NCBI GenBank assembly: GCA_946186205.1
Contig: CAMHMH010000002.1
Location: 1-64,000, forward strand
Length of the DNA stretch: 64,000 nucleotides
Direction of reading: 5' to 3'
From: an uncultured Fretibacterium sp.
GTDB lineage: Bacteria > Synergistota > Synergistia > Synergistales > Aminobacteriaceae
Part shown: positions 1 through 64,000 of the stretch, in pieces
How the letters are laid out: each line of letters starts with the position of its first letter
Position numbering within the stretch: position 1 is the stretch's first letter
Notes under the pieces: generated by a model
What the model was told of the DNA's origin: nothing
What the model saw: only the letters and a program-made list of their open reading frames with translations
Database searches by the model: none
Program-made: the position numbers and the translations under genes

Positions 1-55
1 GGTTCGTGGTTCGTGGTTCGTGGTTCGTGGTTCGTGGTTCGTGGTTCGTGGTTCG
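1..55. repeat. Heptanucleotide tandem array (GGTTCGT)n
   Basis: Seven full copies of GGTTCGT and a six-base partial copy run from the first base of the window, so the array probably continues to the left. The unit has no visible coding use: all three forward frames read through it as the same repeating peptide, which is only a consequence of a unit length not divisible by three. Arrays like this can change copy number by slippage. A second heptamer array of different sequence lies at 10274-10298. Confidence 0.9.
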
Positions 56-121
56 ATTATGGCGGCCATTTTGGGATTTGTCAAGCTCCTTTCTCTGTAT
101 TTATGCGCGATTATATCACAG

Positions 122-160
122 AAAAAAATCCCCCCTGCAGAATTTATACAGGAGGGAAAA
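122..160 (-). terminator. Rho-independent terminator after the small secreted protein
   Basis: On the minus strand an 8-bp stem (CCCTCCTG pairing with CAGGGGGG, one U-G pair) encloses an 11-base loop and is followed by seven U. It lies 26 bases past the stop of the gene at 186-656, so it most likely ends that transcript. Confidence 0.8.
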
Positions 161-185
161 ATTTTGCGGCTTGCTCAGTACTCGT

Positions 186-656
186 TCATTTTCCGAGAGC
201 ATATTTTGCAATCTTGTACATCATTGAACCTTCAAGCGGCCTGAATCCCTTTCGATTCTGAGGGTCTCTGCTCTTGGGAGTGAAGAAGAGAATCTGTTTG
301 CCGGACCTGTCATAATGACGTTCGTATACCTCTTTGAACTGCTTGCCGTCCTCTGTGAACTCGTAGCGGTATTCTGTGAAGTGCAGCCCATTGGCTTTTT
401 CCTCGTCGACTTTGTATCTTGAGATCAGCGTGTTGATTATCTGCTGCCTGATTTTAGTGTTGGTGTAATACTTTCTTGCGACTGCGAAAGGGAGCCCCTT
501 TGAATCTTTGCCGTAATCCATAATGAACCATGCCATTTTGTCTTTATCCTCGCCGAGGTTGGCTACTTTTTTCAAGTCCGCTGCGTCAGACTGTGAACCT
601 GCCGGAAACACGAAAGTAGAACACACAATCATCATCATCAAAAATTTTTTGAGCAT
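186..656 (-). CDS. Small secreted protein of unknown function
   Basis: I do not recognise this 156-residue protein. The first ~25 residues form a Sec-type signal peptide: MLKK, a hydrophobic run and a small-residue stretch before SDAAD. The mature part is charged, rich in Lys, Tyr and Asp, and has no membrane segment, so it is probably periplasmic or exported. The start is well placed, with an AAAGGAG ribosome site 10 bases upstream. It has its own terminator downstream and a 57-base gap from cysE, so it is probably transcribed separately or from read-through of the cys operon. Nothing in the sequence ties it to cysteine metabolism. Confidence 0.75.
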   Translation of the reverse strand: MLKKFLMMMIVCSTFVFPAGSQSDAADLKKVANLGEDKDKMAWFIMDYGKDSKGLPFAVARKYYTNTKIRQQIINTLISRYKVDEEKANGLHFTEYRYEFTEDGKQFKEVYERHYDRSGKQILFFTPKSRDPQNRKGFRPLEGSMMYKIAKYALGK

Positions 657-713
657 AGATTTATGACTCCTTTCTGAGATTTCAGCCTCACAGCAAAATT
701 ATATCAGTCAGCG

Positions 714-1502
714 TTATCTCACTACAACCTGCCCGGCCTCAACCGAATGAGTCAGCCAGACATTTCCGCCGATCACGCAATTGTCCCCGATGACCGTATC
801 ACCTCCCAATATCGTAGCTCCCGCGTAAATCACAACATTATTGCCGATGTCGGGATGCCGCTTTATCCCTTTCACGAGAGTCCCGTCGGGGGCAACGTCA
901 AAACTTTTCGCGCCGATCGTAACATTCTGGTAGATTTTGACTCTCTTGCCGATTGTTGAAGTCTCGCCGATTACGACTCCTGTTCCGTGATCTATGAAGA
1001 AATATTCACCGATTGTCGCACCCGGGTGAATGTCGATTCCCGTGAGCCTGTGAGCATACTCGGTGATTATTCGCGGCACTAATGGCACTCCCATAACGTA
1101 AAGCTCGTGAGCTGTCCTGTATGCGCTTATCGCCGTGAATGCCGGGTAAGAAAGGATAATCTCATCGGGACTCTTTGCTGCCGGGTCGCCCTCATACGCC
1201 GCTGTAATGTCCGTGAGCAATAACCGCTTTATCTCCGGGAGCTTCATAATCAGCATGGCCGTGAATTTCTCACCGTCAGAGTCATTCATTAACCGTGAAA
1301 TTGATGACGCAAGACTCTTTGACGCAAGCCGCAAACTTTCAGCAATGGTTCTCTCTTTGTGGTTGACGTGTGAAGGGAACATTGCCGACTGTATATTAAT
1401 GAACGCGGACTCTATGCTCTCTTTTATCCCGTTGTATGTGATTGTGCCAGCGCGGGACGTGAGACTCTTTTCTGCTGACGCTAAAGCCTCGATGATGTTC
1501 AT
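714..1502 (-). CDS. cysE: Serine O-acetyltransferase
   Basis: Acetylates L-serine with acetyl-CoA to O-acetylserine, the first committed step of cysteine synthesis, in the cytoplasm. The 262 residues comprise an N-terminal helical domain and, from about residue 150, a left-handed beta-helix of hexapeptide repeats. The typical catalytic region is visible: GIDIHPGATIGEYFFIDHG with the His-Asp pair, then VVIGETSTIG and later GAKS and RHPDIGNN. Length fits the long EpsC-type family better than the short CysE. It starts 3 bases after the cysK stop and in the same frame, separated only by a TAG and a Phe codon. It is thus the second gene of a cysK-cysE operon, supplying the substrate of its neighbour. 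Confidence 0.95.
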   Translation of the reverse strand: MNIIEALASAEKSLTSRAGTITYNGIKESIESAFINIQSAMFPSHVNHKERTIAESLRLASKSLASSISRLMNDSDGEKFTAMLIMKLPEIKRLLLTDITAAYEGDPAAKSPDEIILSYPAFTAISAYRTAHELYVMGVPLVPRIITEYAHRLTGIDIHPGATIGEYFFIDHGTGVVIGETSTIGKRVKIYQNVTIGAKSFDVAPDGTLVKGIKRHPDIGNNVVIYAGATILGGDTVIGDNCVIGGNVWLTHSVEAGQVVVR

Positions 1503-1505
1503 GAA

Positions 1506-2438
1506 CTAGTCAGCAAATAATTCTGTCGATAAATATTTCTCGCCTGAGTCAGGAAGTATCACGGCAATATTTTTCCCGGCATTTTCTGAACGTTTTGCGA
1601 CTTCAATCGCGGCATGAAGAGCAGCCCCCGATGAGATTCCCGCGAGGAAGCCCTCAAATTTTCCCGTGAGTCTCGCGGCATTTATTGCGTCTGAGTCATC
1701 AACCGTAATAATCTCGTCATACAGTCTCGTGTTCAGGACTTCAGGAACGAACCCCGCGCCGATGCCCTGTATTTTGTGAGAGCCTTTGCGCCCTGACGAA
1801 AGAACAGGAGACCCGGACGGCTCAACAGCGATAATCTTTATGTCAGGCTTCATTGAGCGGAGATATTCGCCCGAGCCTGTGAGAGTCCCGCCTGTGCCGA
1901 CACCTGATATGAATATGTCGACATTGCCGTTTGTATCCTGCCAGATCTCCGGGCCTGTAGTGAGCCTGTGAATTTTCGGGTTTGACGGGTTCACGAACTG
2001 ACCTGCGATGAATGAGCCGGGAATCTCTGATGCGATCTCTGAGGCTTTCTTGATTGCTCCCATCATGCCTTCGCTGCCTTTCGTCAAAACTAACTCTGCT
2101 CCGTAAGCCTTCATGATCTTGCGGCGTTCGATGGACATTGTTTCGGGCATAACGATAATGACCCGGTAACCGCGAGTTGCTGCGACTGAAGCGAGTCCGA
2201 TGCCTGTATTGCCGCTCGTGGGTTCGATTATGACGCTTGAGGGATTGAGTCTGCCGTCTGATTCTGCGTCATCGAGGATTGATTTTGCGACTCTGTCTTT
2301 TACGCTTCCTGCGGGGTTGAAGTACTCAAGTTTTGCGAGGATTTTTGCGTGAAGCCCGAATTGATTCTGAATCCTCACAAGCTCAAGCAGCGGTGTGTGT
2401 CCGATAAGCTGATCGATAGAAGTATAGACTCCTGACAT
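1506..2438 (-). CDS. cysK: Cysteine synthase (O-acetylserine sulfhydrylase)
   Basis: PLP enzyme that joins O-acetylserine and sulfide to give cysteine and acetate. The 310 residues match the family length. Landmarks in order are the PLP lysine in NPAGSVKDR (about residue 47), the PTSGNTG substrate loop (about 74-80), the phosphate-binding GVGTGGT loop (about 182) and GISSGAA near the C-terminus. An AAAGGAG site precedes the ATG by 9 bases. It is first in an operon with cysE; together they make the two-step pathway from serine, and the proteins often form a complex. It ends in TAG. No T-box or other riboswitch was recognised in the upstream gap. Confidence 0.96.
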   Translation of the reverse strand: MSGVYTSIDQLIGHTPLLELVRIQNQFGLHAKILAKLEYFNPAGSVKDRVAKSILDDAESDGRLNPSSVIIEPTSGNTGIGLASVAATRGYRVIIVMPETMSIERRKIMKAYGAELVLTKGSEGMMGAIKKASEIASEIPGSFIAGQFVNPSNPKIHRLTTGPEIWQDTNGNVDIFISGVGTGGTLTGSGEYLRSMKPDIKIIAVEPSGSPVLSSGRKGSHKIQGIGAGFVPEVLNTRLYDEIITVDDSDAINAARLTGKFEGFLAGISSGAALHAAIEVAKRSENAGKNIAVILPDSGEKYLSTELFAD

Positions 2439-2735
2439 GATACACGACTCCTTTTGTGTTAATGTGATAATGAATTGCCCGGTTAATTCTCAGGCGTTAA
2501 TGAAAAATTTGTGTGTGAAAAATGGATTTCTTGCGCGAAGTTAGAATGTGAAGGGACGACAACAGCACACGGCCTCAAGAATGCTGATAATGATTCTACG
2601 GTTGCGCATACTGTTTCACCTCTTGGGAAATTTATTGCGGGTAATTATGCCACGAAAGAGAATCAGAATCAACGATAGAATTTCAGCCATTGGGATAAAT
2701 TATTGCGGGGAAATTATGAAGTAAGGCATAAAAAA

Positions 2736-2764
2736 CAAGGACAAGAAATTTTCTGTGCTATAAT
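2736..2764 (+). promoter_or_regulatory. Probable promoter of the glycine-zipper operon
   Basis: A perfect TATAAT at 2759-2764 is preceded by TGC, an extended -10 of the TGn type. The -35 side (about 2736-2741) is weak. It is followed by a leader of about 190 bases before the first start codon at 2963. The rest of the 2439-2962 gap holds the upstream region of cysK on the other strand and an imperfect direct repeat (ATTGCGGG-AAATTATG, near 2635 and 2701). I see no further gene in it. Confidence 0.55.
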
Positions 2765-2781
2765 TTGTTTCATCAATTTAT

Positions 2782-2880
2782 GTTTTCAGCACTCAATTAA
2801 TGTGAGCTGAAAATCAGCTTACCGTATCTTGTCCTGCGGTTATTATAGCATAGCGCAAGACGAGTGATTATTATTTGTGT
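2782..2880 (+). promoter_or_regulatory. Structured 5' leader
   Basis: The leader of the glycine-zipper operon contains a perfect 8-bp stem, TTTTCAGC (2782-2789) with GCTGAAAA (2807-2814). A weaker second pairing follows between CTTGTC and the CAAGACGAG region near 2862. It matches no riboswitch or attenuator that I recognise. It could control stability or translation of the small secreted proteins, but this is inference from the long untranslated length and the stems. Confidence 0.35.
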
Positions 2881-2962
2881 GCTTTCGTTTATGCGCCGGG
2901 TAGTTTCTTCGTGAAGTTGGAGCTGTTTGGCGCACCGTTTTGTCTCAAGAAAGGAGGAATTA

Positions 2963-3211
2963 ATGAGAAAGACTGCGTTTGTTGTTATGCTGCTGTTGTT
3001 GTTCGGAATGCTTCAGCCTTCGTTCGCCGGAATGATTCGGAGTAATGAGCGGGAAAATTACGGAGCATTATCGCTGGGATTTCGGGCAATACTCGGAGGC
3101 ATTGCGGGATTTTTAGCGGGCGGTGTTCCGGGTGGTTTAATGGGCGCGGGGTTTATGGTAGTTGTGAGTCCGGGATGTTTTCATGATCCTTTTAGCCCTA
3201 TTGTGTATTAA
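2963..3211 (+). CDS. Small secreted glycine-rich protein 1
   Basis: An 82-residue protein starting at the ATG that follows AAGGAGGAAT; an upstream in-frame ATG at 2927 has no ribosome site. Residues 1-23 form a signal peptide ending in FAG. The remainder has a hydrophobic GxxxG-type segment (AILGGIAGFLAGGVPGGLMGAG). It is first of three consecutive short secreted proteins of similar build (2963-3968), each with a ribosome site and small gaps, hence an operon. Such glycine-zipper segments insert into or pack against membranes. Possible roles are a pore-forming bacteriocin-like peptide or an envelope lipid-binding factor; the sequence does not choose. Confidence 0.65.
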   Translation: MRKTAFVVMLLLLFGMLQPSFAGMIRSNERENYGALSLGFRAILGGIAGFLAGGVPGGLMGAGFMVVVSPGCFHDPFSPIVY

Positions 3212-3229
3212 GTGAAAGGAGAAAATAGC

Positions 3230-3550
3230 GTGAAGAAAATTGCGGTTATGTTGGTTTTATCGCTGGTGCTTGTGTCGGTGTTGCAGGGTGTATCGTCTGC
3301 GAATCTAATTGCACCCGGTGCGATGAGTAGAACTGAAATATGGATACCACTTCCCGGTGGTGGACATCAGAAAACGACAGAGACAATTATAGATCCGTCA
3401 ATAAAGGGCGGAGTCTATGGAGCAGGAGCAGGAGCGGCAACGGGAGCAGTAATCGGGAGCTTTATTCCTGTTGTAGGGACGGCAGTAGGTGCAGGAATCG
3501 GAGCGATTGCAGGAGGTATAGCGGGCTGGATCTGGGGGCCTGCAGATTAA
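3230..3550 (+). CDS. Small secreted glycine-zipper protein 2
   Basis: A 106-residue protein. The GTG at 3230 is chosen because AAAGGAG lies 8 bases before it, whereas the in-frame GTG at 3212 has no ribosome site. The N-terminus is a signal peptide (KKIAVMLVLSLVLVSVLQG, then VSSA). A hydrophilic middle of ~35 residues is followed by a C-terminal glycine zipper of repeated GxxxG, including GAATGAVIGSFIPVVGTAVG. A closely similar zipper lies inside the dynamin-like protein at 32593-34242. There is no immunity-like partner or leader-peptide double glycine, so a class II bacteriocin is possible but unsupported. Confidence 0.65.
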   Translation: MKKIAVMLVLSLVLVSVLQGVSSANLIAPGAMSRTEIWIPLPGGGHQKTTETIIDPSIKGGVYGAGAGAATGAVIGSFIPVVGTAVGAGIGAIAGGIAGWIWGPAD

Positions 3551-3563
3551 GGAGGTAATAATC

Positions 3564-3968
3564 ATGTTGAAGAAGTCAAAAGTTATTGCGTTGCTGGTCG
3601 TTTGCGTCATGATGTTTGCGGTTGTTGAGCCTGCGTTGGCGTGGTGGGGTGAAGATACTGCTTACGGTGGTGCTGTGGGCGGAGCTACTGGCGGACTTTG
3701 CGGAGGACTCGTCTGGGCAGCTTGCGCGACGATTGCTGTTATCGCAAGTGGCGGACTTGCGGCTGTACCGCTTGCGGGGGCTGCGATTGGTGGAGCTGCC
3801 TTGACGGGGGCGACTATTGGCGGTGGTACAGGAGCTGTAGTAGGAGCGGGTATAGGAGCGGCGACTGACAAAAAAACCGTTGATGATGCCGCTAAATTGG
3901 TTTCAGTAGGGATTGAGCGTTCTGACATGAGCGGGAAATCTTTTGACTTAACGTTGTTGAACTCATAA
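3564..3968 (+). CDS. Small secreted glycine-zipper protein 3, with a 3' end overlapping an antisense relic
   Basis: A 134-residue protein 13 bases after the previous gene, with AAGGAGG upstream. It has a signal peptide ending ALA, a WWGED start to the mature chain, then about 75 residues of dense Gly/Ala zipper (GGATGGLCGG, GAAIGGAALTGATIGGGTGA). The last ~30 residues change character to hydrophilic. That stretch is encoded by DNA whose opposite strand reads as the first ~35 codons of an ADP-ribosylglycohydrolase. The tail was therefore probably acquired when a rearrangement joined this gene to the relic. The original C-terminus of the protein is unknown. Confidence 0.6.
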   Translation: MLKKSKVIALLVVCVMMFAVVEPALAWWGEDTAYGGAVGGATGGLCGGLVWAACATIAVIASGGLAAVPLAGAAIGGAALTGATIGGGTGAVVGAGIGAATDKKTVDDAAKLVSVGIERSDMSGKSFDLTLLNS

Positions 3969-4009
3969 ACGCTTCCGATAATGTCTCCGATTAATGCGCC
4001 GGGAATCAT
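3890..4009 (-). pseudogene. 5' fragment of an ADP-ribosylglycohydrolase gene
   Basis: Read on the minus strand, the ATG at 4009 opens MIPGALIGDIIGSVYEF, then NNVKSKDFPL and SERS. This is the characteristic N-terminus of DraG/ARH-type ADP-ribosylglycohydrolases, which remove ADP-ribose from proteins. Homology fades after ~35 codons, and the frame then reads as the complement of the glycine-zipper gene. The start lies 2 bases after the helicase stop, so the gene was once the next member of the helicase operon. Only the beginning survives; the metal-binding and catalytic Asp residues of the family are absent. Confidence in homology is good, while the exact junction (about 3865-3895) is a guess. 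Confidence 0.7.
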
Positions 4010-4011
4010 TA

Positions 4012-7000
4012 TTATTCACCTTCCTGTTGATTTATTCCGAGAAGTGTATCTACATTGCTGTCATGGCCTAGAAAATATTCTTCTATTATTTCCCAGCGTT
4101 CTTTGTCCGTGAAATTTTTGCTCATGAAATTCTGCATTATCTTCACTGCGCGTTTGTGTTTGGCTTCAATGTCAGAAAGCACAGCGTTCCTGTATGATGT
4201 GCTGGCTGCTATATCAAGGAGCTTGCTGGGATCAGTTACAGTGATGGATATTTGAAGGTTTCTGCCGCCTGTAATTTCGTATGATGCTAAACCGAAAAGC
4301 TGAAGTATTGATGCCATTAGCTGCTGAGGCGGTGATGATGTATCGCATTGGGATTCATAGCTTTTAGGGCGTGCGGGCATTGGCTGAGGCATTGGAAGAT
4401 AAACTGTATATTTCTCTGTGACTCTGTATTTGCTGTTAGGTTCTGCCATGCTGAAATAGCTCCGAAGTTTGCTGCCTATGCCGGCGTACTTGTCCCCGCG
4501 TATGCAGTATTTTTCCTCGAAATTGCCGCTGTCGGTGTCCGGCTTTATGCGCTCGATGAATTTCCATGACTCTGTAGGCTGCCTGTATGACGCTCCGAAG
4601 CTGAAATCTACATGATCATAGCAGAAAAGATCCAGTACCATCCTGATATATTCGCGCCTTCCCTCAAGCCTGTACCTTTTGCTGAAAATCCCGTAAAAAT
4701 CACTGAAGCTGAAATGTTTTCTGCCGAAATTCCTGAATAAGTCATTGAATGAATCCTGAATTGCTTCCGACACTTTTTTGAACAGGACGCTTACTTTATG
4801 CCAGCCCTTTTCGTATGTGATTGTCATTTTCATGTTGGGCACTATTCTGTAACATTCGCCCTGCCCTTTATCAGTTTCAGGGAATAATTCACCGCTGAGA
4901 AATTTGAACTTGAACTGCTGAAAGCTGAGGCCGATAAATTTATTCTCCCACAATTTTGCAAGGTCAATCTCAAAAACTTTTCCGTTCTTTATTATGCTTC
5001 CTCCGGCTGACTTGCGCGGATAACAGTCATTAACTTTCTTGCAGTAAGAGCCGTATTCATCAAGAAATTTCATCTCAATTTCGTGCGGCACTAAAATATA
5101 CTGCACAGAGAAAAGGCTTCTTGGTCTCACGCTTAACAACCTGAAATGAGATTTTGCGTTAAGGTCAGCACTTAGCATAAGAAGCCCGCTTTTTACGCTG
5201 TTTTCGAGCTGGTAATCACTGAAAAGGTAGCTGAAAGTTTCAGGAGAGAACAAAATATTTCTTCCTTCAGAGTGCGTGCAAATATCGTAGAGCTTTTTTG
5301 CCATTTCCTTAAGCTGGTAATGCTTCAGTCCCGAAAGCCCCCATAACATTTGTACATACTGCATATCGGAAATCATATAGTCAGCAACAGCGCAGCCCTC
5401 TTTGAGATTTCTCGCAGCCCTTCCTATTTCCTGAACGTAATCCGCAAGAGTTCCTGTAGGCGAAAAGTGATATACGTTCCTTATGTCCCCGATATTAACG
5501 CCCATTCCGAAAGCCTTTGTCGCAAGCATTACAGTAGAGCGCGAACACCTGAAATTTTCGTAGGCTGTATCTTTGTCCGTACCATTCATGCCGCCGTAAT
5601 ATGTTTCGGTCTTTGCTCCCTCTTCAAATTTCTGAAGCACTTCGTTAATCATTCCTATCTGACGGACAAACGGAAAATACATTATCGTTTTCTGTTTTTC
5701 CCTCACATACTTTACTGCGGCCGCAACAGCAAGAGTTGTCTTTGCTTCCTTTTTTGACCTTGATTTTTTCTCGTGATGCCTTATGTCAAACTTGATATTT
5801 CCGCGCCTGACATACCCGATGTATATATGCCCTGTGTAGCACGCAAGATGAAGGCTCTGCTGAAGATCCCCAACGACATCATCACGCCCGCCGTAAACAG
5901 CAGTGGCAGTAAGGCAAAGCACCGGGAATTTCTGAGGCTTTGAATCCGAGCGTGGGCTTTCTCTGCGAACATTCTCGATGTAATCTCCGAGAAACCAATA
6001 ATCAGCCCGGAAATCTCTTCCCCATGACGTTACAAGATGCGCTTCATCAATCACAACAAGCCCTATGTCCCTTCCTCCTGTGAGAGTTCGTATATCCCCT
6101 CCGAGAAGGAACTCAGGCGAAAGATAAACAACAGAGTAACGCCCGCTTATGATTCCGTTGAGCCTTGATTTTCGCTCCTCAGATGTTATTGACGCATTAA
6201 TATATGTAGCGTAGTCAATTCCGCGTTCATGAAGCTCATTCACCTAATCATACATAAGCGACACAAGAGGGCATATAATTATCGTGAGAAGCGGTTTCTC
6301 TTCTTCCTCATGAAGATATATCGCGGGTATCTGGAAAAATATTGATTTCCCTGAACCTGTAGGAGCTGTAACTATTATGTCTGAATAATTTTCACCTGAA
6401 GCGGCTTTCATGCTCTGCTCTATAACGTCAGATATTATTCTGCCCTGTGAGAGAGTCATTGTCCTGTTGTTTTCCGCAGGAGATTCATAAAACATAAGCT
6501 CCCTGAATGATGCTTCGCTGCCCCAGTATTTCTTGAGCATGTGAAGATATTGCTCCCCGCTGTCATTCTTTTTTGTGCAGTGTGAAGCCTTGAACTTTGT
6601 CCCGAAGAATCTGCCAAGCGTATTCATCTTTGTGATCTCAGCGTCAATAGAGTCATCGCCGTCGTCCTGAATGATGAAGCATGAATTTTTCAGTTCACCG
6701 TTCATGAGCTTTACTTTGATTTCCGAAAGAGGCAGAGAAGAAATTGTACCTTCATCATCTGAAGCAGAATCGATTCCGTCCGCTGGAAGAATGCCGGCCA
6801 TGTCCCAGAAAAATCCTGTCTCATTAATATTATGCTCTGTATGCCTGTCTATGAATGACACGAAAAGAATATTGCCATCAGTCCGACAGTCTGAATAATA
6901 ATCCAGTAGCTTCAAATCTGAATCATTAACAGCTTTTTTCCCGCTGTCATTTCTGAAAAGCTCTGAGATTTTTTCAGGGGACATGCTTTCAGGAAGAGGA

Positions 7001-7347
7001 TAATAATCACTGAACAGATCATTTTTGATTACGGTCATTGTTCCTTTGTAGACATTGAAATTTTTTAGCAACATGCTTAATGCTTGAAACTCTTCATAGA
7101 AACACCACGCCTGCCCCTTTGAAGTTATCAGGAACGGGAGAATTTCTGATCCGTCAAGTTTCAGCGCGTCAGGATATGAGCCGTCCCATTCTCCTGCGAG
7201 GTGAGGAATGTCCAGAGCCTTTAAGAAACTGACAGGGAAGCCCTGAAATATATACAGGTGATTATCATTTCCGCTTAAAACAGTATTGCGCTCTAAGAAT
7301 TTTTGAACGCATGAAGAGAAAATTTGAATGCTGTCAGACAATCGCAT
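4012..7347 (-). pseudogene. RecQ-like DEAH helicase interrupted by an in-frame amber codon
   Basis: One continuous frame of ~1111 codons is broken by a single TAG at 6244-6246. Upstream half: a ~320-residue unrecognised N-terminal region, then Walker A APTGSGKS (about 328-335) and PLVSLMYD. Downstream half: VNELHERGID continues directly, then the DEAH box in VVIDEAHLVTSWGRDF, motif III LTATA, and motifs V/VI GMGVNIG and QEIGRAAR. RecQ proteins read SLMxDQV at this place, so TAG most simply replaces CAG (Gln). The ~400-residue C-terminal part is unlike housekeeping RecQ. AGGAGG sits only 2 bases before the ATG but 8 before a TTG two codons on, so the true start may be 7341. Next to the ADP-ribosylglycohydrolase relic it looks like the remains of an accessory, possibly defence, operon. 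Sequencing error is the main alternative. Confidence 0.8.
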
Positions 7348-7532
7348 GTCCTCCTGAAATAATATTTTGGATTTGTATATAATATCACACAGAAAATTTT
7401 GTCTGCCCGTCTTAAAGAGATTTTTTCACAACCAGTAAAATTATGTTTGCAATATAAATTTCTTGTGAATAAAATTATCACGTTCAATCACAATTCATTC
7501 ACCAAAAATTTCATATGTCAGGAGCGTTAATT

Positions 7533-8411
7533 ATGCAGATTGATATTAACAGCAGACTTATCGCACTTATCGGCACGCCTCTGAGTCAGTCATTCGCCGC
7601 AAGAATGCAGAACTCAGCGTATCAGGCGGCAGGCTTCAACATGGTCTATTGCTACTGTGAGGCAGACAGCACCCACCTCAAGGAAATTATTGACGGCATA
7701 CGCTACATGCCCACGTTCTTGGGTTGCGCCGTAACAAAGCCCAACAAAGAAGCCGTTATGCAGTACCTTGATGACCTTGATCCCCTCTGCAAGAAAATCG
7801 GAAGCTCAAACACCGTCGTCAAAACTGAGGGCGGGAAACTCATCGGCTACAACACTGACGGCTACGGAGCACTGCGCGACATCAAAGAGCACGGCTGTGT
7901 CATCAAAGACAAAGTTATGTTCTCATTCGGCGCGGGCGGAACTGGCAGGAGCGTTTGCCTTGAGCTTGCCAACGAGGGAGCAAAGAAGATATACATCTCT
8001 TCACGCTCGGAGAAATGCGAGACACTCAGCGAGGAAATCAACAAGTTCTACCCCGGAGTCTGCGTACCTGTAAGAGCAGCTGACGAAGCCGGAATCAAGA
8101 AGGCACTCGATGAGACAGATATTATCCTTAACCTTTCGGGACTCGGCATGAAGGGCAAAGAGGAATATACATGCGTCGACAAAAAATTCCTCAAGCCGTC
8201 GCACATTTGCTTTGACGCGACATATAACCCCGCAACGACTCGTTTCCTCAAGGAAGCCGCTGAAGTCGGATGCACAACCATCAACGGACTCGGAATGTCA
8301 TTGTATCAGGGACTCCGTCAGATTCAGTTGTGGACGGGCGGTCAGGCTGTGCCTCTTGAAGTAATGCGCCAGACCCTTGAGACAATCATGAAGGAAAAAG
8401 AAGGAAAGTAA
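7533..8411 (+). CDS. Shikimate-dehydrogenase-like oxidoreductase
   Basis: A 292-residue NAD(P)-dependent enzyme of the AroE/YdiB fold. ATG 7533 is preferred over 7515 because CAGGAG precedes it by 9 bases. Conserved parts are the catalytic Lys in AVTKPNKE, SSNTVV, the catalytic Asp in YNTDGYGAL and the Rossmann loop FGAGGTGRS. Changes in the substrate pocket stand out. The usual HSxSPxxHN reads QSFAARMQN, with the second Ser lost, and GANVT reads GCAVT. This suggests a substrate other than shikimate, as in quinate or amino-shikimate dehydrogenase branches of the family. It is followed by a TIM-barrel protein, a lyase and a TRAP transporter, so it more likely serves catabolism than aromatic amino acid synthesis. 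Confidence 0.85.
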   Translation: MQIDINSRLIALIGTPLSQSFAARMQNSAYQAAGFNMVYCYCEADSTHLKEIIDGIRYMPTFLGCAVTKPNKEAVMQYLDDLDPLCKKIGSSNTVVKTEGGKLIGYNTDGYGALRDIKEHGCVIKDKVMFSFGAGGTGRSVCLELANEGAKKIYISSRSEKCETLSEEINKFYPGVCVPVRAADEAGIKKALDETDIILNLSGLGMKGKEEYTCVDKKFLKPSHICFDATYNPATTRFLKEAAEVGCTTINGLGMSLYQGLRQIQLWTGGQAVPLEVMRQTLETIMKEKEGK

Positions 8412-8425
8412 CAAGAGAATAACGC

Positions 8426-8457
8426 CGCCGCTATCACACGGGCGGTTTGTTTGTTCA
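8426..8457 (+). terminator. Weak terminator or attenuator between aroE-like gene and TIM-barrel gene
   Basis: A CCGCC/GGCGG stem with an 11-base loop is followed by TTTGTTTGTTC. The T tract is interrupted, so it may reduce rather than stop transcription into the downstream genes. Confidence 0.4.
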
Positions 8458-8485
8458 TTTCACGAAAGGAGAATGAGTTTCACAA

Positions 8486-9334
8486 ATGGCACGTAAATTT
8501 TCGTTAGCTTATCTCACAATCCCCGGCACCAATCCGATGGATCAGATCAAAATCGCAAAAGAAGCAGGCTATGACTATGTGAGTCTCCGCACGATTCCTA
8601 TGCACCTTCCCGGTGAGCCTTCATTCCTTCCGCAGGATGACCCGAAACTTTTTGCCGACATCAAAGCAGCCCTCAAAGAATACGACATGCCGTTAATGGA
8701 CATTGAGCTTGCGCGAATCCGCAAAGACCTCGACATTAACGAGTACAAGCCCGCGTTCGAGGCAGCCGCGAAATTAGGCGCAACGGACGTACTCGGCTCA
8801 GTGTGGACACGCGACCGCAAATGGTACACAGAGACAGCCGGAAAAGTCGCGGACATGGCAAAAGAGTTCGGACTCATGTTCAACATTGAGTTCCTTCCTT
8901 GGGCAGGTGTCAGAAACCTTCAGGAAGATATTTCCCTCATCGATGACCTTTACAGGGATAACGTCTTTGTGATGGTCGACACGCTTCACGCAGGCAGGGC
9001 AGGCGTAACAGGCTCAGAGCTTGCGAGGACTCCGAGAAAGTATTTCCGCTTCATTCACCTTTGCGACGGCCCGGCACCAGAGAACGCAGAGTGCAAAGAC
9101 ACAGTGCTTGACAACATCAAAGATGATCTCATGCTCTACACTGCGCGCGAGGCAAGATTCTATGTCGGTGAAGGTGATGTGAAAATCGCTGACATGATAA
9201 AAGCAATGCCGAATATCCCGCTGTCGATTGAGCTTCCCAACCTCAAAGAGATTCAAGCGCGGGGAGTCGCCGGCCATGCGAAACAGTGCCTCGAGACCGC
9301 AAAGAAATATTTTGCCGAGAACGGTATCGACTGA
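8486..9334 (+). CDS. Xylose-isomerase-like TIM-barrel protein (sugar epimerase / AP endonuclease 2 superfamily)
   Basis: A 282-residue cytoplasmic protein with the periodic beta-alpha pattern of the sugar phosphate isomerase/epimerase superfamily. AGDYVSLR-type and MDIELARI strands are visible (here GYDYVSLRT), followed by NIEFLPWAG, VMVDTLHAGRAG and FIHLCDGPAP. These carry the metal-binding Glu, Asp and His residues expected at barrel strand ends. The family includes epimerases, inosose and 3-dehydroshikimate dehydratases. Because it lies between a shikimate-dehydrogenase-like enzyme and a lyase, a dehydratase or isomerase acting on a cyclic polyol acid is attractive, but this is inference. 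Ribosome site GAAAGGAG upstream. Its stop TGA overlaps the next start by one base. Confidence 0.8.
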   Translation: MARKFSLAYLTIPGTNPMDQIKIAKEAGYDYVSLRTIPMHLPGEPSFLPQDDPKLFADIKAALKEYDMPLMDIELARIRKDLDINEYKPAFEAAAKLGATDVLGSVWTRDRKWYTETAGKVADMAKEFGLMFNIEFLPWAGVRNLQEDISLIDDLYRDNVFVMVDTLHAGRAGVTGSELARTPRKYFRFIHLCDGPAPENAECKDTVLDNIKDDLMLYTAREARFYVGEGDVKIADMIKAMPNIPLSIELPNLKEIQARGVAGHAKQCLETAKKYFAENGID

Positions 9335-10263
9335 TGATGAACTTGCCCGAAAAAGTAACAATGTGTGAAGTCGGTCTGCGCGACGGAGTCCAGAATGAGA
9401 AAGTTTACCCCAACACAGACCAGAAAATAGAAATCCTGCGTGGCTTCATTGACGCGGGCTATAAGGTTATCGAGGTCGGCTCATTCATGCACCCCAAGAG
9501 AGTCCCTCAGATGGCTGACACTGATGAAATCTTCAAGCGTATAGGCGAGATTCCCGGAGATGTAGAACTGCGCGCGCTCATTCCCAACACACGCGGAGTA
9601 CAGCGGGCTATCGATTGCGGCTGCAAGAAGGTAAAGCTCAATGTTTCCGCCAGCCGTATGCACAACCTCAAGAATCTTAACAGGACTCCAGAGGAGAGCG
9701 TTGCGGGTTTTGCTGACTGCGTGAAGATGGCGAACGAGAATCACATAGCTATATCCGGCTCAATCTCAATGCCTTATGCTTCACCTTGGGAAGGAAGGAC
9801 TCCCGTTGAAGATGTTGACGCGATAATAGAGGCGTATTTGAAGGTCGGAATTGATGAGATTTCGTTGTCTGACGCTTCAGGGCAGGCAGTCCCGAATCAG
9901 GTCTACGATCTCTGCAAGCATGTCCGTGAAAAATATCCGCAGGCTTCATGGTGGCTTCACTTCCACAACACACGCGGCGCGGCAATGGCTAACATACTCG
10001 CGGCAATGCAGGCGGGAATGACTCGCTTTGATGCTTCATTCGGCGGTCTTGGCGGATGTCCTTTCGTCCCCGGCGCGGCTGGCAATATCTCATCAGAGGA
10101 CGTAATCAATATGCTTGATGAGATGGGAATCACAACGGGCGTTGACGTTCTGAAGGTTATGGAAATGTCCCGGAAGATTCGCGAAATTGTCGGCCATGAT
10201 TTAGACAGCTACGTGTTAAGGGCAGGACGCTCGAAGGATCTAATCGCTTCACAGTCAGAGTAA
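9334..10263 (+). CDS. HMG-CoA-lyase-like aldolase (HMGL family)
   Basis: A 309-residue TIM-barrel lyase of the DRE metallolyase group. The signature EVGLRDGVQNE (about residues 11-21) holds the catalytic Arg-Asp pair, HFHNTRG holds the metal-binding His residues, and GGCPFVPGAAGNISSED holds the catalytic Cys loop of 3-hydroxy-3-methylglutaryl-CoA lyases. Such enzymes cleave a 3-hydroxy-3-methylacyl compound to acetyl-CoA or pyruvate and a carbonyl product. The start ATG shares a base with the preceding TGA, indicating coupled translation; a second ATG follows immediately. The exact substrate cannot be read; its context with the TRAP uptake genes implies cleavage of an imported carboxylate. 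Confidence 0.88.
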   Translation: MMNLPEKVTMCEVGLRDGVQNEKVYPNTDQKIEILRGFIDAGYKVIEVGSFMHPKRVPQMADTDEIFKRIGEIPGDVELRALIPNTRGVQRAIDCGCKKVKLNVSASRMHNLKNLNRTPEESVAGFADCVKMANENHIAISGSISMPYASPWEGRTPVEDVDAIIEAYLKVGIDEISLSDASGQAVPNQVYDLCKHVREKYPQASWWLHFHNTRGAAMANILAAMQAGMTRFDASFGGLGGCPFVPGAAGNISSEDVINMLDEMGITTGVDVLKVMEMSRKIREIVGHDLDSYVLRAGRSKDLIASQSE

Positions 10264-10273
10264 AGGCTAGGGG

Positions 10274-10298
10274 ACAGGGTACAGGATACAGGGTACAG
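10274..10298. repeat. Heptanucleotide array (ACAGGGT/ACAGGAT)
   Basis: Three heptamer units and a partial fourth (ACAGGGT, ACAGGAT, ACAGGGT, ACAG) lie just after the lyase stop. They are followed at 10304-10320 by CTACCCCTTGTCCCT, which can pair back with AGGGGACAGGG at 10269. The 97-base gap to dctQ thus holds a slippage-prone array inside a possible hairpin. Confidence 0.7.
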
Positions 10299-10360
10299 CT
10301 ATTCCCTACCCCTTGTCCCTAATCCCTTAATCACTATAAACACAAGGAGGAATATTCTAC

Positions 10361-10933
10361 ATGTTCAAATGGCTTGATGAGCATTTCGAAGAGTGCTTAA
10401 TGGTCATATTTCTGATACTGATTGCATGTGTCATGATGCTTCAGGTTATCGTCAGAAAGATTCCGTTTTTGCCGTCGCTTACATGGGCTGAGGAGTTCTC
10501 GCGCTTCATGTGGATAATGAGCGTATTTATCTCCCTTCCCTACACAGTCAGAAAAGCAAACATGCTCCGCGTAAATGTCGTAATTGACCTTCTTCCCGAA
10601 AAACTCCGCAAGGTCATTAATCTTTGTGTCGACGTTATCGTGGGTGTGTGCATGGCTCTTCTTGCGTATCACTGCATAGAGTGCCTCAGATGGTCAGCGG
10701 GTGAAATGCTTGAAGGCGCGAAGGCTGAGACTTCCCCGGCTATGAACTGGCCGATGTGGTGGCTGTACGCGGTCGGGCTTTTCGGGTTCTGCCTGGCGAC
10801 TCTCAGGGCGGTTCAGATGTTCTTTATCCATCTCAGCAAGTTTAACGAGAGGGAGCTTACGACTCTTGAGCAGACACAGCTTGACGCAAAGGCCGAACTT
10901 GAAGCGGCAGCAAAAGCAGAGGGGGCGAAGTAA
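10361..10933 (+). CDS. dctQ: TRAP transporter small permease (DctQ type)
   Basis: A 190-residue inner-membrane protein with four hydrophobic segments (about residues 13-32, 47-65, 87-107 and 127-146), standard for DctQ subunits. WAEEFSRFMWIW-type sequence in the second segment (here WAEEFSRFMWIM) is a family hallmark. It pairs with the large permease downstream to drive Na+-coupled uptake of an organic acid. Strong AAGGAGG site. The C-terminal ~25 residues are an Ala/Glu/Lys-rich cytoplasmic tail. The heptamer array upstream separates it from the enzyme genes, yet the gap is short and the same operon is likely. Confidence 0.93.
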   Translation: MFKWLDEHFEECLMVIFLILIACVMMLQVIVRKIPFLPSLTWAEEFSRFMWIMSVFISLPYTVRKANMLRVNVVIDLLPEKLRKVINLCVDVIVGVCMALLAYHCIECLRWSAGEMLEGAKAETSPAMNWPMWWLYAVGLFGFCLATLRAVQMFFIHLSKFNERELTTLEQTQLDAKAELEAAAKAEGAK

Positions 10934-10936
10934 TCA

Positions 10937-12238
10937 ATGGCGGCGTTACTCGTATTCGTAGTATTTCTCGTAGCAATAGTACTCTCGATACCCATCGGAG
11001 TAAGCATGATTCTCGGCTCAGTCGCACCCATTCTCATGATGGGCAGAGGCGGAGTCATTCCTCAGATTGTCGACAACACATTATCCGGCGCAAACTCAAC
11101 ACCGATTCTTGCGGTTCCCCTGTTCATTCTCGGCGGAGTCATCATGGCCGAGGGCGGAATCTCAAAGAAGCTCTTCAACTTCTTCTCGTACTTTGTCGGA
11201 CGCTTCACGGGCGGAGTTCCCTGCGCTGTAGTTTTGACGTGCCTGTTCTACGGCGCAATTTCGGGTTCAGGCCCTGCAACAACGGCGGCTGTCGGCGCGA
11301 TGTGCATTCCGTTCATGGTTGACTTAGGCTACAACAAGACATGGGCGGCAGGACTTATCGCAGTCGCGGGCGGACTCGGAGTCATAATTCCCCCGTCGAT
11401 TCCTTTCGTCCTTTACTCACTCGCAACAGGAGTCTCAACCGGCAAATTATTCTTAGGCGGAGTCTTCCCCGGAATTTTAATCGGATTGTTCCTCATGGCC
11501 TATGCGGTTTTCTACTGCGCTACGAACAAAGACAACAAAGCGGAGATTAACGAGAAGACTCAGAAAAGGCTTGACGAGATCAGCGCGAACGGATTCATGC
11601 CCCTCCTGAAGGATTCATTCTGGGCGTTGCTATGTCCGTTAATCATTCTCGGCGGTATCTATTCGGGATTCTTCACACCGACTGAAGCGGCTGTTGTCTC
11701 AGTCTTCTACGCAATAATAGTATGTCTCTTCATTGAGCGCACAATAAAATTCTCTGCTCTTCCTGCGTTCCTCATCAGCTCGGTGAAAACTTACGGCGGA
11801 CTCGCGTTCATTCTCGCATTCGCAACGGCATTCGGGCGCGTATTGTCTCTCACACATGCAACGTCAGCAGTGCAGGATTTCATTCTGAACAACTTCCACA
11901 GCGACATAGCAGTCCTCAGCGTATGCACGATTATATTCTTGATACTCGGCATGATTATGGACACTGGCCCGGCGATTATCATTCTCGCTCCCGTTCTCCT
12001 TCCTGCTGTGAAAATGCTCGGTGTTAATGAGGTGCATTTCGGTGTTGTCCTCGTGTGCTGCCTGTCGATAGGACTTGCGACTCCTCCGTTCGGACTCGAT
12101 TTGTTCGTTGCCGGAAATATTTCGCAGGATCAGCCGATGGATGTCGCAAAGAGGGCTTTCCCGTTCATCGTGGCATTCTTGATCTCATTGGCGTTGATTG
12201 TCTATATCCCGTCAATAAGCACGTGGCTTGCATATTAG
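10937..12238 (+). CDS. dctM: TRAP transporter large permease (DctM type)
   Basis: A 433-residue polytopic membrane protein, 3 bases after dctQ, with about 12 hydrophobic segments. Family landmarks are SGSGPATTAAVGAM and AGLIAVAGGLGVIIPPSIP near residue 115-160, and FFTPTEAAVVSVFYA and GMIMDTGPAIIILAPVLLP later. It forms the transport channel with DctQ. The stop TAG is inside the ribosome-binding sequence of the next gene (TAGGAGGG), so translation is coupled to dctP. Confidence 0.95.
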   Translation: MAALLVFVVFLVAIVLSIPIGVSMILGSVAPILMMGRGGVIPQIVDNTLSGANSTPILAVPLFILGGVIMAEGGISKKLFNFFSYFVGRFTGGVPCAVVLTCLFYGAISGSGPATTAAVGAMCIPFMVDLGYNKTWAAGLIAVAGGLGVIIPPSIPFVLYSLATGVSTGKLFLGGVFPGILIGLFLMAYAVFYCATNKDNKAEINEKTQKRLDEISANGFMPLLKDSFWALLCPLIILGGIYSGFFTPTEAAVVSVFYAIIVCLFIERTIKFSALPAFLISSVKTYGGLAFILAFATAFGRVLSLTHATSAVQDFILNNFHSDIAVLSVCTIIFLILGMIMDTGPAIIILAPVLLPAVKMLGVNEVHFGVVLVCCLSIGLATPPFGLDLFVAGNISQDQPMDVAKRAFPFIVAFLISLALIVYIPSISTWLAY

Positions 12239-12250
12239 GAGGGTAAAACT

Positions 12251-13354
12251 ATGAGAAAATTTATCATTGCCCTTATGGTTGTTCTTGCGCTCGGCTCGTG
12301 TGCTTTCGGAGCGTCGGAATTTGATGAAGTATGGCTTGTTACCGCCGACACAACAGCAAAGGGCGCGGCAGGCCAGGTATTTGCGCAGCTCATTCAGTCA
12401 AAAGTTAAGGCAGCAAACGCGGGACTCGTGATTGACTATTTCCCTAACGGCGAATTAGGCGGGGACGCTGATTTGCTCCGTCAGGCTCAGAAGGGATATA
12501 TAGCAATCACAGTATGCCAGACAGCCCCGATAGTGTCATTCATTCCCGAGATGGCAGTGTTCGATTTGCCGATGGTTTTCGCGAGATACGACGGCGATAC
12601 GATCGACAAAGTTTTGAACGGCGACTCGGAGTTTCACCGCAAAATGTCAGCAGCTTACGAAAAGGCCGGGCTTCACCTTCTCGGCTTCATGCAGAACGCA
12701 ACGTACAGACTCGCGACGGCCAATAAAGACCTTGAGACTCTGACGGACTTCACCGGGCTTCAGATAAGAACGATGGAGAACAAGAATCACATGGACTTTT
12801 GGACGGCAATCGGCGCGGAACCTACACCGCTTGCATGGGGCGAGCTTTACTTCTCACTTCAGAGCGGAACGGTAAACGCTCAGGAGAACGCCGCAGACAC
12901 ATGCGTGGGCGCGCACTTTGAGGAAGTACAGAAATTCCTCGCCTGCACGAATCACATACTCTACTGCAACCAGATCTGCATCAACGACAAAATCTATAAG
13001 GCACTCAAGCCCGAACACAGAGCAGTCCTCGACAAGGCAGTAGCTGAAGCGTTGCAGGAAATGCGCCCGAAACTTGAGGAGATCGACAAGAGCAACAAGG
13101 CAATCCTCGTAAAAGGCGGAATGAAGATGATTGAGTACGATAATTCATTCTTCAGCGATGTGCTTGCGGTTCAGGGAGTGAAGGATCTGTACAAGAGAAT
13201 CGATACAGCTACGAACGGACTCGCCTCGACGCTTGAGAAGAGTCTTGAAGAAGTAGCAGAAGCCTCAAAGCCCAAACCCGCAACAGCTATCGATGACGCT
13301 CAGAAGAAAGCACCGTCCCAGAGTGAAACACCCGCTCCCGTTCCCGCTGAGTAA
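12251..13354 (+). CDS. dctP: TRAP transporter periplasmic solute-binding protein (DctP type)
   Basis: 367 residues with a signal peptide ending CAFGA-S. The body is the DctP fold: DYFPNGELGGDADLLRQAQKG, then FTGLQIRTMENK with the conserved Arg that binds the substrate carboxylate, and GTVNAQENAADTC. It captures the substrate in the periplasm for DctQM. The last ~35 residues are an unusual Pro/Ala/Lys tail (KPKPATA, PAPVPAE) after the normal end of the fold, probably disordered. The neighbouring enzymes suggest a carboxylate, perhaps a cyclic hydroxy acid. A terminator follows at 13464. Confidence 0.93.
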   Translation: MRKFIIALMVVLALGSCAFGASEFDEVWLVTADTTAKGAAGQVFAQLIQSKVKAANAGLVIDYFPNGELGGDADLLRQAQKGYIAITVCQTAPIVSFIPEMAVFDLPMVFARYDGDTIDKVLNGDSEFHRKMSAAYEKAGLHLLGFMQNATYRLATANKDLETLTDFTGLQIRTMENKNHMDFWTAIGAEPTPLAWGELYFSLQSGTVNAQENAADTCVGAHFEEVQKFLACTNHILYCNQICINDKIYKALKPEHRAVLDKAVAEALQEMRPKLEEIDKSNKAILVKGGMKMIEYDNSFFSDVLAVQGVKDLYKRIDTATNGLASTLEKSLEEVAEASKPKPATAIDDAQKKAPSQSETPAPVPAE

Positions 13355-13456
13355 GAATCGAATCGGCGACTCAGTATCGAGTCATTAAGAAGCAAATCGG
13401 CAGCTCAAAATCGAGACGCTAAGAAGTGAACTGCCAGACAAGAATCGAATCGGCAA
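13355..13456. repeat. Intergenic repeat built on an AATCGAATCGGC core
   Basis: Three to four imperfect units lie after dctP: AAGAATCGAATCGGC twice, with AAGAAGCAAATCGGC and AAGAAGTGAACTGCC between them. Units are separated by about 25-35 bases. The reverse complement of the same motif (GCCGATTCGCTTCTTAGACT) occurs in the repeat at 34446-34596, so this is a dispersed family. No protein is encoded. Confidence 0.65.
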
Positions 13457-13463
13457 TAAATTT

Positions 13464-13499
13464 CCCGGTCATGAAAAACGAAATGGCCGGGATTTTTTG
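13464..13499 (+). terminator. Rho-independent terminator of the TRAP operon
   Basis: Stem CCCGGTCAT / ATGGCCGGG (one wobble), 10-base loop and six T. It ends the aroE-like/TRAP operon. Confidence 0.85.
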
Positions 13500-13602
13500 T
13501 GCGCTGAAATTTTGAGGGGCTGACTCAGTTTCAAGTTTCACGAAAAGAGCAACGTATAAAATATAAAGAGATTAGATTTTGTGTTAAGGATTAATTTTCG
13601 TA

Positions 13603-13631
13603 TTGCCGAATTAATCAGCAGATGATAAAAT
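13603..13631 (+). promoter_or_regulatory. Probable promoter of the pilin-like gene
   Basis: TTGCCG, 17 bases, TAAAAT, a good match to a housekeeping promoter. It lies ~170 bases before the pilin start. The remaining gap (13500-13783) shows no other gene. Confidence 0.45.
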
Positions 13632-13799
13632 TCACTCATCCAAAGAAAAAAGTTCCAAAAGTTTCAAAGGCAACAAAGCGTTAAGGGTTTGCAGTTCATG
13701 TAGTCATTTGCGCTCAATAGGCGGGGCGTATTTGATGAACGTACTGTGCGGAATGTTTCAAAACAAATTGTGTGTTCGATTATAGGAGGTTGAAAAGTG

Positions 13800-14372
13800 A
13801 TGAAAACATCACGCAAAGGTTTCACGTTGGTTGAGCTGCTCATTGTAGTGGCTATTTTGGCGACTCTTACTGCAAGCATGACGATTTCCATGCAGGGAGC
13901 ATCAGCAAAGGCAAAGGCATCAACGATAGCTTCAAACGTAAACGCGATGAGGGCGGCGGCTGTCTTGTATGCAACTAACCATTCGGGCGAAGATCTTACT
14001 AATGTTACAACGGATACGGTATTGTCATTGTCCCTGCCCACGTGGTATGACATTAAGTATGATGGTGATGGCACTGATACACGGGCAATTAAGTATACGG
14101 CACATAACGCTACAGCTCCAAACGCGGGGCCTACAACATGGATAGTCAAGGTAGATTTCAGCGGAGACTCAGACAAGGACGACATCAGAACAGCATTGCA
14201 GGCGATAAAAGGCTACGGCAAATATAATGTCCATACTGATGCAGCAGAGAATCCTGAAACTCCCGCAAGTGATACAGCGACTGACATTATTACCAACACT
14301 ACTAACTCATTCCAAGTCAAACTCCTCTCCGGCATAATTGAGCCTGTAGATACTGCGATATTCACAAACTAA
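13800..14372 (+). CDS. Type IV pilin-like protein with N-methylation motif
   Basis: A 190-residue prepilin. Short basic leader, then the prepilin-peptidase site KG followed by FTLVELLIVVAILATL, with Glu at position 5 of the mature chain and a ~20-residue hydrophobic helix. The rest is a soluble head rich in Thr, Asp and Ala. AGGAGG stands 10 bases before ATG 13800 and 7 before the adjacent GTG 13797, so either may start. No pilus assembly genes lie near; it is an orphan single-gene unit flanked by a promoter and a terminator. It could be a type IV pilus or type II secretion pseudopilin subunit. Confidence 0.85.
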   Translation: MKTSRKGFTLVELLIVVAILATLTASMTISMQGASAKAKASTIASNVNAMRAAAVLYATNHSGEDLTNVTTDTVLSLSLPTWYDIKYDGDGTDTRAIKYTAHNATAPNAGPTTWIVKVDFSGDSDKDDIRTALQAIKGYGKYNVHTDAAENPETPASDTATDIITNTTNSFQVKLLSGIIEPVDTAIFTN

Positions 14373-14403
14373 CTAACACACCACACAAGCACATCAGACA
14401 GCG

Positions 14404-14438
14404 AACTCCGAGAGACTCAAATCTCCCGGAGTTTTTTG
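14404..14438 (+). terminator. Terminator after the pilin-like gene
   Basis: AACTCCG-GAG pairs with CTC-CGGAGTT around a short loop, followed by six T. It ends right at the stop codon of the convergent toxin gene and may serve only the plus strand. Confidence 0.8.
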
Positions 14439-14771
14439 TTACCCGAATATTTCTGAGTGTGTGCCGATGTTGGAGAATATCAGCACTTCACAGTATGATT
14501 TCTTGCGTACCTGATACACCACAAGAAGATCGCCTTTCACGTGGCATTCACGAAATTCGTTCCATTCGCCTTTAAGTTCATGGTCTCGCCATTCAGCCGG
14601 AAGTGAGCCGTTATTCTTCACAAGAAGTGATATTACTTCCTTGATGCGGTTCATGTCGTGCTTGCCGGAACGCGAAAGTTTTTCCCAGTCATCAACGAAA
14701 TCTTTTGTGTACAATACTTCTCGGGGAAACGGCGTGCGCTTCCTCTCAGGAGTTTTCTTCGTCGGTGTCAA
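14439..14771 (-). CDS. YafQ-type mRNA interferase toxin
   Basis: Ribosome-dependent endoribonuclease of the RelE/YafQ superfamily. The family C-terminal pattern is clear: HELKGEWNEFRECHVKGDLLVVY, then IFSNIGTHSEIFG, including the His and Arg residues expected in the active site. The start is uncertain. A TTG at 14771 has AGGAGG 9 bases upstream and gives 110 residues; ATG 14795 and TTG 14813 also fit but lack a ribosome site. It overlaps the antitoxin 3' end by 26 bases, the usual coupling of a toxin/antitoxin pair. It lies just downstream of the malate operon. Confidence 0.85.
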   Translation of the reverse strand: MTPTKKTPERKRTPFPREVLYTKDFVDDWEKLSRSGKHDMNRIKEVISLLVKNNGSLPAEWRDHELKGEWNEFRECHVKGDLLVVYQVRKKSYCEVLIFSNIGTHSEIFG

Positions 14772-14967
14772 TTTCTCCGTCCTCCTCGTTATCATCGCCG
14801 AATATTTCCTCAAGGTGATAGCTTTCCATGCGTTTCTCCCATGCGTCTGCGAGTTCCATTGCTTCGGCCATTGAGCGCAGAGTCCGGGGATTCTTTATCT
14901 GCGTTCCGTCCTCGTCGTAAATCCGAATGTTGCGCCAGTCAATTTTGGGTTCTCTTACCTGTTCCAT
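14746..14967 (-). CDS. Putative antitoxin partner of the YafQ-type toxin
   Basis: A 73-residue acidic protein just upstream of the toxin gene and overlapping it. ATG 14967 is chosen because GAGGAG precedes it by 8 bases. The sequence is not a typical RelB/DinJ antitoxin. The N-terminal half (EPKIDWRNIRIYDEDG) has no clear ribbon-helix-helix, and the C-terminal half is a helix ending in a very acidic tail (GDDNEEDGEIDTDEE) that could neutralise the basic toxin. The role rests on position, size and charge. Confidence 0.65.
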   Translation of the reverse strand: MEQVREPKIDWRNIRIYDEDGTQIKNPRTLRSMAEAMELADAWEKRMESYHLEEIFGDDNEEDGEIDTDEENS

Positions 14968-15000
14968 AAATATCACTCCTCATATTGTTATCGTGTCATT

Positions 15001-15942
15001 CTACATCAAGCCGAGACTCTTGAATGCGAACGTCCACAAAAATATCGTTATCACAGAAATTATTGTTGTCGCGCAAACAAGCTGTCCCGCCAATTGTCCG
15101 TCAGCACCCATCGCAACCGCCATAGGATATGACGCAACCGCCGACGGAGCCGCAAACGTTACCATCATCGCACAAAGACTCTGACCCCTGAACCCCGAAA
15201 TCACCGCAAGAGGCAGCATGACTCCCGGCAAAATTATCATCCGCAGAATCACTCCCCACGCAAGAAGCCTCCTGTCTGCAATCGCGTCGGCCATGTCGAG
15301 ACCAACACCGAGAGAAATAAAGCTGATTGTCGTCGTTGAGTTTGCTATGCTCCGAATCACTGACCACAATACAGCCGGAATCTTTATCCCGAATCCCTTC
15401 ACTATGAACGCGCATATTGCTCCGATTATCATGGGGTTCTTCAGCACAGCGAGGAATAATTTTGCCGGACTCGATTTCCCCGAACGCCCTGCCTCAAGTA
15501 TTATCGCAGAGAATATATTGACCATCGGCACAACTAACATGCTCATCATTATCACTACACCTATATTGCCCTCGCCGTATAACGCTTCCGACACAACCAC
15601 GCCGAATATTACGTAGTTCCCTCTCACGATCGCCTGGCCTATCACTGAAGACTTGCGCAGGTCTCTCGTCAAGTATCGCGGGCAGTCGAGGCACAATGCG
15701 AACATTATCAGAAGGCACACAGCCGTGAATACCATCTCTTTCACCGCAATGCCTCCCGAAAAATTTATCTCGTATATATTCTTGAACAACAGCAGCGGCA
15801 TAAAAACCCGGAATATCAGCCTGTCATATTCCTTCATAGCCGGGCGCGTTATTACCCCTTTTGTCCTGCAAAGCCAGCCGATTATCATCAATATCATCAT
15901 CGGACTTACTACGGTCAACGCCGCTATGAAACTTTCACTCAT
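15001..15942 (-). CDS. AEC-family permease (auxin efflux carrier / malonate-malate type)
   Basis: A 313-residue inner-membrane protein with about ten hydrophobic segments and the internal two-fold layout of the AEC family. Recognisable are PMMILMIIGWLCR at the N-terminus, the PLLLFKNI stretch, and the late GVMLPLAVISGF and APSAVASYPMA segments. AEC carriers move malate, malonate, lactate or similar acids. It is last in a five-gene operon opened by malic enzyme, and its start overlaps the preceding gene by 8 bases, so organic acid import or export tied to malate metabolism is likely. Confidence 0.88.
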   Translation of the reverse strand: MSESFIAALTVVSPMMILMIIGWLCRTKGVITRPAMKEYDRLIFRVFMPLLLFKNIYEINFSGGIAVKEMVFTAVCLLIMFALCLDCPRYLTRDLRKSSVIGQAIVRGNYVIFGVVVSEALYGEGNIGVVIMMSMLVVPMVNIFSAIILEAGRSGKSSPAKLFLAVLKNPMIIGAICAFIVKGFGIKIPAVLWSVIRSIANSTTTISFISLGVGLDMADAIADRRLLAWGVILRMIILPGVMLPLAVISGFRGQSLCAMMVTFAAPSAVASYPMAVAMGADGQLAGQLVCATTIISVITIFLWTFAFKSLGLM

Positions 15943-16543
15943 TTATTTTTTCCTCCTCTATAAGTTTATGCGCTTTAACTGCGACTGCTGAAAGAAGATT
16001 GTATTTCTCCGCAAGCTGTGAAGGACTCATTCTCTGAGTCTCTTTGCTGACGGGGATATATGTTATGTCGTTGTCATTGTATTTTTTCGGAGCGTTCTCG
16101 ATGATGAGCCTGTATGCTGAAAAGTGAAGTGCCTCGTCATGATTCATTTTGCTGACGGACTCGCGGACTCTCAGAATCTCCCGGACATTCGCGAAAATTC
16201 CCGACAGTCCCACAATGACAGCAAGAGGCCCGATTACTTTCACCGGGAATAATCCTTCAAGCCCCGGCCATGAGTCATTAACCGTAAGCAAGAGAGTCAG
16301 AATCATTCCCGCAAGTATCAGCATGAAGAACGCGAAACATTTCGACAGTATCAATTTTGCCGGATAAAGAAAGACCCGCGCCCCCTCAAGAGCGCAGGCC
16401 GTACAAATTTCGTAATTCTGAAACTCGCCTAATGCCTGAATAATTTTCTCGCCGTCAAAGTCCCTTATGTGCAGAGTGTGAACTTCAAGCAAACGGAATC
16501 TTATCGCGCCGGGCGAATCACTTTTGCATTCAAGGCAGGACAT
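15935..16543 (-). CDS. Unknown membrane protein with two CxxC pairs
   Basis: I do not recognise this 202-residue protein. It begins with a small zinc-ribbon-like module: CLEC at residues 3-6 and CTAC at about 46-49, both cytoplasmic by charge. Two membrane helices follow (about 68-88 and 100-118). A charged C-terminal domain of ~80 residues then ends in a helix with a Glu/Lys-rich tip. Gaps of 4 bases upstream and an 8-base overlap downstream place it inside the malate operon. The zinc module and membrane anchor suggest an accessory or regulatory subunit rather than a carrier. Confidence 0.7.
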   Translation of the reverse strand: MSCLECKSDSPGAIRFRLLEVHTLHIRDFDGEKIIQALGEFQNYEICTACALEGARVFLYPAKLILSKCFAFFMLILAGMILTLLLTVNDSWPGLEGLFPVKVIGPLAVIVGLSGIFANVREILRVRESVSKMNHDEALHFSAYRLIIENAPKKYNDNDITYIPVSKETQRMSPSQLAEKYNLLSAVAVKAHKLIEEEKINE

Positions 16544-16547
16544 TCAT

Positions 16548-17381
16548 TCAGTCCCTCACGTAATGCCTCAAGTGAAGGAACGTATCCCACTCGTAATAAG
16601 GCTCAGAGAGAAGGACTCCTGCGGGCGCGTCGGGCTGTTTCTCGACTCCTTCCCAGACCTGATACCAGAAAACAGCGTCGACTCTCCCGGACATTAACGC
16701 GCTTGTTCTTGCTCCTGAGTCAATGTTCACAAGCTCAATGTTGACTCCCATTCTCCTGCCGATTTCCGACAACACAGCGGTGTTATACCCTATCGGCTTT
16801 CCGTCAGGCGCAATCATGTCGAGCGGAGGAAGATCACCAGTAACAGCAACTTTCACCGTTTCAGCACCGGGAAAACTCGCGAATGACTCAGCAGCCGGGA
16901 GTGTTGTTGCGGGGCGGTGAAGATATTTTGACGTGAGAATGCTGAGTCTCCTGTCTCCTTTCATGGCCGATAATGCCCCGTTGACCATATCGCAGAGTCT
17001 CTGACCTGAGTCATCACTCCTGAATCCTAACGCAAGGTGAGTCGTTCTCGAATGTAGCGCGCAGGAAATTTCGACTCCCGCGTCAGTTGTCTTGACGTAT
17101 TCGGCGACAGGTTCAGGGAGTGCGGCCTCGTCAATTTTCCCGGAGTGAAGAGCCATAATCATAGACGTTAGAGAGTCAAAATATGTGAATGTGTCATCGA
17201 GTCTGTGATTTGTGTTCATAATCTTCCAGCCGAAAAAATTTCTCTCCTGGGACTTTATGAACTCTGCGAACTCTTCCGCGCTCATATTCTGCTGTGTCAA
17301 AGCTCCCATTCTCATGCCTGCTCCGAACGCAGAACTCGCGAAAATTCCCGCAACAAGAATCGCAAGCAGTAACTTCTTCAT
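16548..17381 (-). CDS. Periplasmic solute-binding protein (SBP family 3)
   Basis: 277 residues with a signal peptide ending SAFGA. The chain resembles amino-acid-type binding proteins: TVKVAVTGDLPPLDMIAPDGKPIGYN with the conserved Asp/Gly-Tyr/Asn segment, EIGRRMGV, then SGRVDAVFW. That segment normally begins near the N-terminus of the family but here starts at about residue 165. The preceding half also looks like part of a binding domain (KSQERNFFGW, DSLTSMIMALHSGKIDEAAL). It may thus be a two-lobe remnant or rearranged form. No ABC permease or ATPase lies nearby, so it may be a sensor or feed the 2-hydroxycarboxylate carrier encoded upstream. Confidence 0.7.
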   Translation of the reverse strand: MKKLLLAILVAGIFASSAFGAGMRMGALTQQNMSAEEFAEFIKSQERNFFGWKIMNTNHRLDDTFTYFDSLTSMIMALHSGKIDEAALPEPVAEYVKTTDAGVEISCALHSRTTHLALGFRSDDSGQRLCDMVNGALSAMKGDRRLSILTSKYLHRPATTLPAAESFASFPGAETVKVAVTGDLPPLDMIAPDGKPIGYNTAVLSEIGRRMGVNIELVNIDSGARTSALMSGRVDAVFWYQVWEGVEKQPDAPAGVLLSEPYYEWDTFLHLRHYVRD

Positions 17382-17391
17382 TCAATCACCC

Positions 17392-18768
17392 CTATAACAT
17401 ACTGCCAAGAGTCGAAAGCATTAACGAGCCAATGATGAGAATGATTGCGCCTCCGAGTCGTGAAGAGATCTGCGCGAACGGCATTAGCTCCATGCGATGA
17501 GCCGCCGACAACACAGCAACATCACCAGTGCCGCCCATGTTCGACATGCAAAGCCCCGCAGTGATTCCGGCCTCAACAGGATAGAAGCCAACCATCGAGC
17601 CAATGAGTCCCGCTCCTACAAACGCGCCAATACACGCAAGGAAGCACATAAGCAAGTACATCATCGAGAAGCTGCTTATTACAACGTCAAGGCTCAAATA
17701 GCACAGTCCGATTCCAACCATCAGCATTGACGTAAGATTCTTCATTACGAACTGGAACCACTGATAGCAGCAGACCTCTATAAATTCGGGGAGAACGTTG
17801 AAGACTTTGCACAAAGCGACCGTGATAATCATCCACGCATAAGCATGAATGTTCACAGCAGGCACGAGCTTGATCCAAATTCCCGCGACGATATAGCCCC
17901 ATGAGAAGAATGTTGTTGCGGCAAGGAGTCCTATTCCGAGATTCGTTACTGTAACATGATCTCGTTTCTTCTGCATTTCGGGTGAAATCTCGTATTCTGC
18001 CGGGTCATCATTCGCGCCGGCCTTCATGAGTGAGCCTTGTCCGTTGAAGAATTTTGACGCAAGGACTTTCACTAGGATTCCAGCAAGCACGATTGATGTA
18101 GCATTTCCGATAGCGACTGCGGGATTCATGATTGAGATAGCCTCTTCAGCGGTCATTGTGCCGGACGACTCGAAAATTTTGCTGAGCGGCACTGCTCCCG
18201 CGCCCATTCCGCCGCCCATAATAGGAAGCGCGATAAGCAATACAGCTTTCACAACGCCGAATCCGCTGAAATGTCCCGCGATTGCCACAAGCCCGAACGA
18301 AACCGCAATAGCTCCGAAAATTGCCGGGAAGTAACGCGCCGCCGCTTTGACGAGAAGTTTTCTGTTCATTCCGAGAATTGAGCCTGTGATTAACGCCGCT
18401 ATGTAGAAATCGAGAAATGCCCCGGCAGGCTTGAAGAACGTATCGATGTTCGTCATCAAAATTTTTGTGAAGCCAGTCTTGCCGATTAAGCCGGAAATCA
18501 CATCGAACACGCCGAAAAAGTTCATGTAGCGCAAAAATCCCATGCCGAAAATTATCACGACAGGGCCGCCGCCCAAGAATGTATTAACGATTGGGAGATT
18601 GTCGCCGATTTCCTGCAAGATAGCACCGCACACAATCATGAACGCAAAGCACCCGGCCATTCCCGCAGGAAGGACTCCAAGCATAGCAGACAGAAGAACG
18701 ACAACCGCGAACAGCGCGAAATATTTCGGAGGAAGTGAGAATATCTTGAAGCCTCTGTATTCTTCCAT
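17392..18768 (-). CDS. 2-hydroxycarboxylate transporter (CitS/CimH family, probable Na+:malate or citrate symporter)
   Basis: A 458-residue membrane protein of the 2HCT family. The two re-entrant loop motifs are visible: GGGMGAGAVPLS in the middle and GGTGDVAVLSAAHRMELMPF near the C-terminus, which binds the carboxylate. About eleven hydrophobic helices. It starts 3 bases after the malic enzyme stop, which points to malate as substrate: uptake, then oxidative decarboxylation to pyruvate. Family members also carry citrate. Stop is TAG. Confidence 0.92.
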   Translation of the reverse strand: MEEYRGFKIFSLPPKYFALFAVVVLLSAMLGVLPAGMAGCFAFMIVCGAILQEIGDNLPIVNTFLGGGPVVIIFGMGFLRYMNFFGVFDVISGLIGKTGFTKILMTNIDTFFKPAGAFLDFYIAALITGSILGMNRKLLVKAAARYFPAIFGAIAVSFGLVAIAGHFSGFGVVKAVLLIALPIMGGGMGAGAVPLSKIFESSGTMTAEEAISIMNPAVAIGNATSIVLAGILVKVLASKFFNGQGSLMKAGANDDPAEYEISPEMQKKRDHVTVTNLGIGLLAATTFFSWGYIVAGIWIKLVPAVNIHAYAWMIITVALCKVFNVLPEFIEVCCYQWFQFVMKNLTSMLMVGIGLCYLSLDVVISSFSMMYLLMCFLACIGAFVGAGLIGSMVGFYPVEAGITAGLCMSNMGGTGDVAVLSAAHRMELMPFAQISSRLGGAIILIIGSLMLSTLGSML

Positions 18769-18771
18769 TGC

Positions 18772-19947
18772 TTACAACCTCGCAACCCCTGATTTTCTCG
18801 CGGCCTCAGCAACAGCTTTTGACACTGCCGGGCCGACTCTCGGATCGAACGCTGCCGGAATGATGTAATCCGGGCCGAGCTTTTCGGGTTCAACCAAATC
18901 CGCAAGCGCGTGTGAAGCTGCAACCTTCATGGCCTCGTTGATGTCGCTGGCTCTCACGTCAAATGTTCCTCTGAAAATTCCCGGGAATGCTAACACGTTG
19001 TTGATCTGATTCGGGAAGTCGCTTCTTCCTGTTGAGATTACTTTTGCTCCTGCTGCTTTTGCGTCGTCGGGGAAAATTTCGGGAGTTGGGTTTGCGCATG
19101 CGAAGATTATCGGGTCTTTTGCCATTGAGCGAACCATGTCCTGAGTCACGCTGTTGGGTGCTGACACTCCGATGAATACATCCGCGCTCTTCATAGCGTC
19201 AGCAAGAGTCCCTTTGAGTCCTTCGGGGTTAGTGATTTCGGCCATTTCGGATTTGATCCAGTTCATGCCCTTCTCGCGTCCTTTGTAGACTATGCCGGTT
19301 CTGTCGCAAAGTGTTACGTTCTTGAGTCCTGCTGAGATTAACAGCTTTGTGATTGCGATTGCGGCGGCTCCTGCTCCGTTTACTGCAACTTTGATTTTGC
19401 CGATGTCTTTTCCGACAACTTTCAATGCGTTGATGAGTCCTGCGAGAGTGATTACGGCTGTTCCGTGCTGGTCGTCGTGGAAGATCGGAATGTCGCACTT
19501 CTCTTTGAGCTTCCTCTCAATCTCAAAGCAGCGGGGCGCGGCTATATCCTCAAGGTTAATCCCGCCGAATGAGCCTGAGATGTTGTACACGGTCTCGACA
19601 AACTCGTCAACGTCTTTCGTTTTCACGCAGAGGGGGAAAGCGTCAACGCCTCCGAATGACTTGAAGAGAACGCATTTTCCCTCCATGACGGGCATGCCTG
19701 CTTCCGGGCCTATGTCGCCGAGTCCGAGTACTGCGCTTCCGTCCGTTACGACTAAGCAGAGATTGTGCCGTCTGGTGAGGTCGTAGCTCTTGCTGACATC
19801 CTTCTGAATCGCGAGGCAGGGTTCAGCAACGCCGGGAGTGTAGGCGAGTGAGAGATCTTCTTTTGTCTTGACGGGAACGGTTGCGATGACTTCGATCTTG
19901 CCTTTCCACTGCTCGTGAAGCCTTAATGATTCCTTTGCGTAATCCAT
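18772..19947 (-). CDS. NAD(P)-dependent malic enzyme
   Basis: Decarboxylates malate to pyruvate and CO2 with reduction of NAD(P)+. ATG 19947 follows GAGGAGG by ten bases; an upstream in-frame ATG at 19995 lacks a site. The protein has 391 residues, the short bacterial form without the phosphotransacetylase domain. Motifs: YTPGVAEPC with the catalytic Tyr, PLCVKTKD with the catalytic Lys, DDQHGTAVITLAGLINAL with metal-binding acids, and the NAD loop GAGAAAIAI. First gene of the malate operon. Confidence 0.95.
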   Translation of the reverse strand: MDYAKESLRLHEQWKGKIEVIATVPVKTKEDLSLAYTPGVAEPCLAIQKDVSKSYDLTRRHNLCLVVTDGSAVLGLGDIGPEAGMPVMEGKCVLFKSFGGVDAFPLCVKTKDVDEFVETVYNISGSFGGINLEDIAAPRCFEIERKLKEKCDIPIFHDDQHGTAVITLAGLINALKVVGKDIGKIKVAVNGAGAAAIAITKLLISAGLKNVTLCDRTGIVYKGREKGMNWIKSEMAEITNPEGLKGTLADAMKSADVFIGVSAPNSVTQDMVRSMAKDPIIFACANPTPEIFPDDAKAAGAKVISTGRSDFPNQINNVLAFPGIFRGTFDVRASDINEAMKVAASHALADLVEPEKLGPDYIIPAAFDPRVGPAVSKAVAEAARKSGVARL

Positions 19948-20068
19948 GAAAATTTTATCCTCCTCAAAATTTATATTAATCACGGCATGTTTCACCGTTG
20001 ATTTTCTGAAGGGTAAAAATATTTTGTGTGAAAAATTTTTGTGTGATGATGTAATTATACAGGGTATC

Positions 20069-20983
20069 TTACACTTTGGCCATGTTCATTATCGCTTTCA
20101 CAAATTCAGCCATGCTTATGCCTCTTGCCCTTGCTGCTTTAGGTACGAGGCTCGTTGCTGTCATTCCCGGTGCGGTGTTCACTTCTAGGATATACGCTTC
20201 ACCTTCAGGAGTGAGTCGGAAATCGGATCTGCTGTACGCTCTGCATCCTAACGACTCATGAGCCTTCACCGCGTAATCTCCGATTCGTTTTGCGGTCTCA
20301 TCATCAATTTCAGCGGGGCAAATATATTCCGTCGCGCCCTTTGTGTATTTGTTCGCGTAATCGTAGTAACCTTCGTGCGGTTTTATCTCTATCACGGGCA
20401 ATGCTTCTGTTGCTCCGTTGTTTTCCCAGACAGCGCACGTTATCTCATGGCCGGGTATATATTCCTCAGCTATGACTTCCCCGGCGTAACTTTCACGCGC
20501 AAGACTCACGGCGGCGTTGAGATTCTGCGGAGTCAGTTCCGGGATTATCGACACTCCTACGGTTGAACCTCCCGCGCAGGGTTTCACGACAACATTACGG
20601 CCAATTGCGCGCACAACATCATCATAATTTTTGGGAAGGAATACAGATTTAGGGACGGGGATTCCCGCGCTCGCAAAAAATTTCTGAGCCTCCCATTTGT
20701 CCATTGCCAGCGCGCAAGCGTGAGGGCCTGAGCCTGTGTACGGTATTCCCATCTCTGAGAGCCTAGCCTGCAACCGCCCGTCCTCGCCCCAATCGCCATG
20801 CATAGCAATGAACGCGCCGTCATAGCCTTTAACCCTGTCAGCATCTTCAAGCCTCAGCAAGTCAATCATGTCCGCGTAAAATCCCGCCTCATTCAGGGCA
20901 TCAGCAACAGCTTTCCCGCTCCGCAATGACACTTCACGCTCTCTGCTGTCTCCTCCGCACAAAACTGCAACTCGTCTCATCAT
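20069..20983 (-). CDS. ddl: D-alanine--D-alanine ligase
   Basis: ATP-grasp ligase that makes D-Ala-D-Ala for peptidoglycan. 304 residues, the usual length. Motifs: VLCGGDSREREVSLRSG (normally GGxSxEREVSLxSG), HGDWGEDGRLQARLS, KPCAGGSTVGVSII for ATP, EEYIPGHEITCAV, and LEVNTAPGMT with the metal-binding residues near the end. The start is adjacent to the upstream stop (TAA then ATG), so it is translated with the dehydrogenase gene before it. No other cell-wall gene is in the window. Confidence 0.95.
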   Translation of the reverse strand: MMRRVAVLCGGDSREREVSLRSGKAVADALNEAGFYADMIDLLRLEDADRVKGYDGAFIAMHGDWGEDGRLQARLSEMGIPYTGSGPHACALAMDKWEAQKFFASAGIPVPKSVFLPKNYDDVVRAIGRNVVVKPCAGGSTVGVSIIPELTPQNLNAAVSLARESYAGEVIAEEYIPGHEITCAVWENNGATEALPVIEIKPHEGYYDYANKYTKGATEYICPAEIDDETAKRIGDYAVKAHESLGCRAYSRSDFRLTPEGEAYILEVNTAPGMTATSLVPKAARARGISMAEFVKAIMNMAKV

Positions 20984-21847
20984 TTAGCCTCCGTAATATT
21001 TTATGAGGACTTGAGTCCCGTTCTCGCCGAATCCGTCTGTCTCAAGCTGCTTGTAATGACTCATCACCGTAAGAAGCACATCAAGATTCAAGTTCTCTTT
21101 TCCGGCCTCATCAACAGCAAGCAATAAGTCCTTCACGAAATGTTTCACGCTGAATGTCGCAGTAAAATCACGGTCAAGGATCTTGGGCCCGGCTGACTCC
21201 AATTGTTTCGAGCTCGCTCCCCCTGTCGAGACTGCGCGCAGGAATTTCGGCATGTCGAGTCCTTCAGCCCGCGCATACGTCATAGCCTCGCAGACTCCCG
21301 CAATCGTTCCGGCTATGATTATCTGATTCGCAATCTTTGTGTGCTGACCCATTCCAGGCCCGCCCATGTAGTTTATGTTCGTACCCATTGCGCGGAACAA
21401 AGGCAGGCACGCTTGATAGTCTTCTTCATTTCCTCCGGCCATGATTGAGAGTGAAGCATTCTTCGCGCCGCTGACTCCTCCCGTAACAGGAGCGTCAAGA
21501 AAATGAAGCCCGCGCTTTTCCGCCTCGCCGTGAATCATTTCCGCAAGTGACGGGCTCGTTGTCGTCATGTCGATGATGTATGAGTCTTTCTTCATGCTGT
21601 CGAGCAATCCTCCTGAAGCAAAATAGATCTCTTCAACGTCTTTCGGGAAGCCCAGCATCGTTATAGCTACGTCAGAATCTTTAGCGCAGTCGTAAACAGA
21701 GCTGTGATATTTCGCGCCGCTGCTTATTATGTCGTACACCTTCATTATTGAGCGCGCGTAAACGTCTACAGAGAAGCCCAGCTTGATCAAGTTGCGAATC
21801 ATAGGCTTGCCCATTTTCCCGGCTCCTATAAAAGCAATGTTCTTCAT
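20984..21847 (-). CDS. Beta-hydroxyacid dehydrogenase (3-hydroxyisobutyrate / tartronate semialdehyde reductase family)
   Basis: A 287-residue NAD(P)-dependent oxidoreductase. Rossmann start FIGAGKMGKPMIRNL, substrate motif DAPVTGGVSGAKNASLSIMAGG, and the catalytic Lys in GQHTKIANQ. Family enzymes reduce or oxidise small beta-hydroxyacids such as 3-hydroxyisobutyrate or glycerate precursors. It is directly followed by ddl without a gap, an arrangement that gives no hint of its substrate. It is divergent from mfd across a 91-base AT-rich spacer that must hold both promoters. Confidence 0.9.
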   Translation of the reverse strand: MKNIAFIGAGKMGKPMIRNLIKLGFSVDVYARSIMKVYDIISSGAKYHSSVYDCAKDSDVAITMLGFPKDVEEIYFASGGLLDSMKKDSYIIDMTTTSPSLAEMIHGEAEKRGLHFLDAPVTGGVSGAKNASLSIMAGGNEEDYQACLPLFRAMGTNINYMGGPGMGQHTKIANQIIIAGTIAGVCEAMTYARAEGLDMPKFLRAVSTGGASSKQLESAGPKILDRDFTATFSVKHFVKDLLLAVDEAGKENLNLDVLLTVMSHYKQLETDGFGENGTQVLIKYYGG

Positions 21848-21938
21848 GTGAAAATAAGCCTCCTTACGTGAATGTTATAATCGGGATTAAGAGATAAATA
21901 TATCATACTAAAATTTTTCCCGGAGATTTTTACACGCA

Positions 21939-24900
21939 ATGATAAACCGTCCAATAAAGAAATCATTGACACGCTCACTTCAGAACAAAACGATTCTTGA
22001 ACGCGCAGGAATTTCCGCAAGAGCCTACCTGACTCCCGCAAGAGGACACACGCTCGCAATTTTCCCGGACTCGACTCAGGTCTCAGCATTCACGCAGGAC
22101 TTCAAGACGCTGCACCCGGACGCAAATGTATTCCTTCTTCCTGAGATGCCATTATCACAGCAGGCCGCGAGCATACATGCGCTGCTTCTAGAACGCGGAG
22201 AGATATTGCGGCGATGGGCTAATTCGTCAGGAGTACTTGCGGCTTCACCCGGTGCGTTAATGTCTTCATGCCTCGTAGGTGTCAAGGCTCTCAAAATTTC
22301 GCTCAATGAAAACATCAGTCCCGACACGATAAAAGAATGGCTGATTTATTCCGGCTATACTCCGTCGAGTCTCGTGTGGCTTCCCGGCCAGTTCGCGCAA
22401 AGAGGATTCATTCTTGATGTCTATGATCCTGCTTACGCTTTGCCGTTAAGGTTTGAATTTCTTGATGAGCAGATCGAACGAATCGGAGGGTTCTCGCCTG
22501 ACACTCAGAAAACTAACTCTCAATTAATGCAGCTTGAGGAAGTAATCTTGCACGCCATAACCGAGGCTGAACGGTCAAAGACTGACTCACTCATGCCGCC
22601 CGACACGATGATAACGCTTTATGAGCCATCGAAGACAGAGCAGCAGGCCGAGTCATTCATGTGGCTGTGGCGTGAAGTTTTTGACGAAAAGAAAGCCGGG
22701 TATCTTGTTGACGAATGGGACAAAATTTTTGTGAGGCTCGCAAAGTTCCCTGTGATTCGAATCACGAATGACCCCGCTAAATCTGAGGCTGAATTTCCGA
22801 CCGAATCACTTCCGGCCTTCAGGGGAAATTCATACACGATACTTAACACATGCGAGGAGCTTTCACGGAATGGATTCGGCGTTGAAGTCTTCACGAACAA
22901 CCCGGTGTATCAGAAACTGCCCTACACGATTCACGGCGGGAATCTCTCAGCGGGTTTTGTCAACAGGGAAGCAAAGAAGGCTTTTATCTCGGAGCGCGAA
23001 TTGTCCGGCATCAACGCGGGAGTCTCACTCACTCAGAGACACACGCCAAACGACTGGAACGAGGGCGGGAAATTATCACCGGGGCAGCTCGTCATTCATG
23101 AGGATTACGGCACGGGAATATTCCGGGGGATCGAAACGATAAATGACTCTGGCATGCCTCTTGATGTGCTTGTGATTGAGTTTGCGGATGACCAAAGACT
23201 CTTGATACCCGTGATTCAGTCGGCAAAACTGACGGGACTCAATGAGCACGAGTCAGAGTCAGCAAAACTTGACAGCCTCAAAGGCAAATCGTGGAAGAAA
23301 AATCTTGAGAAGACTCAGGAGCGCGCGCAGAAAGAAGCCCTAATGCTCATGGAAATTTTTGCGAAACGTGAGCTTGAACGCCGTCCCCCTTACGCACCGA
23401 ACGACAGCGCATATGATGACTTTGTGAACGCTTTCACCTTCAACGAGACAGCAGACCAGCTTAAAGCGGTTGACGAAATCATGAAGGACTTGTCATCAAA
23501 TTTCCCTATGGATCGATTGTTAGTCGGTGATGTTGGGTTCGGAAAAACGGAGGTTGCATTGAGGGCGGCTTTTCGTGTCGTAATGTCAGGGTTTCAAGTG
23601 TGCGTGCTCGTTCCCACAACGATATTGGCTCAGCAGCATTACGCGGCGTTTCAGTCGAGGTTGTCGGGCTTCCCCGTGAACGTCGGACTCTTGTCGCGGT
23701 TCATCACAGCAAAGCAGGCGCGTGAAGTCCTCAAGTCAACAGAAGAAGGAAAGATTGATATTCTCATTGGGACTCACAAATTATTGCAGAAGGGGGTGAA
23801 GTTCCGGGACTTGGGATTACTCATCATTGACGAGGAACACCGGTTCGGCGTAATGCACAAAGAGAGCCTGAAGCTGACTTACGGCAAAACGGATGTGCTA
23901 AGCCTCTCAGCGACTCCGATTCCCCGTACTCTTGAGATGGCGTTACGAGGATTACGGAGCATTTCTGTATTGTCGACTCCTCCTGAAGACAGGCTGCCCA
24001 TCACGACATACACAGGCCAGTTCAGCGCGGGAGTGATTCGCCGGGCTATCACGTATGAGCTTAACAGGGGCGGGCAGGTATATTTTCTGTCAGCAAAAAT
24101 TTCACGTATGCCCGAATATCTGAGAATGCTTGAAGCGTTTTTCCCTGACGCAAGAATCAGGACGGCTCACGGACAAATGAACGAGAAAGAACTAGAGTCA
24201 ACAATGCTAGACTTCTACGATGGAAAAATAGACATCCTCATAGCGACAACGATAATCGAAAGCGGGCTTGATGTCGGTCGCGCAAACACGATAATAATCG
24301 ACAACGCAGAAGAGTTAGGACTCGCGCAAATGTATCAGCTTCGAGGGAGAGTCGGCAGAAGAGGAGAGAAGGCATTCGCTTACTTCTTTTACCCGGAGAA
24401 ATCAACGCTCAATCAGGACACACTTGACCGCCTTGAAGCAATATCAACAATGACGGAGTTGGGATCAGGCTACGAGATTGCGAGAAGGGATCTTGACATA
24501 CGCGGAGGAGGCGAGGCAGGCGGAACACTTCAGCACGGTACGACTCGAAACAGCTCATACAATCTTTTCTACAAACTTCTTGAAGAGGAGCTCGACAGAC
24601 TCAGAGGCAGGAAAGAACCAGAGAAGCCCGAAATAATTTCAGACAGGGGCGGCGGATTCATTCCTGAACATTATATCCCACAGGATGACGTGAGAGTTAC
24701 GATTTACCGCAGGCTGATTAACGCGGTCGGACTTGATGAGATTGACGCATTATGTGATGAGATGTCCGACAGATTCGGGGCAATACCTTCAGAGGTGAAA
24801 TATCTTGCGGGACTCACGGCGGCGAAAAATTTCGGCGGTCGTTTCGGAGTTCGTCAGGTAACCGTCAAGAAAGGAACTGTAACAGTAAAATCTTCCGGCG

Positions 24901-24974
24901 GTGAAATGGACGCGCGTATGAGAAAATATCTCAAGTCATTAGGCCGTAACATCAAAATCACACAGGAGGGTTAA
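21939..24974 (+). CDS. mfd: Transcription-repair coupling factor
   Basis: Superfamily 2 translocase that frees RNA polymerase stalled at DNA lesions and recruits UvrA. 1011 residues, slightly short of the ~1150 of E. coli Mfd. Order: N-terminal UvrB-like region (about 1-350), CarD-like RNA polymerase-interacting domain starting at LSPGQLVIHEDYGTGIFRGI (about 378), then the helicase with Walker A LLVGDVGFGKTEVALRAAF, DEEHRFGV, SATPIPRTLEMALRG and IIESGLDVGRANTIII. A C-terminal TRCF domain ends the chain. The shortening falls in the N-terminal part. The downstream P-loop gene is 3 bases away. Confidence 0.96.
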   Translation: MINRPIKKSLTRSLQNKTILERAGISARAYLTPARGHTLAIFPDSTQVSAFTQDFKTLHPDANVFLLPEMPLSQQAASIHALLLERGEILRRWANSSGVLAASPGALMSSCLVGVKALKISLNENISPDTIKEWLIYSGYTPSSLVWLPGQFAQRGFILDVYDPAYALPLRFEFLDEQIERIGGFSPDTQKTNSQLMQLEEVILHAITEAERSKTDSLMPPDTMITLYEPSKTEQQAESFMWLWREVFDEKKAGYLVDEWDKIFVRLAKFPVIRITNDPAKSEAEFPTESLPAFRGNSYTILNTCEELSRNGFGVEVFTNNPVYQKLPYTIHGGNLSAGFVNREAKKAFISERELSGINAGVSLTQRHTPNDWNEGGKLSPGQLVIHEDYGTGIFRGIETINDSGMPLDVLVIEFADDQRLLIPVIQSAKLTGLNEHESESAKLDSLKGKSWKKNLEKTQERAQKEALMLMEIFAKRELERRPPYAPNDSAYDDFVNAFTFNETADQLKAVDEIMKDLSSNFPMDRLLVGDVGFGKTEVALRAAFRVVMSGFQVCVLVPTTILAQQHYAAFQSRLSGFPVNVGLLSRFITAKQAREVLKSTEEGKIDILIGTHKLLQKGVKFRDLGLLIIDEEHRFGVMHKESLKLTYGKTDVLSLSATPIPRTLEMALRGLRSISVLSTPPEDRLPITTYTGQFSAGVIRRAITYELNRGGQVYFLSAKISRMPEYLRMLEAFFPDARIRTAHGQMNEKELESTMLDFYDGKIDILIATTIIESGLDVGRANTIIIDNAEELGLAQMYQLRGRVGRRGEKAFAYFFYPEKSTLNQDTLDRLEAISTMTELGSGYEIARRDLDIRGGGEAGGTLQHGTTRNSSYNLFYKLLEEELDRLRGRKEPEKPEIISDRGGGFIPEHYIPQDDVRVTIYRRLINAVGLDEIDALCDEMSDRFGAIPSEVKYLAGLTAAKNFGGRFGVRQVTVKKGTVTVKSSGGEMDARMRKYLKSLGRNIKITQEG

Positions 24975-24977
24975 TTC

Positions 24978-25541
24978 ATGTTCATGTTCATTTGCGGGCC
25001 TCATGCGAGCGGGAAGACGAGTATACTCCGTGCGCTTGAGAGGGACAATATCATAACGGGCTGCGGCTACGAGATAGGCAAGGAAATATTTTACCGGGAC
25101 AAAGGGATCCCCGACAAAAGGGACGAGTCGTTTGAAGTTGAGCTTACGAGAATGGAGCTTGAACGTGATATGAATTTCGCGAATCTCCCGGGAGTCTCTG
25201 TGTCTGAGACTTGGCACCCCGGCAATCTCGCGTATGTCGCAGTACGCAACCCGAAAAGTTTTCGCAGGCTCTCGGCTTTAATGCGCACGTCTCCGCTAAT
25301 CGACAGGGCATGGGGAATAAAGCTGCTCACAACTCCCGAACAAATGCACGAACGCACAAAAACTTTCAGCGACAATAAAGAATGGGCAGTAGATTTTCAT
25401 TCACGTGTGGGAGAAAAGATTGACGATTGTCTTTACGAGCTTGGACTCATGGCAAGAACTGTAACTCTTGATACATCGGGCGGGCTTGATTACGTCGTCG
25501 AAAGAGTGAAGGATATTATCCGAGACCGCTGCATGAACTAG
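24978..25541 (+). CDS. P-loop NTPase of unknown function (nucleoside-kinase-like)
   Basis: A 187-residue cytoplasmic protein opening with FICGPHASGKTSIL, a Walker A loop at residues 6-14. It resembles small kinase-like AAA proteins in size and in an Asp/Glu-rich region after the P-loop. Further motifs are not clear enough to name a substrate. It follows mfd by 3 bases, with the ribosome site inside the mfd end (ACAGGAGGG), so it is cotranscribed. Its last codons overlap the convergent radical SAM gene by 4 bases. Confidence 0.75.
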   Translation: MFMFICGPHASGKTSILRALERDNIITGCGYEIGKEIFYRDKGIPDKRDESFEVELTRMELERDMNFANLPGVSVSETWHPGNLAYVAVRNPKSFRRLSALMRTSPLIDRAWGIKLLTTPEQMHERTKTFSDNKEWAVDFHSRVGEKIDDCLYELGLMARTVTLDTSGGLDYVVERVKDIIRDRCMN

Positions 25542-27217
25542 AAATCCGAGAAATATACGAGGCACTTATTATTCAGAGACTCAAAAACTGCTGGGGAGAT
25601 TCCGTTTTCCTCAGCAATTTTTTTTACTGTCCTCCTTCCGTCAGCAAAAAGAATCGCTCTCGACTCTTCTCCCGAAAGACTCACGCCGTAACCTGAAACA
25701 TTATCTCCCTCAACAGTATACGCGCTGAGAGTCCTCACGGGAAATTTCATCGGCGAAAATTCCTGCTCGTCATGCGAAAGGTGTTCCATGAAGTCGGAGA
25801 TGTGCGGATAATTTCTCCACGCCCGAATCCAGTGCGTATTGCTCACATGAACGGGAATATTCCTGCATGTCCCGTGAATTAGTTCGTCCCTCGCAGTGTT
25901 CAGTGCCTCGGCGATATAGTGATCTGTGATTTCGCGCTCAAAAATTTCTTTGGCCCTCACGATTTCATTCACCGTAAAACTTTCTGACTCAGTAACAGCT
26001 TCCCTCATCGTTACGGCTGTGTGATCGTTCCTGAAAGAGTCGACTCTCATTCCGTATGCTTGAGGATTTTTTGTTACAGGCGTTCCGAAGTAAGGCGCAA
26101 AAAATACAGTGTTGATTTCCGTTATGCCCCGCCCGTTAGTGATGAGTGATTTTGCGTGACTGATGCTGTCCCGTAATGTCTCTTCTGACTCGAAAGCTCC
26201 GCCCAAAATGTAATTGCCTTCAACGCGGTAAACTCCTGCTGACTTGCACATTCTCACGACATCAATAATCATTTCCGGCGTGATGTTCTTCTTGTAGGCT
26301 TCAAGGACTCTTCTGTTCCCGCTCTCGATTCCTATCTGCACGGCGATTAACCCGGACCCGGCCATGATGTGAATCATTTCGGGGTTGTGATAGAGGACTG
26401 ATACATGAGCTTCACACGTCCACAAAAGCCCGGCGGTTCTCATGTAGTCGCAGAACTTTCTGACTCTCTCAGGACTAAGCGTGAAAGTATCATCGTAAAT
26501 GTTGACGCACTTCAAGGAGGGATTGTATCTTCTGACTGACTCAATCTCCGCGATGACATTCCCAATGCTACGAAGCCTCACAGTTTTTGACGCTGAACCC
26601 TCAAAGCAGAACCCGCAGTGAAATGGGCAGCCCCTCCCCGTAAGAATGCCGATCGATTCACCTGTCCTGAAATCAAGACTCAAGCTGTTACTTCTGTCGG
26701 GAAATGGAATCGAGTCGAGGTCATGTATCAGTTCAGACGGAGGATTTACGGTGAAAATTCCTGAAGGCGATATGTATTTTATGCCTCTGATGTTTTCACG
26801 GCTTCCGATTCCGTCAAGCTCATAACGAAGAATATCAAGCACGGACTTTTCCCCCTCGCCGTAAACAACATAATCACATAAACTTTCAGCAATGAACTTT
26901 TCACCAAGCGCGTAACATTCAGGGCCTCCCGCGAGAATCTTAACGCACGGAAAATTTTCCTTCACCCACTTCATGACATGGCCGGAAAGAATCACATTGT
27001 CAGCCGCGACATAGAAGCCGAGAATTTCGACTCCCCTTTTCGTGATTTCGTTCGTGATTATCTTTGTGCATTCTGAAACGTGGCATGAGAAAACTTTTGC
27101 GGAGAACTGAAACTGTGATATATATGACGCGATTATGTGTCCGCCTAAATATTCATGAAACCATCCTCCGTTTGCGCTGTATCTCGTAACGTTCAGGAGG
27201 AGCAAATCATACTGCAT
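25538..27217 (-). CDS. B12-binding radical SAM enzyme
   Basis: 559 residues from ATG 27217 (an upstream in-frame start at 27307 lies deep in the preceding gene). An N-terminal cobalamin-binding-like Rossmann domain (about 1-130, with VKILAGGPECYALG) is followed by the radical SAM cluster motif GCPFHCGFC (CxxxCxxC, about residue 200) and the GIESG strand. The last ~60 residues (DGRRTVKKIAEENGI) resemble a small winged-helix or PqqD-like recognition domain; this is an impression only. Family members methylate or rearrange unreactive carbons. It is the last gene of the dynamin operon, overlapping the other radical SAM gene by 25 bases. Confidence 0.85.
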   Translation of the reverse strand: MQYDLLLLNVTRYSANGGWFHEYLGGHIIASYISQFQFSAKVFSCHVSECTKIITNEITKRGVEILGFYVAADNVILSGHVMKWVKENFPCVKILAGGPECYALGEKFIAESLCDYVVYGEGEKSVLDILRYELDGIGSRENIRGIKYISPSGIFTVNPPSELIHDLDSIPFPDRSNSLSLDFRTGESIGILTGRGCPFHCGFCFEGSASKTVRLRSIGNVIAEIESVRRYNPSLKCVNIYDDTFTLSPERVRKFCDYMRTAGLLWTCEAHVSVLYHNPEMIHIMAGSGLIAVQIGIESGNRRVLEAYKKNITPEMIIDVVRMCKSAGVYRVEGNYILGGAFESEETLRDSISHAKSLITNGRGITEINTVFFAPYFGTPVTKNPQAYGMRVDSFRNDHTAVTMREAVTESESFTVNEIVRAKEIFEREITDHYIAEALNTARDELIHGTCRNIPVHVSNTHWIRAWRNYPHISDFMEHLSHDEQEFSPMKFPVRTLSAYTVEGDNVSGYGVSLSGEESRAILFADGRRTVKKIAEENGISPAVFESLNNKCLVYFSDF

Positions 27218-28290
27218 ATTTCCGCCCGCCTGTGAAGCAAATAGTCCTTGTATTTCGTGATGCCATTGCTGAAAAGATAGTCCGTGAATCTCATGAAGTC
27301 TTTGCACATTGCGCCGTTCATGACAGAGCAGCCGCCGTTACAGAATCTGACGTGCCTGCAATTTTTGCACTCGCTGCGAATATTTGATGTCCTCGACGCT
27401 TTGAGACCCGCGAGAATCTGACGGCCTCCTCTTGTTATGCCCGTGTGAATGTTGCCGACGATGTTCGACTTGCTGTCCGCAAATCTTCCGCAGGGGTAAA
27501 TATTTCCCTCGTAATCAATGCACAAGAAAGAGTCATGACACGTCCCGGAGAAAACGCAGCCCCTCGGCGTAATGTCGTTGATTATTCCCTGAAGTATGTA
27601 CTCAATCGGAGTCAGCGAGATGTTTATCTCATTGTCAAAAATATATTCGTAGACTCGAATCAAATAGTCAGCATAATCGCCCGGCCTCAAAGAAAGCTCG
27701 TCATGTTTCAGTGCTTCACCGGCAGAATAAAGCGGATTGATTTTCATTGGGACTCTCATTTCCGCAAAGTCATTGAGCCATTCAAGCCCGGCATTTAGTG
27801 ATCTCCGAGTCAGAACCATAAGACCGCATGCGTTAAGCCCCTCAGACTTGAGCCGCCGAATGTTTTTCATGACAAGTGAATACGAGGGACTCCCGTCAGC
27901 TTTAATCCTCTGCGAATCGTGAACACCCTGCGGACCGTCAACAGAAATCCCCGGCTGAACGTCATAATCTTTTAGGAACGCGATAATCTCATCATTAATG
28001 ATTGTCCCGTTCGTCTGAATCTGAAACGTGAAGTCTAAATCTGCGTTATCTTTCAGCAAAGTGTCGAGGCATTCACGGTACTGTGAGACGGGAATCAGAA
28101 GCGGTTCTCCTCCGTGAAAGATTATTGAGGGTGAATGTTCACCGCGCATTCTCGCTTCTGACGCAAACCACGACAAAGTGCGGGACATTTCCTCAGCGTT
28201 GAGCATTGATGATGATGACTTGTCGCCGACACAGCAATATGAGCAGCGAAGGTTGCACGAGTTATTAGCCTTCAGTATGAGTGTCAGCAA
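27193..28290 (-). CDS. Radical SAM/SPASM-like maturase
   Basis: 365 residues beginning at a TTG (28290), the only start possible because in-frame stops lie just upstream. The radical SAM motif SCNLRCSYC (CxxxCxxC) is at residues 12-19, FHGGEPLL follows, then QTNGT and GISVDGP. The C-terminal half has a SPASM-like cysteine set: GCVFSGTCHDSFLCIDYEGNIYPCG, CKNCRHVRFCNGGC. This is the build of anaerobic sulfatase maturases and peptide-modifying enzymes. The first 26 bases overlap the dynamin gene upstream. No sulfatase or obvious precursor peptide is close by. Confidence 0.87.
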   Translation of the reverse strand: MLTLILKANNSCNLRCSYCCVGDKSSSSMLNAEEMSRTLSWFASEARMRGEHSPSIIFHGGEPLLIPVSQYRECLDTLLKDNADLDFTFQIQTNGTIINDEIIAFLKDYDVQPGISVDGPQGVHDSQRIKADGSPSYSLVMKNIRRLKSEGLNACGLMVLTRRSLNAGLEWLNDFAEMRVPMKINPLYSAGEALKHDELSLRPGDYADYLIRVYEYIFDNEINISLTPIEYILQGIINDITPRGCVFSGTCHDSFLCIDYEGNIYPCGRFADSKSNIVGNIHTGITRGGRQILAGLKASRTSNIRSECKNCRHVRFCNGGCSVMNGAMCKDFMRFTDYLFSNGITKYKDYLLHRRAEICSMICSS

Positions 28291-30025
28291 TTTTTATTCT
28301 CACGCCTTCAAGCTCTTTTATCGTCGCGGAAATTTGAGCCTTTGCTTTTTCCTGAACATCACGGACGGGAGAAATAATCTCATCCGCAAGTTTCTTCATC
28401 ATTTCGGGAATCTGAGTCATGAATACTTCATCAAGCCCGCTTCTTATCGAGGCCATTACCTGAGCTGTATTCACTCCGAGATCTATTTTTGTTGTGATTG
28501 TTACGTTCCTTGTTTTTGTGCTGTAATATTCTTTTCCGAAGAATGAGCCGATATTCTCCCACAGTCCTGTAGGATCTCTTCTTTCACGCTCGACTTTCCT
28601 TTGAGTGTGAGTGATCGTATCTGTTCTCATGGACAAGTCGCCGCCCGCCTGAATCTTGAGGCTCTCAGAGTATGACGACAAAATTCTCTCGCTCCCGGAA
28701 AATTCTTTGGCGCAAGCATTCATTACGGAATTGTAAACCACAGAATTTATTTCGCGCTCAATGTCTGAAGCACTCACTGACGCGCCGCCCTTTTCAACCT
28801 CTTCAGCCTTCCTCGTTATGAATGACTCAATCTTCATGTACGAGTCATTTTTCATCTGCGCTAAAAGTGTTTCGTTGTTGTCGGTGAGTCTCTCTTCTGT
28901 TTCTCTGAGGCTCTGAGAATGTTTGCTGAGTGTATGCTCTGCTCCTGTCAAAATTTCCATGATAGCGTCAATCGCGGAGTTGATTCTTTTCGCGGGGGTT
29001 GCAAGTTTCAAGTCTGCGCTTTCGTTCCGTGTAATGTCGATGAGTATTGCGAGAAATTTTTTGAGGTTGCTTGCGTCGAACATGGCCTCATCATTATTCT
29101 TTAGTGCTTCAAGTGCGAGCTTTGTTGAAATTGTGAGTATCTCCCGGCCTCGCTGAAGCTTCTTCTCATTGATTCCGTATTCCTTCAGAGTTTCGCAGAT
29201 GTAATCTTCCATGCTTTTGCGGTCTTTGTCGGACTTAGGGACGAGAGTCGCGATAATATTTCCGTCGTCATCGCAGTCTTCCTCAAGCGTATCTGACTGA
29301 GTGAGGAGGAGCAGAAATCTTCTTCCTTTCTTGTGAAGAGTCTCAAGCTCTTTGAAGTCCTGATGAGTTCCTGCCGCGTCAGAGTTGCTCATGTAGACAA
29401 CAAGGTCTGCGCTGTCAACAAAATCTTTTGCGAGAAGCTCATTCGCCTGAGTCACGCTTCCTATTCCGGGAGTGTCGATCCATTTCATGCCGCCGAGAGT
29501 GAAAAGCTGTATTGTGCTTGTGGCCTCGTTAGGGTCAACAATGAATCCGTCATCGTTGCTCTCAATCTCCGCGAGCTTTTCGGCTGAAGTGATTTTGCCT
29601 CTGTCATACACCGTAACTTTCGGGGGCGTAATATTGTCGTAAGAAGTCTTGATACCCATGCCGCGAATCACGTTGCCCATGATGAAATTGCCCGTGTAAC
29701 TTTTTCCGGCCTTCACTTTTCCGAACACTGCGATGTTGAATGACTCTTTGTTGCTGACTATGAACTTCATATTTTCGCGGGTTGCGTCCATTTTCGCGCC
29801 TACGTCCTTGAGCATTTCGCGCAATGTTTCTGTCTGGCTCTCCTGAATGTCTTTGACTGCGGGATTATCTGATTGCGCGTTCGGTTTCGTGATGTCTGAA
29901 ATTCTTTCGGCGAATGTCTTTATGCACTGCGATAATTTTTCGTCAGAGCCTTCTATTTTGTCTAACGTTTCGCGGCAGTCTAACATTGTTTCTACAAATT
30001 CATTTATTGCTTCAACTGCTGTCAT
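28265..30025 (-). CDS. Dynamin-like GTPase D
   Basis: 586 residues. N-terminal helical region (1-90), then the GTPase: P-loop FGKVKAGKS (about 101-109), G3 DTPGIGS, and LLLTQSDTLEED in the G4 position, followed by a long helical region with coiled-coil character (about 350-470). After it comes PTGLWENIGSFFGKEYYSTK. The same sequence, with one substitution and a one-residue gap, occurs in the neighbouring GTPase at 30022-31206. The C-terminal part is amphipathic helices. The architecture fits the bacterial dynamin superfamily, which remodels membranes. Its ATG overlaps the preceding TGA by 4 bases. Confidence 0.82.
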   Translation of the reverse strand: MTAVEAINEFVETMLDCRETLDKIEGSDEKLSQCIKTFAERISDITKPNAQSDNPAVKDIQESQTETLREMLKDVGAKMDATRENMKFIVSNKESFNIAVFGKVKAGKSYTGNFIMGNVIRGMGIKTSYDNITPPKVTVYDRGKITSAEKLAEIESNDDGFIVDPNEATSTIQLFTLGGMKWIDTPGIGSVTQANELLAKDFVDSADLVVYMSNSDAAGTHQDFKELETLHKKGRRFLLLLTQSDTLEEDCDDDGNIIATLVPKSDKDRKSMEDYICETLKEYGINEKKLQRGREILTISTKLALEALKNNDEAMFDASNLKKFLAILIDITRNESADLKLATPAKRINSAIDAIMEILTGAEHTLSKHSQSLRETEERLTDNNETLLAQMKNDSYMKIESFITRKAEEVEKGGASVSASDIEREINSVVYNSVMNACAKEFSGSERILSSYSESLKIQAGGDLSMRTDTITHTQRKVERERRDPTGLWENIGSFFGKEYYSTKTRNVTITTKIDLGVNTAQVMASIRSGLDEVFMTQIPEMMKKLADEIISPVRDVQEKAKAQISATIKELEGVRIKIADTHTEG

Positions 30026-31206
30026 TGTTTGTTCTCGCTTTCTATGTATGAAAATTTTGCTGTCAGTCCGTCTATGATTTCAAGCTCGCGCCTAAGCTCA
30101 AGAGTCGATGATGCTTCCTCGTAGCCTTCCTCATAGCGGAGTTTTCCACGTGCGTCAGAGTCCATTTCCTGCTCTGAAACATCCATTGCGCTGGCATTGA
30201 TGAGAGTCTCAGAGGCTAAGAACGGGTTTACGATTTTTGCTTTATAGTCTGAAAGTGTGTCTTTCTTTGTACTGTATTCTTTTCCGAAAAATGAGCCGAT
30301 GTTCCCCCACAGTCCTGTAGGATTCAGTCCTGTAGTATCTCCTCTCTTTTTTCTGCTGAAAGTTTTCAGGACTCCCTGCCATTCTTCTAGCTTCATTCTG
30401 TATTTTTCGCGGATTTTCCCTGAGAGTTCAGAAAAGTCACGTATCACAGACTCTCTTGCTGCACTCAGCGCAGATAATATTTCAGCGCACAGCCTCAGAA
30501 TTTCCGCTTTCCTTATTGCCCCGGCCATGTGAGAAAGTCTTTCAGCTTCAGACACAAGATATTCACGGAGCGCAGGTATACCGCTCATTGCTTCAAGCTC
30601 GGAATTGCCCTCAGCCTTTGACTTGTAATAACGAGTTGAGGAGACTTCCCAGAATTGAATCATCCTTCCGAATGACGCACCCGAAACCTGACGCATTAAT
30701 TCATTCCGCAGTTTGTTCCTTTCACCCTCGCTGCTTATTCGGTCAATAGCTGTGCATACAAATATGAGCCTGTCATTTATCGCTTCTGCACCGATATTTT
30801 CAGCAATCTTCTTCAGCCATTCACATTCGGCTTGGTTAAGCATTCCTGCGTTGATCCTGTGAGTCATTATTATGATGTCAGACTCCATTAACATACTTGG
30901 GACTTCTGCATTATCGGCAGGATCTGTACCAATTCCGGGCATGTCCATTAGGTCAATGTTGTCCGTGAATCTTGCGCGGTCTGCTTCTCTCGTTGTGGGC
31001 ATGTCCCCGACGCTGAAACGCTCATTTTCTGTACAGTCAAGAATCGCATTGAACAGCATACTTTTTCCCGAATTGTAAAGCCCGGTGTTAGCGATCGTGA
31101 TTTTGTCGTCGGAAGCCAGCTTCTTTTGCAGAGTCTCCCATCGTCTTGCGGTTTCAGATCCGGCATATTTTCCCAGAAGTGAAAGCTCATCCGCTGAGAA
31201 GTTCAT
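30022..31206 (-). CDS. Dynamin-like GTPase C
   Basis: 394 residues: P-loop NTGLYNSGKS (about 40-49), G2-like MPTTREADR, G3 DMPGIGTDP (88-91), G4-like FVCTAIDRI, then a helical region and NPTGLWGNIGSFFGKEYSTK near residue 310. Its last ~75 residues (SDYKAKIVNPFLA ... ELRRELEIIDGL) are matched by the separate small protein encoded at 31206-31616. There is no long transmembrane helix. Its start shares one base with the stop of the tail-domain gene (TAATG). Function is inferred from the dynamin-like motif order; substrate membrane unknown. Confidence 0.82.
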   Translation of the reverse strand: MNFSADELSLLGKYAGSETARRWETLQKKLASDDKITIANTGLYNSGKSMLFNAILDCTENERFSVGDMPTTREADRARFTDNIDLMDMPGIGTDPADNAEVPSMLMESDIIIMTHRINAGMLNQAECEWLKKIAENIGAEAINDRLIFVCTAIDRISSEGERNKLRNELMRQVSGASFGRMIQFWEVSSTRYYKSKAEGNSELEAMSGIPALREYLVSEAERLSHMAGAIRKAEILRLCAEILSALSAARESVIRDFSELSGKIREKYRMKLEEWQGVLKTFSRKKRGDTTGLNPTGLWGNIGSFFGKEYSTKKDTLSDYKAKIVNPFLASETLINASAMDVSEQEMDSDARGKLRYEEGYEEASSTLELRRELEIIDGLTAKFSYIESENKQ

Positions 31207-31616
31207 TACTTGTTCTCGCTCCCTATGTGTGCAATTTTCGCAAGAAGCCCGTCAATCTCATCAAGCTCTTTTCTCAAGTCCCCCGTCTGCGATAACTCCT
31301 CAATATTTATCTTGCTGTTGATCTTCGACCTCGCGTCTAAATCCATCGCATCAACATCAACAGTCATTGCTTTTTCCGCCTTTAATGACTGGCTGCTTAA
31401 CTGCGGGTTTACAATACTTCTCTTGTAGGTTGACAATTCATTTGCTGAGGACTCTATTTCCGGCTTCATTCCCTCACGTCTCTTGCGCCTTCTTTCGGCT
31501 GCGTCGCTGTAGTCCCCGTAATTCCCGTAATTGTCGTAATCGCTGTGCGCGCTGTGATCTCCGTGCGTGGCCGCCGCTACTACGGCTCCTGCTGCTGCCC
31601 AGAATATTACCGCCAT
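31206..31616 (-). CDS. Membrane-anchored tail protein matching the C-terminus of GTPase C
   Basis: 136 residues from ATG 31616 (GGAGG 7 bases upstream; the GTG two codons earlier overlaps that site). Residues 1-18 form a hydrophobic anchor (AVIFWAAAGAVVAAAT). A His/Asp/Tyr/Gly-rich segment follows (HGDHSAHSDYDNYGNYGDYSD), then a basic patch and ~75 residues that mirror the end of GTPase C: STYKRSIVNPQLSS, MDLDARSK and LRKELDEIDGLLAKIAHI. It looks like the detached effector part of the GTPase encoded just upstream, now given a membrane anchor. No catalytic motif. Confidence 0.72.
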   Translation of the reverse strand: MAVIFWAAAGAVVAAATHGDHSAHSDYDNYGNYGDYSDAAERRRKRREGMKPEIESSANELSTYKRSIVNPQLSSQSLKAEKAMTVDVDAMDLDARSKINSKINIEELSQTGDLRKELDEIDGLLAKIAHIGSENK

Positions 31617-31627
31617 GTTCACCCCTC

Positions 31628-32578
31628 CTAAATGTCATAGACTCTTCGCTCGTAAGACTGGTAATCTGATGAGCTGTCGAAATGCTGCCGTATAGTGTGC
31701 AGCTTGCTGAATACATTCTGCCTCATTGACTCGAACCTGTTCTTGATTCCCCGCCAAGTCTCAAACTCTGAGTCATGCCTTTCACGGATTCGTTTCTTTC
31801 GTCGTGAAATCTCGCCGTCCTTTTCATTTCTCAGAGATCGGAGAGCGTCCCATGACTCACTGCACAGCATGGACAATTCTTTTTTCCTCAAAGCCTGAAG
31901 CGATGCCCCGTAAAGTTTCGCGCGTCCTGTGAGGCCTTCTCTTAATTCCGGGATTCTGCTGGCACGTTCGAGATTCGCATTGCCTTTCTTCACGGCCGTG
32001 TAATATCTTTTTGCTGACACCTCGTAATATGCTATTTGTTTTCCTGATACTATCTCCGAGATTTGACGCTGTATTTCGTCTCTCAATTTCTGCTGGTCTG
32101 ACTCCTCTTGTATTTCGTCAATCCACGTTGAGACAAATATCAGCCTGTCGGAAATGCTTTCAGAGCCGATCCCGTCAGCAATTTTTTTCAGCCAGTCATA
32201 TTCGGCACGGTTAAGCATTCCTGTTTTGACGTTGTGAGTCATTATGATGATGTCCGACTCCATTAACATCCTGAAGGCCTCTGCATCGTCAGCAAGATTC
32301 GCGTCAATTCCGGGCGTGTCCATGAGATCAATATTGTCCGAGAATCTCTCGCGGTCTCCTGATTTCGTCGTGGGAATTGCGCCGGTCTGGAAGCGTTCAT
32401 TGTCAACCCGTCCCAAGAGAGCATTAAAGAGCGTGCTTTTGCCGGAACTGTACTGACCTGTATTAGCGACTGTGATTTTTTCGCCGGAGTCAAACTTTCT
32501 GCGGAGTCCCTCCCATTTCTGAAGGAAGCCTGAACCTGCGAGCCTCTCTAAAGTTTCTGCATCTTTTTTTGACAGCAT
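31628..32578 (-). CDS. Dynamin-like GTPase B
   Basis: 316 residues, closely similar to GTPase C in its first ~270: NTGQYSSGKSTLFNALLG (P-loop 41-48), IPTTKSGDRERF, DTPGIDANLADD (87-90), FVSTWIDEI in the G4 position. It stops where GTPase C continues with its tail; the missing tail is encoded by the next gene (31206-31616), 11 bases downstream. The C-terminal helices are very basic (RRKKRIRERHD). B plus tail is thus a split version of C. It ends in TAG. Confidence 0.82.
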   Translation of the reverse strand: MLSKKDAETLERLAGSGFLQKWEGLRRKFDSGEKITVANTGQYSSGKSTLFNALLGRVDNERFQTGAIPTTKSGDRERFSDNIDLMDTPGIDANLADDAEAFRMLMESDIIIMTHNVKTGMLNRAEYDWLKKIADGIGSESISDRLIFVSTWIDEIQEESDQQKLRDEIQRQISEIVSGKQIAYYEVSAKRYYTAVKKGNANLERASRIPELREGLTGRAKLYGASLQALRKKELSMLCSESWDALRSLRNEKDGEISRRKKRIRERHDSEFETWRGIKNRFESMRQNVFSKLHTIRQHFDSSSDYQSYERRVYDI

Positions 32579-32592
32579 GTTATGACCTCACT

Positions 32593-34242
32593 TTATGCGA
32601 TTTTCTGACGGAGATTGTGAATATTTGCGTTAAGCGCGAGAAGTATATTCATTGTCCCGTCTATAGCGGCGTTGCTTGCGGAATTTTTAGCGGCGGCTGA
32701 GTCGATGAGCTGTATAACCTTGCTGAATGTCTTGTCTATGAGATCTGAATATGCTGACCTGAGCTGTTTAACTGCGCTGTTGACTTGCGCGTTTGCTGCC
32801 GTTCGTGCGTCCTGCCTCCTGCGCTTGTCCTCCTCGAATTTCTGTTCTATCTGTCTGTTGTAGGCTTCAACTTCACGCAATCTTCTCTCAAATTCCTTTT
32901 CACTGTCATCACGTGAGAACATCTGACGGAGAAATTCACCGACTCCCGCGATTAATGCTCCTCCTGCCGTGCCTATTGCTGTTCCTATTACGGGTACAAT
33001 GCTTCCGATTGCCGCCCCTGTTGCCGCTCCTGCTGCCGCTGCTTTTGTGATGCTCCCTGTGTCATAATCCGCCGGGCTGCTCTTGTCCGAATATGCCGGC
33101 AAGTTCCCGCTGTCATCACCAGAAACCGCACGAGGCTTCATGCTGACTTCAGGAGTCGCAAGAACGACATTCCCGGATTCGTCCGCCGTAACGTTTATGT
33201 CAGCAAATGATTTACGTATGTACGTCAGAACAGGTGAAACAGAAACTTTATACTTGCCATCAACCTCGCTCGCTATTTCTGCGTTAATGTCCGCAATATT
33301 CCGCCCGCCCTCGCCGAGAAAGCTGTGATAAATTTCTTCCGTATACTTTGAGGCCGTGTATCGTATTGCGTTCTCCATGCTCGAATGAAGCTCCGTGACT
33401 CTCTGCTGAAGTGCTGACCTTCTGCGCGCAAAATCTTCCGTTACCTTACGTGCTGTGAGTAATTCTTCTGCCCTGTTGATTTCTTCCTCAAGTGCTGAGA
33501 GGGGAGCGAGATACATTTTCAGGACTTCTTTGCTTTCGAGTAGCTGATCAATCCTTGATGTTAAGTCTGTGATTCGGCTGTTCGATATGAAGCCCGCTTT
33601 GTTTTCCGAGACTCCGCGCCATGCCCTGAGAGCATTTACTACAATCACTTCATACTTTCTTTCGATGTCATTACGCCCGCTGTACTTCGTGAGGTTCTTG
33701 ATGATTTTGCTGCGTATATCCTGAAGCTCGCGGCGGTGCTGTGCTTCCTCATTTGTTGGCACGCCTCTGTCATTAAGGACGATGATAAACGGTATGCCCT
33801 TGTTCATAAGGTCGAGCATTTTGCGGTAATTCGTTTCGCTCTCAAATCCTCCCTTTGAGCTGACAACAAACAAAATGATGTGGCACGCTTTAATTTGTTC
33901 GTCCGCGACTCTCTCGTCTTCTTCAGGCGCGTCAATGCCGGGAGAATCGACAAGAACATATTTTCCCGCGTCATATGCTGTAATCCTGTGAGTTTCGGGA
34001 CGGTCAGCAACTGATGCAACTTCACGCCCGCATATAGAGTTTACGAGGGTAGACTTGCCGCCGTTGTAGATTCCGTAGACCAAAATTTTCGGCTTGGGTG
34101 AATTGAGAAGAGGAAGCACACGGTTTGAGATTTCATTGTTGAACGATGATTTTTCCTGCTGAGTGAATGCCTCTGAGTTTGAGACAGCATCATCAAACGC
34201 CGCTGATAATTTTTCGACTTCTCGTGAATATTCGCTGTTCAT
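32593..34242 (-). CDS. Dynamin-like GTPase A with glycine-zipper membrane segment
   Basis: 549 residues and first gene of the operon. P-loop VYGIYNGGKSTLVN (57-64), G3 DSPGIDAPEEDERV (99-102), G4-like FIIVLNDRG. Helical middle region, then a hydrophobic glycine zipper at about 395-440 (GAATGAAIGSIVPVIG) that could insert in a membrane like the paddle of other dynamins. A charged coiled-coil (RREDSEKEFERR-like, with EVEAYNRQIEQKFEEDKRRRQ nearby) and a final helix bundle follow. It is less similar to B, C and D than these are to one another. AAAGGA lies before the ATG. Confidence 0.82.
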   Translation of the reverse strand: MNSEYSREVEKLSAAFDDAVSNSEAFTQQEKSSFNNEISNRVLPLLNSPKPKILVYGIYNGGKSTLVNSICGREVASVADRPETHRITAYDAGKYVLVDSPGIDAPEEDERVADEQIKACHIILFVVSSKGGFESETNYRKMLDLMNKGIPFIIVLNDRGVPTNEEAQHRRELQDIRSKIIKNLTKYSGRNDIERKYEVIVVNALRAWRGVSENKAGFISNSRITDLTSRIDQLLESKEVLKMYLAPLSALEEEINRAEELLTARKVTEDFARRRSALQQRVTELHSSMENAIRYTASKYTEEIYHSFLGEGGRNIADINAEIASEVDGKYKVSVSPVLTYIRKSFADINVTADESGNVVLATPEVSMKPRAVSGDDSGNLPAYSDKSSPADYDTGSITKAAAAGAATGAAIGSIVPVIGTAIGTAGGALIAGVGEFLRQMFSRDDSEKEFERRLREVEAYNRQIEQKFEEDKRRRQDARTAANAQVNSAVKQLRSAYSDLIDKTFSKVIQLIDSAAAKNSASNAAIDGTMNILLALNANIHNLRQKIA

Positions 34243-34249
34243 TCAGAAT

Positions 34250-34290
34250 GAGTCCTTTCTTAAAAGTATAGGGATAATTGCACATTATAC
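34250..34290 (-). promoter_or_regulatory. Probable promoter of the dynamin operon
   Basis: On the minus strand TATAAT (complement of 34284-34289) lies ~40 bases before the start of GTPase A, after an 11-T run that may act as an upstream element. The -35 hexamer is weak. Confidence 0.5.
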
Positions 34291-34341
34291 TTAGAAAAAA
34301 AAAAATGCTTACCGATTTTTCATTGCGTAATTTCTGCAAAC

Positions 34342-34376
34342 AAAAAGGAGGCTTCCCCTTTGTGCGTTTGGCCTCC
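34342..34376 (-). terminator. Terminator between the FAD oxidoreductase and the dynamin operon
   Basis: Minus-strand stem GGAGGC / GCCTCC with an 18-base loop and five T after it. It makes the dynamin operon an independent unit. The rest of the 34243-34587 gap holds the promoter and the repeat at 34446. Confidence 0.75.
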
Positions 34377-34445
34377 CTTAGTGTTGCATAACGGCTTCAA
34401 AAAATCGAATGCATCTGAATCAGTTTACATTTTTCATTTTGCACT

Positions 34446-34596
34446 CATCAAAAACTTATTTCCGATTCGCTTCTATGACTCACGGAACAGAATCGACTCT
34501 CTGAAATTTTGAGATTGATTCGGTTTCATAGTCATCAAGAACTTATTGCCGATTCGCTTCTTAGACTCACGGAACAGAATCGACTCACTAATTTTT
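34446..34596. repeat. Direct repeat of ~64 bp, part of a dispersed family
   Basis: Two copies (34446-34510 and 34533-34596) agree at most positions and share TGACTCACGGAACAGAATCG or GACTCACGGAACAGAATCG. Each contains CCGATTCGCTTCT, the reverse complement of the motif in the repeat at 13355-13456. The second copy runs over the last codons of the FAD oxidoreductase gene. Confidence 0.75.
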
Positions 34597-36588
34597 CTTC
34601 AATTCTTCAACAGCGAGACTCACAGCTTCACCCCTCGTAATATTTCCTTCCTTCAGTGAAATCTCACGGCCTGTTAATTCTTTCACGCGGGCAATGAGAC
34701 TCTCCCTGTCCTTGTTGCTGAGAATGTCATCGGGCTTGAAGAGTCCTTTGTCTTTGCCTTCTGCTATTTCCTTCACGAGTTCGGGATTGTCGAGCGCGAA
34801 TGTTATATCGTAGCCGACATCATAAGACACTGTATCGGGATATTTTTCCGGCTCAAGAAGTTTATAGAGGTTAGCGATCTGTACGGCCTTGTAGTATTTG
34901 TGATTAGCGGGAACATCTGAGTAAGTGCAGAGTGAGAGATTAGCCCCCGAATCAATCAGTGCTTCCTGAACGTGAACGGCCTTGACGAATCTCGGCTGAA
35001 TGTTGCGTGATACAGAGATTGCAGCGAGAGCCCCGGCGGCTTGACCTGTCATCATTGTGATTGGCTGAAGTCTCAAAGCTCCTGCAACGAGTCTCGACAT
35101 CGATAAATTTTTCTCAGCGAGTATTAGCCCGTCAACATTTCTGGGAATCAAAATGTTCATTGGCACCTGAAAATTTCCGTGCGGCCTGTGCTGCTCAATG
35201 TACGCTTGCTTCTCGCCTAAGTCTGACTCCATATCCGACTCGATGTCCGTGTGATGCAAGTCGAGATGATAGCAGCCGATTGCGATTGCGTCCTGAAACT
35301 CATTATTTCCGCGCCCGTCTTTGTAGCTTAATGAGTTGCTGAAGAGTTCCTGAGAGATTAGCGTGTGATTACTGACTCCCCTTCGTGATTCTCTGACGTA
35401 AGGGACAGGGGGCAAATGACGTGCGATGATCTTCCATTCGTCCGGGAGATCTTTTGCAGCCTCTTGAAGCTCGCCGTATTCATTCTCATCAACTGACCAT
35501 GACTCGCCTAACTCATTCTGCATGTAGTAAATGAAGTGAAGAGTTTTGATTAATGCGTCGCGTTCGAGCCTTGCGCGCAAGTTTTTGTCCTCCAAGTATG
35601 AGACTGGGAGTCCGTATTTGTCTCCGAGCTTGTTTTGTCCGGGGAAATCATTAGCCCAGTTGACCGAGCATTTAGAGATTGACGGCCAATTCTCTGGTGT
35701 TGCGTCAAAATTTCCGGGCGTGAAAGAGTCGGGGAGTCCTCTGTAAACGTTGTGAGTGATGAAATCTACCGGGAGCTTTACGGGGTATTGTCCCTTGAAG
35801 GTGAAGCCGTCCTTAGCGACATAATTCGCGTAATTTATGCGGGCCATGTCGTAGCCGGGAAGGGGTGATTTAGGCTTGAGGTGCTCAGGGACTCCGCCGG
35901 GGTATTTCCTGATAACGGCTGTCCATGTTATGTCCTGAATCATAGCGTTTGGGTTAATGTTGGGCGTGATTGAGTTTCCTGCTCTGTAGTCCGCGCCTGC
36001 CAGCGGGAGAATGTCGCCGTATTCTGTAGCGTCAATGAGAATCTTGCAGGTGATATTCTTCATTCCTTCAGGAGTCTTAATGATTACGCTGTTGATTCGT
36101 GGAGCCTCGCTGACGTTCTCGCCATTGACGGAAATAACTTCTTCTTTTCCGACGGCAATAATTTCTGACCCGTAAAGAATGTCGGGTGCTTCCTCGCCTC
36201 GTGCCATTTCCTGAAGGATTCGCAGTCCTATGTGAGGCTCAAAGGCTAAATTTCTCGGATCCCAGTAGCTTGTTCCGATGGATTTTCCCCGCGCTGAGTA
36301 ATACTCCTCGACACGCGAAATGAAGTCGGCGTATATTCCGCTCCTCTGCGCTGAAAGGTCGTCCATGTTCGCGACTCCTGCTGCGATTGCCTGGCCTCCG
36401 AGCATTGATGACGACTCTACAACGAGGACTTCAGAGCCCATTGAGGCCGCCTGAATTGCCGCGCTGATTCCTCCTGTGCCTGCTCCGGCTATGATTATGT
36501 CGTAGTTGTCGCGTATAGAGAGTGCGTGAGAAGGTGTGAAAGAAAAAAAGAGAACAAGAATTAGTGCGAGTGATAAATTCCTTCGCAT
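34588..36588 (-). CDS. Secreted FAD-dependent oxidoreductase
   Basis: 666 residues from ATG 36588, which follows AGGAGG by 8 bases; the longer frame upstream has no ribosome site. A signal peptide (LILVLFFSFTPSHA) precedes the FAD loop DIIIAGAGTGGISAAIQAASMGSEVLVVE. GGQAIAAGV and SVIGEYGDILPLAGAD-like regions (here ATEYGDILPLAGADY) fit the FAD_oxidored family, seen in many gut anaerobes with unknown electron acceptors. The last ~55 residues (GNITRGEAVSLAVEEL) resemble an S-layer homology repeat that may bind the cell wall. Stop TAG lies within a repeat. No flavin-partner gene adjoins it. Confidence 0.85.
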   Translation of the reverse strand: MRRNLSLALILVLFFSFTPSHALSIRDNYDIIIAGAGTGGISAAIQAASMGSEVLVVESSSMLGGQAIAAGVANMDDLSAQRSGIYADFISRVEEYYSARGKSIGTSYWDPRNLAFEPHIGLRILQEMARGEEAPDILYGSEIIAVGKEEVISVNGENVSEAPRINSVIIKTPEGMKNITCKILIDATEYGDILPLAGADYRAGNSITPNINPNAMIQDITWTAVIRKYPGGVPEHLKPKSPLPGYDMARINYANYVAKDGFTFKGQYPVKLPVDFITHNVYRGLPDSFTPGNFDATPENWPSISKCSVNWANDFPGQNKLGDKYGLPVSYLEDKNLRARLERDALIKTLHFIYYMQNELGESWSVDENEYGELQEAAKDLPDEWKIIARHLPPVPYVRESRRGVSNHTLISQELFSNSLSYKDGRGNNEFQDAIAIGCYHLDLHHTDIESDMESDLGEKQAYIEQHRPHGNFQVPMNILIPRNVDGLILAEKNLSMSRLVAGALRLQPITMMTGQAAGALAAISVSRNIQPRFVKAVHVQEALIDSGANLSLCTYSDVPANHKYYKAVQIANLYKLLEPEKYPDTVSYDVGYDITFALDNPELVKEIAEGKDKGLFKPDDILSNKDRESLIARVKELTGREISLKEGNITRGEAVSLAVEELKKN

Positions 36589-36649
36589 AATAAATCCCTC
36601 CTGTGTGTGATTGATTAGTGGGATTGTAGCAGATAATGAAGGGCAATAA

Positions 36650-36715
36650 AAACAGCGGCGCAATCTCTCTGACAGGATAGATAAAATCGCCACTGCTATC
36701 TTCTGGATGGCACGT
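36650..36715 (+). pseudogene. Decayed copy of the small membrane peptide gene
   Basis: The frame reads KQRRNLSDRIDKIATAIFW, parallel to KQRRTFLDRIDKIAAAVFW of the intact gene ~200 bases downstream. There is no start codon: a TAA lies directly before the Lys codon. The frame continues past the homologous part into the promoter and leader of the intact gene. It is a tandem duplicate that lost its start. Confidence 0.65.
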
Positions 36716-36747
36716 ATCATATCACATAAGGTGCTAATTTTATCTGG

Positions 36748-36816
36748 TATAATGATTTTCACGAGGGAGTCCCGGATGAGGTACAGGGCTCATCGGTCGA
36801 CGGGGAGCCGCCCTGT
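36748..36816 (+). promoter_or_regulatory. Extended -10 promoter and leader hairpin of the small peptide gene
   Basis: TGGTATAAT, an extended -10 (hexamer 36748-36753). In the ~80-base leader a 7-bp stem ACAGGGC (36783-36789) / GCCCTGT (36810-36816), extended by GGCTC/GAGCC inside, ends just before the GAGGTG ribosome site. It could modulate access to it. Confidence 0.5.
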
Positions 36817-36834
36817 AGAATTGAGGTGAACGCG

Positions 36835-36969
36835 ATGCCTAAAAAGGTTACGCGCAAAGCCGGAAAAAAACAGCGGCGGACTTTCCTTGACCGGATTGAC
36901 AAAATCGCCGCTGCCGTATTCTGGATCGTGAAAACAGTCTTGTTGTTAATTGACTGGTTCACCCGTTAA
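36835..36969 (+). CDS. 44-residue basic membrane peptide
   Basis: A small gene in the 36589-37058 gap. GAGGTG is 6 bases before ATG 36835; TAA at 36967-36969. The peptide has a very basic N-terminal half (MPKKVTRKAGKKQRR), a FLDRIDKIAAA turn and a hydrophobic C-terminal helix (VFWIVKTVLLLIDWF). A decayed copy is next to it, showing that the reading frame was once conserved enough to be duplicated. A strong promoter, structured leader and terminator make a compact unit of the size of type I toxin genes; an antisense RNA was not identified. Alternatively it is a membrane-protein regulator. Confidence 0.6.
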   Translation: MPKKVTRKAGKKQRRTFLDRIDKIAAAVFWIVKTVLLLIDWFTR

Positions 36970-36993
36970 TCGTGGGTGTTTGTTTCATGGCGT

Positions 36994-37033
36994 TAGGGGT
37001 CATGCTAGCTCCCTCACCGCCGCCCCTATTTTA
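36994..37033 (+). terminator. Terminator of the small peptide gene
   Basis: Stem TAGGGG / CCCCTA with a 23-base loop and TTTTA after it. A shorter hairpin CACCC/GGGTG spans the stop codon (36959-36977). Confidence 0.55.
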
Positions 37034-37058
37034 TCACAGAAAATTTTCCCTTCACGGT

Positions 37059-38324
37059 TTACTTTTTGTTTTTGCTCTTTTCTTTCTTTTCGCGCTTGAA
37101 CTCCTGCCTGTCATTTTCCGCTTTGCGTTTTAGTTTCTCCCTCTCACCGTCAACATCAAACACAAATTTATACGGCCCGTACTCTTTGTTGCGAGCGTCA
37201 ATATACTTCACCTCAATGCTAATATCACCGTGCTGTGTCTCAGGCTCAATCATCAATACAGGATAATGATACTCATTGAAGCCCGTCGATTTGTATTCGC
37301 CCTCATTCACTCTGAAGAATACTTCCTTGATGCCTTCATACTTGTCAGAGATCACACGGAAAAACACGCGGCCATTCCTCCACATGTCAGCGTAAAGCTC
37401 AATGCTCCGTTCGTGTTCGTAAAGCTCTACAGCATTTCCGCCGGGAGTGTAGATTACTCCGTCCGAGAATGAAGCAACGCCCAAGAATACGCCGCACAGT
37501 AACGCGACCGCCCCGATGTCTGACGCGACTCCGATTCTGAACCGATGAGTCCGAATCATCACAGCGCAAACGGGAATCACAATCACAGAAATTATTGCGA
37601 GGATCGGAATCATTGCCGGCCATCTTCTGACAACCGCGAGAGTTACGGCGAATATCACCGGGAAAATTATTCCTGTCTTTGGCGTTAGTATCTTCCTGAA
37701 AATTAACATGGCAATATCTTTCAATGACATTGGCGGAAAATCATCAGCATCATTTTGTTCAGCCTCTGAGACTCTCAGGCTGTAAGAGTCATACTCATCA
37801 TGACAATTTGAGTCCTTGAGATAATTCCAGAAGCGCAAGACCTCTTTTGAGTCGACAGAATTTCCCCTGCGCGGCCGTGTGTAACGTGCTAAATATTCTT
37901 CCTCGTACTTGTCGAATATGAGATCAAATATTCCGCTCCGATAAATGTAAACCTTGTTGTTGTTCCCGGACATTGAGTCGACGCTGAGAGCCGCGAGCCT
38001 TGAACGCCATCCCGGACTCCGTTGCATTCGTTGAAGCACTCGCGATATTGTTGACTGCCTCCGCCCGGTCAAGAGTGCTATATCATCCGGCGACCATAGG
38101 ACAATCTCTTCACCGTCAAATTTTATGTGGCTGTGAGACGGAGCAAGCATGATGTATTTTCCCTCTAAATATTCCTGGCGGTCTGAGGAGTCTCCCTGAA
38201 AGTTTTTGTAGTCGTCAATGTATTCCTTCATGAGCCTGTGAACTTGAAGCCTTGCATTACGGAACTGCTCAAAACGAAATTTCAGCCTGTTCATTTGCTG
38301 GCGTGTGAGTCTGAAGTTGGCCAT
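37059..38324 (-). CDS. HTH-like membrane protein of unknown function
   Basis: 421 residues. The N-terminal ~150 residues are soluble and basic and contain a helix-turn-helix-like stretch, LWSPDDIALLTGRRQSTIS, suggesting DNA binding. Four hydrophobic segments follow at about 210-310 (IIFPVIFAVTLAVVRRW, AMIPILAIISVIVIPV, IGAVALLCGVFLGV). A ~100-residue outer domain of beta strands comes next (VFFRVNEGEYKSTGF) and a final very basic Lys/Glu tail. This is the layout of a membrane-bound one-component regulator or an anti-sigma-like sensor, but no family was recognised. It stands alone on the minus strand. Confidence 0.65.
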   Translation of the reverse strand: MANFRLTRQQMNRLKFRFEQFRNARLQVHRLMKEYIDDYKNFQGDSSDRQEYLEGKYIMLAPSHSHIKFDGEEIVLWSPDDIALLTGRRQSTISRVLQRMQRSPGWRSRLAALSVDSMSGNNNKVYIYRSGIFDLIFDKYEEEYLARYTRPRRGNSVDSKEVLRFWNYLKDSNCHDEYDSYSLRVSEAEQNDADDFPPMSLKDIAMLIFRKILTPKTGIIFPVIFAVTLAVVRRWPAMIPILAIISVIVIPVCAVMIRTHRFRIGVASDIGAVALLCGVFLGVASFSDGVIYTPGGNAVELYEHERSIELYADMWRNGRVFFRVISDKYEGIKEVFFRVNEGEYKSTGFNEYHYPVLMIEPETQHGDISIEVKYIDARNKEYGPYKFVFDVDGEREKLKRKAENDRQEFKREKKEKSKNKK

Positions 38325-38422
38325 GAATATACGCTCCCTTTTGTGTGAATCAAATGCATTCGATTTTCTTTGAGTGTGTGATTAAGATTGACGCAATTAT
38401 ACAAGGCAAGGGGGTGAAGAAA

Positions 38423-38590
38423 ATGGGATTGCTCAATGACTTTTTATCCCGCGCAAGCGGACCGATTGCCGATACGTTCGACAAATATTCGAGAGATACA
38501 AGACTCAGTGATGAGAAAAGGCGCGAGCTTCGGGACAAAGCCGACATGTGGAGAAACGGTCTCCGCGACAGGTCGGACTCAGACGACTAA
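38423..38590 (+). CDS. Small hydrophilic protein, 55 residues
   Basis: ATG 38423 is chosen because AAGGGGG lies 9 bases before it; longer in-frame starts have no ribosome site. The peptide (MGLLNDFLSRASGPIADTF start) has an N-terminal amphipathic helix and a charged Asp/Arg/Lys C-terminus. There is no signal peptide and no known family. It is divergent from the HTH-membrane protein across ~100 bases and ends before the terminator shared with the BI-1-like gene. Confidence 0.55.
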   Translation: MGLLNDFLSRASGPIADTFDKYSRDTRLSDEKRRELRDKADMWRNGLRDRSDSDD

Positions 38591-38616
38591 CGAATGAATC
38601 ACCAGCGCAAAAAACG

Positions 38617-38653
38617 TAAAAAAAAATTCCCCTCGGCACTTTCACCGGGGGGA
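38617..38653 (-). terminator. Terminator of the BI-1-like gene
   Basis: Minus-strand stem TCCCCCCGG / CCGAGGGGA with a short loop and nine T. It may also act weakly on the plus strand. Confidence 0.8.
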
Positions 38654-38668
38654 TTTCTCGTATTCTTT

Positions 38669-39385
38669 CTAGTCTCTTCTCTTCCCGAAAAGTTTTATCA
38701 GGTACAAGAACAGGTTGATGAAGTCCAAGTACAACGCAAGCGCGCCGATCACCGCAACTTTTCCGATTGCCTCATCATCATTCATGCCGGAGCTTTCAGC
38801 GATTGATTTTATTTTCGCAGTGTCGTAAGCAGTCAGGCCCATGAAAATTATGATGCCCATCACGCTTATGACTGTCTCAGCCGTCGACGAACCCAAGAAT
38901 ATATTAATCACCATCGCAATGATGAGTCCCCAGAGTCCCATGTGAAGGAAACTTCCCCATGCCGTAATGTCGCGCTTAGTGTACATAGCATACAGGCTCA
39001 TTGCACTGAACATTCCCGCCGTCGACAAAAACGCCGTGTATACGCTCTCCTGTGTGTAAACGAGAAGTACACATGAAATCGTTATCCCGTTAAGCACACT
39101 GTAGAGTCCGAAAAGCAATAGTGATGTTGAAGCGTCATGTTTCGCAATCGTCGCGCTGAGGTAAAACACGAGTCCTAACTCCGCGATTGCCGCAATGATT
39201 AACGGAGCGCGTGAGCCGTAGAAGAATCGAATCATTGCCGGGCTTGCTACTGTGATCCATGCTGTTAATGATGTGAGGATTAATCCGAGTGCCATATACT
39301 GATAGACTTTGCGGAAAAGTGTATTGACCGACTCAATGCTGCCGACTCCCGCCGCGTATGGCGTATAGCTGTCGTATTGTGCCAT
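38669..39385 (-). CDS. Bax-inhibitor-1 / YccA family membrane protein
   Basis: 238 residues from ATG 39385 (AAAAAGGGAG 8 bases upstream). Seven hydrophobic segments; family motifs are GLILTSLTAWITVASPA, YTKRDITAWGSFLHMGLWGLIIAMVINIFLG and GLTAYDTAKIKSIAES (the TAYDxxxI signature). The C-terminus is LFLYLIKLFGKRRD. Members act as pH-sensitive ion-leak proteins or protease modulators in the inner membrane. The gene is duplicated in tandem: a broken copy lies at 39610-40230. Confidence 0.93.
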   Translation of the reverse strand: MAQYDSYTPYAAGVGSIESVNTLFRKVYQYMALGLILTSLTAWITVASPAMIRFFYGSRAPLIIAAIAELGLVFYLSATIAKHDASTSLLLFGLYSVLNGITISCVLLVYTQESVYTAFLSTAGMFSAMSLYAMYTKRDITAWGSFLHMGLWGLIIAMVINIFLGSSTAETVISVMGIIIFMGLTAYDTAKIKSIAESSGMNDDEAIGKVAVIGALALYLDFINLFLYLIKLFGKRRD

Positions 39386-39475
39386 AATGTAATCTCCCTT
39401 TTTCATGTAAAATATTACGGCCATATTCTAGCAGAGATTATGAAATTCTAATGTGAAAGGTGAAAAATCTCGGCA

Positions 39476-39533
39476 GTGAAGAAAAATGATGTCCGTGAAA
39501 TAACCCGCAGCGGTTAAGAGAGATTGTCTGTTC
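39476..39533 (+). pseudogene. 5' fragment of a greA copy
   Basis: From GTG 39476 the frame reads VKKNDVREITRSG, stop, ERLS, against VKKNDVHEMTRSGYERLS at the start of the intact greA (40314). The Tyr codon TAC has become TAA. It occupies the same place relative to the BI-1-like gene as the intact greA does relative to the broken copy. It is the left junction product of a tandem duplication. Confidence 0.75.
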
Positions 39534-39566
39534 ACAGCTTGAGAAACTAGAATTATATTCAGCCAC

Positions 39567-39606
39567 AAAAAAAAATTACCCCCTCAGCCAAAATGACGAG
39601 TGGGTA
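39567..39606 (-). terminator. Terminator of the broken BI-1 copy
   Basis: Minus-strand stem TACCCACTC / GAGGGGGTA around a ~13-base loop, followed by nine T. It lies just past the truncated end. Confidence 0.65.
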
Positions 39607-39609
39607 TTA

Positions 39610-40230
39610 TTATGTTCTTGAATTATTCATGTCGGAATCTTCAGCAAGCGATTTTATTTTCGCGGTGTCATACGCCGTCAAGACAGTGAATATTATTATG
39701 CCTATCACACTTATCACAGTTACAGTCGCCGATGACCCCACCAACATGTTAATCACCATCGCGATAATCAGTCCGCAGAGTCCCATAAGCAAGAAACTTC
39801 CCCGTGTCGTAATGTCGCGCTTCGTGTACATAGCATACACGCTCATTGCACCGAACATTCCCGCCGTCGACAAAAACGCCGTGTATACGCTCTCCTGTGT
39901 GTAGACGAGAAGTACACATGAAATCGTTATGCCGTTAAGCACGCTGTAGAGTCCGAAAAGCAATAGTGATGTTGAAGCGTCATGTTTCGCAATCGTCGCG
40001 CTGAGGTAAAACACGAGTCCTAACTCCGCGATTGCCGCAATGATTAACGGAGCGCGTGAGCCGTAGAAGAATCGAATCATTGCCGGGCTTGCTACTGTGA
40101 TCCACGCTGTTATTGACGTGAGGACTAATCCGAGTGTCATTTACTGATAGACTTTGCGGAAGAGTGTATTGACCGACTCAATGCCGCCGACTCCCGCCGC
40201 GTATGGCGTGCAGCTGTCGTACTGTGCCAT
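39610..40230 (-). pseudogene. Broken second copy of the BI-1-like gene
   Basis: Begins MAQYDSCTPYAAGVGGIESVNTLFRKVYQ, then TAA where the intact copy has the Tyr codon of VYQYMALG; the frame resumes MTLGLVLTSITAW and is near-identical to the intact protein for ~165 residues. It ends early at DMNNSRT, so the last transmembrane helix and basic tail are lost. Nonsense mutation plus 3' truncation make it a pseudogene; downstream reinitiation could still yield a partial membrane protein. Confidence 0.85.
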
Positions 40231-40313
40231 TAGTAATTGCCGCCTTTCGTGTAAAATAATGCCGCTGTATTTTAGCAAACAATATGAAAATCTAATGTGA
40301 AGGTGAAAAAATC

Positions 40314-40820
40314 ATGCCCGTGAAAAAAAATGACGTTCACGAAATGACAAGAAGCGGTTACGAAAGACTGTCCGAGGAATTGACTCACCTGCGAACAGCG
40401 AGAAGGCTCGAGGTTGCCAAGCAGCTTGAGGAAGCGCGAGCGTTCGGAGATTTGAGCGAGAATGCAGAGTACGCGGCTGCAAAAGAGGAGCAGGCAAAAC
40501 TCGAAGACAGGATACACGACCTTGAAGAGACACTGAGCAAAGTAACAGTGATTGACGAGGACAAACTCGACACAACGAAGGCAGGAGTCGGACTCAGAGT
40601 CAGCATTAAGGATTTGGATCACGAGGGAAAAATTTACACGTACGAAATTGTAGGCTCTGAGGAATTATCCGGGGCGGCAGTATCAGCTTCAGGCATTCAG
40701 AGAATCTCACAGAAGAGTCCCGTAGGCCAGGCAGTAAGCGGACATGTTGTAGGCGATGAAGTAGTCGTGAGGATACCGAGAGGAACACGGAGACTCAGAA
40801 TCACAGCTATCGAGAAATGA
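40314..40820 (+). CDS. greA: Transcription elongation factor GreA
   Basis: 168 residues. N-terminal coiled coil with the acidic tip DLSENAEYAAAKEEQ, which reaches the RNA polymerase active site and promotes transcript cleavage in backtracked complexes, and a C-terminal FKBP-like domain (SPVGQAVSGHVVGDEVVV). The start is ATG 40314; a GTG three codons later also fits. Its stop overlaps the next start (ATGA), so it is coupled to the epimerase and hemB. Its upstream region was duplicated together with the BI-1-like gene. Confidence 0.96.
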   Translation: MPVKKNDVHEMTRSGYERLSEELTHLRTARRLEVAKQLEEARAFGDLSENAEYAAAKEEQAKLEDRIHDLEETLSKVTVIDEDKLDTTKAGVGLRVSIKDLDHEGKIYTYEIVGSEELSGAAVSASGIQRISQKSPVGQAVSGHVVGDEVVVRIPRGTRRLRITAIEK

Positions 40821-41797
40821 CAGACTACGAAAAAATTCTGCCTCCTGTTGACGGCAAATATCACTGGCTTGTTACCGGCGCGGGAGGTTTTATCGGCTCG
40901 CACTTAACGGAAGCATTGCTCTCAATCGGCCAGAAAGTTACGGGACTCGATAACTTCAGCACAGGTTATCAGCACAATATAGACATGGCCGTTAAAGCGT
41001 CAGGACACCCGGAAAATTTTGCGTTCACAGAAGGAAGCATTAACGACTCCGAGATCTGCAACCGGGTCATGAATGGCATCGATTACGTTCTTCATCATGC
41101 CGCGTTCGTCTCAGTCCCGGCTTCAATGAAAGATCCCGCGAAATGTTTTGATGATAATGCGTCGGGCTTCATGAATATTCTTGAGGCAGCGAGGAGCAAC
41201 GGAGTCCGAAAGGTCGTATATGCCACGTCAAGCGCGGTGTACGGAGATGATGAGACAATGCCCAAAGTTGAATCGTCAACCGGAAAATCTTTATCCCCTT
41301 ACGCGCTCACGAAATACATCAATGAATTATGCGCGGAGTTTTACACGAGGGTTTACGGACTTGAATGCACAGGCCTGCGATATTTCAACGTGTTCGGAGT
41401 GAGACAGGATCCCAAAGGCGCATACGCTGCTGTGATTCCGAAATGGATCAGTGCTGTTACTTCCGGCGAAATCCCGGTGATATATGGCGACGGCAAACAG
41501 TCAAGAGATTTCTGCGCTGTTCAGAATGTCGTGAAGGCTAATATTCTCGCGGCAATGAGTCCTGACTCAAGCGGCAGAGTCTTCAACATTGGCTGCGGAG
41601 TCGAGACCACACTAAATGAACTGCTTGCGAAAATTTACGCGGTCTTTTCTCCCGGCCATGAAGTGAAAGCTGTCTATGAGTCTCCGCGTGAGGGCGATAT
41701 TCTTCACTCGTCAGCGTCAATCGAATATGCCCGTGAGATTCTCAAGTATGAACCATCTGTATATCTTTCTGACGGACTGGAGGCAATGAAGCAATGA
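40817..41797 (+). CDS. NAD-dependent UDP-sugar epimerase (UDP-GlcNAc 4-epimerase type)
   Basis: 326 residues, extended SDR family. TGAGGFIGSHL binds NAD, GLDNFSTGYQHNI follows, SSAVYGDDETMPK and the catalytic YALTK (Tyr, Lys) are intact, as is LRYFNVFGVRQDP. The long N-terminal lead and FSTGYQHN are typical of the WbpP/TviC group that epimerises UDP-GlcNAc to UDP-GalNAc for surface glycans. There are no other polysaccharide genes in the window; it sits between greA and hemB with ATGA overlaps on both sides. Confidence 0.88.
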   Translation: MTDYEKILPPVDGKYHWLVTGAGGFIGSHLTEALLSIGQKVTGLDNFSTGYQHNIDMAVKASGHPENFAFTEGSINDSEICNRVMNGIDYVLHHAAFVSVPASMKDPAKCFDDNASGFMNILEAARSNGVRKVVYATSSAVYGDDETMPKVESSTGKSLSPYALTKYINELCAEFYTRVYGLECTGLRYFNVFGVRQDPKGAYAAVIPKWISAVTSGEIPVIYGDGKQSRDFCAVQNVVKANILAAMSPDSSGRVFNIGCGVETTLNELLAKIYAVFSPGHEVKAVYESPREGDILHSSASIEYAREILKYEPSVYLSDGLEAMKQ

Positions 41798-42768
41798 TGA
41801 TACGTCCGAGAAGGCTGCGAGTCACTCAGGCAATACGCGACATGACAAGCGAGACTCGTTTAGCTCCCTCAATGTTAATCTATCCTGTTTTTGTCCGTGA
41901 AGGGAAAAATATCATCGAGGACATTCCCGCGATGCCCGGTCAGAAACGTTACAGCCCCGACATGTTGCCCGTGATACTCGAACGCGCCGTGAATGCGAAA
42001 ATAGGAGGCGTGTTACTGTTTGGGATTCCTGAACAAAAAGATGAAACAGGCTCTTCTGCGTGGCGTGAAGACGGCGTAATTCAGACAGCAATACGAACGG
42101 CAAAGAAAGAATTTCCCGGACTGACTCTGATCGGTGATGTGTGTCTCTGCGAATATACATCACACGGACATTGCGGACTCCTGAAGGGTAATAACGTCGA
42201 CAATGACTCAACGCTTGAGATATTAGCGCGTGTTGCAGTCTCACAGGCTCAGGCGGGAGCGGATATTGTTGCGCCTTCCGACATGATGGACGGACATACG
42301 CGGGCGATTCGTGAGTCTCTCGATAATGCGGGAATGACTGACACTCTGATTATGTCCTACGCTGTGAAGTATGCGAGTGCTTTTTACGGGCCTTTCAGGG
42401 AAGCTGCCGGTTCTGCTCCCTCGTTCGGAGACAGGAAGACTTACCAGATGGATCCCCGCAACGTTCGCGAGGCCGTGAAGGAAGCATTGCTTGACGCTGA
42501 AGAAGGCTCCGACATCATCATAGTGAAGCCGGGACTGCCCTACCTTGATGTGCTGAAGACCGTGAAATCTTCCGTGAATATCCCGGTAGCGTCCTATTGT
42601 GTGAGCGGTGAATACTCAATGATGAAGGCTGCTTGTTCAAATGGTTGGCTCAATGAAAAGAATATTGCCTGCGAGTCTGCCGTGTGTATTGCGAGGGCCG
42701 GCGCGGATATTATTATCACGTATTATGCCCTTGAGCTTGCCGAATGGATGCGTGAAGGCTCACTGTAG
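41794..42768 (+). CDS. hemB: Delta-aminolevulinic acid dehydratase (porphobilinogen synthase)
   Basis: 324 residues. Condenses two 5-aminolevulinate to porphobilinogen for tetrapyrroles. Active-site features are MSYAVKYASAFYGPFREAA (first Lys) and DIIIVKPGLPYLD (Schiff-base Lys); DVCLCEYTSHGHCG holds the metal-binding cysteines of the Zn form. Tetrapyrrole here may feed cobalamin, which the B12-type radical SAM enzyme would need, though no other hem or cob gene is in the window. The stop TAG precedes a bidirectional terminator. Confidence 0.96.
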   Translation: MMIRPRRLRVTQAIRDMTSETRLAPSMLIYPVFVREGKNIIEDIPAMPGQKRYSPDMLPVILERAVNAKIGGVLLFGIPEQKDETGSSAWREDGVIQTAIRTAKKEFPGLTLIGDVCLCEYTSHGHCGLLKGNNVDNDSTLEILARVAVSQAQAGADIVAPSDMMDGHTRAIRESLDNAGMTDTLIMSYAVKYASAFYGPFREAAGSAPSFGDRKTYQMDPRNVREAVKEALLDAEEGSDIIIVKPGLPYLDVLKTVKSSVNIPVASYCVSGEYSMMKAACSNGWLNEKNIACESAVCIARAGADIIITYYALELAEWMREGSL

Positions 42769-42776
42769 ATTAACAC

Positions 42777-42837
42777 AAAAAATTTTAGCGGCTTGTGCTG
42801 AAGGTTTATTCCCTCAACATGAACCGCTATTTTTTTG
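42777..42837. terminator. Bidirectional terminator between hemB and flagellin
   Basis: Outer stem TAGCGG / CCGCTA, partly continued inside (CTGAAGG / CCCTCAA), A-rich on the left and seven T on the right, so it can end both converging transcripts. Confidence 0.75.
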
Positions 42838-42844
42838 CCGACTG

Positions 42845-44686
42845 CTAGAAATTCATTACCCTCATTATAGACTGGGCATTCTGATTCGCCTGTGAAAGCA
42901 TTGAGTTCCCGGTCTGACTCAGAATTTGCAGCTTCACAAAATCCATGTACTTCAACGCCATGTCAGCATCTTTGAGCCTGCTCTCCGAGTTTTGCAACTG
43001 GAAGCTCGTCTCCGTTAGGCTGTTCGTGTTGTACTCCAGTTCGTTTTGGTATGAGCCCAGTTTTGAACGCTGAACGCTGACTTTATGTATTGCCGCGTCA
43101 AGTATGCTGATTGACCTTGAGGCATTCTCCCTCGTAGTAACGTCAACTGAATGTATGCCGAGCGCTTCCGGCCTCATGTCCCCGATGTTGATGTATATAT
43201 CTTCTCCGCGCCCCTGCCCGATCTGGAATGCCGTGCTGTTGTCCTTGATGTGAAGCGTTGTCTCATATGCTGATGTGTCGCCTTCCATTACGTAGCGTTT
43301 TGATGTCTCAGACCACGAGACTTTTACGTTTGCCATGTTGTCGAACTCTACATTAGCGTTCGGGTGAATGATTCCTGTGATTACATTTCCGTCTGTCTGG
43401 GCGTTCTTCGCGAGCACTTTGCCAGTATGAGAGTCATACACTGATGCGGTGAATGTATTTTCTTCTGCCTGCTGAATCGTATTGAGTCCCAGAGCGGCAA
43501 TAAGCGATTCATTGTCGGAGCTGAATGTGAGCTCACCGGCCTTCCCTGCCACTGCGCTGCGTATTATGATTGTTCCCTTTTCAGACTGCACGGGGGTATA
43601 AATTTCCTTTGGCCTACCGTCCGAATCAAGTATTAATTTTCCGTCAGCGTCGCGCTCGTAAGTAAGCTCCTGCATGTCTTTGTAGGGTGTAAGTGAAGGG
43701 TTCTTTGTTGAAACGGCTTCTGAAGTCTGGGGAGTCCCGTCAGAAATTGTGCAGAAGTTTTCACGGTTGTCGACATATTTCCCCTGCCCTAAGTCATCTG
43801 CAATCGCATCATTAATCTTCCGCCTGACATCGTAAACTGTATCTCCTCCGTAAACTACAATGCTTGCGGTTTTTCCGTCGCCCTGAGTTATTCGTATTGT
43901 CTGAGGCTCTGTGAAGTATGATACTCCGCTTGCGTTCGTGAAGGATTTTATTTTTTCGAGGGTCGCAGGGTGAAGCCTCTTCTCTGAAACTGAAACGCTG
44001 ACTTCTACAGGATTCCCGCTGCTGTCAGTGATAATATTTCCGTCCTTGTCCCGTTTCGGTGCTGTCTCAGTCGTGATTGTCTCTTCAAGTGACTCAAGCT
44101 CAATGATATTTGTTTTCTGAACCTGGCCCTGCCCCGGCTTTGCGCGTATTTCGATTCTGTAGTTTCCTTCGGTGGCTTTCTTCTGGCCGTACTCGTCTGT
44201 GATCGTGATTGCCCCCGTGATTTTGAGGCTTGTTGCCGCGTTGTCTGATGTCCATTGAGCCGTCGAGCTTCCGTCAAGCAGCCTTTTTCCGTTGAATGTA
44301 GTGCTTGCCGCCGCGCTGTCGACTCCTTTTGCGAGTTCGTCAATTTCCGCCTGTATGTAGCTTCTGTCCTGGGCAGTGAGAGAATCATTCGCCGCCTGAA
44401 CTGCAAGCTCTCTCATTCTCTGAAGCACCGAGTTTATACGGCTGAGTCCTCCTTCTGCTGTCTGGAGCATTGATATACCGTCCTGTGAGTTTCGTATCGC
44501 CCTGTCGACTCCCGCCACCTGCGCCGACATAGCTATACCCATCGCGAAACCTGCCGCATCATCAGCCGCCGTTGCCGCACGAAGCCCCGTTGAAAGCGCG
44601 CGTGATGTGTTCTCCATTGCTTTGTTCGTGGCTGTGAGGTTCTTATATGCCATGCTGATGGTGTTCGCTGTATTCCCTATCATCAT
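42845..44686 (-). CDS. Flagellin
   Basis: 613 residues. The D0/D1 ends are conserved: LTATNKAMENTSRALSTGLR, AADDAAGFAM and LQRMRELAVQAANDS at the N-terminus, KLGSYQNELEYNTN and LSQTGNSMLSQANQNAQSIM at the C-terminus. Between them (about 150-520) is a large variable domain, well above the ~270-residue minimal flagellin. It forms the flagellar filament after export by the flagellar type III system. AGGAGG precedes the ATG pair by 12 bases. No other flagellar gene is in the window. It is transcribed away from the FtsZ-like operon. Confidence 0.94.
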   Translation of the reverse strand: MMIGNTANTISMAYKNLTATNKAMENTSRALSTGLRAATAADDAAGFAMGIAMSAQVAGVDRAIRNSQDGISMLQTAEGGLSRINSVLQRMRELAVQAANDSLTAQDRSYIQAEIDELAKGVDSAAASTTFNGKRLLDGSSTAQWTSDNAATSLKITGAITITDEYGQKKATEGNYRIEIRAKPGQGQVQKTNIIELESLEETITTETAPKRDKDGNIITDSSGNPVEVSVSVSEKRLHPATLEKIKSFTNASGVSYFTEPQTIRITQGDGKTASIVVYGGDTVYDVRRKINDAIADDLGQGKYVDNRENFCTISDGTPQTSEAVSTKNPSLTPYKDMQELTYERDADGKLILDSDGRPKEIYTPVQSEKGTIIIRSAVAGKAGELTFSSDNESLIAALGLNTIQQAEENTFTASVYDSHTGKVLAKNAQTDGNVITGIIHPNANVEFDNMANVKVSWSETSKRYVMEGDTSAYETTLHIKDNSTAFQIGQGRGEDIYINIGDMRPEALGIHSVDVTTRENASRSISILDAAIHKVSVQRSKLGSYQNELEYNTNSLTETSFQLQNSESRLKDADMALKYMDFVKLQILSQTGNSMLSQANQNAQSIMRVMNF

Positions 44687-44729
44687 GATAATTTTCTGCC
44701 TCCTGCTGAAAGTTATAGCTCCGTTTTGA

Positions 44730-44758
44730 GTTTCGGATTTCAGCGCGGAAATTTTTAC
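44730..44758 (-). promoter_or_regulatory. Weak candidate sigma-28 promoter of flagellin
   Basis: On the minus strand TAAA, 16 bases, TCCGAAAC: five of eight positions of the GCCGATAA consensus. It lies ~45 bases before the flagellin start. Only suggestive. Confidence 0.3.
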
Positions 44759-44823
44759 AGCACCTTAATTTTTCGCTGCCTCGTTGTATTATTGCTGCAA
44801 AAATTTCAGGAGGACGAATCATT

Positions 44824-45489
44824 ATGGACGACTTCAAAATTATCGACATGGCCGGGAATCAAGAGACTCAATTCACACATGACACTTTCAGGCGATCAGG
44901 CTTCACCGAGAACGCAAGTCTCACACTCATAACGAACATCACAGAGTCAAACATCAAGGACGCAATCAGAGTCGCAGAGTCAGCAAAGGCATCTGAATCC
45001 GTAACAGCAGGAAGCATATCGGGCAGCATCAATCCGCTGAACCAGAACATGAAGAGGCTCTCAGATATTGCTGACGCTGTAATACTTTCGCCGGGAAAAA
45101 CTGAGGACTCCTCACGCAGAATCATTGAGGCAGTCTCAGACCTCGTAACAAAAACCGGGTTCGTCAATATCGACATTGAAGACGTGAACGAGATACTCAG
45201 GGACGCGGGCACGGTTTATTTCGGAGCAGGAACAGCAGAAGATTCAAGAACAGCCGCAAAGATCGCCTGCGAAATGTGCGGGAATGTCTCAGGCGCAAAA
45301 AGATTCCTCGTGAACATAACAACAGGAACGGAAGTAATGTTAAGAGATATGTCAGACGCGGCAAACGTGATAGAGATGAAAGCAGACCCTGAAGCGCAGG
45401 TGATTTGGGGTCATGTGATGGATGATGATTTAGGCGAGAAAGTGAGAGTGTCAGTTCTCGCGGCCATGAATGACAAAGGGAAATTGTAA
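44824..45489 (+). CDS. Truncated FtsZ-like protein lacking the GTP-binding half
   Basis: 221 residues with AGGAGG 7 bases before the ATG. From about residue 30 it follows FtsZ from strand S4 onward. ASLTLITNITESN takes the place of the GGGTGTG tubulin signature, which is missing. Then come DAVILSP, SDLVTKTGFVNIDIEDVNEILRD (T7-loop region, NxDxxDV), YFGAGTAED, and GAKRFLVNITTGTEVML (FtsZ: GARGVLVNITGG), ending AQVIWGHVMDDDLGEKVRVSVLA. The activating loop domain is thus kept but nucleotide binding is lost. It could bind to a filament of true FtsZ, as an inhibitor does. The next gene starts with a paralogous domain. Division function is unlikely. Confidence 0.78.
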   Translation: MDDFKIIDMAGNQETQFTHDTFRRSGFTENASLTLITNITESNIKDAIRVAESAKASESVTAGSISGSINPLNQNMKRLSDIADAVILSPGKTEDSSRRIIEAVSDLVTKTGFVNIDIEDVNEILRDAGTVYFGAGTAEDSRTAAKIACEMCGNVSGAKRFLVNITTGTEVMLRDMSDAANVIEMKADPEAQVIWGHVMDDDLGEKVRVSVLAAMNDKGKL

Positions 45490-45496
45490 ACTCATC

Positions 45497-48025
45497 ATGA
45501 TAAAAGTAGTTGACATTCTGAAAAATGAAACGCTGAATGACTTTGAGGACTCAGATTTCATTCTCATAACGGGCATAACAGAGTCGAAACTCAATGACGC
45601 AATAACGCTCGCAGAATCAGCGCGGGAGTCAGGAATCATAACAGCAGGAATCCCGGCGGGAAATTATGACGTGAAGAGATTCGCCGATATTGCTGACGCT
45701 GTAATATTCACACGGAATGAAGAAGACATTTCACAGGGAATCGCGGAAGATATTTCAGAGATTGCAGACAACAGCGCAAGAATACTCGCAGGCATTTTCA
45801 GGAACGCGGGAACGGTGCATTACGGTTCAGGAAGCGGCGATGACGTAGATAGCGCAATACGAAAAGCGGCGGAAATGTGCGGAGATATTCACGGCTCAAA
45901 AATGGCACACGTAATAATGTCTGTGCCTCTTGCAGAATACGATCATGAAGCATTTTGGGGGATTGAAGAGAATATACTAGAAGAAATTTGCGGTCATGGC
46001 GTAAAGTCTGTAACTAGATGGGATTCAAACGAGGACGGAAAATTCACGGCAAAAATTTTCGCGCTCATGTATGACGCTGGTTATACGAGCTGGTGCGAAC
46101 TCTTTGCGAACGAAAGCGCAGAGAACATCACGGCCATGATTGAGAACGGACTCGACGGGCGAACAAAAAGACTCGGCACGGAAAAATCATTCTTTGCGGC
46201 CTGCTTGAGATTCGGAACTCCTGAGCTTGTCAGACAATTCATCAGCAAGGGACATAACCCCAAAGAGCTTGAGACTGACGGATATACACCGCTTATGATG
46301 ATTGATTTCAGCAAAGACACCGACAACGCGCACGAAATCCTGAAGTTGCTTCTCGCAAACGGAGCTGACATTAACGCTTCAGCCGACAACGGAATGACTC
46401 CTTTCACGAATGCCGCAAGATGGATATACGCCCGCCCGGATATAGTTCGCACATTCCTTGACGCGGGGGCGAATGTGAACACGGACTTTACTGACGATTG
46501 CGGAATAAAACCCGTTCTTGACATTATGTTTAACTCTGCCGATTCTTTCTTCTCAGAGTCGGAAGAAGTGCGGACATTTCTGCGCGAGGTCCTGCCCATG
46601 ATGATTAACGCCGGGGCAAAAATTAACCCTTCCGAATCTCGTACACTCCGTGAAGTCTTTGACGATGAATATCAAGATTTCCGACGCAACTGGAAGAGTC
46701 TTCTGACTGACCCAGCAAACAAATCTCACGCGCTCCGGCTTTTTTGTGATTCGATTGCGGAATATGACACCGAGACCCTAAGAGGAATCATTGAGCGTAT
46801 CTCCCCCGAAAAAATTGTGCCTGATTACGGCGAATCCCTGTCAGAATTTCTCAGAGTGTCAGCAGGACTCGCATTCAGGATTAACGATTTCCCCGAAGCC
46901 ATGAGCAAACCTTCACCACAACACACTGACATAAAACGCAGGCTCGACAAAGGAGCGGAGATTCTAAGAATACTCAAAGAAGCCGGAATCACATGGCCGT
47001 TAGTCCTCCCTGAAGGTGCCGAATTAACGTATGTCATCAATGAAAACTGGAGTCATCGAAGAGATATTGAGGAAATGAATCCGTTATGCCTCTGTTATTC
47101 GCCCGAAGCCCTGAAGAAAGTTATTGCTTCCGGGAATTATGACACAAACAGCGCGCTTGCTGAAATCGCCTTAAGATGTGATAGCTACTATCAGCCCGGA
47201 GAAATGATGAATGTGCTGCTCAATAACGGCGCGGATATTCACAGCCTCCGTGATACGCAGTTCGGGGAATTTCTTTCGCACAGGGGAGAACGTATCATGC
47301 TTGATAACTTTCAGCAGGCAAAATTCATAGCCGAATTTTTATGGAAGCATGATCCCGCAGACATAACCAACGTCAGAAGCATTCAGCATTATGACGGATG
47401 GGAGGAATATTACGGAGGGCCGCTGAGCTGTCATATGCTGAGTCATCTTTGGGAGATGATAGAGTCGGGAACAGACAACGGCGGAACATGGGTAAGATTC
47501 TGGGATATGATAATGTTATTGTCGGCTTGCTGGGGAACTGTGAATGACATTGAGGACTCAATCAATCACGGCGGGAATGTCAACTATAAGACGTGGCTCG
47601 GTTATTCGCCGTTAATGTACGCTGTATTCTTCAACAAAGCAGAGGCCGTAAAATTCCTCGTCAAGAACGGAGCAGACATTAACACCCGCAACATTCACAA
47701 TCAGAATGCCGCAATGCTCGCTGTTACGTCAGACTATCACGAATGGGACTCAAATGTGATTGGAGTCCTCGCTGAATTTGGAGCTGATATTCACGATGGC
47801 TTGATGAGTCTTGCTGTTGACGCGGGGAATGTTAAAGCGGTGAAAGCTCTTCTCTCATTGGGAGTAAAGCTGACGGACAAAAACGCGGTGAATGACTCAG
47901 AACCTGTAACGGGAAATGAAAAGCCCTGCCCGAAATGCGGAAGGATTTTAGAGCGCAGAACTTCTTACTGCCCTTCATGCGGGTATGTTCTGCCGGTCAG
48001 TGAAAGGTATGGACTCAATGCCTAA
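45497..48025 (+). CDS. FtsZ-like / ankyrin-repeat / zinc-ribbon fusion protein
   Basis: 842 residues from ATG 45497; a longer frame from 45470 overlaps the previous gene. Residues ~15-200 are an FtsZ-like domain paralogous to the preceding protein: DFILITGITESKLNDA, DIADAVIFTR, RNAGTVHYGSGSGDD, KAAEMCG. Here the last strands are more diverged. Ankyrin-type repeats follow at about 230-340 (ETDGYTPLMMID, LLLANGADINASADNGMTPF, FLDAGANVNT). A middle of ~300 residues has weak repeats, and clear repeats resume at about 690-800 (WLGYSPLMYAVFFNKAEAVKFLVKNGADIN). The C-terminus is a zinc ribbon, CPKC and CPSC (about 811-829). No enzymatic motif. It may be a scaffold or sensor that recognises a protein ligand. 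Confidence 0.75.
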   Translation: MIKVVDILKNETLNDFEDSDFILITGITESKLNDAITLAESARESGIITAGIPAGNYDVKRFADIADAVIFTRNEEDISQGIAEDISEIADNSARILAGIFRNAGTVHYGSGSGDDVDSAIRKAAEMCGDIHGSKMAHVIMSVPLAEYDHEAFWGIEENILEEICGHGVKSVTRWDSNEDGKFTAKIFALMYDAGYTSWCELFANESAENITAMIENGLDGRTKRLGTEKSFFAACLRFGTPELVRQFISKGHNPKELETDGYTPLMMIDFSKDTDNAHEILKLLLANGADINASADNGMTPFTNAARWIYARPDIVRTFLDAGANVNTDFTDDCGIKPVLDIMFNSADSFFSESEEVRTFLREVLPMMINAGAKINPSESRTLREVFDDEYQDFRRNWKSLLTDPANKSHALRLFCDSIAEYDTETLRGIIERISPEKIVPDYGESLSEFLRVSAGLAFRINDFPEAMSKPSPQHTDIKRRLDKGAEILRILKEAGITWPLVLPEGAELTYVINENWSHRRDIEEMNPLCLCYSPEALKKVIASGNYDTNSALAEIALRCDSYYQPGEMMNVLLNNGADIHSLRDTQFGEFLSHRGERIMLDNFQQAKFIAEFLWKHDPADITNVRSIQHYDGWEEYYGGPLSCHMLSHLWEMIESGTDNGGTWVRFWDMIMLLSACWGTVNDIEDSINHGGNVNYKTWLGYSPLMYAVFFNKAEAVKFLVKNGADINTRNIHNQNAAMLAVTSDYHEWDSNVIGVLAEFGADIHDGLMSLAVDAGNVKAVKALLSLGVKLTDKNAVNDSEPVTGNEKPCPKCGRILERRTSYCPSCGYVLPVSERYGLNA

Positions 48026-48989
48026 AGATATGACCTCAGTGCGTCATGACAGATTGTCGAGGGTGATGGCGTTCCTTCAGTCGAAAGTGAGAGCGACTCA
48101 TGACGAAATATTCTCAGCTGGCGAATACAGAAGCAACAGGACGCTTCAGAATGATCTGTATTATCTCAGGGGTATATACGGAGCTGATATACGCTACGAC
48201 ATTCACAGCAAGTTATACGTAATGGAGAGTGCCGGAATATTTCACTTGAACCTGCGAATAACCGAGAGCGAAATTACAGCTTTGAGCGCGGGCTTGAACA
48301 TGGCCGTACATTTCCTGCCACACCTGAAAGACTCTGCACGCTCACTCTTTGAGAAGCTCGGAAACTATATGCCCGGTGAAATTCTGTCGCTAGGTTCAGA
48401 GATAACGCGATCGACTCTCAATGCTATACCAGTCGCGGAAGTTGACGCAAAAATTTTCGGGACTCTCGTTGAGGCAAAACGCTCGCAGAAAGCCGTGAAC
48501 ATTCTTTACTCATCGCCGGGGAAAATGCCAAAGCACTGGACGTTATCACCGTATGATTTTTACTTCAGGGGCAATGCGTGGTACATGGCCTCGTACAATC
48601 ACAAGCATGACACTCTCAGCATTCACAGAATCAGCCGGATAATAAGCGCGTCAATAAGTGATGAAGGGTATGTGAAGCCTGAAGACGGAGGATTCACGGA
48701 GGACTATACATTGTCGGCGTGGCATGTTATCCCGGGACATGAAAAAATTCCCGTGAAGGTCAGAATCTCAGAGCCATTAGCGCAGACGTTCCGCGAGGTG
48801 AAGTGGCATCCGTCGCAGAAGGTTGAAGAGTGCGAAGAAGGAGGCGTGATATTGTCAGCGGAAGTTCCGAATCTCTATGAGTTCGCGAGGTGGGTAATGT
48901 CTGGCGCGCCTCATGTGATCGTGATTGAGCCTGAAGAGCTGAAAGAGATCGTGAAGGGATTCGCTGAGGAAATATTGAACGGTTTATGA
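48018..48989 (+). CDS. WYL-domain transcriptional regulator
   Basis: 323 residues; ATG 48018 overlaps the previous stop by 8 bases and follows AAAGG by about 10. N-terminal winged-helix DNA-binding domain (RLSRVMAFLQSKVRATHDEI, RTLQNDLYYLR), then the WYL domain with HWTLSPYDFYFRGNAWYMASYN and HRISRI, the positions that bind nucleotide or nucleic-acid ligands. A C-terminal WCX-like extension ends the chain. WYL regulators often control defence loci and keep them silent until infection. In this operon it may act on the FtsZ-like and nuclease genes. Confidence 0.88.
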   Translation: MPKDMTSVRHDRLSRVMAFLQSKVRATHDEIFSAGEYRSNRTLQNDLYYLRGIYGADIRYDIHSKLYVMESAGIFHLNLRITESEITALSAGLNMAVHFLPHLKDSARSLFEKLGNYMPGEILSLGSEITRSTLNAIPVAEVDAKIFGTLVEAKRSQKAVNILYSSPGKMPKHWTLSPYDFYFRGNAWYMASYNHKHDTLSIHRISRIISASISDEGYVKPEDGGFTEDYTLSAWHVIPGHEKIPVKVRISEPLAQTFREVKWHPSQKVEECEEGGVILSAEVPNLYEFARWVMSGAPHVIVIEPEELKEIVKGFAEEILNGL

Positions 48990-49035
48990 TATTAAAGTTT
49001 TCAAAAAAAATATATACATGAAAGGAGAAAATCAT

Positions 49036-50103
49036 ATGGGCTTTTACGTTTTCAGAATTGATTACGGTGCCTGCTACGACCTGATCAAGAAAGAGCTTCA
49101 GGAACACAAAGTACTCCGTCAGGGATGGGGCTGTGACGGCACGGATCTCAGGAACGGGGAAGATATTTTTGCGCGGACATACGATGACGGGGAACGCCGC
49201 TACAGGATAATACGTCCTATGCTGGACATGAAGCCGGGCGATACTCTCATCATTCCGAAACTGAATATTGACTCTCCTCTGGGGGACTGGGAAACGTCTG
49301 ACGAATGGGCGAACACATTTACAATTGTGAGATGCACAGAAGGCTATTCGTTCGCGCCGATTTCTACAGAGGGATACCGGGATGATGAAAGCAATGATTT
49401 CGGTCATATGATAGGCGTTGAACTTATCGGGAGCTTCTCATACGGCCTCAATGACTCTTCAAAGACAGTAAGCGCAAAATTCAAGGCATACCGCAAAGCA
49501 GTAAACAATGTCCATAATGAAGACTTCATCGAAGCAGCTGAAAGCCTCATCGCAGAGAAAAAAACAGACTCGGACACTCACGCCGTAAAAACTCCGCTTG
49601 AAGTTCTCTCGGCTTCAAAGCAAGTTATTGACGCAAGAAATGATTACCTGATGAACATTATCGGGGTCATAAACGGATGGGAAGCCAAACAGCTTGAAAG
49701 AATCATTGAGGAGCTTTTCACAAGATGCGGTTACAGATGCATTAACAGCAATATATATGACGGTCAGGGGGCTGATGTTGATTTAGTTTTTGAGTCGTTT
49801 ACGGACAATACGCTTCTTAAAAGTATTTCTGAACTTTCATCGGAACTTTCACGGGAGCTTGTGCCGGTGATACATGTTCAGGCGAAAAACAAAAGGGGCA
49901 TTGATGATAATGATATTGAGGGTGCTTTTCAGCTTGTCAGGACAGAAGGATACGAAAAGCAGATAAACATTCTCATAAATATGACTCAGGAGTTCAGCGG
50001 CGAAACAAAAAAATATGCTGCCGAAAAAGGCATAATCCTGATTAACGGATTTGATTTTGCGTCTCTGCTCGTGAAATACGGAATCGACACAAACATACTT
50101 TAA
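49036..50103 (+). CDS. Mrr-type restriction endonuclease-like protein
   Basis: 355 residues; ATG 49036 follows AAAGGAG by 8 bases. The N-terminal ~200 residues are unrecognised but contain a compact beta-rich segment (RIIRPMLDMKPGDTLIIPKL). The C-terminal ~150 residues fit the Mrr_cat nuclease fold: LERIIEELFTRCGYRC, then GADVDLVFE with the catalytic Asp, VIHVQAKNKRG (the QxK of Mrr enzymes), and EKGIILINGFDFASLL. Mrr-like enzymes cut modified or foreign DNA. It is the last gene of the WYL operon, 46 bases after the regulator. A hairpin without a T tract follows at ~50115. Confidence 0.82.
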   Translation: MGFYVFRIDYGACYDLIKKELQEHKVLRQGWGCDGTDLRNGEDIFARTYDDGERRYRIIRPMLDMKPGDTLIIPKLNIDSPLGDWETSDEWANTFTIVRCTEGYSFAPISTEGYRDDESNDFGHMIGVELIGSFSYGLNDSSKTVSAKFKAYRKAVNNVHNEDFIEAAESLIAEKKTDSDTHAVKTPLEVLSASKQVIDARNDYLMNIIGVINGWEAKQLERIIEELFTRCGYRCINSNIYDGQGADVDLVFESFTDNTLLKSISELSSELSRELVPVIHVQAKNKRGIDDNDIEGAFQLVRTEGYEKQINILINMTQEFSGETKKYAAEKGIILINGFDFASLLVKYGIDTNIL

Positions 50104-50160
50104 TAACAAAAATTGCCCTCAGCTTTTATGCCGGGGGCGTTATGATACCTGCTGTGCTCA

Positions 50161-50808
50161 TTAATCAGTCAGCTTGAGTCCCAAGTCTATTAATCTCTGC
50201 GAATATGGCATGAAAAAGTCAGCAACGAACCCGACCAGGAAAGCGCATATTATCGTGCCTGTTCCGAATTTGCCGCCCATAATGAAGCCCGCAAGAACAA
50301 ATATACTGTCCGTTATCACTCTCGTAAGCCCGAAATTGAAATGACACTTTTCACTTATCACAACAGCGACTAAATCATTCGGCCCGGTTCCTGCTTCTGA
50401 CCTTATTACGATTGTCATACCGAAAGCAAGAATTACACAGCCGAGAATCAAAACAGGAATCTTAATCACCAATCCCGCGCTTTCTATCTCAAGACCCTCA
50501 AGCAGCCACATGAAGAAATCTATTATCGGGCCTCCGCAGAACATACATATAACCGTTCCCGCTTTGATGTAGCTTCTGTCTGTAGCAAGCAGGACAAGTA
50601 TTATCATGAAGGAGACGCACATGTGAATTATACCGTGCGTCAGGTTGAAGCCGCTCATTAAATGATTAAGTCCCTGAACGAAAACGTTGAAAGGATCTGC
50701 GCCGAGATTCGCGAGAAGGAACAGAGTAACACCAAGATGCGCAACCGTTAGTCCGCAGAAAAGAAACACGAGCCGCAAAAATTCCTGCTTCATCTTCATG
50801 GCCGTCAT
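50161..50808 (-). CDS. YczE/YitT-like membrane protein
   Basis: 215 residues, about five to six hydrophobic helices. GADPFNVFVQGLNHL and TGPNDLVAVVIS (family pattern GxxPxxxL) recur in two halves, as in the YczE group of integral membrane proteins. The function of the family is not settled; some members are linked to export of peptides. Three in-frame ATGs near the start (50808, 50799, 50793) cannot be separated. It is convergent with the Mrr-like gene. The 262-base stretch to the right holds the RND terminator and nothing else I can name. Confidence 0.75.
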   Translation of the reverse strand: MTAMKMKQEFLRLVFLFCGLTVAHLGVTLFLLANLGADPFNVFVQGLNHLMSGFNLTHGIIHMCVSFMIILVLLATDRSYIKAGTVICMFCGGPIIDFFMWLLEGLEIESAGLVIKIPVLILGCVILAFGMTIVIRSEAGTGPNDLVAVVISEKCHFNFGLTRVITDSIFVLAGFIMGGKFGTGTIICAFLVGFVADFFMPYSQRLIDLGLKLTD

Positions 50809-51007
50809 GACTCCAAGTATGCAATATCTTCCGTGCTGAGGGGATTATTTGCCGCATTGATATTCATTCGTAAACGTTCTGCCGATGTTGTGCTGACTAC
50901 CGCAAAAATATTCATCTCATCATCTCCAAAATATTATGTCGCGGCTTTGGGGAGACTTTCATTATATCAGCCGCATAAAATATTCTCCCTTGTATTAATA
51001 CAGCAGC

Positions 51008-51044
51008 AAAAAAAATCCCTCTCCCGTAATTTTCAGGAAAGGGA
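51008..51044 (-). terminator. Terminator of the RND efflux operon
   Basis: Minus-strand stem TCCCTTTCC / GGGAGAGGGA with a ~10-base loop, then eight T. Confidence 0.8.
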
Positions 51045-51070
51045 CAAAAGCATATGAGGCTGAGAGGAGT

Positions 51071-52183
51071 TCACATTCTCACTTTCTGGCCTTCATGAAG
51101 GAGATGCGCTCCGGCCACGACGATTTTATTTCCGTCCCTGAGCTGCTCGCTTGTGATGTCAATGAAGCCGTTGTTGTGCGGAGTATTCTGCCTCACGCTG
51201 ACTCGTTTGACCGCGTTGTTCTCACACTGCCACACATATGTTTTGTCGCCGCTCGAAACAACAGCAGTCTGCGGAACTGTGAAGACTCTTTCCCCGCCTG
51301 CTGAGTCAAAGATTTCAACCTCGACAGTCGCTGTCATTCCGGGAAGGAGTGCCACGTCTCTTTGCTGGGGCATTACGCCGATTACCGGGAAAGTGTTTGT
51401 GCTTCTGTCAGCCTGCAAAACAAACTCCTTCAGCGTGAGAGGGAATGACTCATCGGGAATCGCGTCGAATTTTGCGCGGATTGAGGACGGCTTTAACGAT
51501 GTCGCTTTTGAGGCCCATATCACGTCGGTGTCAGGGACATTGAAGACGATCTCAAGCATGGAGATGTCCTGCAAAATAAATATCGTCTGCTTTGCTGTTA
51601 CGTCCTGAAAACTTTCTACCAGCCTGTCAACAATTACCCCGTCAAACGGCGCGCGCAGCTCAGTATCTTTCAGCGAGTCACGTACGGCAGTAGCTGCGGC
51701 CTTTGCTACATTGAGCGATGACTCAGCTACATTCAATTGGGTCTTGTACGTGTCATACTGTGAGCGTGCTATGACTTTCTGCTTGTAGAGATTCTCATAA
51801 CGCTTGAAGTTTGCCTGCGCGTTTTCGTATTGCGCCTGAGCCTGAGCCTGATTGCTTTCCGCCTGCTTCAACTGTGTCTGATAGTCGCGGGGGTCTAAAG
51901 TCGCAAGGAGCTGGCCTTTCTTCACGGAAGCTCCCTTTTCGACTCGTATGCTTCTTATCGGCCCGGCAACTCTGAACGACAAATCAACGCGCCTTCCTCC
52001 CTGCAATGTTCCGTAGTACTGCCACAATCCGCCCTTCCCGTTGCTTCTGAGTGTTATGGTTTTCACGGGACGCACGACTTCTTTCGGCTTCACTTCCTCT
52101 TCCTGCCCGCGCATTAATTCGAGTCCCTTGTATGCTCCGAATACCAAGCCTACCAGAATTATTATCTCAATTAGTCTCTTCAT
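51071..52183 (-). CDS. RND efflux periplasmic adaptor (membrane fusion protein)
   Basis: 370 residues from ATG 52183 (AGGAAAGG 8 bases upstream). An N-terminal membrane anchor, lipoyl half-motifs (RVEKGASVKKGQLLATLDPRDY and GVIVDRLVE) and a helical hairpin rich in Gln/Ala (QLKQAESNQAQAQAQYENAQANFKRYE) are followed by the beta-barrel and membrane-proximal domains. It links the RND pump encoded upstream to an outer-membrane channel. No TolC-type gene is next to it, so the channel is elsewhere or shared. Confidence 0.92.
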   Translation of the reverse strand: MKRLIEIIILVGLVFGAYKGLELMRGQEEEVKPKEVVRPVKTITLRSNGKGGLWQYYGTLQGGRRVDLSFRVAGPIRSIRVEKGASVKKGQLLATLDPRDYQTQLKQAESNQAQAQAQYENAQANFKRYENLYKQKVIARSQYDTYKTQLNVAESSLNVAKAAATAVRDSLKDTELRAPFDGVIVDRLVESFQDVTAKQTIFILQDISMLEIVFNVPDTDVIWASKATSLKPSSIRAKFDAIPDESFPLTLKEFVLQADRSTNTFPVIGVMPQQRDVALLPGMTATVEVEIFDSAGGERVFTVPQTAVVSSGDKTYVWQCENNAVKRVSVRQNTPHNNGFIDITSEQLRDGNKIVVAGAHLLHEGQKVRM

Positions 52184-52209
52184 GTTTATCACCTTTCCTG
52201 CAAAAATTT

Positions 52210-55200
52210 TTACTCTTCATACTCTTCTTCGTCGCTGTCATCGCTTCTGTATTCGCCCGGGTTAGGTACGTTATACGCAACCGCAGTCATTACAGGTATG
52301 AATACCATCGTAAGAATCGTGCTGACCGTAAGTCCTCCCATAATCGTTACAGCCATAGGGCCGAACATGCTGTCCCAAATAAGCGGGATCATTCCGAGCA
52401 CTGTTGTAACTGCTGACATTGATACGGGCCTGAGTCTGCTTACGCCTGTTTCAACGATTGCAAGATAGCGGTCTTTGCCTGAAGCGAAATCACTGGCTAC
52501 CTGGTCAAGAAGTACGATTGAGTTTTTCGCGAGCATTCCCACGAGGCTTAAGATTCCCACGATTGAGAGGAAATCAAGCGGCTTGTGCGCCATAACGAGA
52601 CCAATAACGACTCCGATGACAATCAGCGGTATCGAGCCGAAAATGATAAAGGGCTGCCGGAATCCGTTGAACAGAAACACCATTATCGTGAACATCAGAA
52701 TCAAGCACGGCATGAATAATTTTGACATTCCGTTCATTGCGTCTTTCTGGCTTTCGTCCTCTCCTCCCCATTCAAACCTGTAACCAAATGGCAGCGGTAT
52801 AGCCTCGATTTTCGCGCGTATTCTCTCCTGCATCTCTGAGACGTTGCTTCCGAGTGTTACATCGCTCACTACGCTTAGGACTCGCCTTCTGTTTCTGCGC
52901 ATGATTACTTCATCTTCATACGAGACTTCAAGGTCAGAAATCACCGAGCCTAAAGTTACAGCCCTTTTTGCTGACGGAGACCATACCGGCAATGACTGCA
53001 AAGCATCAATCTTGTTGCGCTCTTCAGGAATGAGGCTGAAAAGAATCGGAAGTGATTTGTTCTTGTCCCTGAATGTCCCGACAGTTACGCCTGAAGTGCC
53101 TGTGAGTATTGCGTTGTTTATCATCGGGCGTGTAAGTCCTAAGCTCTGCATTCTGTCTTTGCGGATCTGAGGCCGGAAAACCGTAACACGGTCGTACCAG
53201 TCGAGTCTCACGCAGTTATGTATAGGGTCTTGCTCCATGATTTGCCGTGCTTTTTCCGCGAGGCTTCGCAGCACAAGGGGATCATCGCCGTAAAATCTTG
53301 CCTCAATGACAGGAGCCATGCTCGCGCCCTTTGAGAAGAGTTTGCAGACTCCAATCACACCGGGCATTTCTTCATCAATGATTCGCTGAGTCTCCTGAAG
53401 GATTGCTTTAGGATCTCCTCCTGGTTTTATTTCTACTAGAAGCTCCGAGAATGCATTATCAGCGTCAGGCGGTGAATATGTCAGCATGAAACGCAAATTA
53501 CCGCTTCCGATTGTGGTCGTAACGTTCTTGATGTCGGGGCGTTTCATGAGTCGTTCGGCAAGGTTTTCTGTCATGTCCCTTTGAACGTTTATTGATGTCC
53601 CTTCGCGCTGCCACAGATCCGCGACGAAATACATTGCTGTTGACGACGGGAAGAACACTTTTTCGACTGACGTAATCAGAACAACAGCAGAGAACGCGAA
53701 CATTATCACAACAACAACAATTGTCATCATCCTGTAATGAAGGCAGAACTCAAGAAATGACCTGTAAGCCCTGAACAAAAAGCTGCCGTATGGGTCTCCT
53801 CCTGACTGTTTCGGGGGCTTGAGCATGAGATTTCCGATGACGGGAGTCGCCGTGATAGCAAAAAGCCAGCTGAGCATCATAGATATTCCGACAACCTGAA
53901 GCAAACTCCGGCAAAATTCGCCCGTGCTGTCTGGTGATAATCCTATTGGCGCGAACGCAAGAACAGCGATGACAGTCCCGCCGAACATCGCCCACATTGA
54001 CCCCGATACAGTGTCAGAGGCTGCGTCTTCTGCTGACTGACCGTTCTGGACTCCTACAAGCATTCCCTCAGTTACGACTATGGCATTGTCGACTAACGAG
54101 CCTAACGCGATAATCATGGCCGCAAGTGAGACCTGCTGCAAGAAAATCCCCTGCTGATTCATGACGATGAGAGTCGCCGCGACCGTCAGAAGAAGGACAA
54201 TACCAATTATGAGTCCGCTTCTCACTCCCATAAACACAAGAAGGACTCCTACAACTATAACTAGCGACTCTATGAGGTTGATTACGAAATCGTTTACGGA
54301 CTTCACGACTCCGTCTGACTGCATATAGATCGGTGCAAGCTCCATGCCTATTGGGCAGTCCTCTTCAAGCTCCTCAAGTCTTTTCTCTACAGCCTCGCCC
54401 ATAGTAACGACATTTCCGCCCGTAACCGTAGATATTCCGAGTGCCAGAGCTGGCTGTCCGTTGAAGAACATCATCATAGTCTGCGGGTCAGCGTAAGCCC
54501 TGCGAATCTCTGCGACTTCCTTCAGCCTTATGAGATGGCCCTCGCCGCCTCCGATAACAGTCTCGCCGAAATCCTCAACGTTAATGACTCCTCCTGTAGG
54601 GTTTATTGTTACGTACTGCTCGCCGTAAAAAGTTTTTCCCATAACTGAGAGTGAGTTCTGCTGATTGAGTATGTCGAAGATTGTTGCTGATGAGATTCCT
54701 AACGAACGGAGCCGGGCTGATGAGAACTCAACGTAAACTGCTTCTGTCTGCTCACCTACTATGCTGACTTTTGCGACTTCCGGGACTAATACAAGCTCTT
54801 TCTTGAGGAAGTCCGCGTAATCGTAAAGCTCCCTCATTGTGTAGCCGTCTCCTGTGAGCGCGTAATACTGGCCGAATACATCACCGAAATCATTGTTGAT
54901 TACGACTGTGCATCCTGCCGGGAGATTGACGAGAGCGTCATTGACTTTCTGCCTGAGAATGTTCCAGACTTGCGGAAGGTCAGCGGTAGTATATTCGTCT
55001 TTGATGTCAACGTAAATTGTTGCTGAACCGGGAGAAGAACGGGTGCGGATTCTCTTTACTTCACCCATTGCCTGAATTGCGTCTTCCATTCTGCTGGCGG
55101 CTTCCTGTTCGGCCTCGTAAACTGTTGAGCCTGGATATATGATTGTTACGACTGCGGTTTTGATTGTGAAGGCTGGGTCTTCAAGTTTACCGATGCTGAA

Positions 55201-55287
55201 ATAGGCAGATACACCGCCAAGAGAAATAAGAAGGCAAATGAAAAGTACAACTACTGTACGCTTGATGCTGGCGCGGGCAATATCCAT
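52210..55287 (-). CDS. RND efflux transporter permease
   Basis: 1025 residues from ATG 55287 (AAGAGGAA upstream); the longer frame to 55410 crosses a terminator and is rejected. Twelve membrane helices in two repeats of the AcrB/MdtB type, with two large periplasmic loops. MIIALGSLVDNAIVVTEGML in TM4 carries the proton-relay Asp; the second half has GILSLVGMLAKNSIVLLDQ. It extrudes drugs or other amphipathic compounds, with the adaptor encoded 17 bases downstream. The C-terminus is an acidic DSDEEEYEE tail. Confidence 0.93.
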   Translation of the reverse strand: MDIARASIKRTVVVLFICLLISLGGVSAYFSIGKLEDPAFTIKTAVVTIIYPGSTVYEAEQEAASRMEDAIQAMGEVKRIRTRSSPGSATIYVDIKDEYTTADLPQVWNILRQKVNDALVNLPAGCTVVINNDFGDVFGQYYALTGDGYTMRELYDYADFLKKELVLVPEVAKVSIVGEQTEAVYVEFSSARLRSLGISSATIFDILNQQNSLSVMGKTFYGEQYVTINPTGGVINVEDFGETVIGGGEGHLIRLKEVAEIRRAYADPQTMMMFFNGQPALALGISTVTGGNVVTMGEAVEKRLEELEEDCPIGMELAPIYMQSDGVVKSVNDFVINLIESLVIVVGVLLVFMGVRSGLIIGIVLLLTVAATLIVMNQQGIFLQQVSLAAMIIALGSLVDNAIVVTEGMLVGVQNGQSAEDAASDTVSGSMWAMFGGTVIAVLAFAPIGLSPDSTGEFCRSLLQVVGISMMLSWLFAITATPVIGNLMLKPPKQSGGDPYGSFLFRAYRSFLEFCLHYRMMTIVVVVIMFAFSAVVLITSVEKVFFPSSTAMYFVADLWQREGTSINVQRDMTENLAERLMKRPDIKNVTTTIGSGNLRFMLTYSPPDADNAFSELLVEIKPGGDPKAILQETQRIIDEEMPGVIGVCKLFSKGASMAPVIEARFYGDDPLVLRSLAEKARQIMEQDPIHNCVRLDWYDRVTVFRPQIRKDRMQSLGLTRPMINNAILTGTSGVTVGTFRDKNKSLPILFSLIPEERNKIDALQSLPVWSPSAKRAVTLGSVISDLEVSYEDEVIMRRNRRRVLSVVSDVTLGSNVSEMQERIRAKIEAIPLPFGYRFEWGGEDESQKDAMNGMSKLFMPCLILMFTIMVFLFNGFRQPFIIFGSIPLIVIGVVIGLVMAHKPLDFLSIVGILSLVGMLAKNSIVLLDQVASDFASGKDRYLAIVETGVSRLRPVSMSAVTTVLGMIPLIWDSMFGPMAVTIMGGLTVSTILTMVFIPVMTAVAYNVPNPGEYRSDDSDEEEYEE

Positions 55288-55372
55288 GACAAAAAATTCC
55301 TCTTTCTTGCTGTAAACTGCTAAAAAATTATTTGCGATGTGATTTAGTTTATCATAGCGCGCAAGAAATTCA

Positions 55373-55402
55373 CAAAATAAAACCTCCCCGCAAAGAGGAG
55401 GC
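55373..55402 (-). terminator. Terminator of the giant secreted-protein gene
   Basis: Minus-strand GCCTCCTC pairs with GGGGAGG, a short loop and TTTTATTTT after it. It lies 14 bases beyond the true end of the sorting-signal frame at 55417, which supports that end rather than the premature TAG at 55471. Confidence 0.75.
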
Positions 55403-55416
55403 TTTATCATTATCGT

Positions 55417-58400
55417 TTAGCGTTTCTTCCTGAAGGCCATTATACCGCCGAGCAATAACGCAAATGTTGCCTAGGCAAGCCCGGTGTCGCAGCCTCCGCC
55501 TGATGATGAAAGTATCTTTACGCTTTCGCTTCCGCCGTCTTCTGCGGCATTCTTCGCGGTGAAGTTCACGACTCCCGCGTCTTTCAATTCGTCGTCCTCG
55601 TCTGTGAATCTCTGAACGGTTATCGTGTATTCGCCTTTGGGTGTCAGGCCTGCGATTGAGCTGACAGTTATAACAGCCTCTTGGCCGTAGTTGTCCGTTA
55701 TAAGTTCGTCCCCGCTGACGGTCTCAATGGTTATGTCAAGATAATCTCTGTCATCAGAATCAGAAGCTGCAATATTGCCCTGAAACTTTACGCTCGAAAT
55801 TATCCAGGAAACATTTTCGTTTGCCGTGAAAGTGTGAGATTCTGCAGTCGGTGATGAAACGATATTGTCAGGAATTGGATCAAGCTCAAAATACGGATCT
55901 TCGCCCTCGTAAAACTCTTCGTCTGAGGAAAGTATTTCAATTTCACCATATTTCTGTATTCCGAACGTGATTAAACCTGCCTTAGCCATCAGCTCATTCG
56001 AGACATCGTTTAATAACAGTGTCGGCGAAATGGTGAATGTAACCTGATTGAGTCCGTTGAACAGCACGATATCCTGCACCATAAACACTTCGTCTATATC
56101 CTCATAGCCGAGTGAATCGAGGTCAACTATTGTATTAATGCCCGCGCCCGGAACTTTCTGCTTTCCTGACTGCGTTAATATATAGCCTCCGAAGAAAGCA
56201 TAGGGATATTCTGAGCCGCTGTAATTGAAGTTCGCCGTTACAGGTACAAACGATTCGTCTTTGTGCGCGAGAATGAATGAGGCCATATCGTTTATCCTGT
56301 TGCCGTCGCTGTCAGTGAAGTACAAAGGAGTGAGGGCGACAGCGCTTGACATGACATTTTCGCTGACTGACACTCTGGAATCGCTCGTATTGTAGGCGTA
56401 AAACGGATAAAAGCCCGTGTTATTTCCGCCGTAATCGTTAATCCTTACGTCGCCGGATAAGTAACGCGCCTCGTGGACTTCATGCAGATTGTTCTTTGGG
56501 TCAATCTCAACATAGAGATAATATTCTTTGTTCTGATTTGGACCCCATATAGGCGCAGAACTCGATGTGATATTCGGTGTCCAGTTGAAGACCGCCCAGC
56601 CCTTGTTGTTATTCGAGCCGTTTTTCCAGCCGCCGAGACTCATGGTTATTTCTCCGATAGAATGCTTGGTAACTTTATTGTTGGCTACAGCAGGAAAATC
56701 ATCATTACTGTCTATCCATGAGAGACGGACTACGAAATCCCCGGTATCCTTGAAGCTCGCGTTGTACAGAGGCACACGGATTTCATAATTCTGTCCGTTC
56801 ACGAGTCTGTTATCCGTGAAGAATGCAAAATCTGACGCATAGAATCTTATTCCCCTGATCATCATTGCTGTCTTGTCTTGGCGGTTAGCCTCGAAAACGC
56901 TCTTCTTGACGAACTTACGCGGAAGGTACAAAGACGGGTCTGGCTTCTGCTGATACAGGCTGCTTATGTCCCATAACATAGCATAATTCTTTGTGCCGAG
57001 TTCTACAGCAGTTGCAAACGTCATAGCTCCCTCTTTGGCTACAAACGGCAGCATTTTGACTTTATGATCCGCTGCCATATTACCTGTAAGGGCTGGGCTG
57101 CCTTGTAAGGTGTAGTTGATTTTTTCGGTCTTGCTGTATTTCTTCGTGAAAGTCTTGGGGTTGTCCGTATTGGGCATATTGATGACACTCTTTGTATTAT
57201 CCCCTTTGAAGAGTCTCTCAAAGAAAGATATAAATTGAGTAAACCCGCTCGGAGTAACTTTCGTTTCGGTGTGCTGCATATCACCCGACGCTTTCTCAAA
57301 AGTAATTGATGTATTGTAGTAAACGTTGCTGAAGTCCCAATTGTTCTCCTTTCCAAGAACTCCCGCCTCATTATAGCCTTCGACATCTGCAATGCGAGAC
57401 GGATATGAGAAGAAGTTGCCCTCCTCATGAAGCGGCTGATACTCAGAATCACTTGTCGACGTTGTCACGTTAAGCGATGAGTTTTCGCTCATTGTGAACG
57501 TTATGAAAAGCTGCTTGTCTCCGCTCACGGTGTCAGGGTATTGAATTTGCGTAGAGTCAATTCTTTGGCCGGCAGCAAGCCACATCGGAAGCGGTCTCGT
57601 CATAACGGGATAACGCCATATATGCCTTTTTGCAGAAGTGTAAAAAATTGCATCGTGTGTCGTTGTCATTATGTTCTTGTCAATCATTGTCGTTGTTGCG
57701 TTATCGTTAGTGAGCTGGTTAATCTTGTCAACTCTGTCCGAAATGAACCCCATAAGGCCGTCGAGCAAGTCCAGGGGGGTGCTGGCATCCGGCCGCCAGA
57801 CAAGTTCTCGCTTTTGCTCCGTAGTCATACTTTCGATTTTCGCACCTTGTATGAAACCGGCGATTCCAGACGAAAATCCTATAAGCCCCTTCACTTTTTC
57901 AAACGCTGATCCGCCTTTTGCCTGAGGGTCGGCCAAAAACATCGTTTCAATTGACTGGCTCAAATCCTGCTGCACTGAGTTTGATTTAGAATCAGTCGTT
58001 GTTTCTCCGTATGTAACAGTCATATTGCCGCCGTTAGAAGCATCGCTGTAGGTGAAGTTTATGGGCTGTTCAGTAAGTGCTGTTCCGTCCATGCTGATCG
58101 TATCAACGTGATAGGGAATTGCGCTGATAGCCGCGATATAACTTCTGTTTGCGTCCCTCCGAATGTGTACAGGTCTGCCGAGTTCGACTCCCTCGCTGGC
58201 AAGGTCAACGGCTACAAGTCCGCGCAATGTGCTAGTCCCCGCATGGAATGCTCTAATGTACTTGTCGTTAGCCGTAGATTTGTCCTGCAGTGCAAGTTTT
58301 CCGTCCTCGAAACCGTCAAAACTTTTATTGCCGTCCTTGTCGCTTTTAAGTTTCGTCTTGAAGATTGTTACGCAGTCAGCACCTGTTGTGTCAAACCAAA

Positions 58401-60184
58401 CTTCTTTCTCTTTCTGGTACGAAGCGGTTTGTCCGGATTTCCACGCTATTGCAATATCATCGACCGTCTTAAACGTGCCGAGTGTTCCGGTGAAAGGTCC
58501 TGCCGCTATTGATAAATACTGCAGACCAAACATATATTGTATGAGCTCTGGGGGTATACCGGCTCTTCTCTCAATACCATCATCCGGCCAACTGTCTCTG
58601 TGGGACCAAAAACGCAAGATAGGATCCCTTTCGAGAAGTGGTTTTTGACCCTTGATGAGGTCGTACAGAGGCCCGAAATCGTATTTGTAAAATGTGTTGA
58701 CTCCACCCTTCACGTGAGCGTCATCATGAATTGGCGTTATTCCCTTATCAAATTTCCAGACCGCAAGATGAGGGTAAACACAAAACTCAGTATCTCTCAT
58801 ACCCACACCATTCCAATCCTTACGATGGGAATATCCGACCAGAACAGTAGCGATTTCGTCCATGCCGTCTCCGTTTAGGTCAGCAGTAACTGCCCTCAGT
58901 CCTACAACTCCTGTGGCTGTTGTTTTGTCGTCTTTCTCACCGTGGTAATCCTTAATGGTCTCTGCCGTGTCGAAAGTGCCTGTCTCAGCGTTCCACTTAT
59001 GAACTGAACCTTGCAGTGTATGTTGCCTAAGTAGGGTCCCTACGGCCAGCCTTTGTGGTGTTTGAGTTTTTCTGCTCTCCATACGTCCTTGAAAAGTACA
59101 GCAATTTCGCTCGTGCCGTCTCCGTCAAAATCTCCTGCTACCGTATCTGATACAGGCTGACTCTCAAGCTCATAGCCCCACTGCTTTGTTGAGTGAACGA
59201 GAATCCCTTTTGGATCACCCAGAGACCTCAGTGCCAAACTTCCGTCCGAGACAATCAACCTGTAAACGAAAAGACGAAGCTCTTGTCCCGTGGTAATCGT
59301 CAGAGCTACTTCGTTGTTGTATTTGTCGCCGTCAAAATCTCCGACAGCCAATGATACTATTCTCGCACCTCCTTCTGTATCTCTGAAAGGAGTTTCGTGC
59401 GTCAATGCCGTTAAAGGCACAAAAGTCATATTGCCTGCATTGTCAGCACTGACAGCGAAAAATTCAAGGCGTATTGTCTTGTCTGCCACACGTGGGGTTA
59501 CCTCCGACTGCAACAACAAAAATTTCGTTCTCATAGCCCTTTACTTCCATAACACCCGTTCCATATACCTGCATGGCAAATTTTATGTCATAACTGCTTG
59601 GGATCGCCTTCGGTGTATATTCCCCGAAATCCGAAACCTGTACGTAATTCATGCGCTCATCAGGTGTCTGGCGGTTGTCATGTGAAGTTATGGTGTTGGA
59701 AAGTGTCTTGAAGTAATACTTGAGTTCGCCGTTATTAGCTATGTTATGGAACATGAACGCTCTTTTGCCGTTGTACAGTCTGCGCGATACAGCAGGGGCA
59801 AAATAATTAGGCGCATCGAAGAAACCATTATTAAGATCATTAACGAACGAACCGGATCTTGGATATGAAGAAATCTTGCAGGCTTTAGAGGGTGTAGCGT
59901 CCCTGCTGAACACTGTGGCGAATACATCATAATATGTGCCTGTTGCTTGGCCTCGGTCTACCCTATCATCGAAGCCGCCGCTGGTTGTGTAGTTCCCGCC
60001 TCTTATGGTGATTAGACCCTTCTTAGAGATTGCGAGTTCTCCGTTCACTGATTTGACAATGTCATCAATGTCTTTCGATTTTTTGTCTGCTCAATGTCTG
60101 CGCTGCTTGTGCAATCCCCGAGCACTGAAGGACAACCGACAATACAAAAATCAACAATGAAAGTCTCACGTTAATTTTGTGCAT
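55417..60184 (-). pseudogene. Giant secreted FG-GAP protein with Synergist-type sorting signal, broken in several places
   Basis: Reconstructed as one gene of ~1588 codons. Start ATG 60184 after GGAGG, with a signal peptide (LSLLIFVLSVVLQCSGIAQA). Frameshift 1 is in the A6 run near 60087; frameshift 2 in CCCC near 59500, joining VVAVGGNP to RVADKTIRLEF; frameshift 3 in the A5 run near 59070, joining VWRAEK to TQTPQRLAVG. Calcium-binding FG-GAP loops (DFDGDKYNNEVAL, DFDGDGTSEIAV, DLNGDGMDEIATV) lie in the first third. The frame reaches SSSGGGCDTGLA, then TAG, then ATFALLLGG and FRKKR with a natural stop at 55417: the C-terminal sorting signal split by an amber codon. Repeated homopolymer indels may be assembly errors; the amber codon is harder to explain that way. 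Confidence 0.8.
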
Positions 60185-60319
60185 GAGATTAATACCTCCG
60201 ATACAAAAAATTTTTTTCAGGCACAACGACTCCGCACCTTACTTTGCAGAAAAAATTATACAGTATGAAATAAAAAATTTTCGTGGCTGTGAATTAGAGT
60301 CTGCGATTTCGATTGCCGC

Positions 60320-60362
60320 AAAAAAACAATGCCGCCACACTCACACGGAATGCGACGGCTTT
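60320..60362 (-). terminator. Terminator of the DUF3089-like gene
   Basis: Minus-strand GCCG / CGGC outer stem with an imperfect inner part, followed by seven T. The gap 60185-60386 otherwise holds only the start region of the giant gene. Confidence 0.55.
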
Positions 60363-60386
60363 AATGTGATGATTGATTTCCTTCTG

Positions 60387-61400
60387 CTACTTGCCGGCCT
60401 TGTAAGCTGCGATTCGTTTTGCTACGTTAGCTTTGATGTTGCTGTAGTAGTACGTGTAATCGTTATCGTGTCTTACGTCCGGCCCGAAATATTCCAGTGT
60501 GATTCTTGCGGCTTCTTCCGGCATTGGGTCGGCTTTTGCGTTCGTTACCACAACACCGCGTGCAAGAACTATTTGCGCGTCTGCTCCTACGTCAGCGATT
60601 ACGTGTTCTCCCTTTTCGTTCACAATGAGCGAGCCTAAATTTTCGCTTGCGGGTGCGTAAGTCTCATCGAGCTTCCAGTTCAGCGGGTTAATGCTGATTG
60701 CCCCCGGAAGTACTACAATATTCGAGGCGTTTTGTTTTACGTTCATTGAGCCTTCTGTGTTCCAGCTGATGATAACTCCCGTGTCAGTCTCACCTGTCGC
60801 AAACTTCAAATGCGGGAATTTTTTCAGGTCATCTTTTGTTACTGAGTATCCTATTACGTAAGCGGCGATCATTCGTTTGTAGTAATCGGGATGTTCAGCA
60901 AAATATTTTTTGAGTACGAGTCTTACGAGTGCTGACCCTTGGCTGTGTCCTGCGATGATGAACGGCCTTCCGTTGTTGCAGTTCGTGAAGTAGTAATCAA
61001 GCGCGGCTGTTATGTCGCTGTAGGGTATTCCTGAAATTGCCGCGTCAATATCGCCAGTCTCAAGCCAGGATTTTTTCATGACTCTCATTCCCGCCTGACG
61101 GTAATACGGCATGAATATATTTGTGCATTCCTCGAACACAGTTGCGTGAACTAAATATTCTTCCGGATACCGCGCTAACATTTCTTCATTGTCGAGCGGA
61201 GCATATTCGGGTGAATCTTCTTTCAGGCTGTCGAATACATACGACGTTGAGTTGATGTAGAACGTATCAGCGTCCTTTGTGATTTCGGGGAGCTTGTACC
61301 AGCTTTCCTTCTTTGAATAATCGGGAGCATTCTCCGCATAAGCCGCAAACGTTGAGGCCATGACAGCAATCACTGCCAATGCAAAAACTTTCTTGTTCAA
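60387..61400 (-). CDS. Secreted alpha/beta hydrolase (DUF3089-like)
   Basis: 337 residues starting at a TTG with AAAGGAAG 7 bases upstream. A signal peptide ends near AYAENA. The nucleophile elbow is FIIAGHSQGSALV (GxSxG), and NPLNWK, DYHL-like and DNDYTYYYSNIKANV features fit the DUF3089 hydrolase group, lipases or esterases of unknown substrate. The catalytic His is probably the late RHDND. It belongs with two other secreted hydrolases upstream, separated by a terminator at 61463. Confidence 0.82.
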   Translation of the reverse strand: MNKKVFALAVIAVMASTFAAYAENAPDYSKKESWYKLPEITKDADTFYINSTSYVFDSLKEDSPEYAPLDNEEMLARYPEEYLVHATVFEECTNIFMPYYRQAGMRVMKKSWLETGDIDAAISGIPYSDITAALDYYFTNCNNGRPFIIAGHSQGSALVRLVLKKYFAEHPDYYKRMIAAYVIGYSVTKDDLKKFPHLKFATGETDTGVIISWNTEGSMNVKQNASNIVVLPGAISINPLNWKLDETYAPASENLGSLIVNEKGEHVIADVGADAQIVLARGVVVTNAKADPMPEEAARITLEYFGPDVRHDNDYTYYYSNIKANVAKRIAAYKAGK

Positions 61401-61462
61401 TTTCTTGCTTCCTTTCTGTGAAAAGATTGATGCTGATTATAGGTTATGAGCTTATTAAATGC

Positions 61463-61492
61463 AAAAAAAATACCCCCTCAGTCTTTGAGGAG
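61463..61492 (-). terminator. Terminator of the Ntn-hydrolase gene
   Basis: Minus-strand CCTCCTCA pairs with TGAGGGGG around a 4- to 5-base loop, then eight T. Confidence 0.8.
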
Positions 61493-61509
61493 GCATTGAA
61501 TGTATTTCG

Positions 61510-62691
61510 TTAGTCTAATTTGAAGTCGTAATGCTTTGAGTAATCCTCTTGAATGTTGAGGCGCAGTGTCTTGTTCGCGAGGTCATAAACCGATGTGTGC
61601 CATGTCTGCCAGAAGTTATTGGGGTTAATGTTCCTGTCGTGCAGCTTGTATGTCTCAATGCTTGACTGAATATCTGCCTTGAAATCCATCGGAGAGTGTG
61701 CGATTGTCAGATTTCCTTCAGTATACTCTGTGTACCAGAAAGGATTTGTATCAGCTTCATAAGACTGGGTATATTTCACGCGCTCCATTAAGTGAGCCAT
61801 TCCATCAGCAGATTTCCCGCCTTCCTCGTAATGTGCCTTCAGGATGGCGTAACGTTCGACTCCGCAGGCATGAGGCGTAAGAATCGGGAAGCCCTCATAG
61901 ATTTTTCCCGCGACTTTCTGACCTGTCTGTGCGATATGCTTTGCGTAAAGAGTTTTCGGCGCGTAGTTGACGTAGAAATTCGTCATGATGTTGTCCGTGT
62001 CGTTTCTCGCGACAAGTTCGCCGTCAATGCACTCGATGATGTAAGTCTCCTTCTCGTCAGAAAGCATCCAGTGAAGCCCCCACCATGTGCCATAGCCGCC
62101 GTAAATGTCCATATTCTTCAGCAGCTCCACACCATGCGCGGCGGATTTTGCGTGATCGAGAACGTAGCGTACTACTGCCATAGAATGAATGCGGGGTTTG
62201 CCGTAATTGGTTGAGAGAAGAGTCGCGAAGTCCAGATCAACAGCAGGAGCAACGTTGCTGTTCATGGCCACGCCGTTTTCATTAATGCCGTCAAAAGTCA
62301 TGTTTGGCAGTGCGAGCAAATCAGCTTCCGAAACTTTGTCGACCTGATTCGATTTCAGCGTGAGGATTGCGGCCATTCCTATGCTTGCGTAACGACCTTC
62401 TTTTGCTGCAACCTTGATGACAAACTCAGGGACATCTGCATAATCAAGATCCAAATTGCGGCCGTAAAAATTTCCGTTGCGGACTGCCGAGCAAGCGAAG
62501 CCCATTTTGACATTTTCGCCCGTCGTGAGGTCTGGCACATAGTCGGTGTATTCCATGTAGTAGAGGTAATCGGCCAGTTTTTTCGGAGCTGTGAAGGGAG
62601 CTGCGCACGCCGTAACGGACAGCGCGAGAACGAGAAGCAATGCGCCCATAACGACACGTGCGCGGGATTGTGATTTTGATTTGTGCTGCAT
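61510..62691 (-). CDS. Lipoprotein linear-amide C-N hydrolase (choloylglycine/penicillin acylase Ntn family)
   Basis: 393 residues from ATG 62691; in-frame ATGs at 62712 and 62733 are possible, none with an ideal ribosome site. The leader ends in a lipobox (LSVTAC), so the protein is lipid-anchored. The mature chain contains KMGFACSAVRNGNFYGRNLDLDY, whose Cys would be the autocatalytic nucleophile, although it is internal rather than freed at the N-terminus. GINENGVAMNSN and YGGYGTWWGLHWML complete the family pattern. Such enzymes cleave bile-salt amides, penicillins or N-acyl signals. In a gut bacterium bile salts are plausible but unproved. Confidence 0.82.
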   Translation of the reverse strand: MQHKSKSQSRARVVMGALLLVLALSVTACAAPFTAPKKLADYLYYMEYTDYVPDLTTGENVKMGFACSAVRNGNFYGRNLDLDYADVPEFVIKVAAKEGRYASIGMAAILTLKSNQVDKVSEADLLALPNMTFDGINENGVAMNSNVAPAVDLDFATLLSTNYGKPRIHSMAVVRYVLDHAKSAAHGVELLKNMDIYGGYGTWWGLHWMLSDEKETYIIECIDGELVARNDTDNIMTNFYVNYAPKTLYAKHIAQTGQKVAGKIYEGFPILTPHACGVERYAILKAHYEEGGKSADGMAHLMERVKYTQSYEADTNPFWYTEYTEGNLTIAHSPMDFKADIQSSIETYKLHDRNINPNNFWQTWHTSVYDLANKTLRLNIQEDYSKHYDFKLD

Positions 62692-62749
62692 CGTACTAAC
62701 TGTAGTTCCTTTCATAGTGAAATTTTTTGACATTACACGGCTGACACTG

Positions 62750-64000
62750 TTACAGGCAGAAATACTTTGTCAGGAAATAGCATCTGTCCCAGTCAAGAAT
62801 TTTTCTCTGTGATTCTTTTTCCGGGTGAATGTTGAACTCATCGAAGACCATAATGCTCTTGTCCTTCAGGTCATACAGCGGCCATTCGTACGCTTTGCCG
62901 TCGGGTGAGATGTCTGCACTGAGTGAGGGATTTCCGGTTTTCGCAAACTGAACCCACATCTTGCGCATGACCTTTGAGAATGTCTCATCGAATGCTCTTC
63001 CGGTGAACTGGGTATCTTCCGGGTGATTGAAGATTGTCGAAAGTTCTACAGCATGTCCGCTCTTCATCAATGGCACGGAGGATTCAACCGTGAAGTAATA
63101 ACTGTACGATTTTCCGCCGGCCTGAGCCTGATTCTCTGACAGTCTGAACATAGGCGCGATAAACCAGATTTGGTCGAAAAGTCGGCAGATTGGATCATAG
63201 CTCTCTCCCTTGATGTCATTGCAGAAACTCTCTACAAGTGCTTTTTCCTCATCCGTCAGCACGGTGAAATTCTTTGCTATGCGATTGTTTATCCATTTGG
63301 TGAAAGGCTCTACTCCTCCGGCTTCTACCATGAAGTAGTTCAGCTCGTCCTTGTTTACGCCCTGAAGAATTTCTATATCCTTAGCCGCTCCCTTTGCGTA
63401 ATCCTCATAAGGTGTAAGCGTCAAGTATTTTCCGTCTCTTTCAGGCCCTACGCACATTCCTCCGAGCGAGGCCATTGCTTTGACCATCTTCTTAGCGTCA
63501 ACTTTCTGAAGATCTGCGACGGTTTTGCAGCCGAGAATCTTCATCACTTCATTTGTTGTTTCGATGCATTGTTCAATTGATCTTGAGAGGACTGGTGAGC
63601 CGCTCTGAGCGATTACACGCTTGAAATACTTGTGTGAGCCTTCAATCAGCGGAAGCACTGTTACACTTTCACCGCCTGCTGACTCTCCGAAGAGTGTAAC
63701 GTTATCAGGATCTCCGCCGAATGCCGCAATATTCTCATGAATCCACTTTAACGCCATCATATGATCCATGATTGCCAAGTTCTGAGCGTCAGGATAATCC
63801 TTTCCGTCAGGAAGGTGGGACAGATGGAAGAAGCCGAATATGCCGACTCTGTACGCAATGGAAACGGCTATAATGTCGGGGTTTTCCCTGACTAAGTTGC
63901 CGCAATCGTACGTTGGATCGACAGTCCCGCCCAATTCATAACCGCCGCCGTGTATCCACACCATGACGGGCTTCTTCTCTGCAGAGGCTTCATCCGCTTT
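62750..64000 (-). CDS. Type B carboxylesterase, 5' end outside the window
   Basis: At least 417 residues, open to the window edge. The reading frame continues upstream of the first ATG (KADEASAEKKPVMVWIHGGG), so that ATG is internal. The oxyanion-hole HGGGYELG, the nucleophile FGESAGGESV and late acid/His region (SAVELSTIFNHP-like, here HAVELSTIFNHPEDTQF) define a para-nitrobenzyl-esterase-type serine hydrolase. It hydrolyses esters of unknown origin. The N-terminus, probably with a signal peptide, is missing. It ends 58 bases before the Ntn-hydrolase gene, likely cotranscribed. Confidence 0.9.
   Translation of the reverse strand, partial: KADEASAEKKPVMVWIHGGGYELGGTVDPTYDCGNLVRENPDIIAVSIAYRVGIFGFFHLSHLPDGKDYPDAQNLAIMDHMMALKWIHENIAAFGGDPDNVTLFGESAGGESVTVLPLIEGSHKYFKRVIAQSGSPVLSRSIEQCIETTNEVMKILGCKTVADLQKVDAKKMVKAMASLGGMCVGPERDGKYLTLTPYEDYAKGAAKDIEILQGVNKDELNYFMVEAGGVEPFTKWINNRIAKNFTVLTDEEKALVESFCNDIKGESYDPICRLFDQIWFIAPMFRLSENQAQAGGKSYSYYFTVESSVPLMKSGHAVELSTIFNHPEDTQFTGRAFDETFSKVMRKMWVQFAKTGNPSLSADISPDGKAYEWPLYDLKDKSIMVFDEFNIHPEKESQRKILDWDRCYFLTKYFCL

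What the first reader, a model, noticed from the sequence alone, without database searches (positions are those of the whole stretch)
2963..3968. Three consecutive tiny secreted glycine-zipper proteins
Each has a signal peptide and GxxxG-rich hydrophobic region but little sequence identity. They share one promoter and leader. A multi-peptide membrane-active set such as a bacteriocin, contact toxin or envelope lipid binder is possible; no immunity or export gene is adjacent.
Basis: partly seen in the sequence, partly recalled or inferred. Interest (0 to 1): 0.55.

Follow-up and report, generated by a model that had tools for sequence, protein, structure and literature searches.

The report
Secreted glycine-zipper operon with RNA module
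Three neighbouring genes in a rumen bacterium make small exported proteins that probably insert into membranes; relatives of them carry DNA-cutting toxin ends, and all sit behind a repeated control element, seemingly including a small RNA, that the bacterium also uses in front of its many pilus genes.

Summary
In detail: window 2963-3968 has three tandem ORFs (82, 106, 134 aa), each with a Sec signal peptide and a Gly/Ala-rich, GxxxG-bearing hydrophobic part. They belong to a family almost confined to one genus of rumen Synergistaceae. Its members share signal peptides, exchange mature parts, and include nuclease-tipped proteins. At the prs site, two species share 91-100% identical DNA through most of the signal-peptide and zipper region but carry unrelated C-termini (Endonuclea_NS_2 versus Colicin-DNase/WHH). 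orf3 ends in an antisense remnant of an ADP-ribosylglycohydrolase gene, so it is probably truncated. Best reading: cargo-free members of a secreted, membrane-active effector family used against competitors (inferred). No immunity or exporter gene is adjacent, so it is not a Cdz system, nor a polymorphic toxin system by the strict definition.

The "promoter and leader" was the larger surprise: a multi-copy module, a forward extended -10 promoter convergent with a candidate ~100-nt small-RNA gene on the opposite strand (covarying closing stem, U-tract). It occurs in 36 of 42 genomes of the genus searched and 0 of 38 other family genomes; 37 of 79 sites examined head type IV prepilin genes. It matches no Rfam family. 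Expression, RNA and toxicity are untested.

The parts
2963..3211 (+). orf1: 82 aa, Sec signal peptide plus GxxxG hydrophobic segment, conserved C-terminal PIVY
3230..3550 (+). orf2: 106 aa (GTG start), Sec signal peptide, linker, Gly-zipper helical hairpin ending GWIWGPAD
3564..3968 (+). orf3: 134 aa, Sec signal peptide plus Gly-zipper region; homology to the G040 relative ends at 3908
3921..4015 (-). 5' remnant of an ADP-ribosylglycohydrolase gene; its antisense strand codes the last residues of orf3
   Evidence: 78% identity to L084; PF03747 on the L084 fragment, E = 0.00081, below the curated cut-off
2756..2764 (+). forward extended -10 promoter TGCTATAAT (Pfwd) of the operon, predicted start near 2771
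   Evidence: 75 of 79 sites; kept at the G030 site that has lost the other half
2719..2841 (-). candidate sRNA gene (R3 match); closing stem P1 2828-2834 with 2739-2745, U-tract opposite the A-run 2730-2735
2842..2850 (-). reverse extended -10 promoter TGCTATAAT (Prev) of the sRNA candidate
   Evidence: 68 of 79 sites exact
2825..2957 (+). conserved 5' leader (R1 match) up to the RBS
2892..2934 (+). GC-rich leader hairpin TGCGCC...GGCGCA (attenuator-like; absent in short leaders)

Best explanation
The three genes are cargo-free members of a lineage-specific family of Sec-exported glycine-zipper proteins. Exported proteins insert into membranes through a GxxxG helical hairpin. In longer members the same signal-peptide and Gly-zipper region carries an exchangeable C-terminal nuclease. 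I infer that the family serves antagonism against nearby bacteria: the hairpin permeabilises a membrane by itself or carries a nuclease across it, and orf1 and orf2 act by permeabilising. orf3 is a truncated relative. The operon is driven by the extended -10 promoter at 2756-2764, which faces a convergent promoter for an antisense sRNA (2841 down to about 2730). The two transcripts overlap by about 70 nt at their 5' ends, so the sRNA or the colliding transcription tunes the operon, together with the pilin genes that carry the same module. Shown by sequence: genes, signal peptides (by inspection), Gly zippers, C-terminal exchange, module repeats, stem covariation. Inferred: membrane insertion, antagonism, sRNA existence and action.
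For: Family: orf3 relatives in 15 of 81 family genomes; profile A4 in 19 of 180 order genomes, 18 in the genus plus one. Own-genome paralogue L015:9411-10436 ends in Endonuclea_NS_2, E = 5.4e-26. Its counterpart at the same prs site in G045 ends in Colicin-DNase, E = 1.2e-13, and WHH, E = 2.6e-10. DNA identity in 90-column windows is 91-100% over L015 9380-9740, 94% in the next, 67% in a transition, then 30-57% through the C-terminal part. A WHH-like end also lies behind the module in G058 (read from sequence; not scanned alone). Signal peptide and mature part recombine: own versus G043, 78% DNA identity from leader to the orf3 signal peptide, then no match; an orf2-type mature part with an orf3-type signal peptide in L045. 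Selection: dN/dS 0.28-0.59. Module: 36 of 42 genus genomes, 0 of 38 others; sRNA stems 97.2% paired, 39 doubly compensated cells against 9.6 expected, 0 of 500 shuffles; U-run in 56 of 59. Precedent: a Gly zipper is needed for membrane permeabilisation and delivery of the DNase Tde1 (PMC10240207, abstract read).
Against: No immunity gene beside the own or the G045 nuclease: about 320 bp (own, holding only a 58-aa ORF on the other strand) and about 100 bp (G045) separate it from the next gene. No exporter beyond Sec is linked; a diderm would need an outer-membrane step. Gly-zipper similarity to known families is below the curated cut-offs. Structure models are poor: orf2 pLDDT 58.6, nuclease paralogue 43.4. 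orf1 has GxxxG counts only marginally above chance. The cargo-free members could be envelope proteins with no antagonistic role. Stem covariation counts sequences, not independent events, and many sites are related.
Confidence: 0.45

Rival explanations
1. Envelope house-keeping: small Gly-zipper periplasmic or outer-membrane proteins that stabilise lipids or membrane complexes, like SlyB/YMGG-type proteins, with no antagonistic role.
For: orf2 best matches are Gly-zipper_YMGG (E = 4.6e-5) and Gly-zipper_Omp (5.2e-5) and NCBIfam YiaD_Gzip_OmpA (E = 6.9e-4); no immunity gene; linked by a shared control module to pilins and other surface proteins.
Against: All matches lie below curated cut-offs; presence is patchy (6 of 80 genomes for strong orf2 type, 4 of 80 for orf1 type) and turnover is fast, unlike house-keeping; paralogues carry nuclease toxin domains.
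Confidence: 0.28
2. Remnants: the genes are leftover N-terminal modules of nuclease-tipped effectors that lost their toxin ends and are on the way out.
For: orf3 runs into an antisense ADP-ribosylglycohydrolase remnant at 3908-3921; the G040 relative also reads on into low-complexity sequence; relatives elsewhere carry full nuclease ends.
Against: orf1 and orf2 have conserved ends (PIVY, GPAD) and full-length relatives in order in other species, dN/dS 0.40-0.59.
Confidence: 0.15
3. A true two- or three-peptide contact-dependent bacteriocin like CdzC/CdzD, whose immunity and export genes lie elsewhere.
For: Size and Gly-zipper content resemble CdzC/D (86 and 84 aa; PMC5380434, passages read); tandem order orf1-orf2 kept in three species including the own one.
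Against: Sec signal peptides instead of RTX-like signals; no type I secretion genes and no three-TM immunity gene adjacent.
Confidence: 0.07

Closest known systems
CdzC/CdzD contact-dependent glycine-zipper bacteriocin of Caulobacter (PMC5380434, passages read)
   Same: Two or more adjacent tiny proteins with GxxxG zippers, exported
   Different: Cdz uses RTX-like signals, type I secretion CdzAB and immunity CdzI; here Sec signal peptides, no exporter and no immunity gene; direct sequence comparison with CdzC/D was not run
Tde1 T6SS DNase effector with glycine-zipper N-terminus (PMC10240207, abstract read)
   Same: Gly-zipper N-terminus joined to a C-terminal DNase in the paralogues L015:9411-10436 and L046:1501-2484
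   Different: Tde1 is a T6SS cargo with adaptor Tap1; here a Sec signal peptide precedes the zipper and no T6SS gene is adjacent; the window's own genes lack the nuclease
Polymorphic toxin systems (PMC3482391, passages read)
   Same: Conserved N-terminal module, exchanged C-terminal nuclease domains (Endonuclea_NS_2, Colicin-DNase/WHH)
   Different: No adjacent immunity gene, which that paper calls a key distinguishing feature; window genes carry no toxin domain
Gly-zipper_YMGG (PF13441) and Gly-zipper_Omp (PF13488)
   Same: Weak profile similarity of the orf2 zipper
   Different: Scores 23.5 and 23.5 bits against cut-offs of 28.9 and 25; whole orf1 and orf3 do not match
Gonococcal pilE G4-associated sRNA (PMC3547852, passages read)
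   Same: An sRNA promoter upstream of a pilin gene in the opposite orientation to it
   Different: No G-quadruplex run here; multi-copy (about 20 sites in the own genome), structured RNA with a terminator, convergent with an extended -10; also heads non-pilin genes
PilR, antisense RNA of pilA11 in Synechocystis (PMC5924778, start of abstract in the search listing)
   Same: Antisense RNA linked to prepilin genes
   Different: [quoted passage not shown] here the RNA lies upstream in a repeated module

Membership tests
Cdz contact-dependent glycine-zipper bacteriocins | Small paired proteins with glycine zippers | tested here: met
   (82, 106, 134 aa; 5, 9, 11 GxxxG)
Cdz contact-dependent glycine-zipper bacteriocins | Adjacent type I secretion genes and RTX-like signals | tested here: not met
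   neighbours are cysE-, cysK-like and helicase genes; signal peptides are Sec-type by inspection
Cdz contact-dependent glycine-zipper bacteriocins | Adjacent CdzI-like three-TM immunity gene | tested here: not met
   no further ORF in the operon
Polymorphic toxin systems | Conserved N-terminus with exchanged C-terminal toxin domains | tested here: met
   met by the paralogues at the prs site, not by the window genes
Polymorphic toxin systems | Immunity gene next to the toxin gene | tested here: not met
Gly-zipper_YMGG / Gly-zipper_Omp (Pfam) | Score above the curated gathering cut-off | tested here: not met
Two-peptide (class II) bacteriocins | Double-glycine leader and ABC exporter | tested here: not met
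   Sec-type AxA signal peptides; PF10439 only E = 0.059, 13.8 bits against 27.1
Tde1-like Gly-zipper DNase effectors | Zipper needed to permeabilise and deliver | not testable with these tools
   needs experiments
Neisseria pilE G4-associated sRNA | sRNA starts within a G-quadruplex sequence | tested here: not met
   no repeated G-runs in 2719-2850 (sequence)
Known RNA families (Rfam 15) | Match at the gathering score | tested here: not met
   0 matches in the window and in 20 related loci; permissive search of 2700-3000 gave only chance-level hits

The most novel reading that the evidence does not exclude
The leader is a new kind of repeated expression module: an extended -10 promoter facing a small-RNA gene of its own, up to 32 matches per genome, placed in front of type IV prepilins, leucine-rich-repeat and other surface proteins, RiPP-type radical-SAM operons and glycine-zipper/nuclease cassettes. 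The similar sRNAs could cross-regulate the sites, so that a cell chooses among many pilins and weapons, and the constant leader with constant signal peptides could serve as the homology for swapping cassettes, in the way that transcription of the pilE sRNA promotes gonococcal pilin variation.
Probability: 0.3. Interest if true: 0.8.

Novelty: new variant of a known kind. Interest (0 to 1): 0.6.

Why it matters
If the protein reading is right, the same glycine-zipper part occurs alone and as the carrier of exchangeable nucleases within one genus, which makes it directly testable whether the zipper is the translocation device and whether the bare form is a weapon by itself. If the module reading is right, an uncultured rumen lineage runs its pilins and its surface and competition genes from a shared, so far unlisted RNA/promoter element, which gives a handle on how a bacterium with over a dozen prepilin genes chooses among them.

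Tried and rejected
Invertible (phase-variable) promoter between the GGACAAG/CTTGTCC arms: in the 46 loci printed I saw no promoter in reversed orientation between the arms (L084 is rearranged), so I dropped it.

Leader as a known riboswitch or RNA: no Rfam match. Leader as a plus-strand RNA only: I first read it so; the U-run and the wobble asymmetry (39 pairs valid only on the minus strand against 11 only on the plus strand, most of the 39 at one pair) favour the minus strand. Folding energies hardly discriminate: minus lower in 35 of 59. The single-sequence fold of the plus-strand leader is not unusual (z = -1.44). The arm test (own pairing -15.3 against -12.2 kcal/mol when permuted, 0 of 5000) concerns other arms (around ATTATA of Prev) and is not used for the sRNA claim.

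Second genomic copy as a real duplication: rejected as an assembly duplicate. Phage or viral origin: no tblastn match of orf2 in phages and no relative in viral contigs; PHROG matches of orf2 are zipper-like parts of long proteins, several of them tail proteins. Solved-structure matches (nucleoside permease, hemolysin BL, pilin) are weak and read as low-complexity similarity. Structure models were too poor for a fold search; none was run. Literature: searches (Synergistaceae, pilin, small RNA) found 0 papers in the held library; nothing else in print was checked.

Rows dropped: of the 43 R1 matches in A3, L084 and L109 were left out of A5, and L040 too from the arm test and the sRNA set; L087 was left out of A9 because its extracted stretch was cut short; the C10 duplicate was left out of site counts; L249 and L257 lie at contig ends.

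Full report
The window is the start of contig C2 of a 2.75-Mb genome; relatives by record title are rumen Synergistaceae MAGs. Three tandem ORFs at 2963-3211, 3230-3550 and 3564-3968 encode small proteins with Sec signal peptides and Gly/Ala-rich hydrophobic mature parts. GxxxG counts exceed composition-preserving shuffles for orf2 and orf3 (P = 0.003, 0.002) and marginally for orf1 (P = 0.058). dN/dS of orf1 and orf2 against G043 and G030 is 0.40-0.59, and of orf3 against G040 0.28, so they are coding and under weak to moderate constraint. A second identical copy on contig C10 is most likely an assembly duplicate.

No library names them. orf2 resembles glycine-zipper families below the cut-offs; orf1 and orf3 match nothing of note in Pfam, NCBIfam, PADLOC or PHROGs. 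orf3 relatives occur in 15 of 81 genomes of the family, and a profile of the signal peptide plus zipper in 19 of 180 genomes of the order, 18 of them in the own genus. Strong orf2-type matches occur in 6 of 80 and orf1-type in 4 of 80 genomes. The order orf1-orf2-orf3-like recurs in G043 (78% DNA identity from the leader to the orf3 signal peptide) and G030 (67%), but in G043 the mature part of the third gene is unrelated. L045 carries an orf2-type mature part behind an orf3-type signal peptide, and G044 has three signal-peptide genes in a row, two of them orf2-type.

The family includes toxin-like members. In the own genome, next to prs, the same type of leader precedes a 98-aa and a 341-aa member; the latter ends in Endonuclea_NS_2 (E = 5.4e-26). 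At the same site G045 has a 327-aa member ending in Colicin-DNase and WHH domains. In 90-column windows the two DNAs agree at 91-100% through the signal peptide and first zipper part, 94% in the next window, 67% in a transition, then 30-57%. That is exchange of the C-terminal part on a constant N-terminus. G058 has a WHH-like C-terminus behind the leader, in a record broken by an N-run. No immunity-type gene lies beside the own or the G045 nuclease, and immunity is a defining feature of polymorphic toxin systems (PMC3482391, passages), so I do not file them there.

orf3 is probably truncated. Its homology to the G040 relative ends at 3908, and 3921-4015 is 78% identical, on the other strand, to the 5' end of an ADP-ribosylglycohydrolase-like gene in G035 (the Pfam match of that fragment is below the cut-off). 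The last residues of orf3 are thus junction sequence.

How it works, inferred: Sec exports the proteins, and the GxxxG segment forms a helical hairpin (predicted for orf2 at 58-78 and 83-102, but with pLDDT only 58.6) that inserts into a membrane. A Gly zipper is needed for permeabilisation and delivery of the DNase Tde1 (PMC10240207, abstract), and Gly-zipper proteins kill by contact in Caulobacter (PMC5380434, passages). By analogy the bare forms permeabilise and the tipped forms deliver. The outer-membrane step and self-protection are unexplained.

The leader. Intergenic DNA upstream of orf1 is 82% identical to that of the prs operon over 138 bases, more than the proteins are to each other (42-46%). 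A model of it (R1) matched 26 of 81 family genomes, all of the own genus; a core model (R2) matched 30 of 178 order genomes, one of them a weak match outside the family. Upstream of the core lies a forward extended -10, and on the opposite strand a second extended -10 followed by a candidate RNA with a closing stem and U-run. On 59 sequences, stems P1 and P3 are paired in 97.2% of cells (91.9% when shuffled), with 39 doubly compensated cells against 9.6; slid controls pair 32-54%. 56 of 59 have a T-run within 16 nt after P1. The wobble asymmetry favours the minus strand (39 against 11), but mostly through one pair. Relatedness inflates these counts. Model R3 matches 36 of 42 genomes of the genus and 0 of 38 other genomes of the family searched, and the window once. 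At the G030 prs site the forward promoter is kept while the reverse half is replaced by short repeats.

What the module heads: of 79 sites, 37 have a type IV prepilin gene, 20 a gene with a signal-peptide-like or membrane-type start, 16 another ORF, 4 none, and 2 end at contig ends. The sites are a part of all model matches: the 59 of A9 (39 from R1 and 20 from R2 matches) and 20 chosen from the R3 list, where only part of the matches is printed. In the own genome 20 sites remain after removing the duplicate: 14 prepilins, the window operon, the prs operon, and four others. Of 18 evaluable extra sites in G030, G060, G049 and G036, 17 head prepilins. The exact extended -10 TGNTATAAT is present at Pfwd in 75 and at Prev in 68 of 79 sites (the models include this core, so this is not independent). 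The forward and antisense transcripts would overlap by about 70 nt. No Rfam family matches. The nearest known arrangement is the gonococcal pilE sRNA, which lies upstream of the pilin gene in the opposite orientation and is needed for pilin variation (PMC3547852, passages).

Verdict: observation confirmed; interpretation partly supported. The proteins are a new variant of secreted glycine-zipper effectors (likely, not shown); the module is the more novel part and needs transcript data.

Noticed in passing
window 4012-7347 (-): One helicase gene (best PADLOC match C3a193, 'poss. alt. Cas3') is split by an in-frame TAG at 6244-6246.
   Followed up: partly
contig C10 of the own genome versus window 1-64000: A 68.9-kb contig near-identical to the start of C2 where compared (100% at window 1-12874 and 48874-64000, 99.85% from 60000 to 68873 of C2): assembly duplicate.
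   Followed up: yes
L138 1501-2909; also L129, L130, L142: Gly-zipper ORFs directly upstream of a reverse-transcriptase ORF (RVT_1, E = 1.2e-37 in L138; PADLOC RT and Cas1_IIIb models); L138 also has CRISPR-like repeats nearby.
   Followed up: partly
L101, L104, L107, L110: The module heads radical-SAM-like genes, in L101 and L104 behind a tiny Cys-bearing ORF: RiPP-type operons (naming by eye, no family scan run).
   Followed up: no
L170-L173, L175-L182, L184, L185 (own genome): 14 separate single prepilin genes, each behind the module.
   Followed up: partly
L033 1801-2376 (-): At the cysK-aroE site of G045 the leader heads a TerD gene (E = 1.5e-84) followed by an orf3-type gene.
   Followed up: no
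L034 509-1332; L015 10525-10701 (-): Next to prs, G030 has an ORF pair that looks like an antitoxin/GNAT toxin pair; the own genome keeps a 58-aa piece resembling the first (naming by eye).
   Followed up: no
L020 1919-2872; L131; L132: Secreted proteins ending DWIW (two in tandem in L020 and L131), in L020 and L132 after a flagellar flhB-like gene.
   Followed up: no
window 1-60: The contig starts in a short tandem repeat (translations repeat VRGSWFV).
   Followed up: no

Follow-up and report, generated by a model that had tools for sequence, protein, structure and literature searches.

Among the described relatives of the cell-division GTPase FtsZ (PF00091 and PF12327), FtsZl1 and FtsZl2 are divergent proteins that combine an FtsZ domain with added regions; both keep the N-terminal nucleotide-binding loops (T1, T4), and FtsZl1 is found in multi-gene loci (Makarova and Koonin 2010, PMC2875224). 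Concerning regulators, the BrxR/CapW type is defined by a winged HTH, a WYL and a WCX domain and represses defence operons via inverted repeats (PMC9122601, PMC9122588); 48% of the BrxR-type WYL regulators co-localise with defence systems (PMC9122601). CapRel-Ebc, a toxin-antitoxin fusion working with the real FtsZ, is activated only by the complex of Gp0.4 with FtsZ, and Gp0.4 binds FtsZ, being modelled on its T7-loop surface (PMC13423816).

The window, i.e. the whole analysed stretch of 64,000 nucleotides from an uncultured Fretibacterium sp. (contig CAMHMH010000002.1), contains two tandem genes, P0002 and P0001 (Table 1), whose products have helix H7 and the fold of the C-terminal domain in common with FtsZ, in P0002 together with the T7 loop and its triad. 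They differ from FtsZ in that the nucleotide-binding half, the GGGTGTG loop and the tail peptide are missing, and in that P0001 is fused to ankyrin repeats; the window genome additionally possesses an intact FtsZ (434 aa, G000:C7). The T1 and T4 loops of FtsZl1 and FtsZl2 are absent, such that the family considered here, called psi-FtsZ in the following, retains the opposite half. No such proteins were found described in a search of largely open-access literature (FtsZ with ankyrin, FtsZ with defence, truncated FtsZ).

Table 1. Features of the psi-FtsZ locus (positions refer to the window; residues to the respective protein).
Feature	Position	Strand	Evidence
Operon upstream region with Shine-Dalgarno AGGAGGA	44687..44823	+	Common to five genomes
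psi-FtsZ A (P0002), 221 aa	44824..45489	+	FtsZ_C 3.8e-14; model; best PDB match FtsZ 1rq2
T7 (synergy) loop of P0002, GFVNIDIEDV, N-D-D triad	45157..45186	+	Alignment to own FtsZ (L062)
psi-FtsZ B (P0001), 842 aa, with ankyrin repeats and putative zinc ribbon	45497..48025	+	Open ORF, Pfam, model
Head of P0001 (half-FtsZ without T7 loop), residues 1-192	45497..46072	+	Alignment; Foldseek 8gzx
Ankyrin block 1 of P0001, about residues 195-335	46079..46501	+	Ank_2 234-329; model
Ankyrin block 2 of P0001, about residues 665-795	47489..47881	+	Ank 702-732, Ank_5 689-739; model
Putative zinc ribbon of P0001, CPKC-x10-CPSC, residues 808-832	47918..47992	+	Zn_ribbon_3; cysteines kept in relatives
WYL-WCX transcriptional regulator	48018..48989	+	WYL 4.1e-10, WCX 7.1e-16; start overlaps P0001 end by 8 bp
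Mrr-type restriction-endonuclease-like gene, 361 aa	49018..50103	+	Mrr_cat 1.9e-8; 28 bp past regulator; module membership inferred

The initial annotation had described P0001 as an FtsZ-like domain joined to two ankyrin blocks and a terminal zinc ribbon, and this architecture is borne out by Pfam, alignment and predicted fold, with the zinc ribbon as a probable element. The profile search finds ankyrin repeats in both blocks (Ank_2 at 4.9e-24 in three stretches, best at 234-329) and FtsZ_C in P0002; the zinc ribbon scores 23.4 bits, just under the Pfam cut-off of 27, with CPKC...CPSC present and the four cysteines conserved in the alignment with L039, L040, and L041. P0001 has no FtsZ_C match of its own in the Pfam search, and its FtsZ nature follows from the alignment to P0002 and relatives and from the predicted fold (E. 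coli FtsZ 8gzx, E 6.1e-8, weaker than the FtsZ match of P0002). Its model, built from six sequences (mean pLDDT 75.4, pTM 0.46), is usable for the individual domains and not for their relative placement. Within it the ankyrin regions are well predicted (pLDDT mostly about 80-93): at 230-340 and 690-800, the regions proposed beforehand as decisive for an ankyrin fold, helices are confidently paired, and ankyrin/DARPin chains rank first in Foldseek. The model of P0002 (pLDDT 80.7, pTM 0.81) matches FtsZ 1rq2 best (E 2.6e-17, TM-score 0.76 on the query), and FtsZ chains are the sole matches of profile A4 to solved structures. As a structural claim, the assignment of P0002 and P0001 as half-FtsZ proteins is secure or at least well supported.

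Compared to the intact FtsZ of the same genome (L062:1449-2753), both proteins begin about 100 residues late, and the nucleotide-binding loops are absent; the T4 loop GGGTGTG occurs in 0 of 16 psi-FtsZ rows. P0002 retains helix H7, the T7 loop, and the C-terminal domain and stops just past the latter, whereas the own FtsZ runs about 100 residues further, the conserved C-terminal tail peptide thus being absent. By its sequence, psi-FtsZ is not an FtsZ in the sense of a GTPase, the defining pocket having been looked for and found absent; as the nucleotide-binding half (T1-T4) is missing, the head of P0001 and P0002 would not be expected to polymerise like FtsZ. A loss of the N-terminal half upstream by frameshift was considered and rejected, since only 137 bp of intergenic sequence separate P0002 from the divergent flagellin gene and this layout recurs in five genomes.

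The T7 motif N-x-D-x-x-D is complete in P0002 (N115, D117, D120) and is aligned with N214, D216, and D219 of the own FtsZ, which in established numbering are N207, D209, and D212 of E. coli; in P0001 the loop is missing. When the positions invariant in 36 true FtsZ rows were scored in the psi-FtsZ rows, 208 of 1456 cells were retained in the N-terminal half, and 38 of 48 in the T7 triad versus 280 of 624 at the other positions from H7 to the C-terminal domain. In the 12 rows with a T7 loop the triad even provides the only fully conserved columns (3 of 192), a figure biased by the choice of loop-bearing rows, such that the unselected counts are the fair ones. By these counts no feature of the family is better retained than the N-D-D triad. 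The loop is gone in P0001, L039 copy b, L041, and L228 P0003. A T7-bearing copy is situated directly upstream of a T7-less one in the window genome (G000) and in G010; in G029 the T7-bearing copy is frameshifted, and in G062 it lies on a separate contig. The single-copy loci of G004, G034, G035, and G011 retain the loop. In L043, L044, L045, and L161 a degenerate N-terminus (e.g., LGVGxxGC) without GGGTGTG still exists; that these are intermediate stages, an ancestral FtsZ paralogue having shed its nucleotide-binding half stepwise, is well supported.

Concerning the relationship of the two genes, a 19-mer is found exactly twice in the window, once at 45065 and once at 45687, where shuffles predict 0 occurrences. 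The peptide it specifies, DIADAVI, is a conserved motif with residues invariant in both alignment A1 and alignment A5, and the flanking DNA of the two genes is 68% identical over 177 bp. The tandem paralogy derived earlier from this shared sequence stands; its dating as recent does not. P0001 and P0002 are 37.8% identical with a dS of about 1.2, whereas P0001 is 74% identical to its counterpart in the related species G010 and 38% to P0002. In the tree, P0002 clusters with L039_a and L038, its counterparts, and P0001 pairs with L039_b (100/100), nested in a branch with L041, L040, and L042. A recent duplication is ruled out by tree and identities; because both copies occur in the same order in G010 and P0001 is nearer to its counterpart there, the duplication is older than the split of G000 and G010. 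A single monophyletic origin of all half-FtsZ proteins is not supported in this tree, with L046 and L047 apart and the short family described below as a branch of its own.

For the whole proteins dN/dS lies at 0.30-0.44. Between P0001 and its counterpart it amounts to 0.44, the head reaching 0.57, ankyrin block 1 0.28, and the zinc ribbon (87.5% identity) 0.26; the WYL gene shows 0.09. By these ratios the evolution of P0001 is fast but constrained, the heads being its fastest-evolving part. In L040 and L041 the ankyrin blocks are 93-96% identical and the heads 53%, which suggests a putative exchange of heads between tandem copies. The zinc ribbon accompanies ankyrin-bearing heads in four of P0001 and its relatives.

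The family, a set of spare FtsZ copies in a group of gut bacteria that lack the GTP-binding half and keep the docking half, was seen in one Synergistaceae genus only and is patchy among genomes of that genus. At E 1e-12, 12 of 43 same-genus genomes contain relatives of P0001, which in part are ankyrin-only. A scan of 84,980 species with two peptide patterns detected the complete ankyrin form in MAGs of Synergistaceae/Synergistales alone, its remaining matches being ankyrin-only at E 1e-12 or weaker, and in an order-wide search outside the genus the matches listed have the lengths of ordinary FtsZ. A viral origin was rejected: viral contigs yielded no A1 relative, and phage and plasmid records no P0002 match covering 80%, the named ones among the matches listed being FtsZ. 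Contig C10 (G000:C10:1-68876; L059-L061) repeats C2:1-68876 including the window with 99.7-100% identity over the parts compared (C10:60001-68876 excepted); as a second genomic copy it was discarded and treated as an assembly artefact, and gene copy counts in the C2:1-68876 region of this assembly are doubled by this probably redundant contig.

Several further observations concern FtsZ-related genes. A short family of about 140 aa (L049, L050, L051, L052, L053, L054, L055, L056, L057) consists of FtsZ H7, T7 loop, and C-terminal domain only; its triad is retained in 26 of 27 cells, as against 186 of 351 elsewhere. Its neighbour in several genomes is a CstA-like or an IlvC gene, sometimes with an AAA protein alongside. 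In G061 (L224:519-1412 and 1443-2720) ftsZ occurs in tandem, the upstream gene being shorter and divergent, with GGSTGSG replacing GGGTGTG. Elsewhere in the window, two adjacent genes of one membrane-protein family (38669-39424 and 39610-40140) share 87% DNA identity over about 750 bp, the second one appearing shortened, and positions 1-60 form a head-to-tail GGTTCGT repeat.

The initial annotation had overlooked the genomic context: the genes form an operon with a WYL regulator, and relatives show a link to PD-(D/E)XK nucleases. The WYL protein of the window carries WYL and WCX domains without a reported HTH match, and CapW (7tb6) is its sole solved-structure match (E 0.0026). With the BrxR/CapW type it shares these two domains and the presence of nucleases and candidate defence genes nearby; here, however, the regulator is placed at the end of a psi-FtsZ/ankyrin operon, and the genes it would regulate belong to no known type of defence. 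Close homologues of it (68-100% identity) occur in ten genomes, and 10 of the 11 stand immediately behind a psi-FtsZ/ankyrin or a PDDEXK_4 gene, the eleventh (G029) lying at a contig end; in G016 the FtsZ head of the locus is beyond the contig end. In at least seven genomes a psi-FtsZ gene (or its PD-(D/E)XK partner) precedes such a close WYL homologue, usually with PD-(D/E)XK-type nucleases nearby. The order psiFtsZ-Ank, PDDEXK_4, WYL is found in G010, in G004 and, spanning a contig break, in G029; psiFtsZ-Ank, WYL, PDDEXK_4 in G035 and G062, where the PDDEXK_4 match is weaker (2e-6 and 4e-6); and psiFtsZ, PDDEXK_4, WYL in G011. In G034:C91 (L048) a single protein consists of psiFtsZ fused to PDDEXK_4 and is followed by WYL and Mrr_cat. 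As G010, G004, and G029 are syntenic, these amount to about four independent arrangements, and the gene pairings, several loci being of common descent, are not all independent.

PDDEXK_4 is rare, with 10 genes in 43 genomes, 7 of which are situated within psi-FtsZ/WYL loci; the window genome has none. The partners tested (G004, G011, and the G034 fusion) match the PADLOC candidate PDC-S26 (PDDEXK_4, PF14281) at E 5e-58. Mrr_cat genes lie downstream of the WYL gene in L039 and L048 as well, and Mrr_cat, NucS_C, UDG-like, and YhgA-like genes are present in the same loci. PADLOC reports single candidates only (PDC-S26 in relatives, the ankyrin PDC-M72A on the repeats, WYL) and no match to a described system. 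The operon upstream region of five genomes is aligned with a mean column identity of 74% (A6); an operator search in that of the window found no inverted repeat of at least 8. In G003, P0002 is present without P0001 and WYL. With HemB, GreA, flagellin, and efflux genes around the locus, the window is otherwise no defence island.

A more distant WYL group (L202, L203, L204, L205, L206; 45-54% identical) is divergently oriented to genes for large ankyrin or BspA-type LRR proteins, in two cases followed by a gene of roughly 240 aa with a weak peptidase M28 match; this hints at a tendency of the regulator family to work with repeat proteins. Immediately downstream of the WYL gene, three genomes code for a 458-467 aa protein (L230:16-1392, L210:2748-4142, L232:479-1882); these proteins seem to be related to one another, and Pfam gave no match for the two that were scanned. 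Beside half-FtsZ or WYL loci, a two-ATPase AAA protein recurs whose similarity to IetA (PADLOC) is weak (L043:8268-10562, L053:3778-5925, L045:12256-14460, L232:1948-4221).

The reading to which we tentatively give first place, while granting it somewhat less than even chances, is that the locus is a WYL-controlled, nuclease-linked conflict module, most likely anti-phage, in which the half-FtsZ would act as bait or adaptor. It is supported by the half-FtsZ fold with the pocket lost and the T7 docking loop kept, and by the WYL linkage, the concentration of PDDEXK_4 in these loci, the fusion, the PDC-S26 match, and the varied nucleases; the strongest outside support comes from the co-localisation of BrxR-type WYL regulators with defence systems and from the CapRel-Ebc precedent. 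A likely role in protein recognition remains of the earlier proposal of a recognition scaffold on a tubulin-like base; the tubulin-like base does not, the GTP-binding half being absent. We infer contact with FtsZ or an FtsZ inhibitor, signalling by the ankyrins, nuclease action, and repression by the WYL protein. The half-FtsZ would display the T7-loop face of FtsZ, and a phage division inhibitor that seizes this face, in the manner of Gp0.4, SulA, and MciZ with genuine FtsZ, or alternatively FtsZ itself once displaced, would bind to it. The ankyrin part would read the bound state and recruit or release a PD-(D/E)XK nuclease, i.e., PDDEXK_4 in relatives and possibly the Mrr-type gene in the window, and the WYL protein would hold the operon low until DNA damage or infection. 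In this full form, as an immune module with a built-in host-protein decoy whose FtsZ half is seized by phage inhibitors and wired through ankyrins to nucleases, the proposal is unlikely. It would resemble CapRel-Ebc in sensing phage attack at the T7-loop face of FtsZ; it differs in that a copy of FtsZ would sit in the locus itself, and there is no homology.

Several points count against a defence function. As the window genome lacks PDDEXK_4, the Mrr-type gene, a putative member of the module, would have to supply the nuclease; the window is otherwise not a defence island; the own head of P0001 has no T7 loop; and G003 has P0002 without its partners. To our knowledge, a phage inhibitor of FtsZ has not been described for these bacteria. 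Furthermore, the exact retention of catalytic residues agrees with docking into the GTP site of real FtsZ no less than with a bait for phage proteins. This leads to the main rival, a brake on division, which differs from the defence reading in what the T7 face meets and which we consider somewhat unlikely. The half-FtsZ would be a filament cap whose T7 loop enters the GTP site of the last FtsZ subunit; it could complete GTP hydrolysis and would give the next subunit no site, such that filaments stop. Induction through WYL on DNA damage would then make a SulA-like checkpoint, with ankyrins setting location or partner and nucleases acting in repair. The retention of the triad while the pocket is gone argues for such a cap, as do the pairing of a T7-less ankyrin copy with a T7-bearing one in G000 and G010, the loop in the four single-copy loci, and the triad of the unlinked family of about 140 aa; WYL proteins such as PafBC are described to respond to DNA damage (PMC11804915). 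A cap would, however, not account for the fusion to a nuclease, for the diverse restriction-type nucleases of the loci, or for the large, changing ankyrin arrays.

The T7-less ankyrin proteins (P0001, L039 copy b, L041, L228 P0003) and the fast evolution of the heads relative to ankyrin block 1 are in turn what would be expected of a plain scaffold, i.e., a stable alpha/beta oligomerisation or folding module without contact to FtsZ, the ankyrins doing all the recognition; this is improbable, as a neutral scaffold gives P0002-type copies no reason to retain the T7 triad better than other positions. Domain loss, the frameshifted copy in G029, and fast evolution would also be compatible with functionless leftovers of an FtsZ duplication, which the long open frames of the long members, the whole-protein dN/dS, the conserved operon and upstream region, and the constrained zinc ribbon make very improbable.

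psi-FtsZ is a real and unusual family: the FtsZ relatives found in the literature keep the nucleotide-binding half, whereas psi-FtsZ drops this half and keeps the T7 docking face, constituting a natural separation of the two interfaces of FtsZ. Taken at the level of genes and domains, the locus suggests a module of a new kind, probably in phage defence or division control. If the half-FtsZ is a bait, it would represent a host-protein decoy in bacterial immunity, and the sensing of attack on cell division would be directly testable; if it is a cap, evolution would have produced a terminator of FtsZ chains that could serve division research as a tool.
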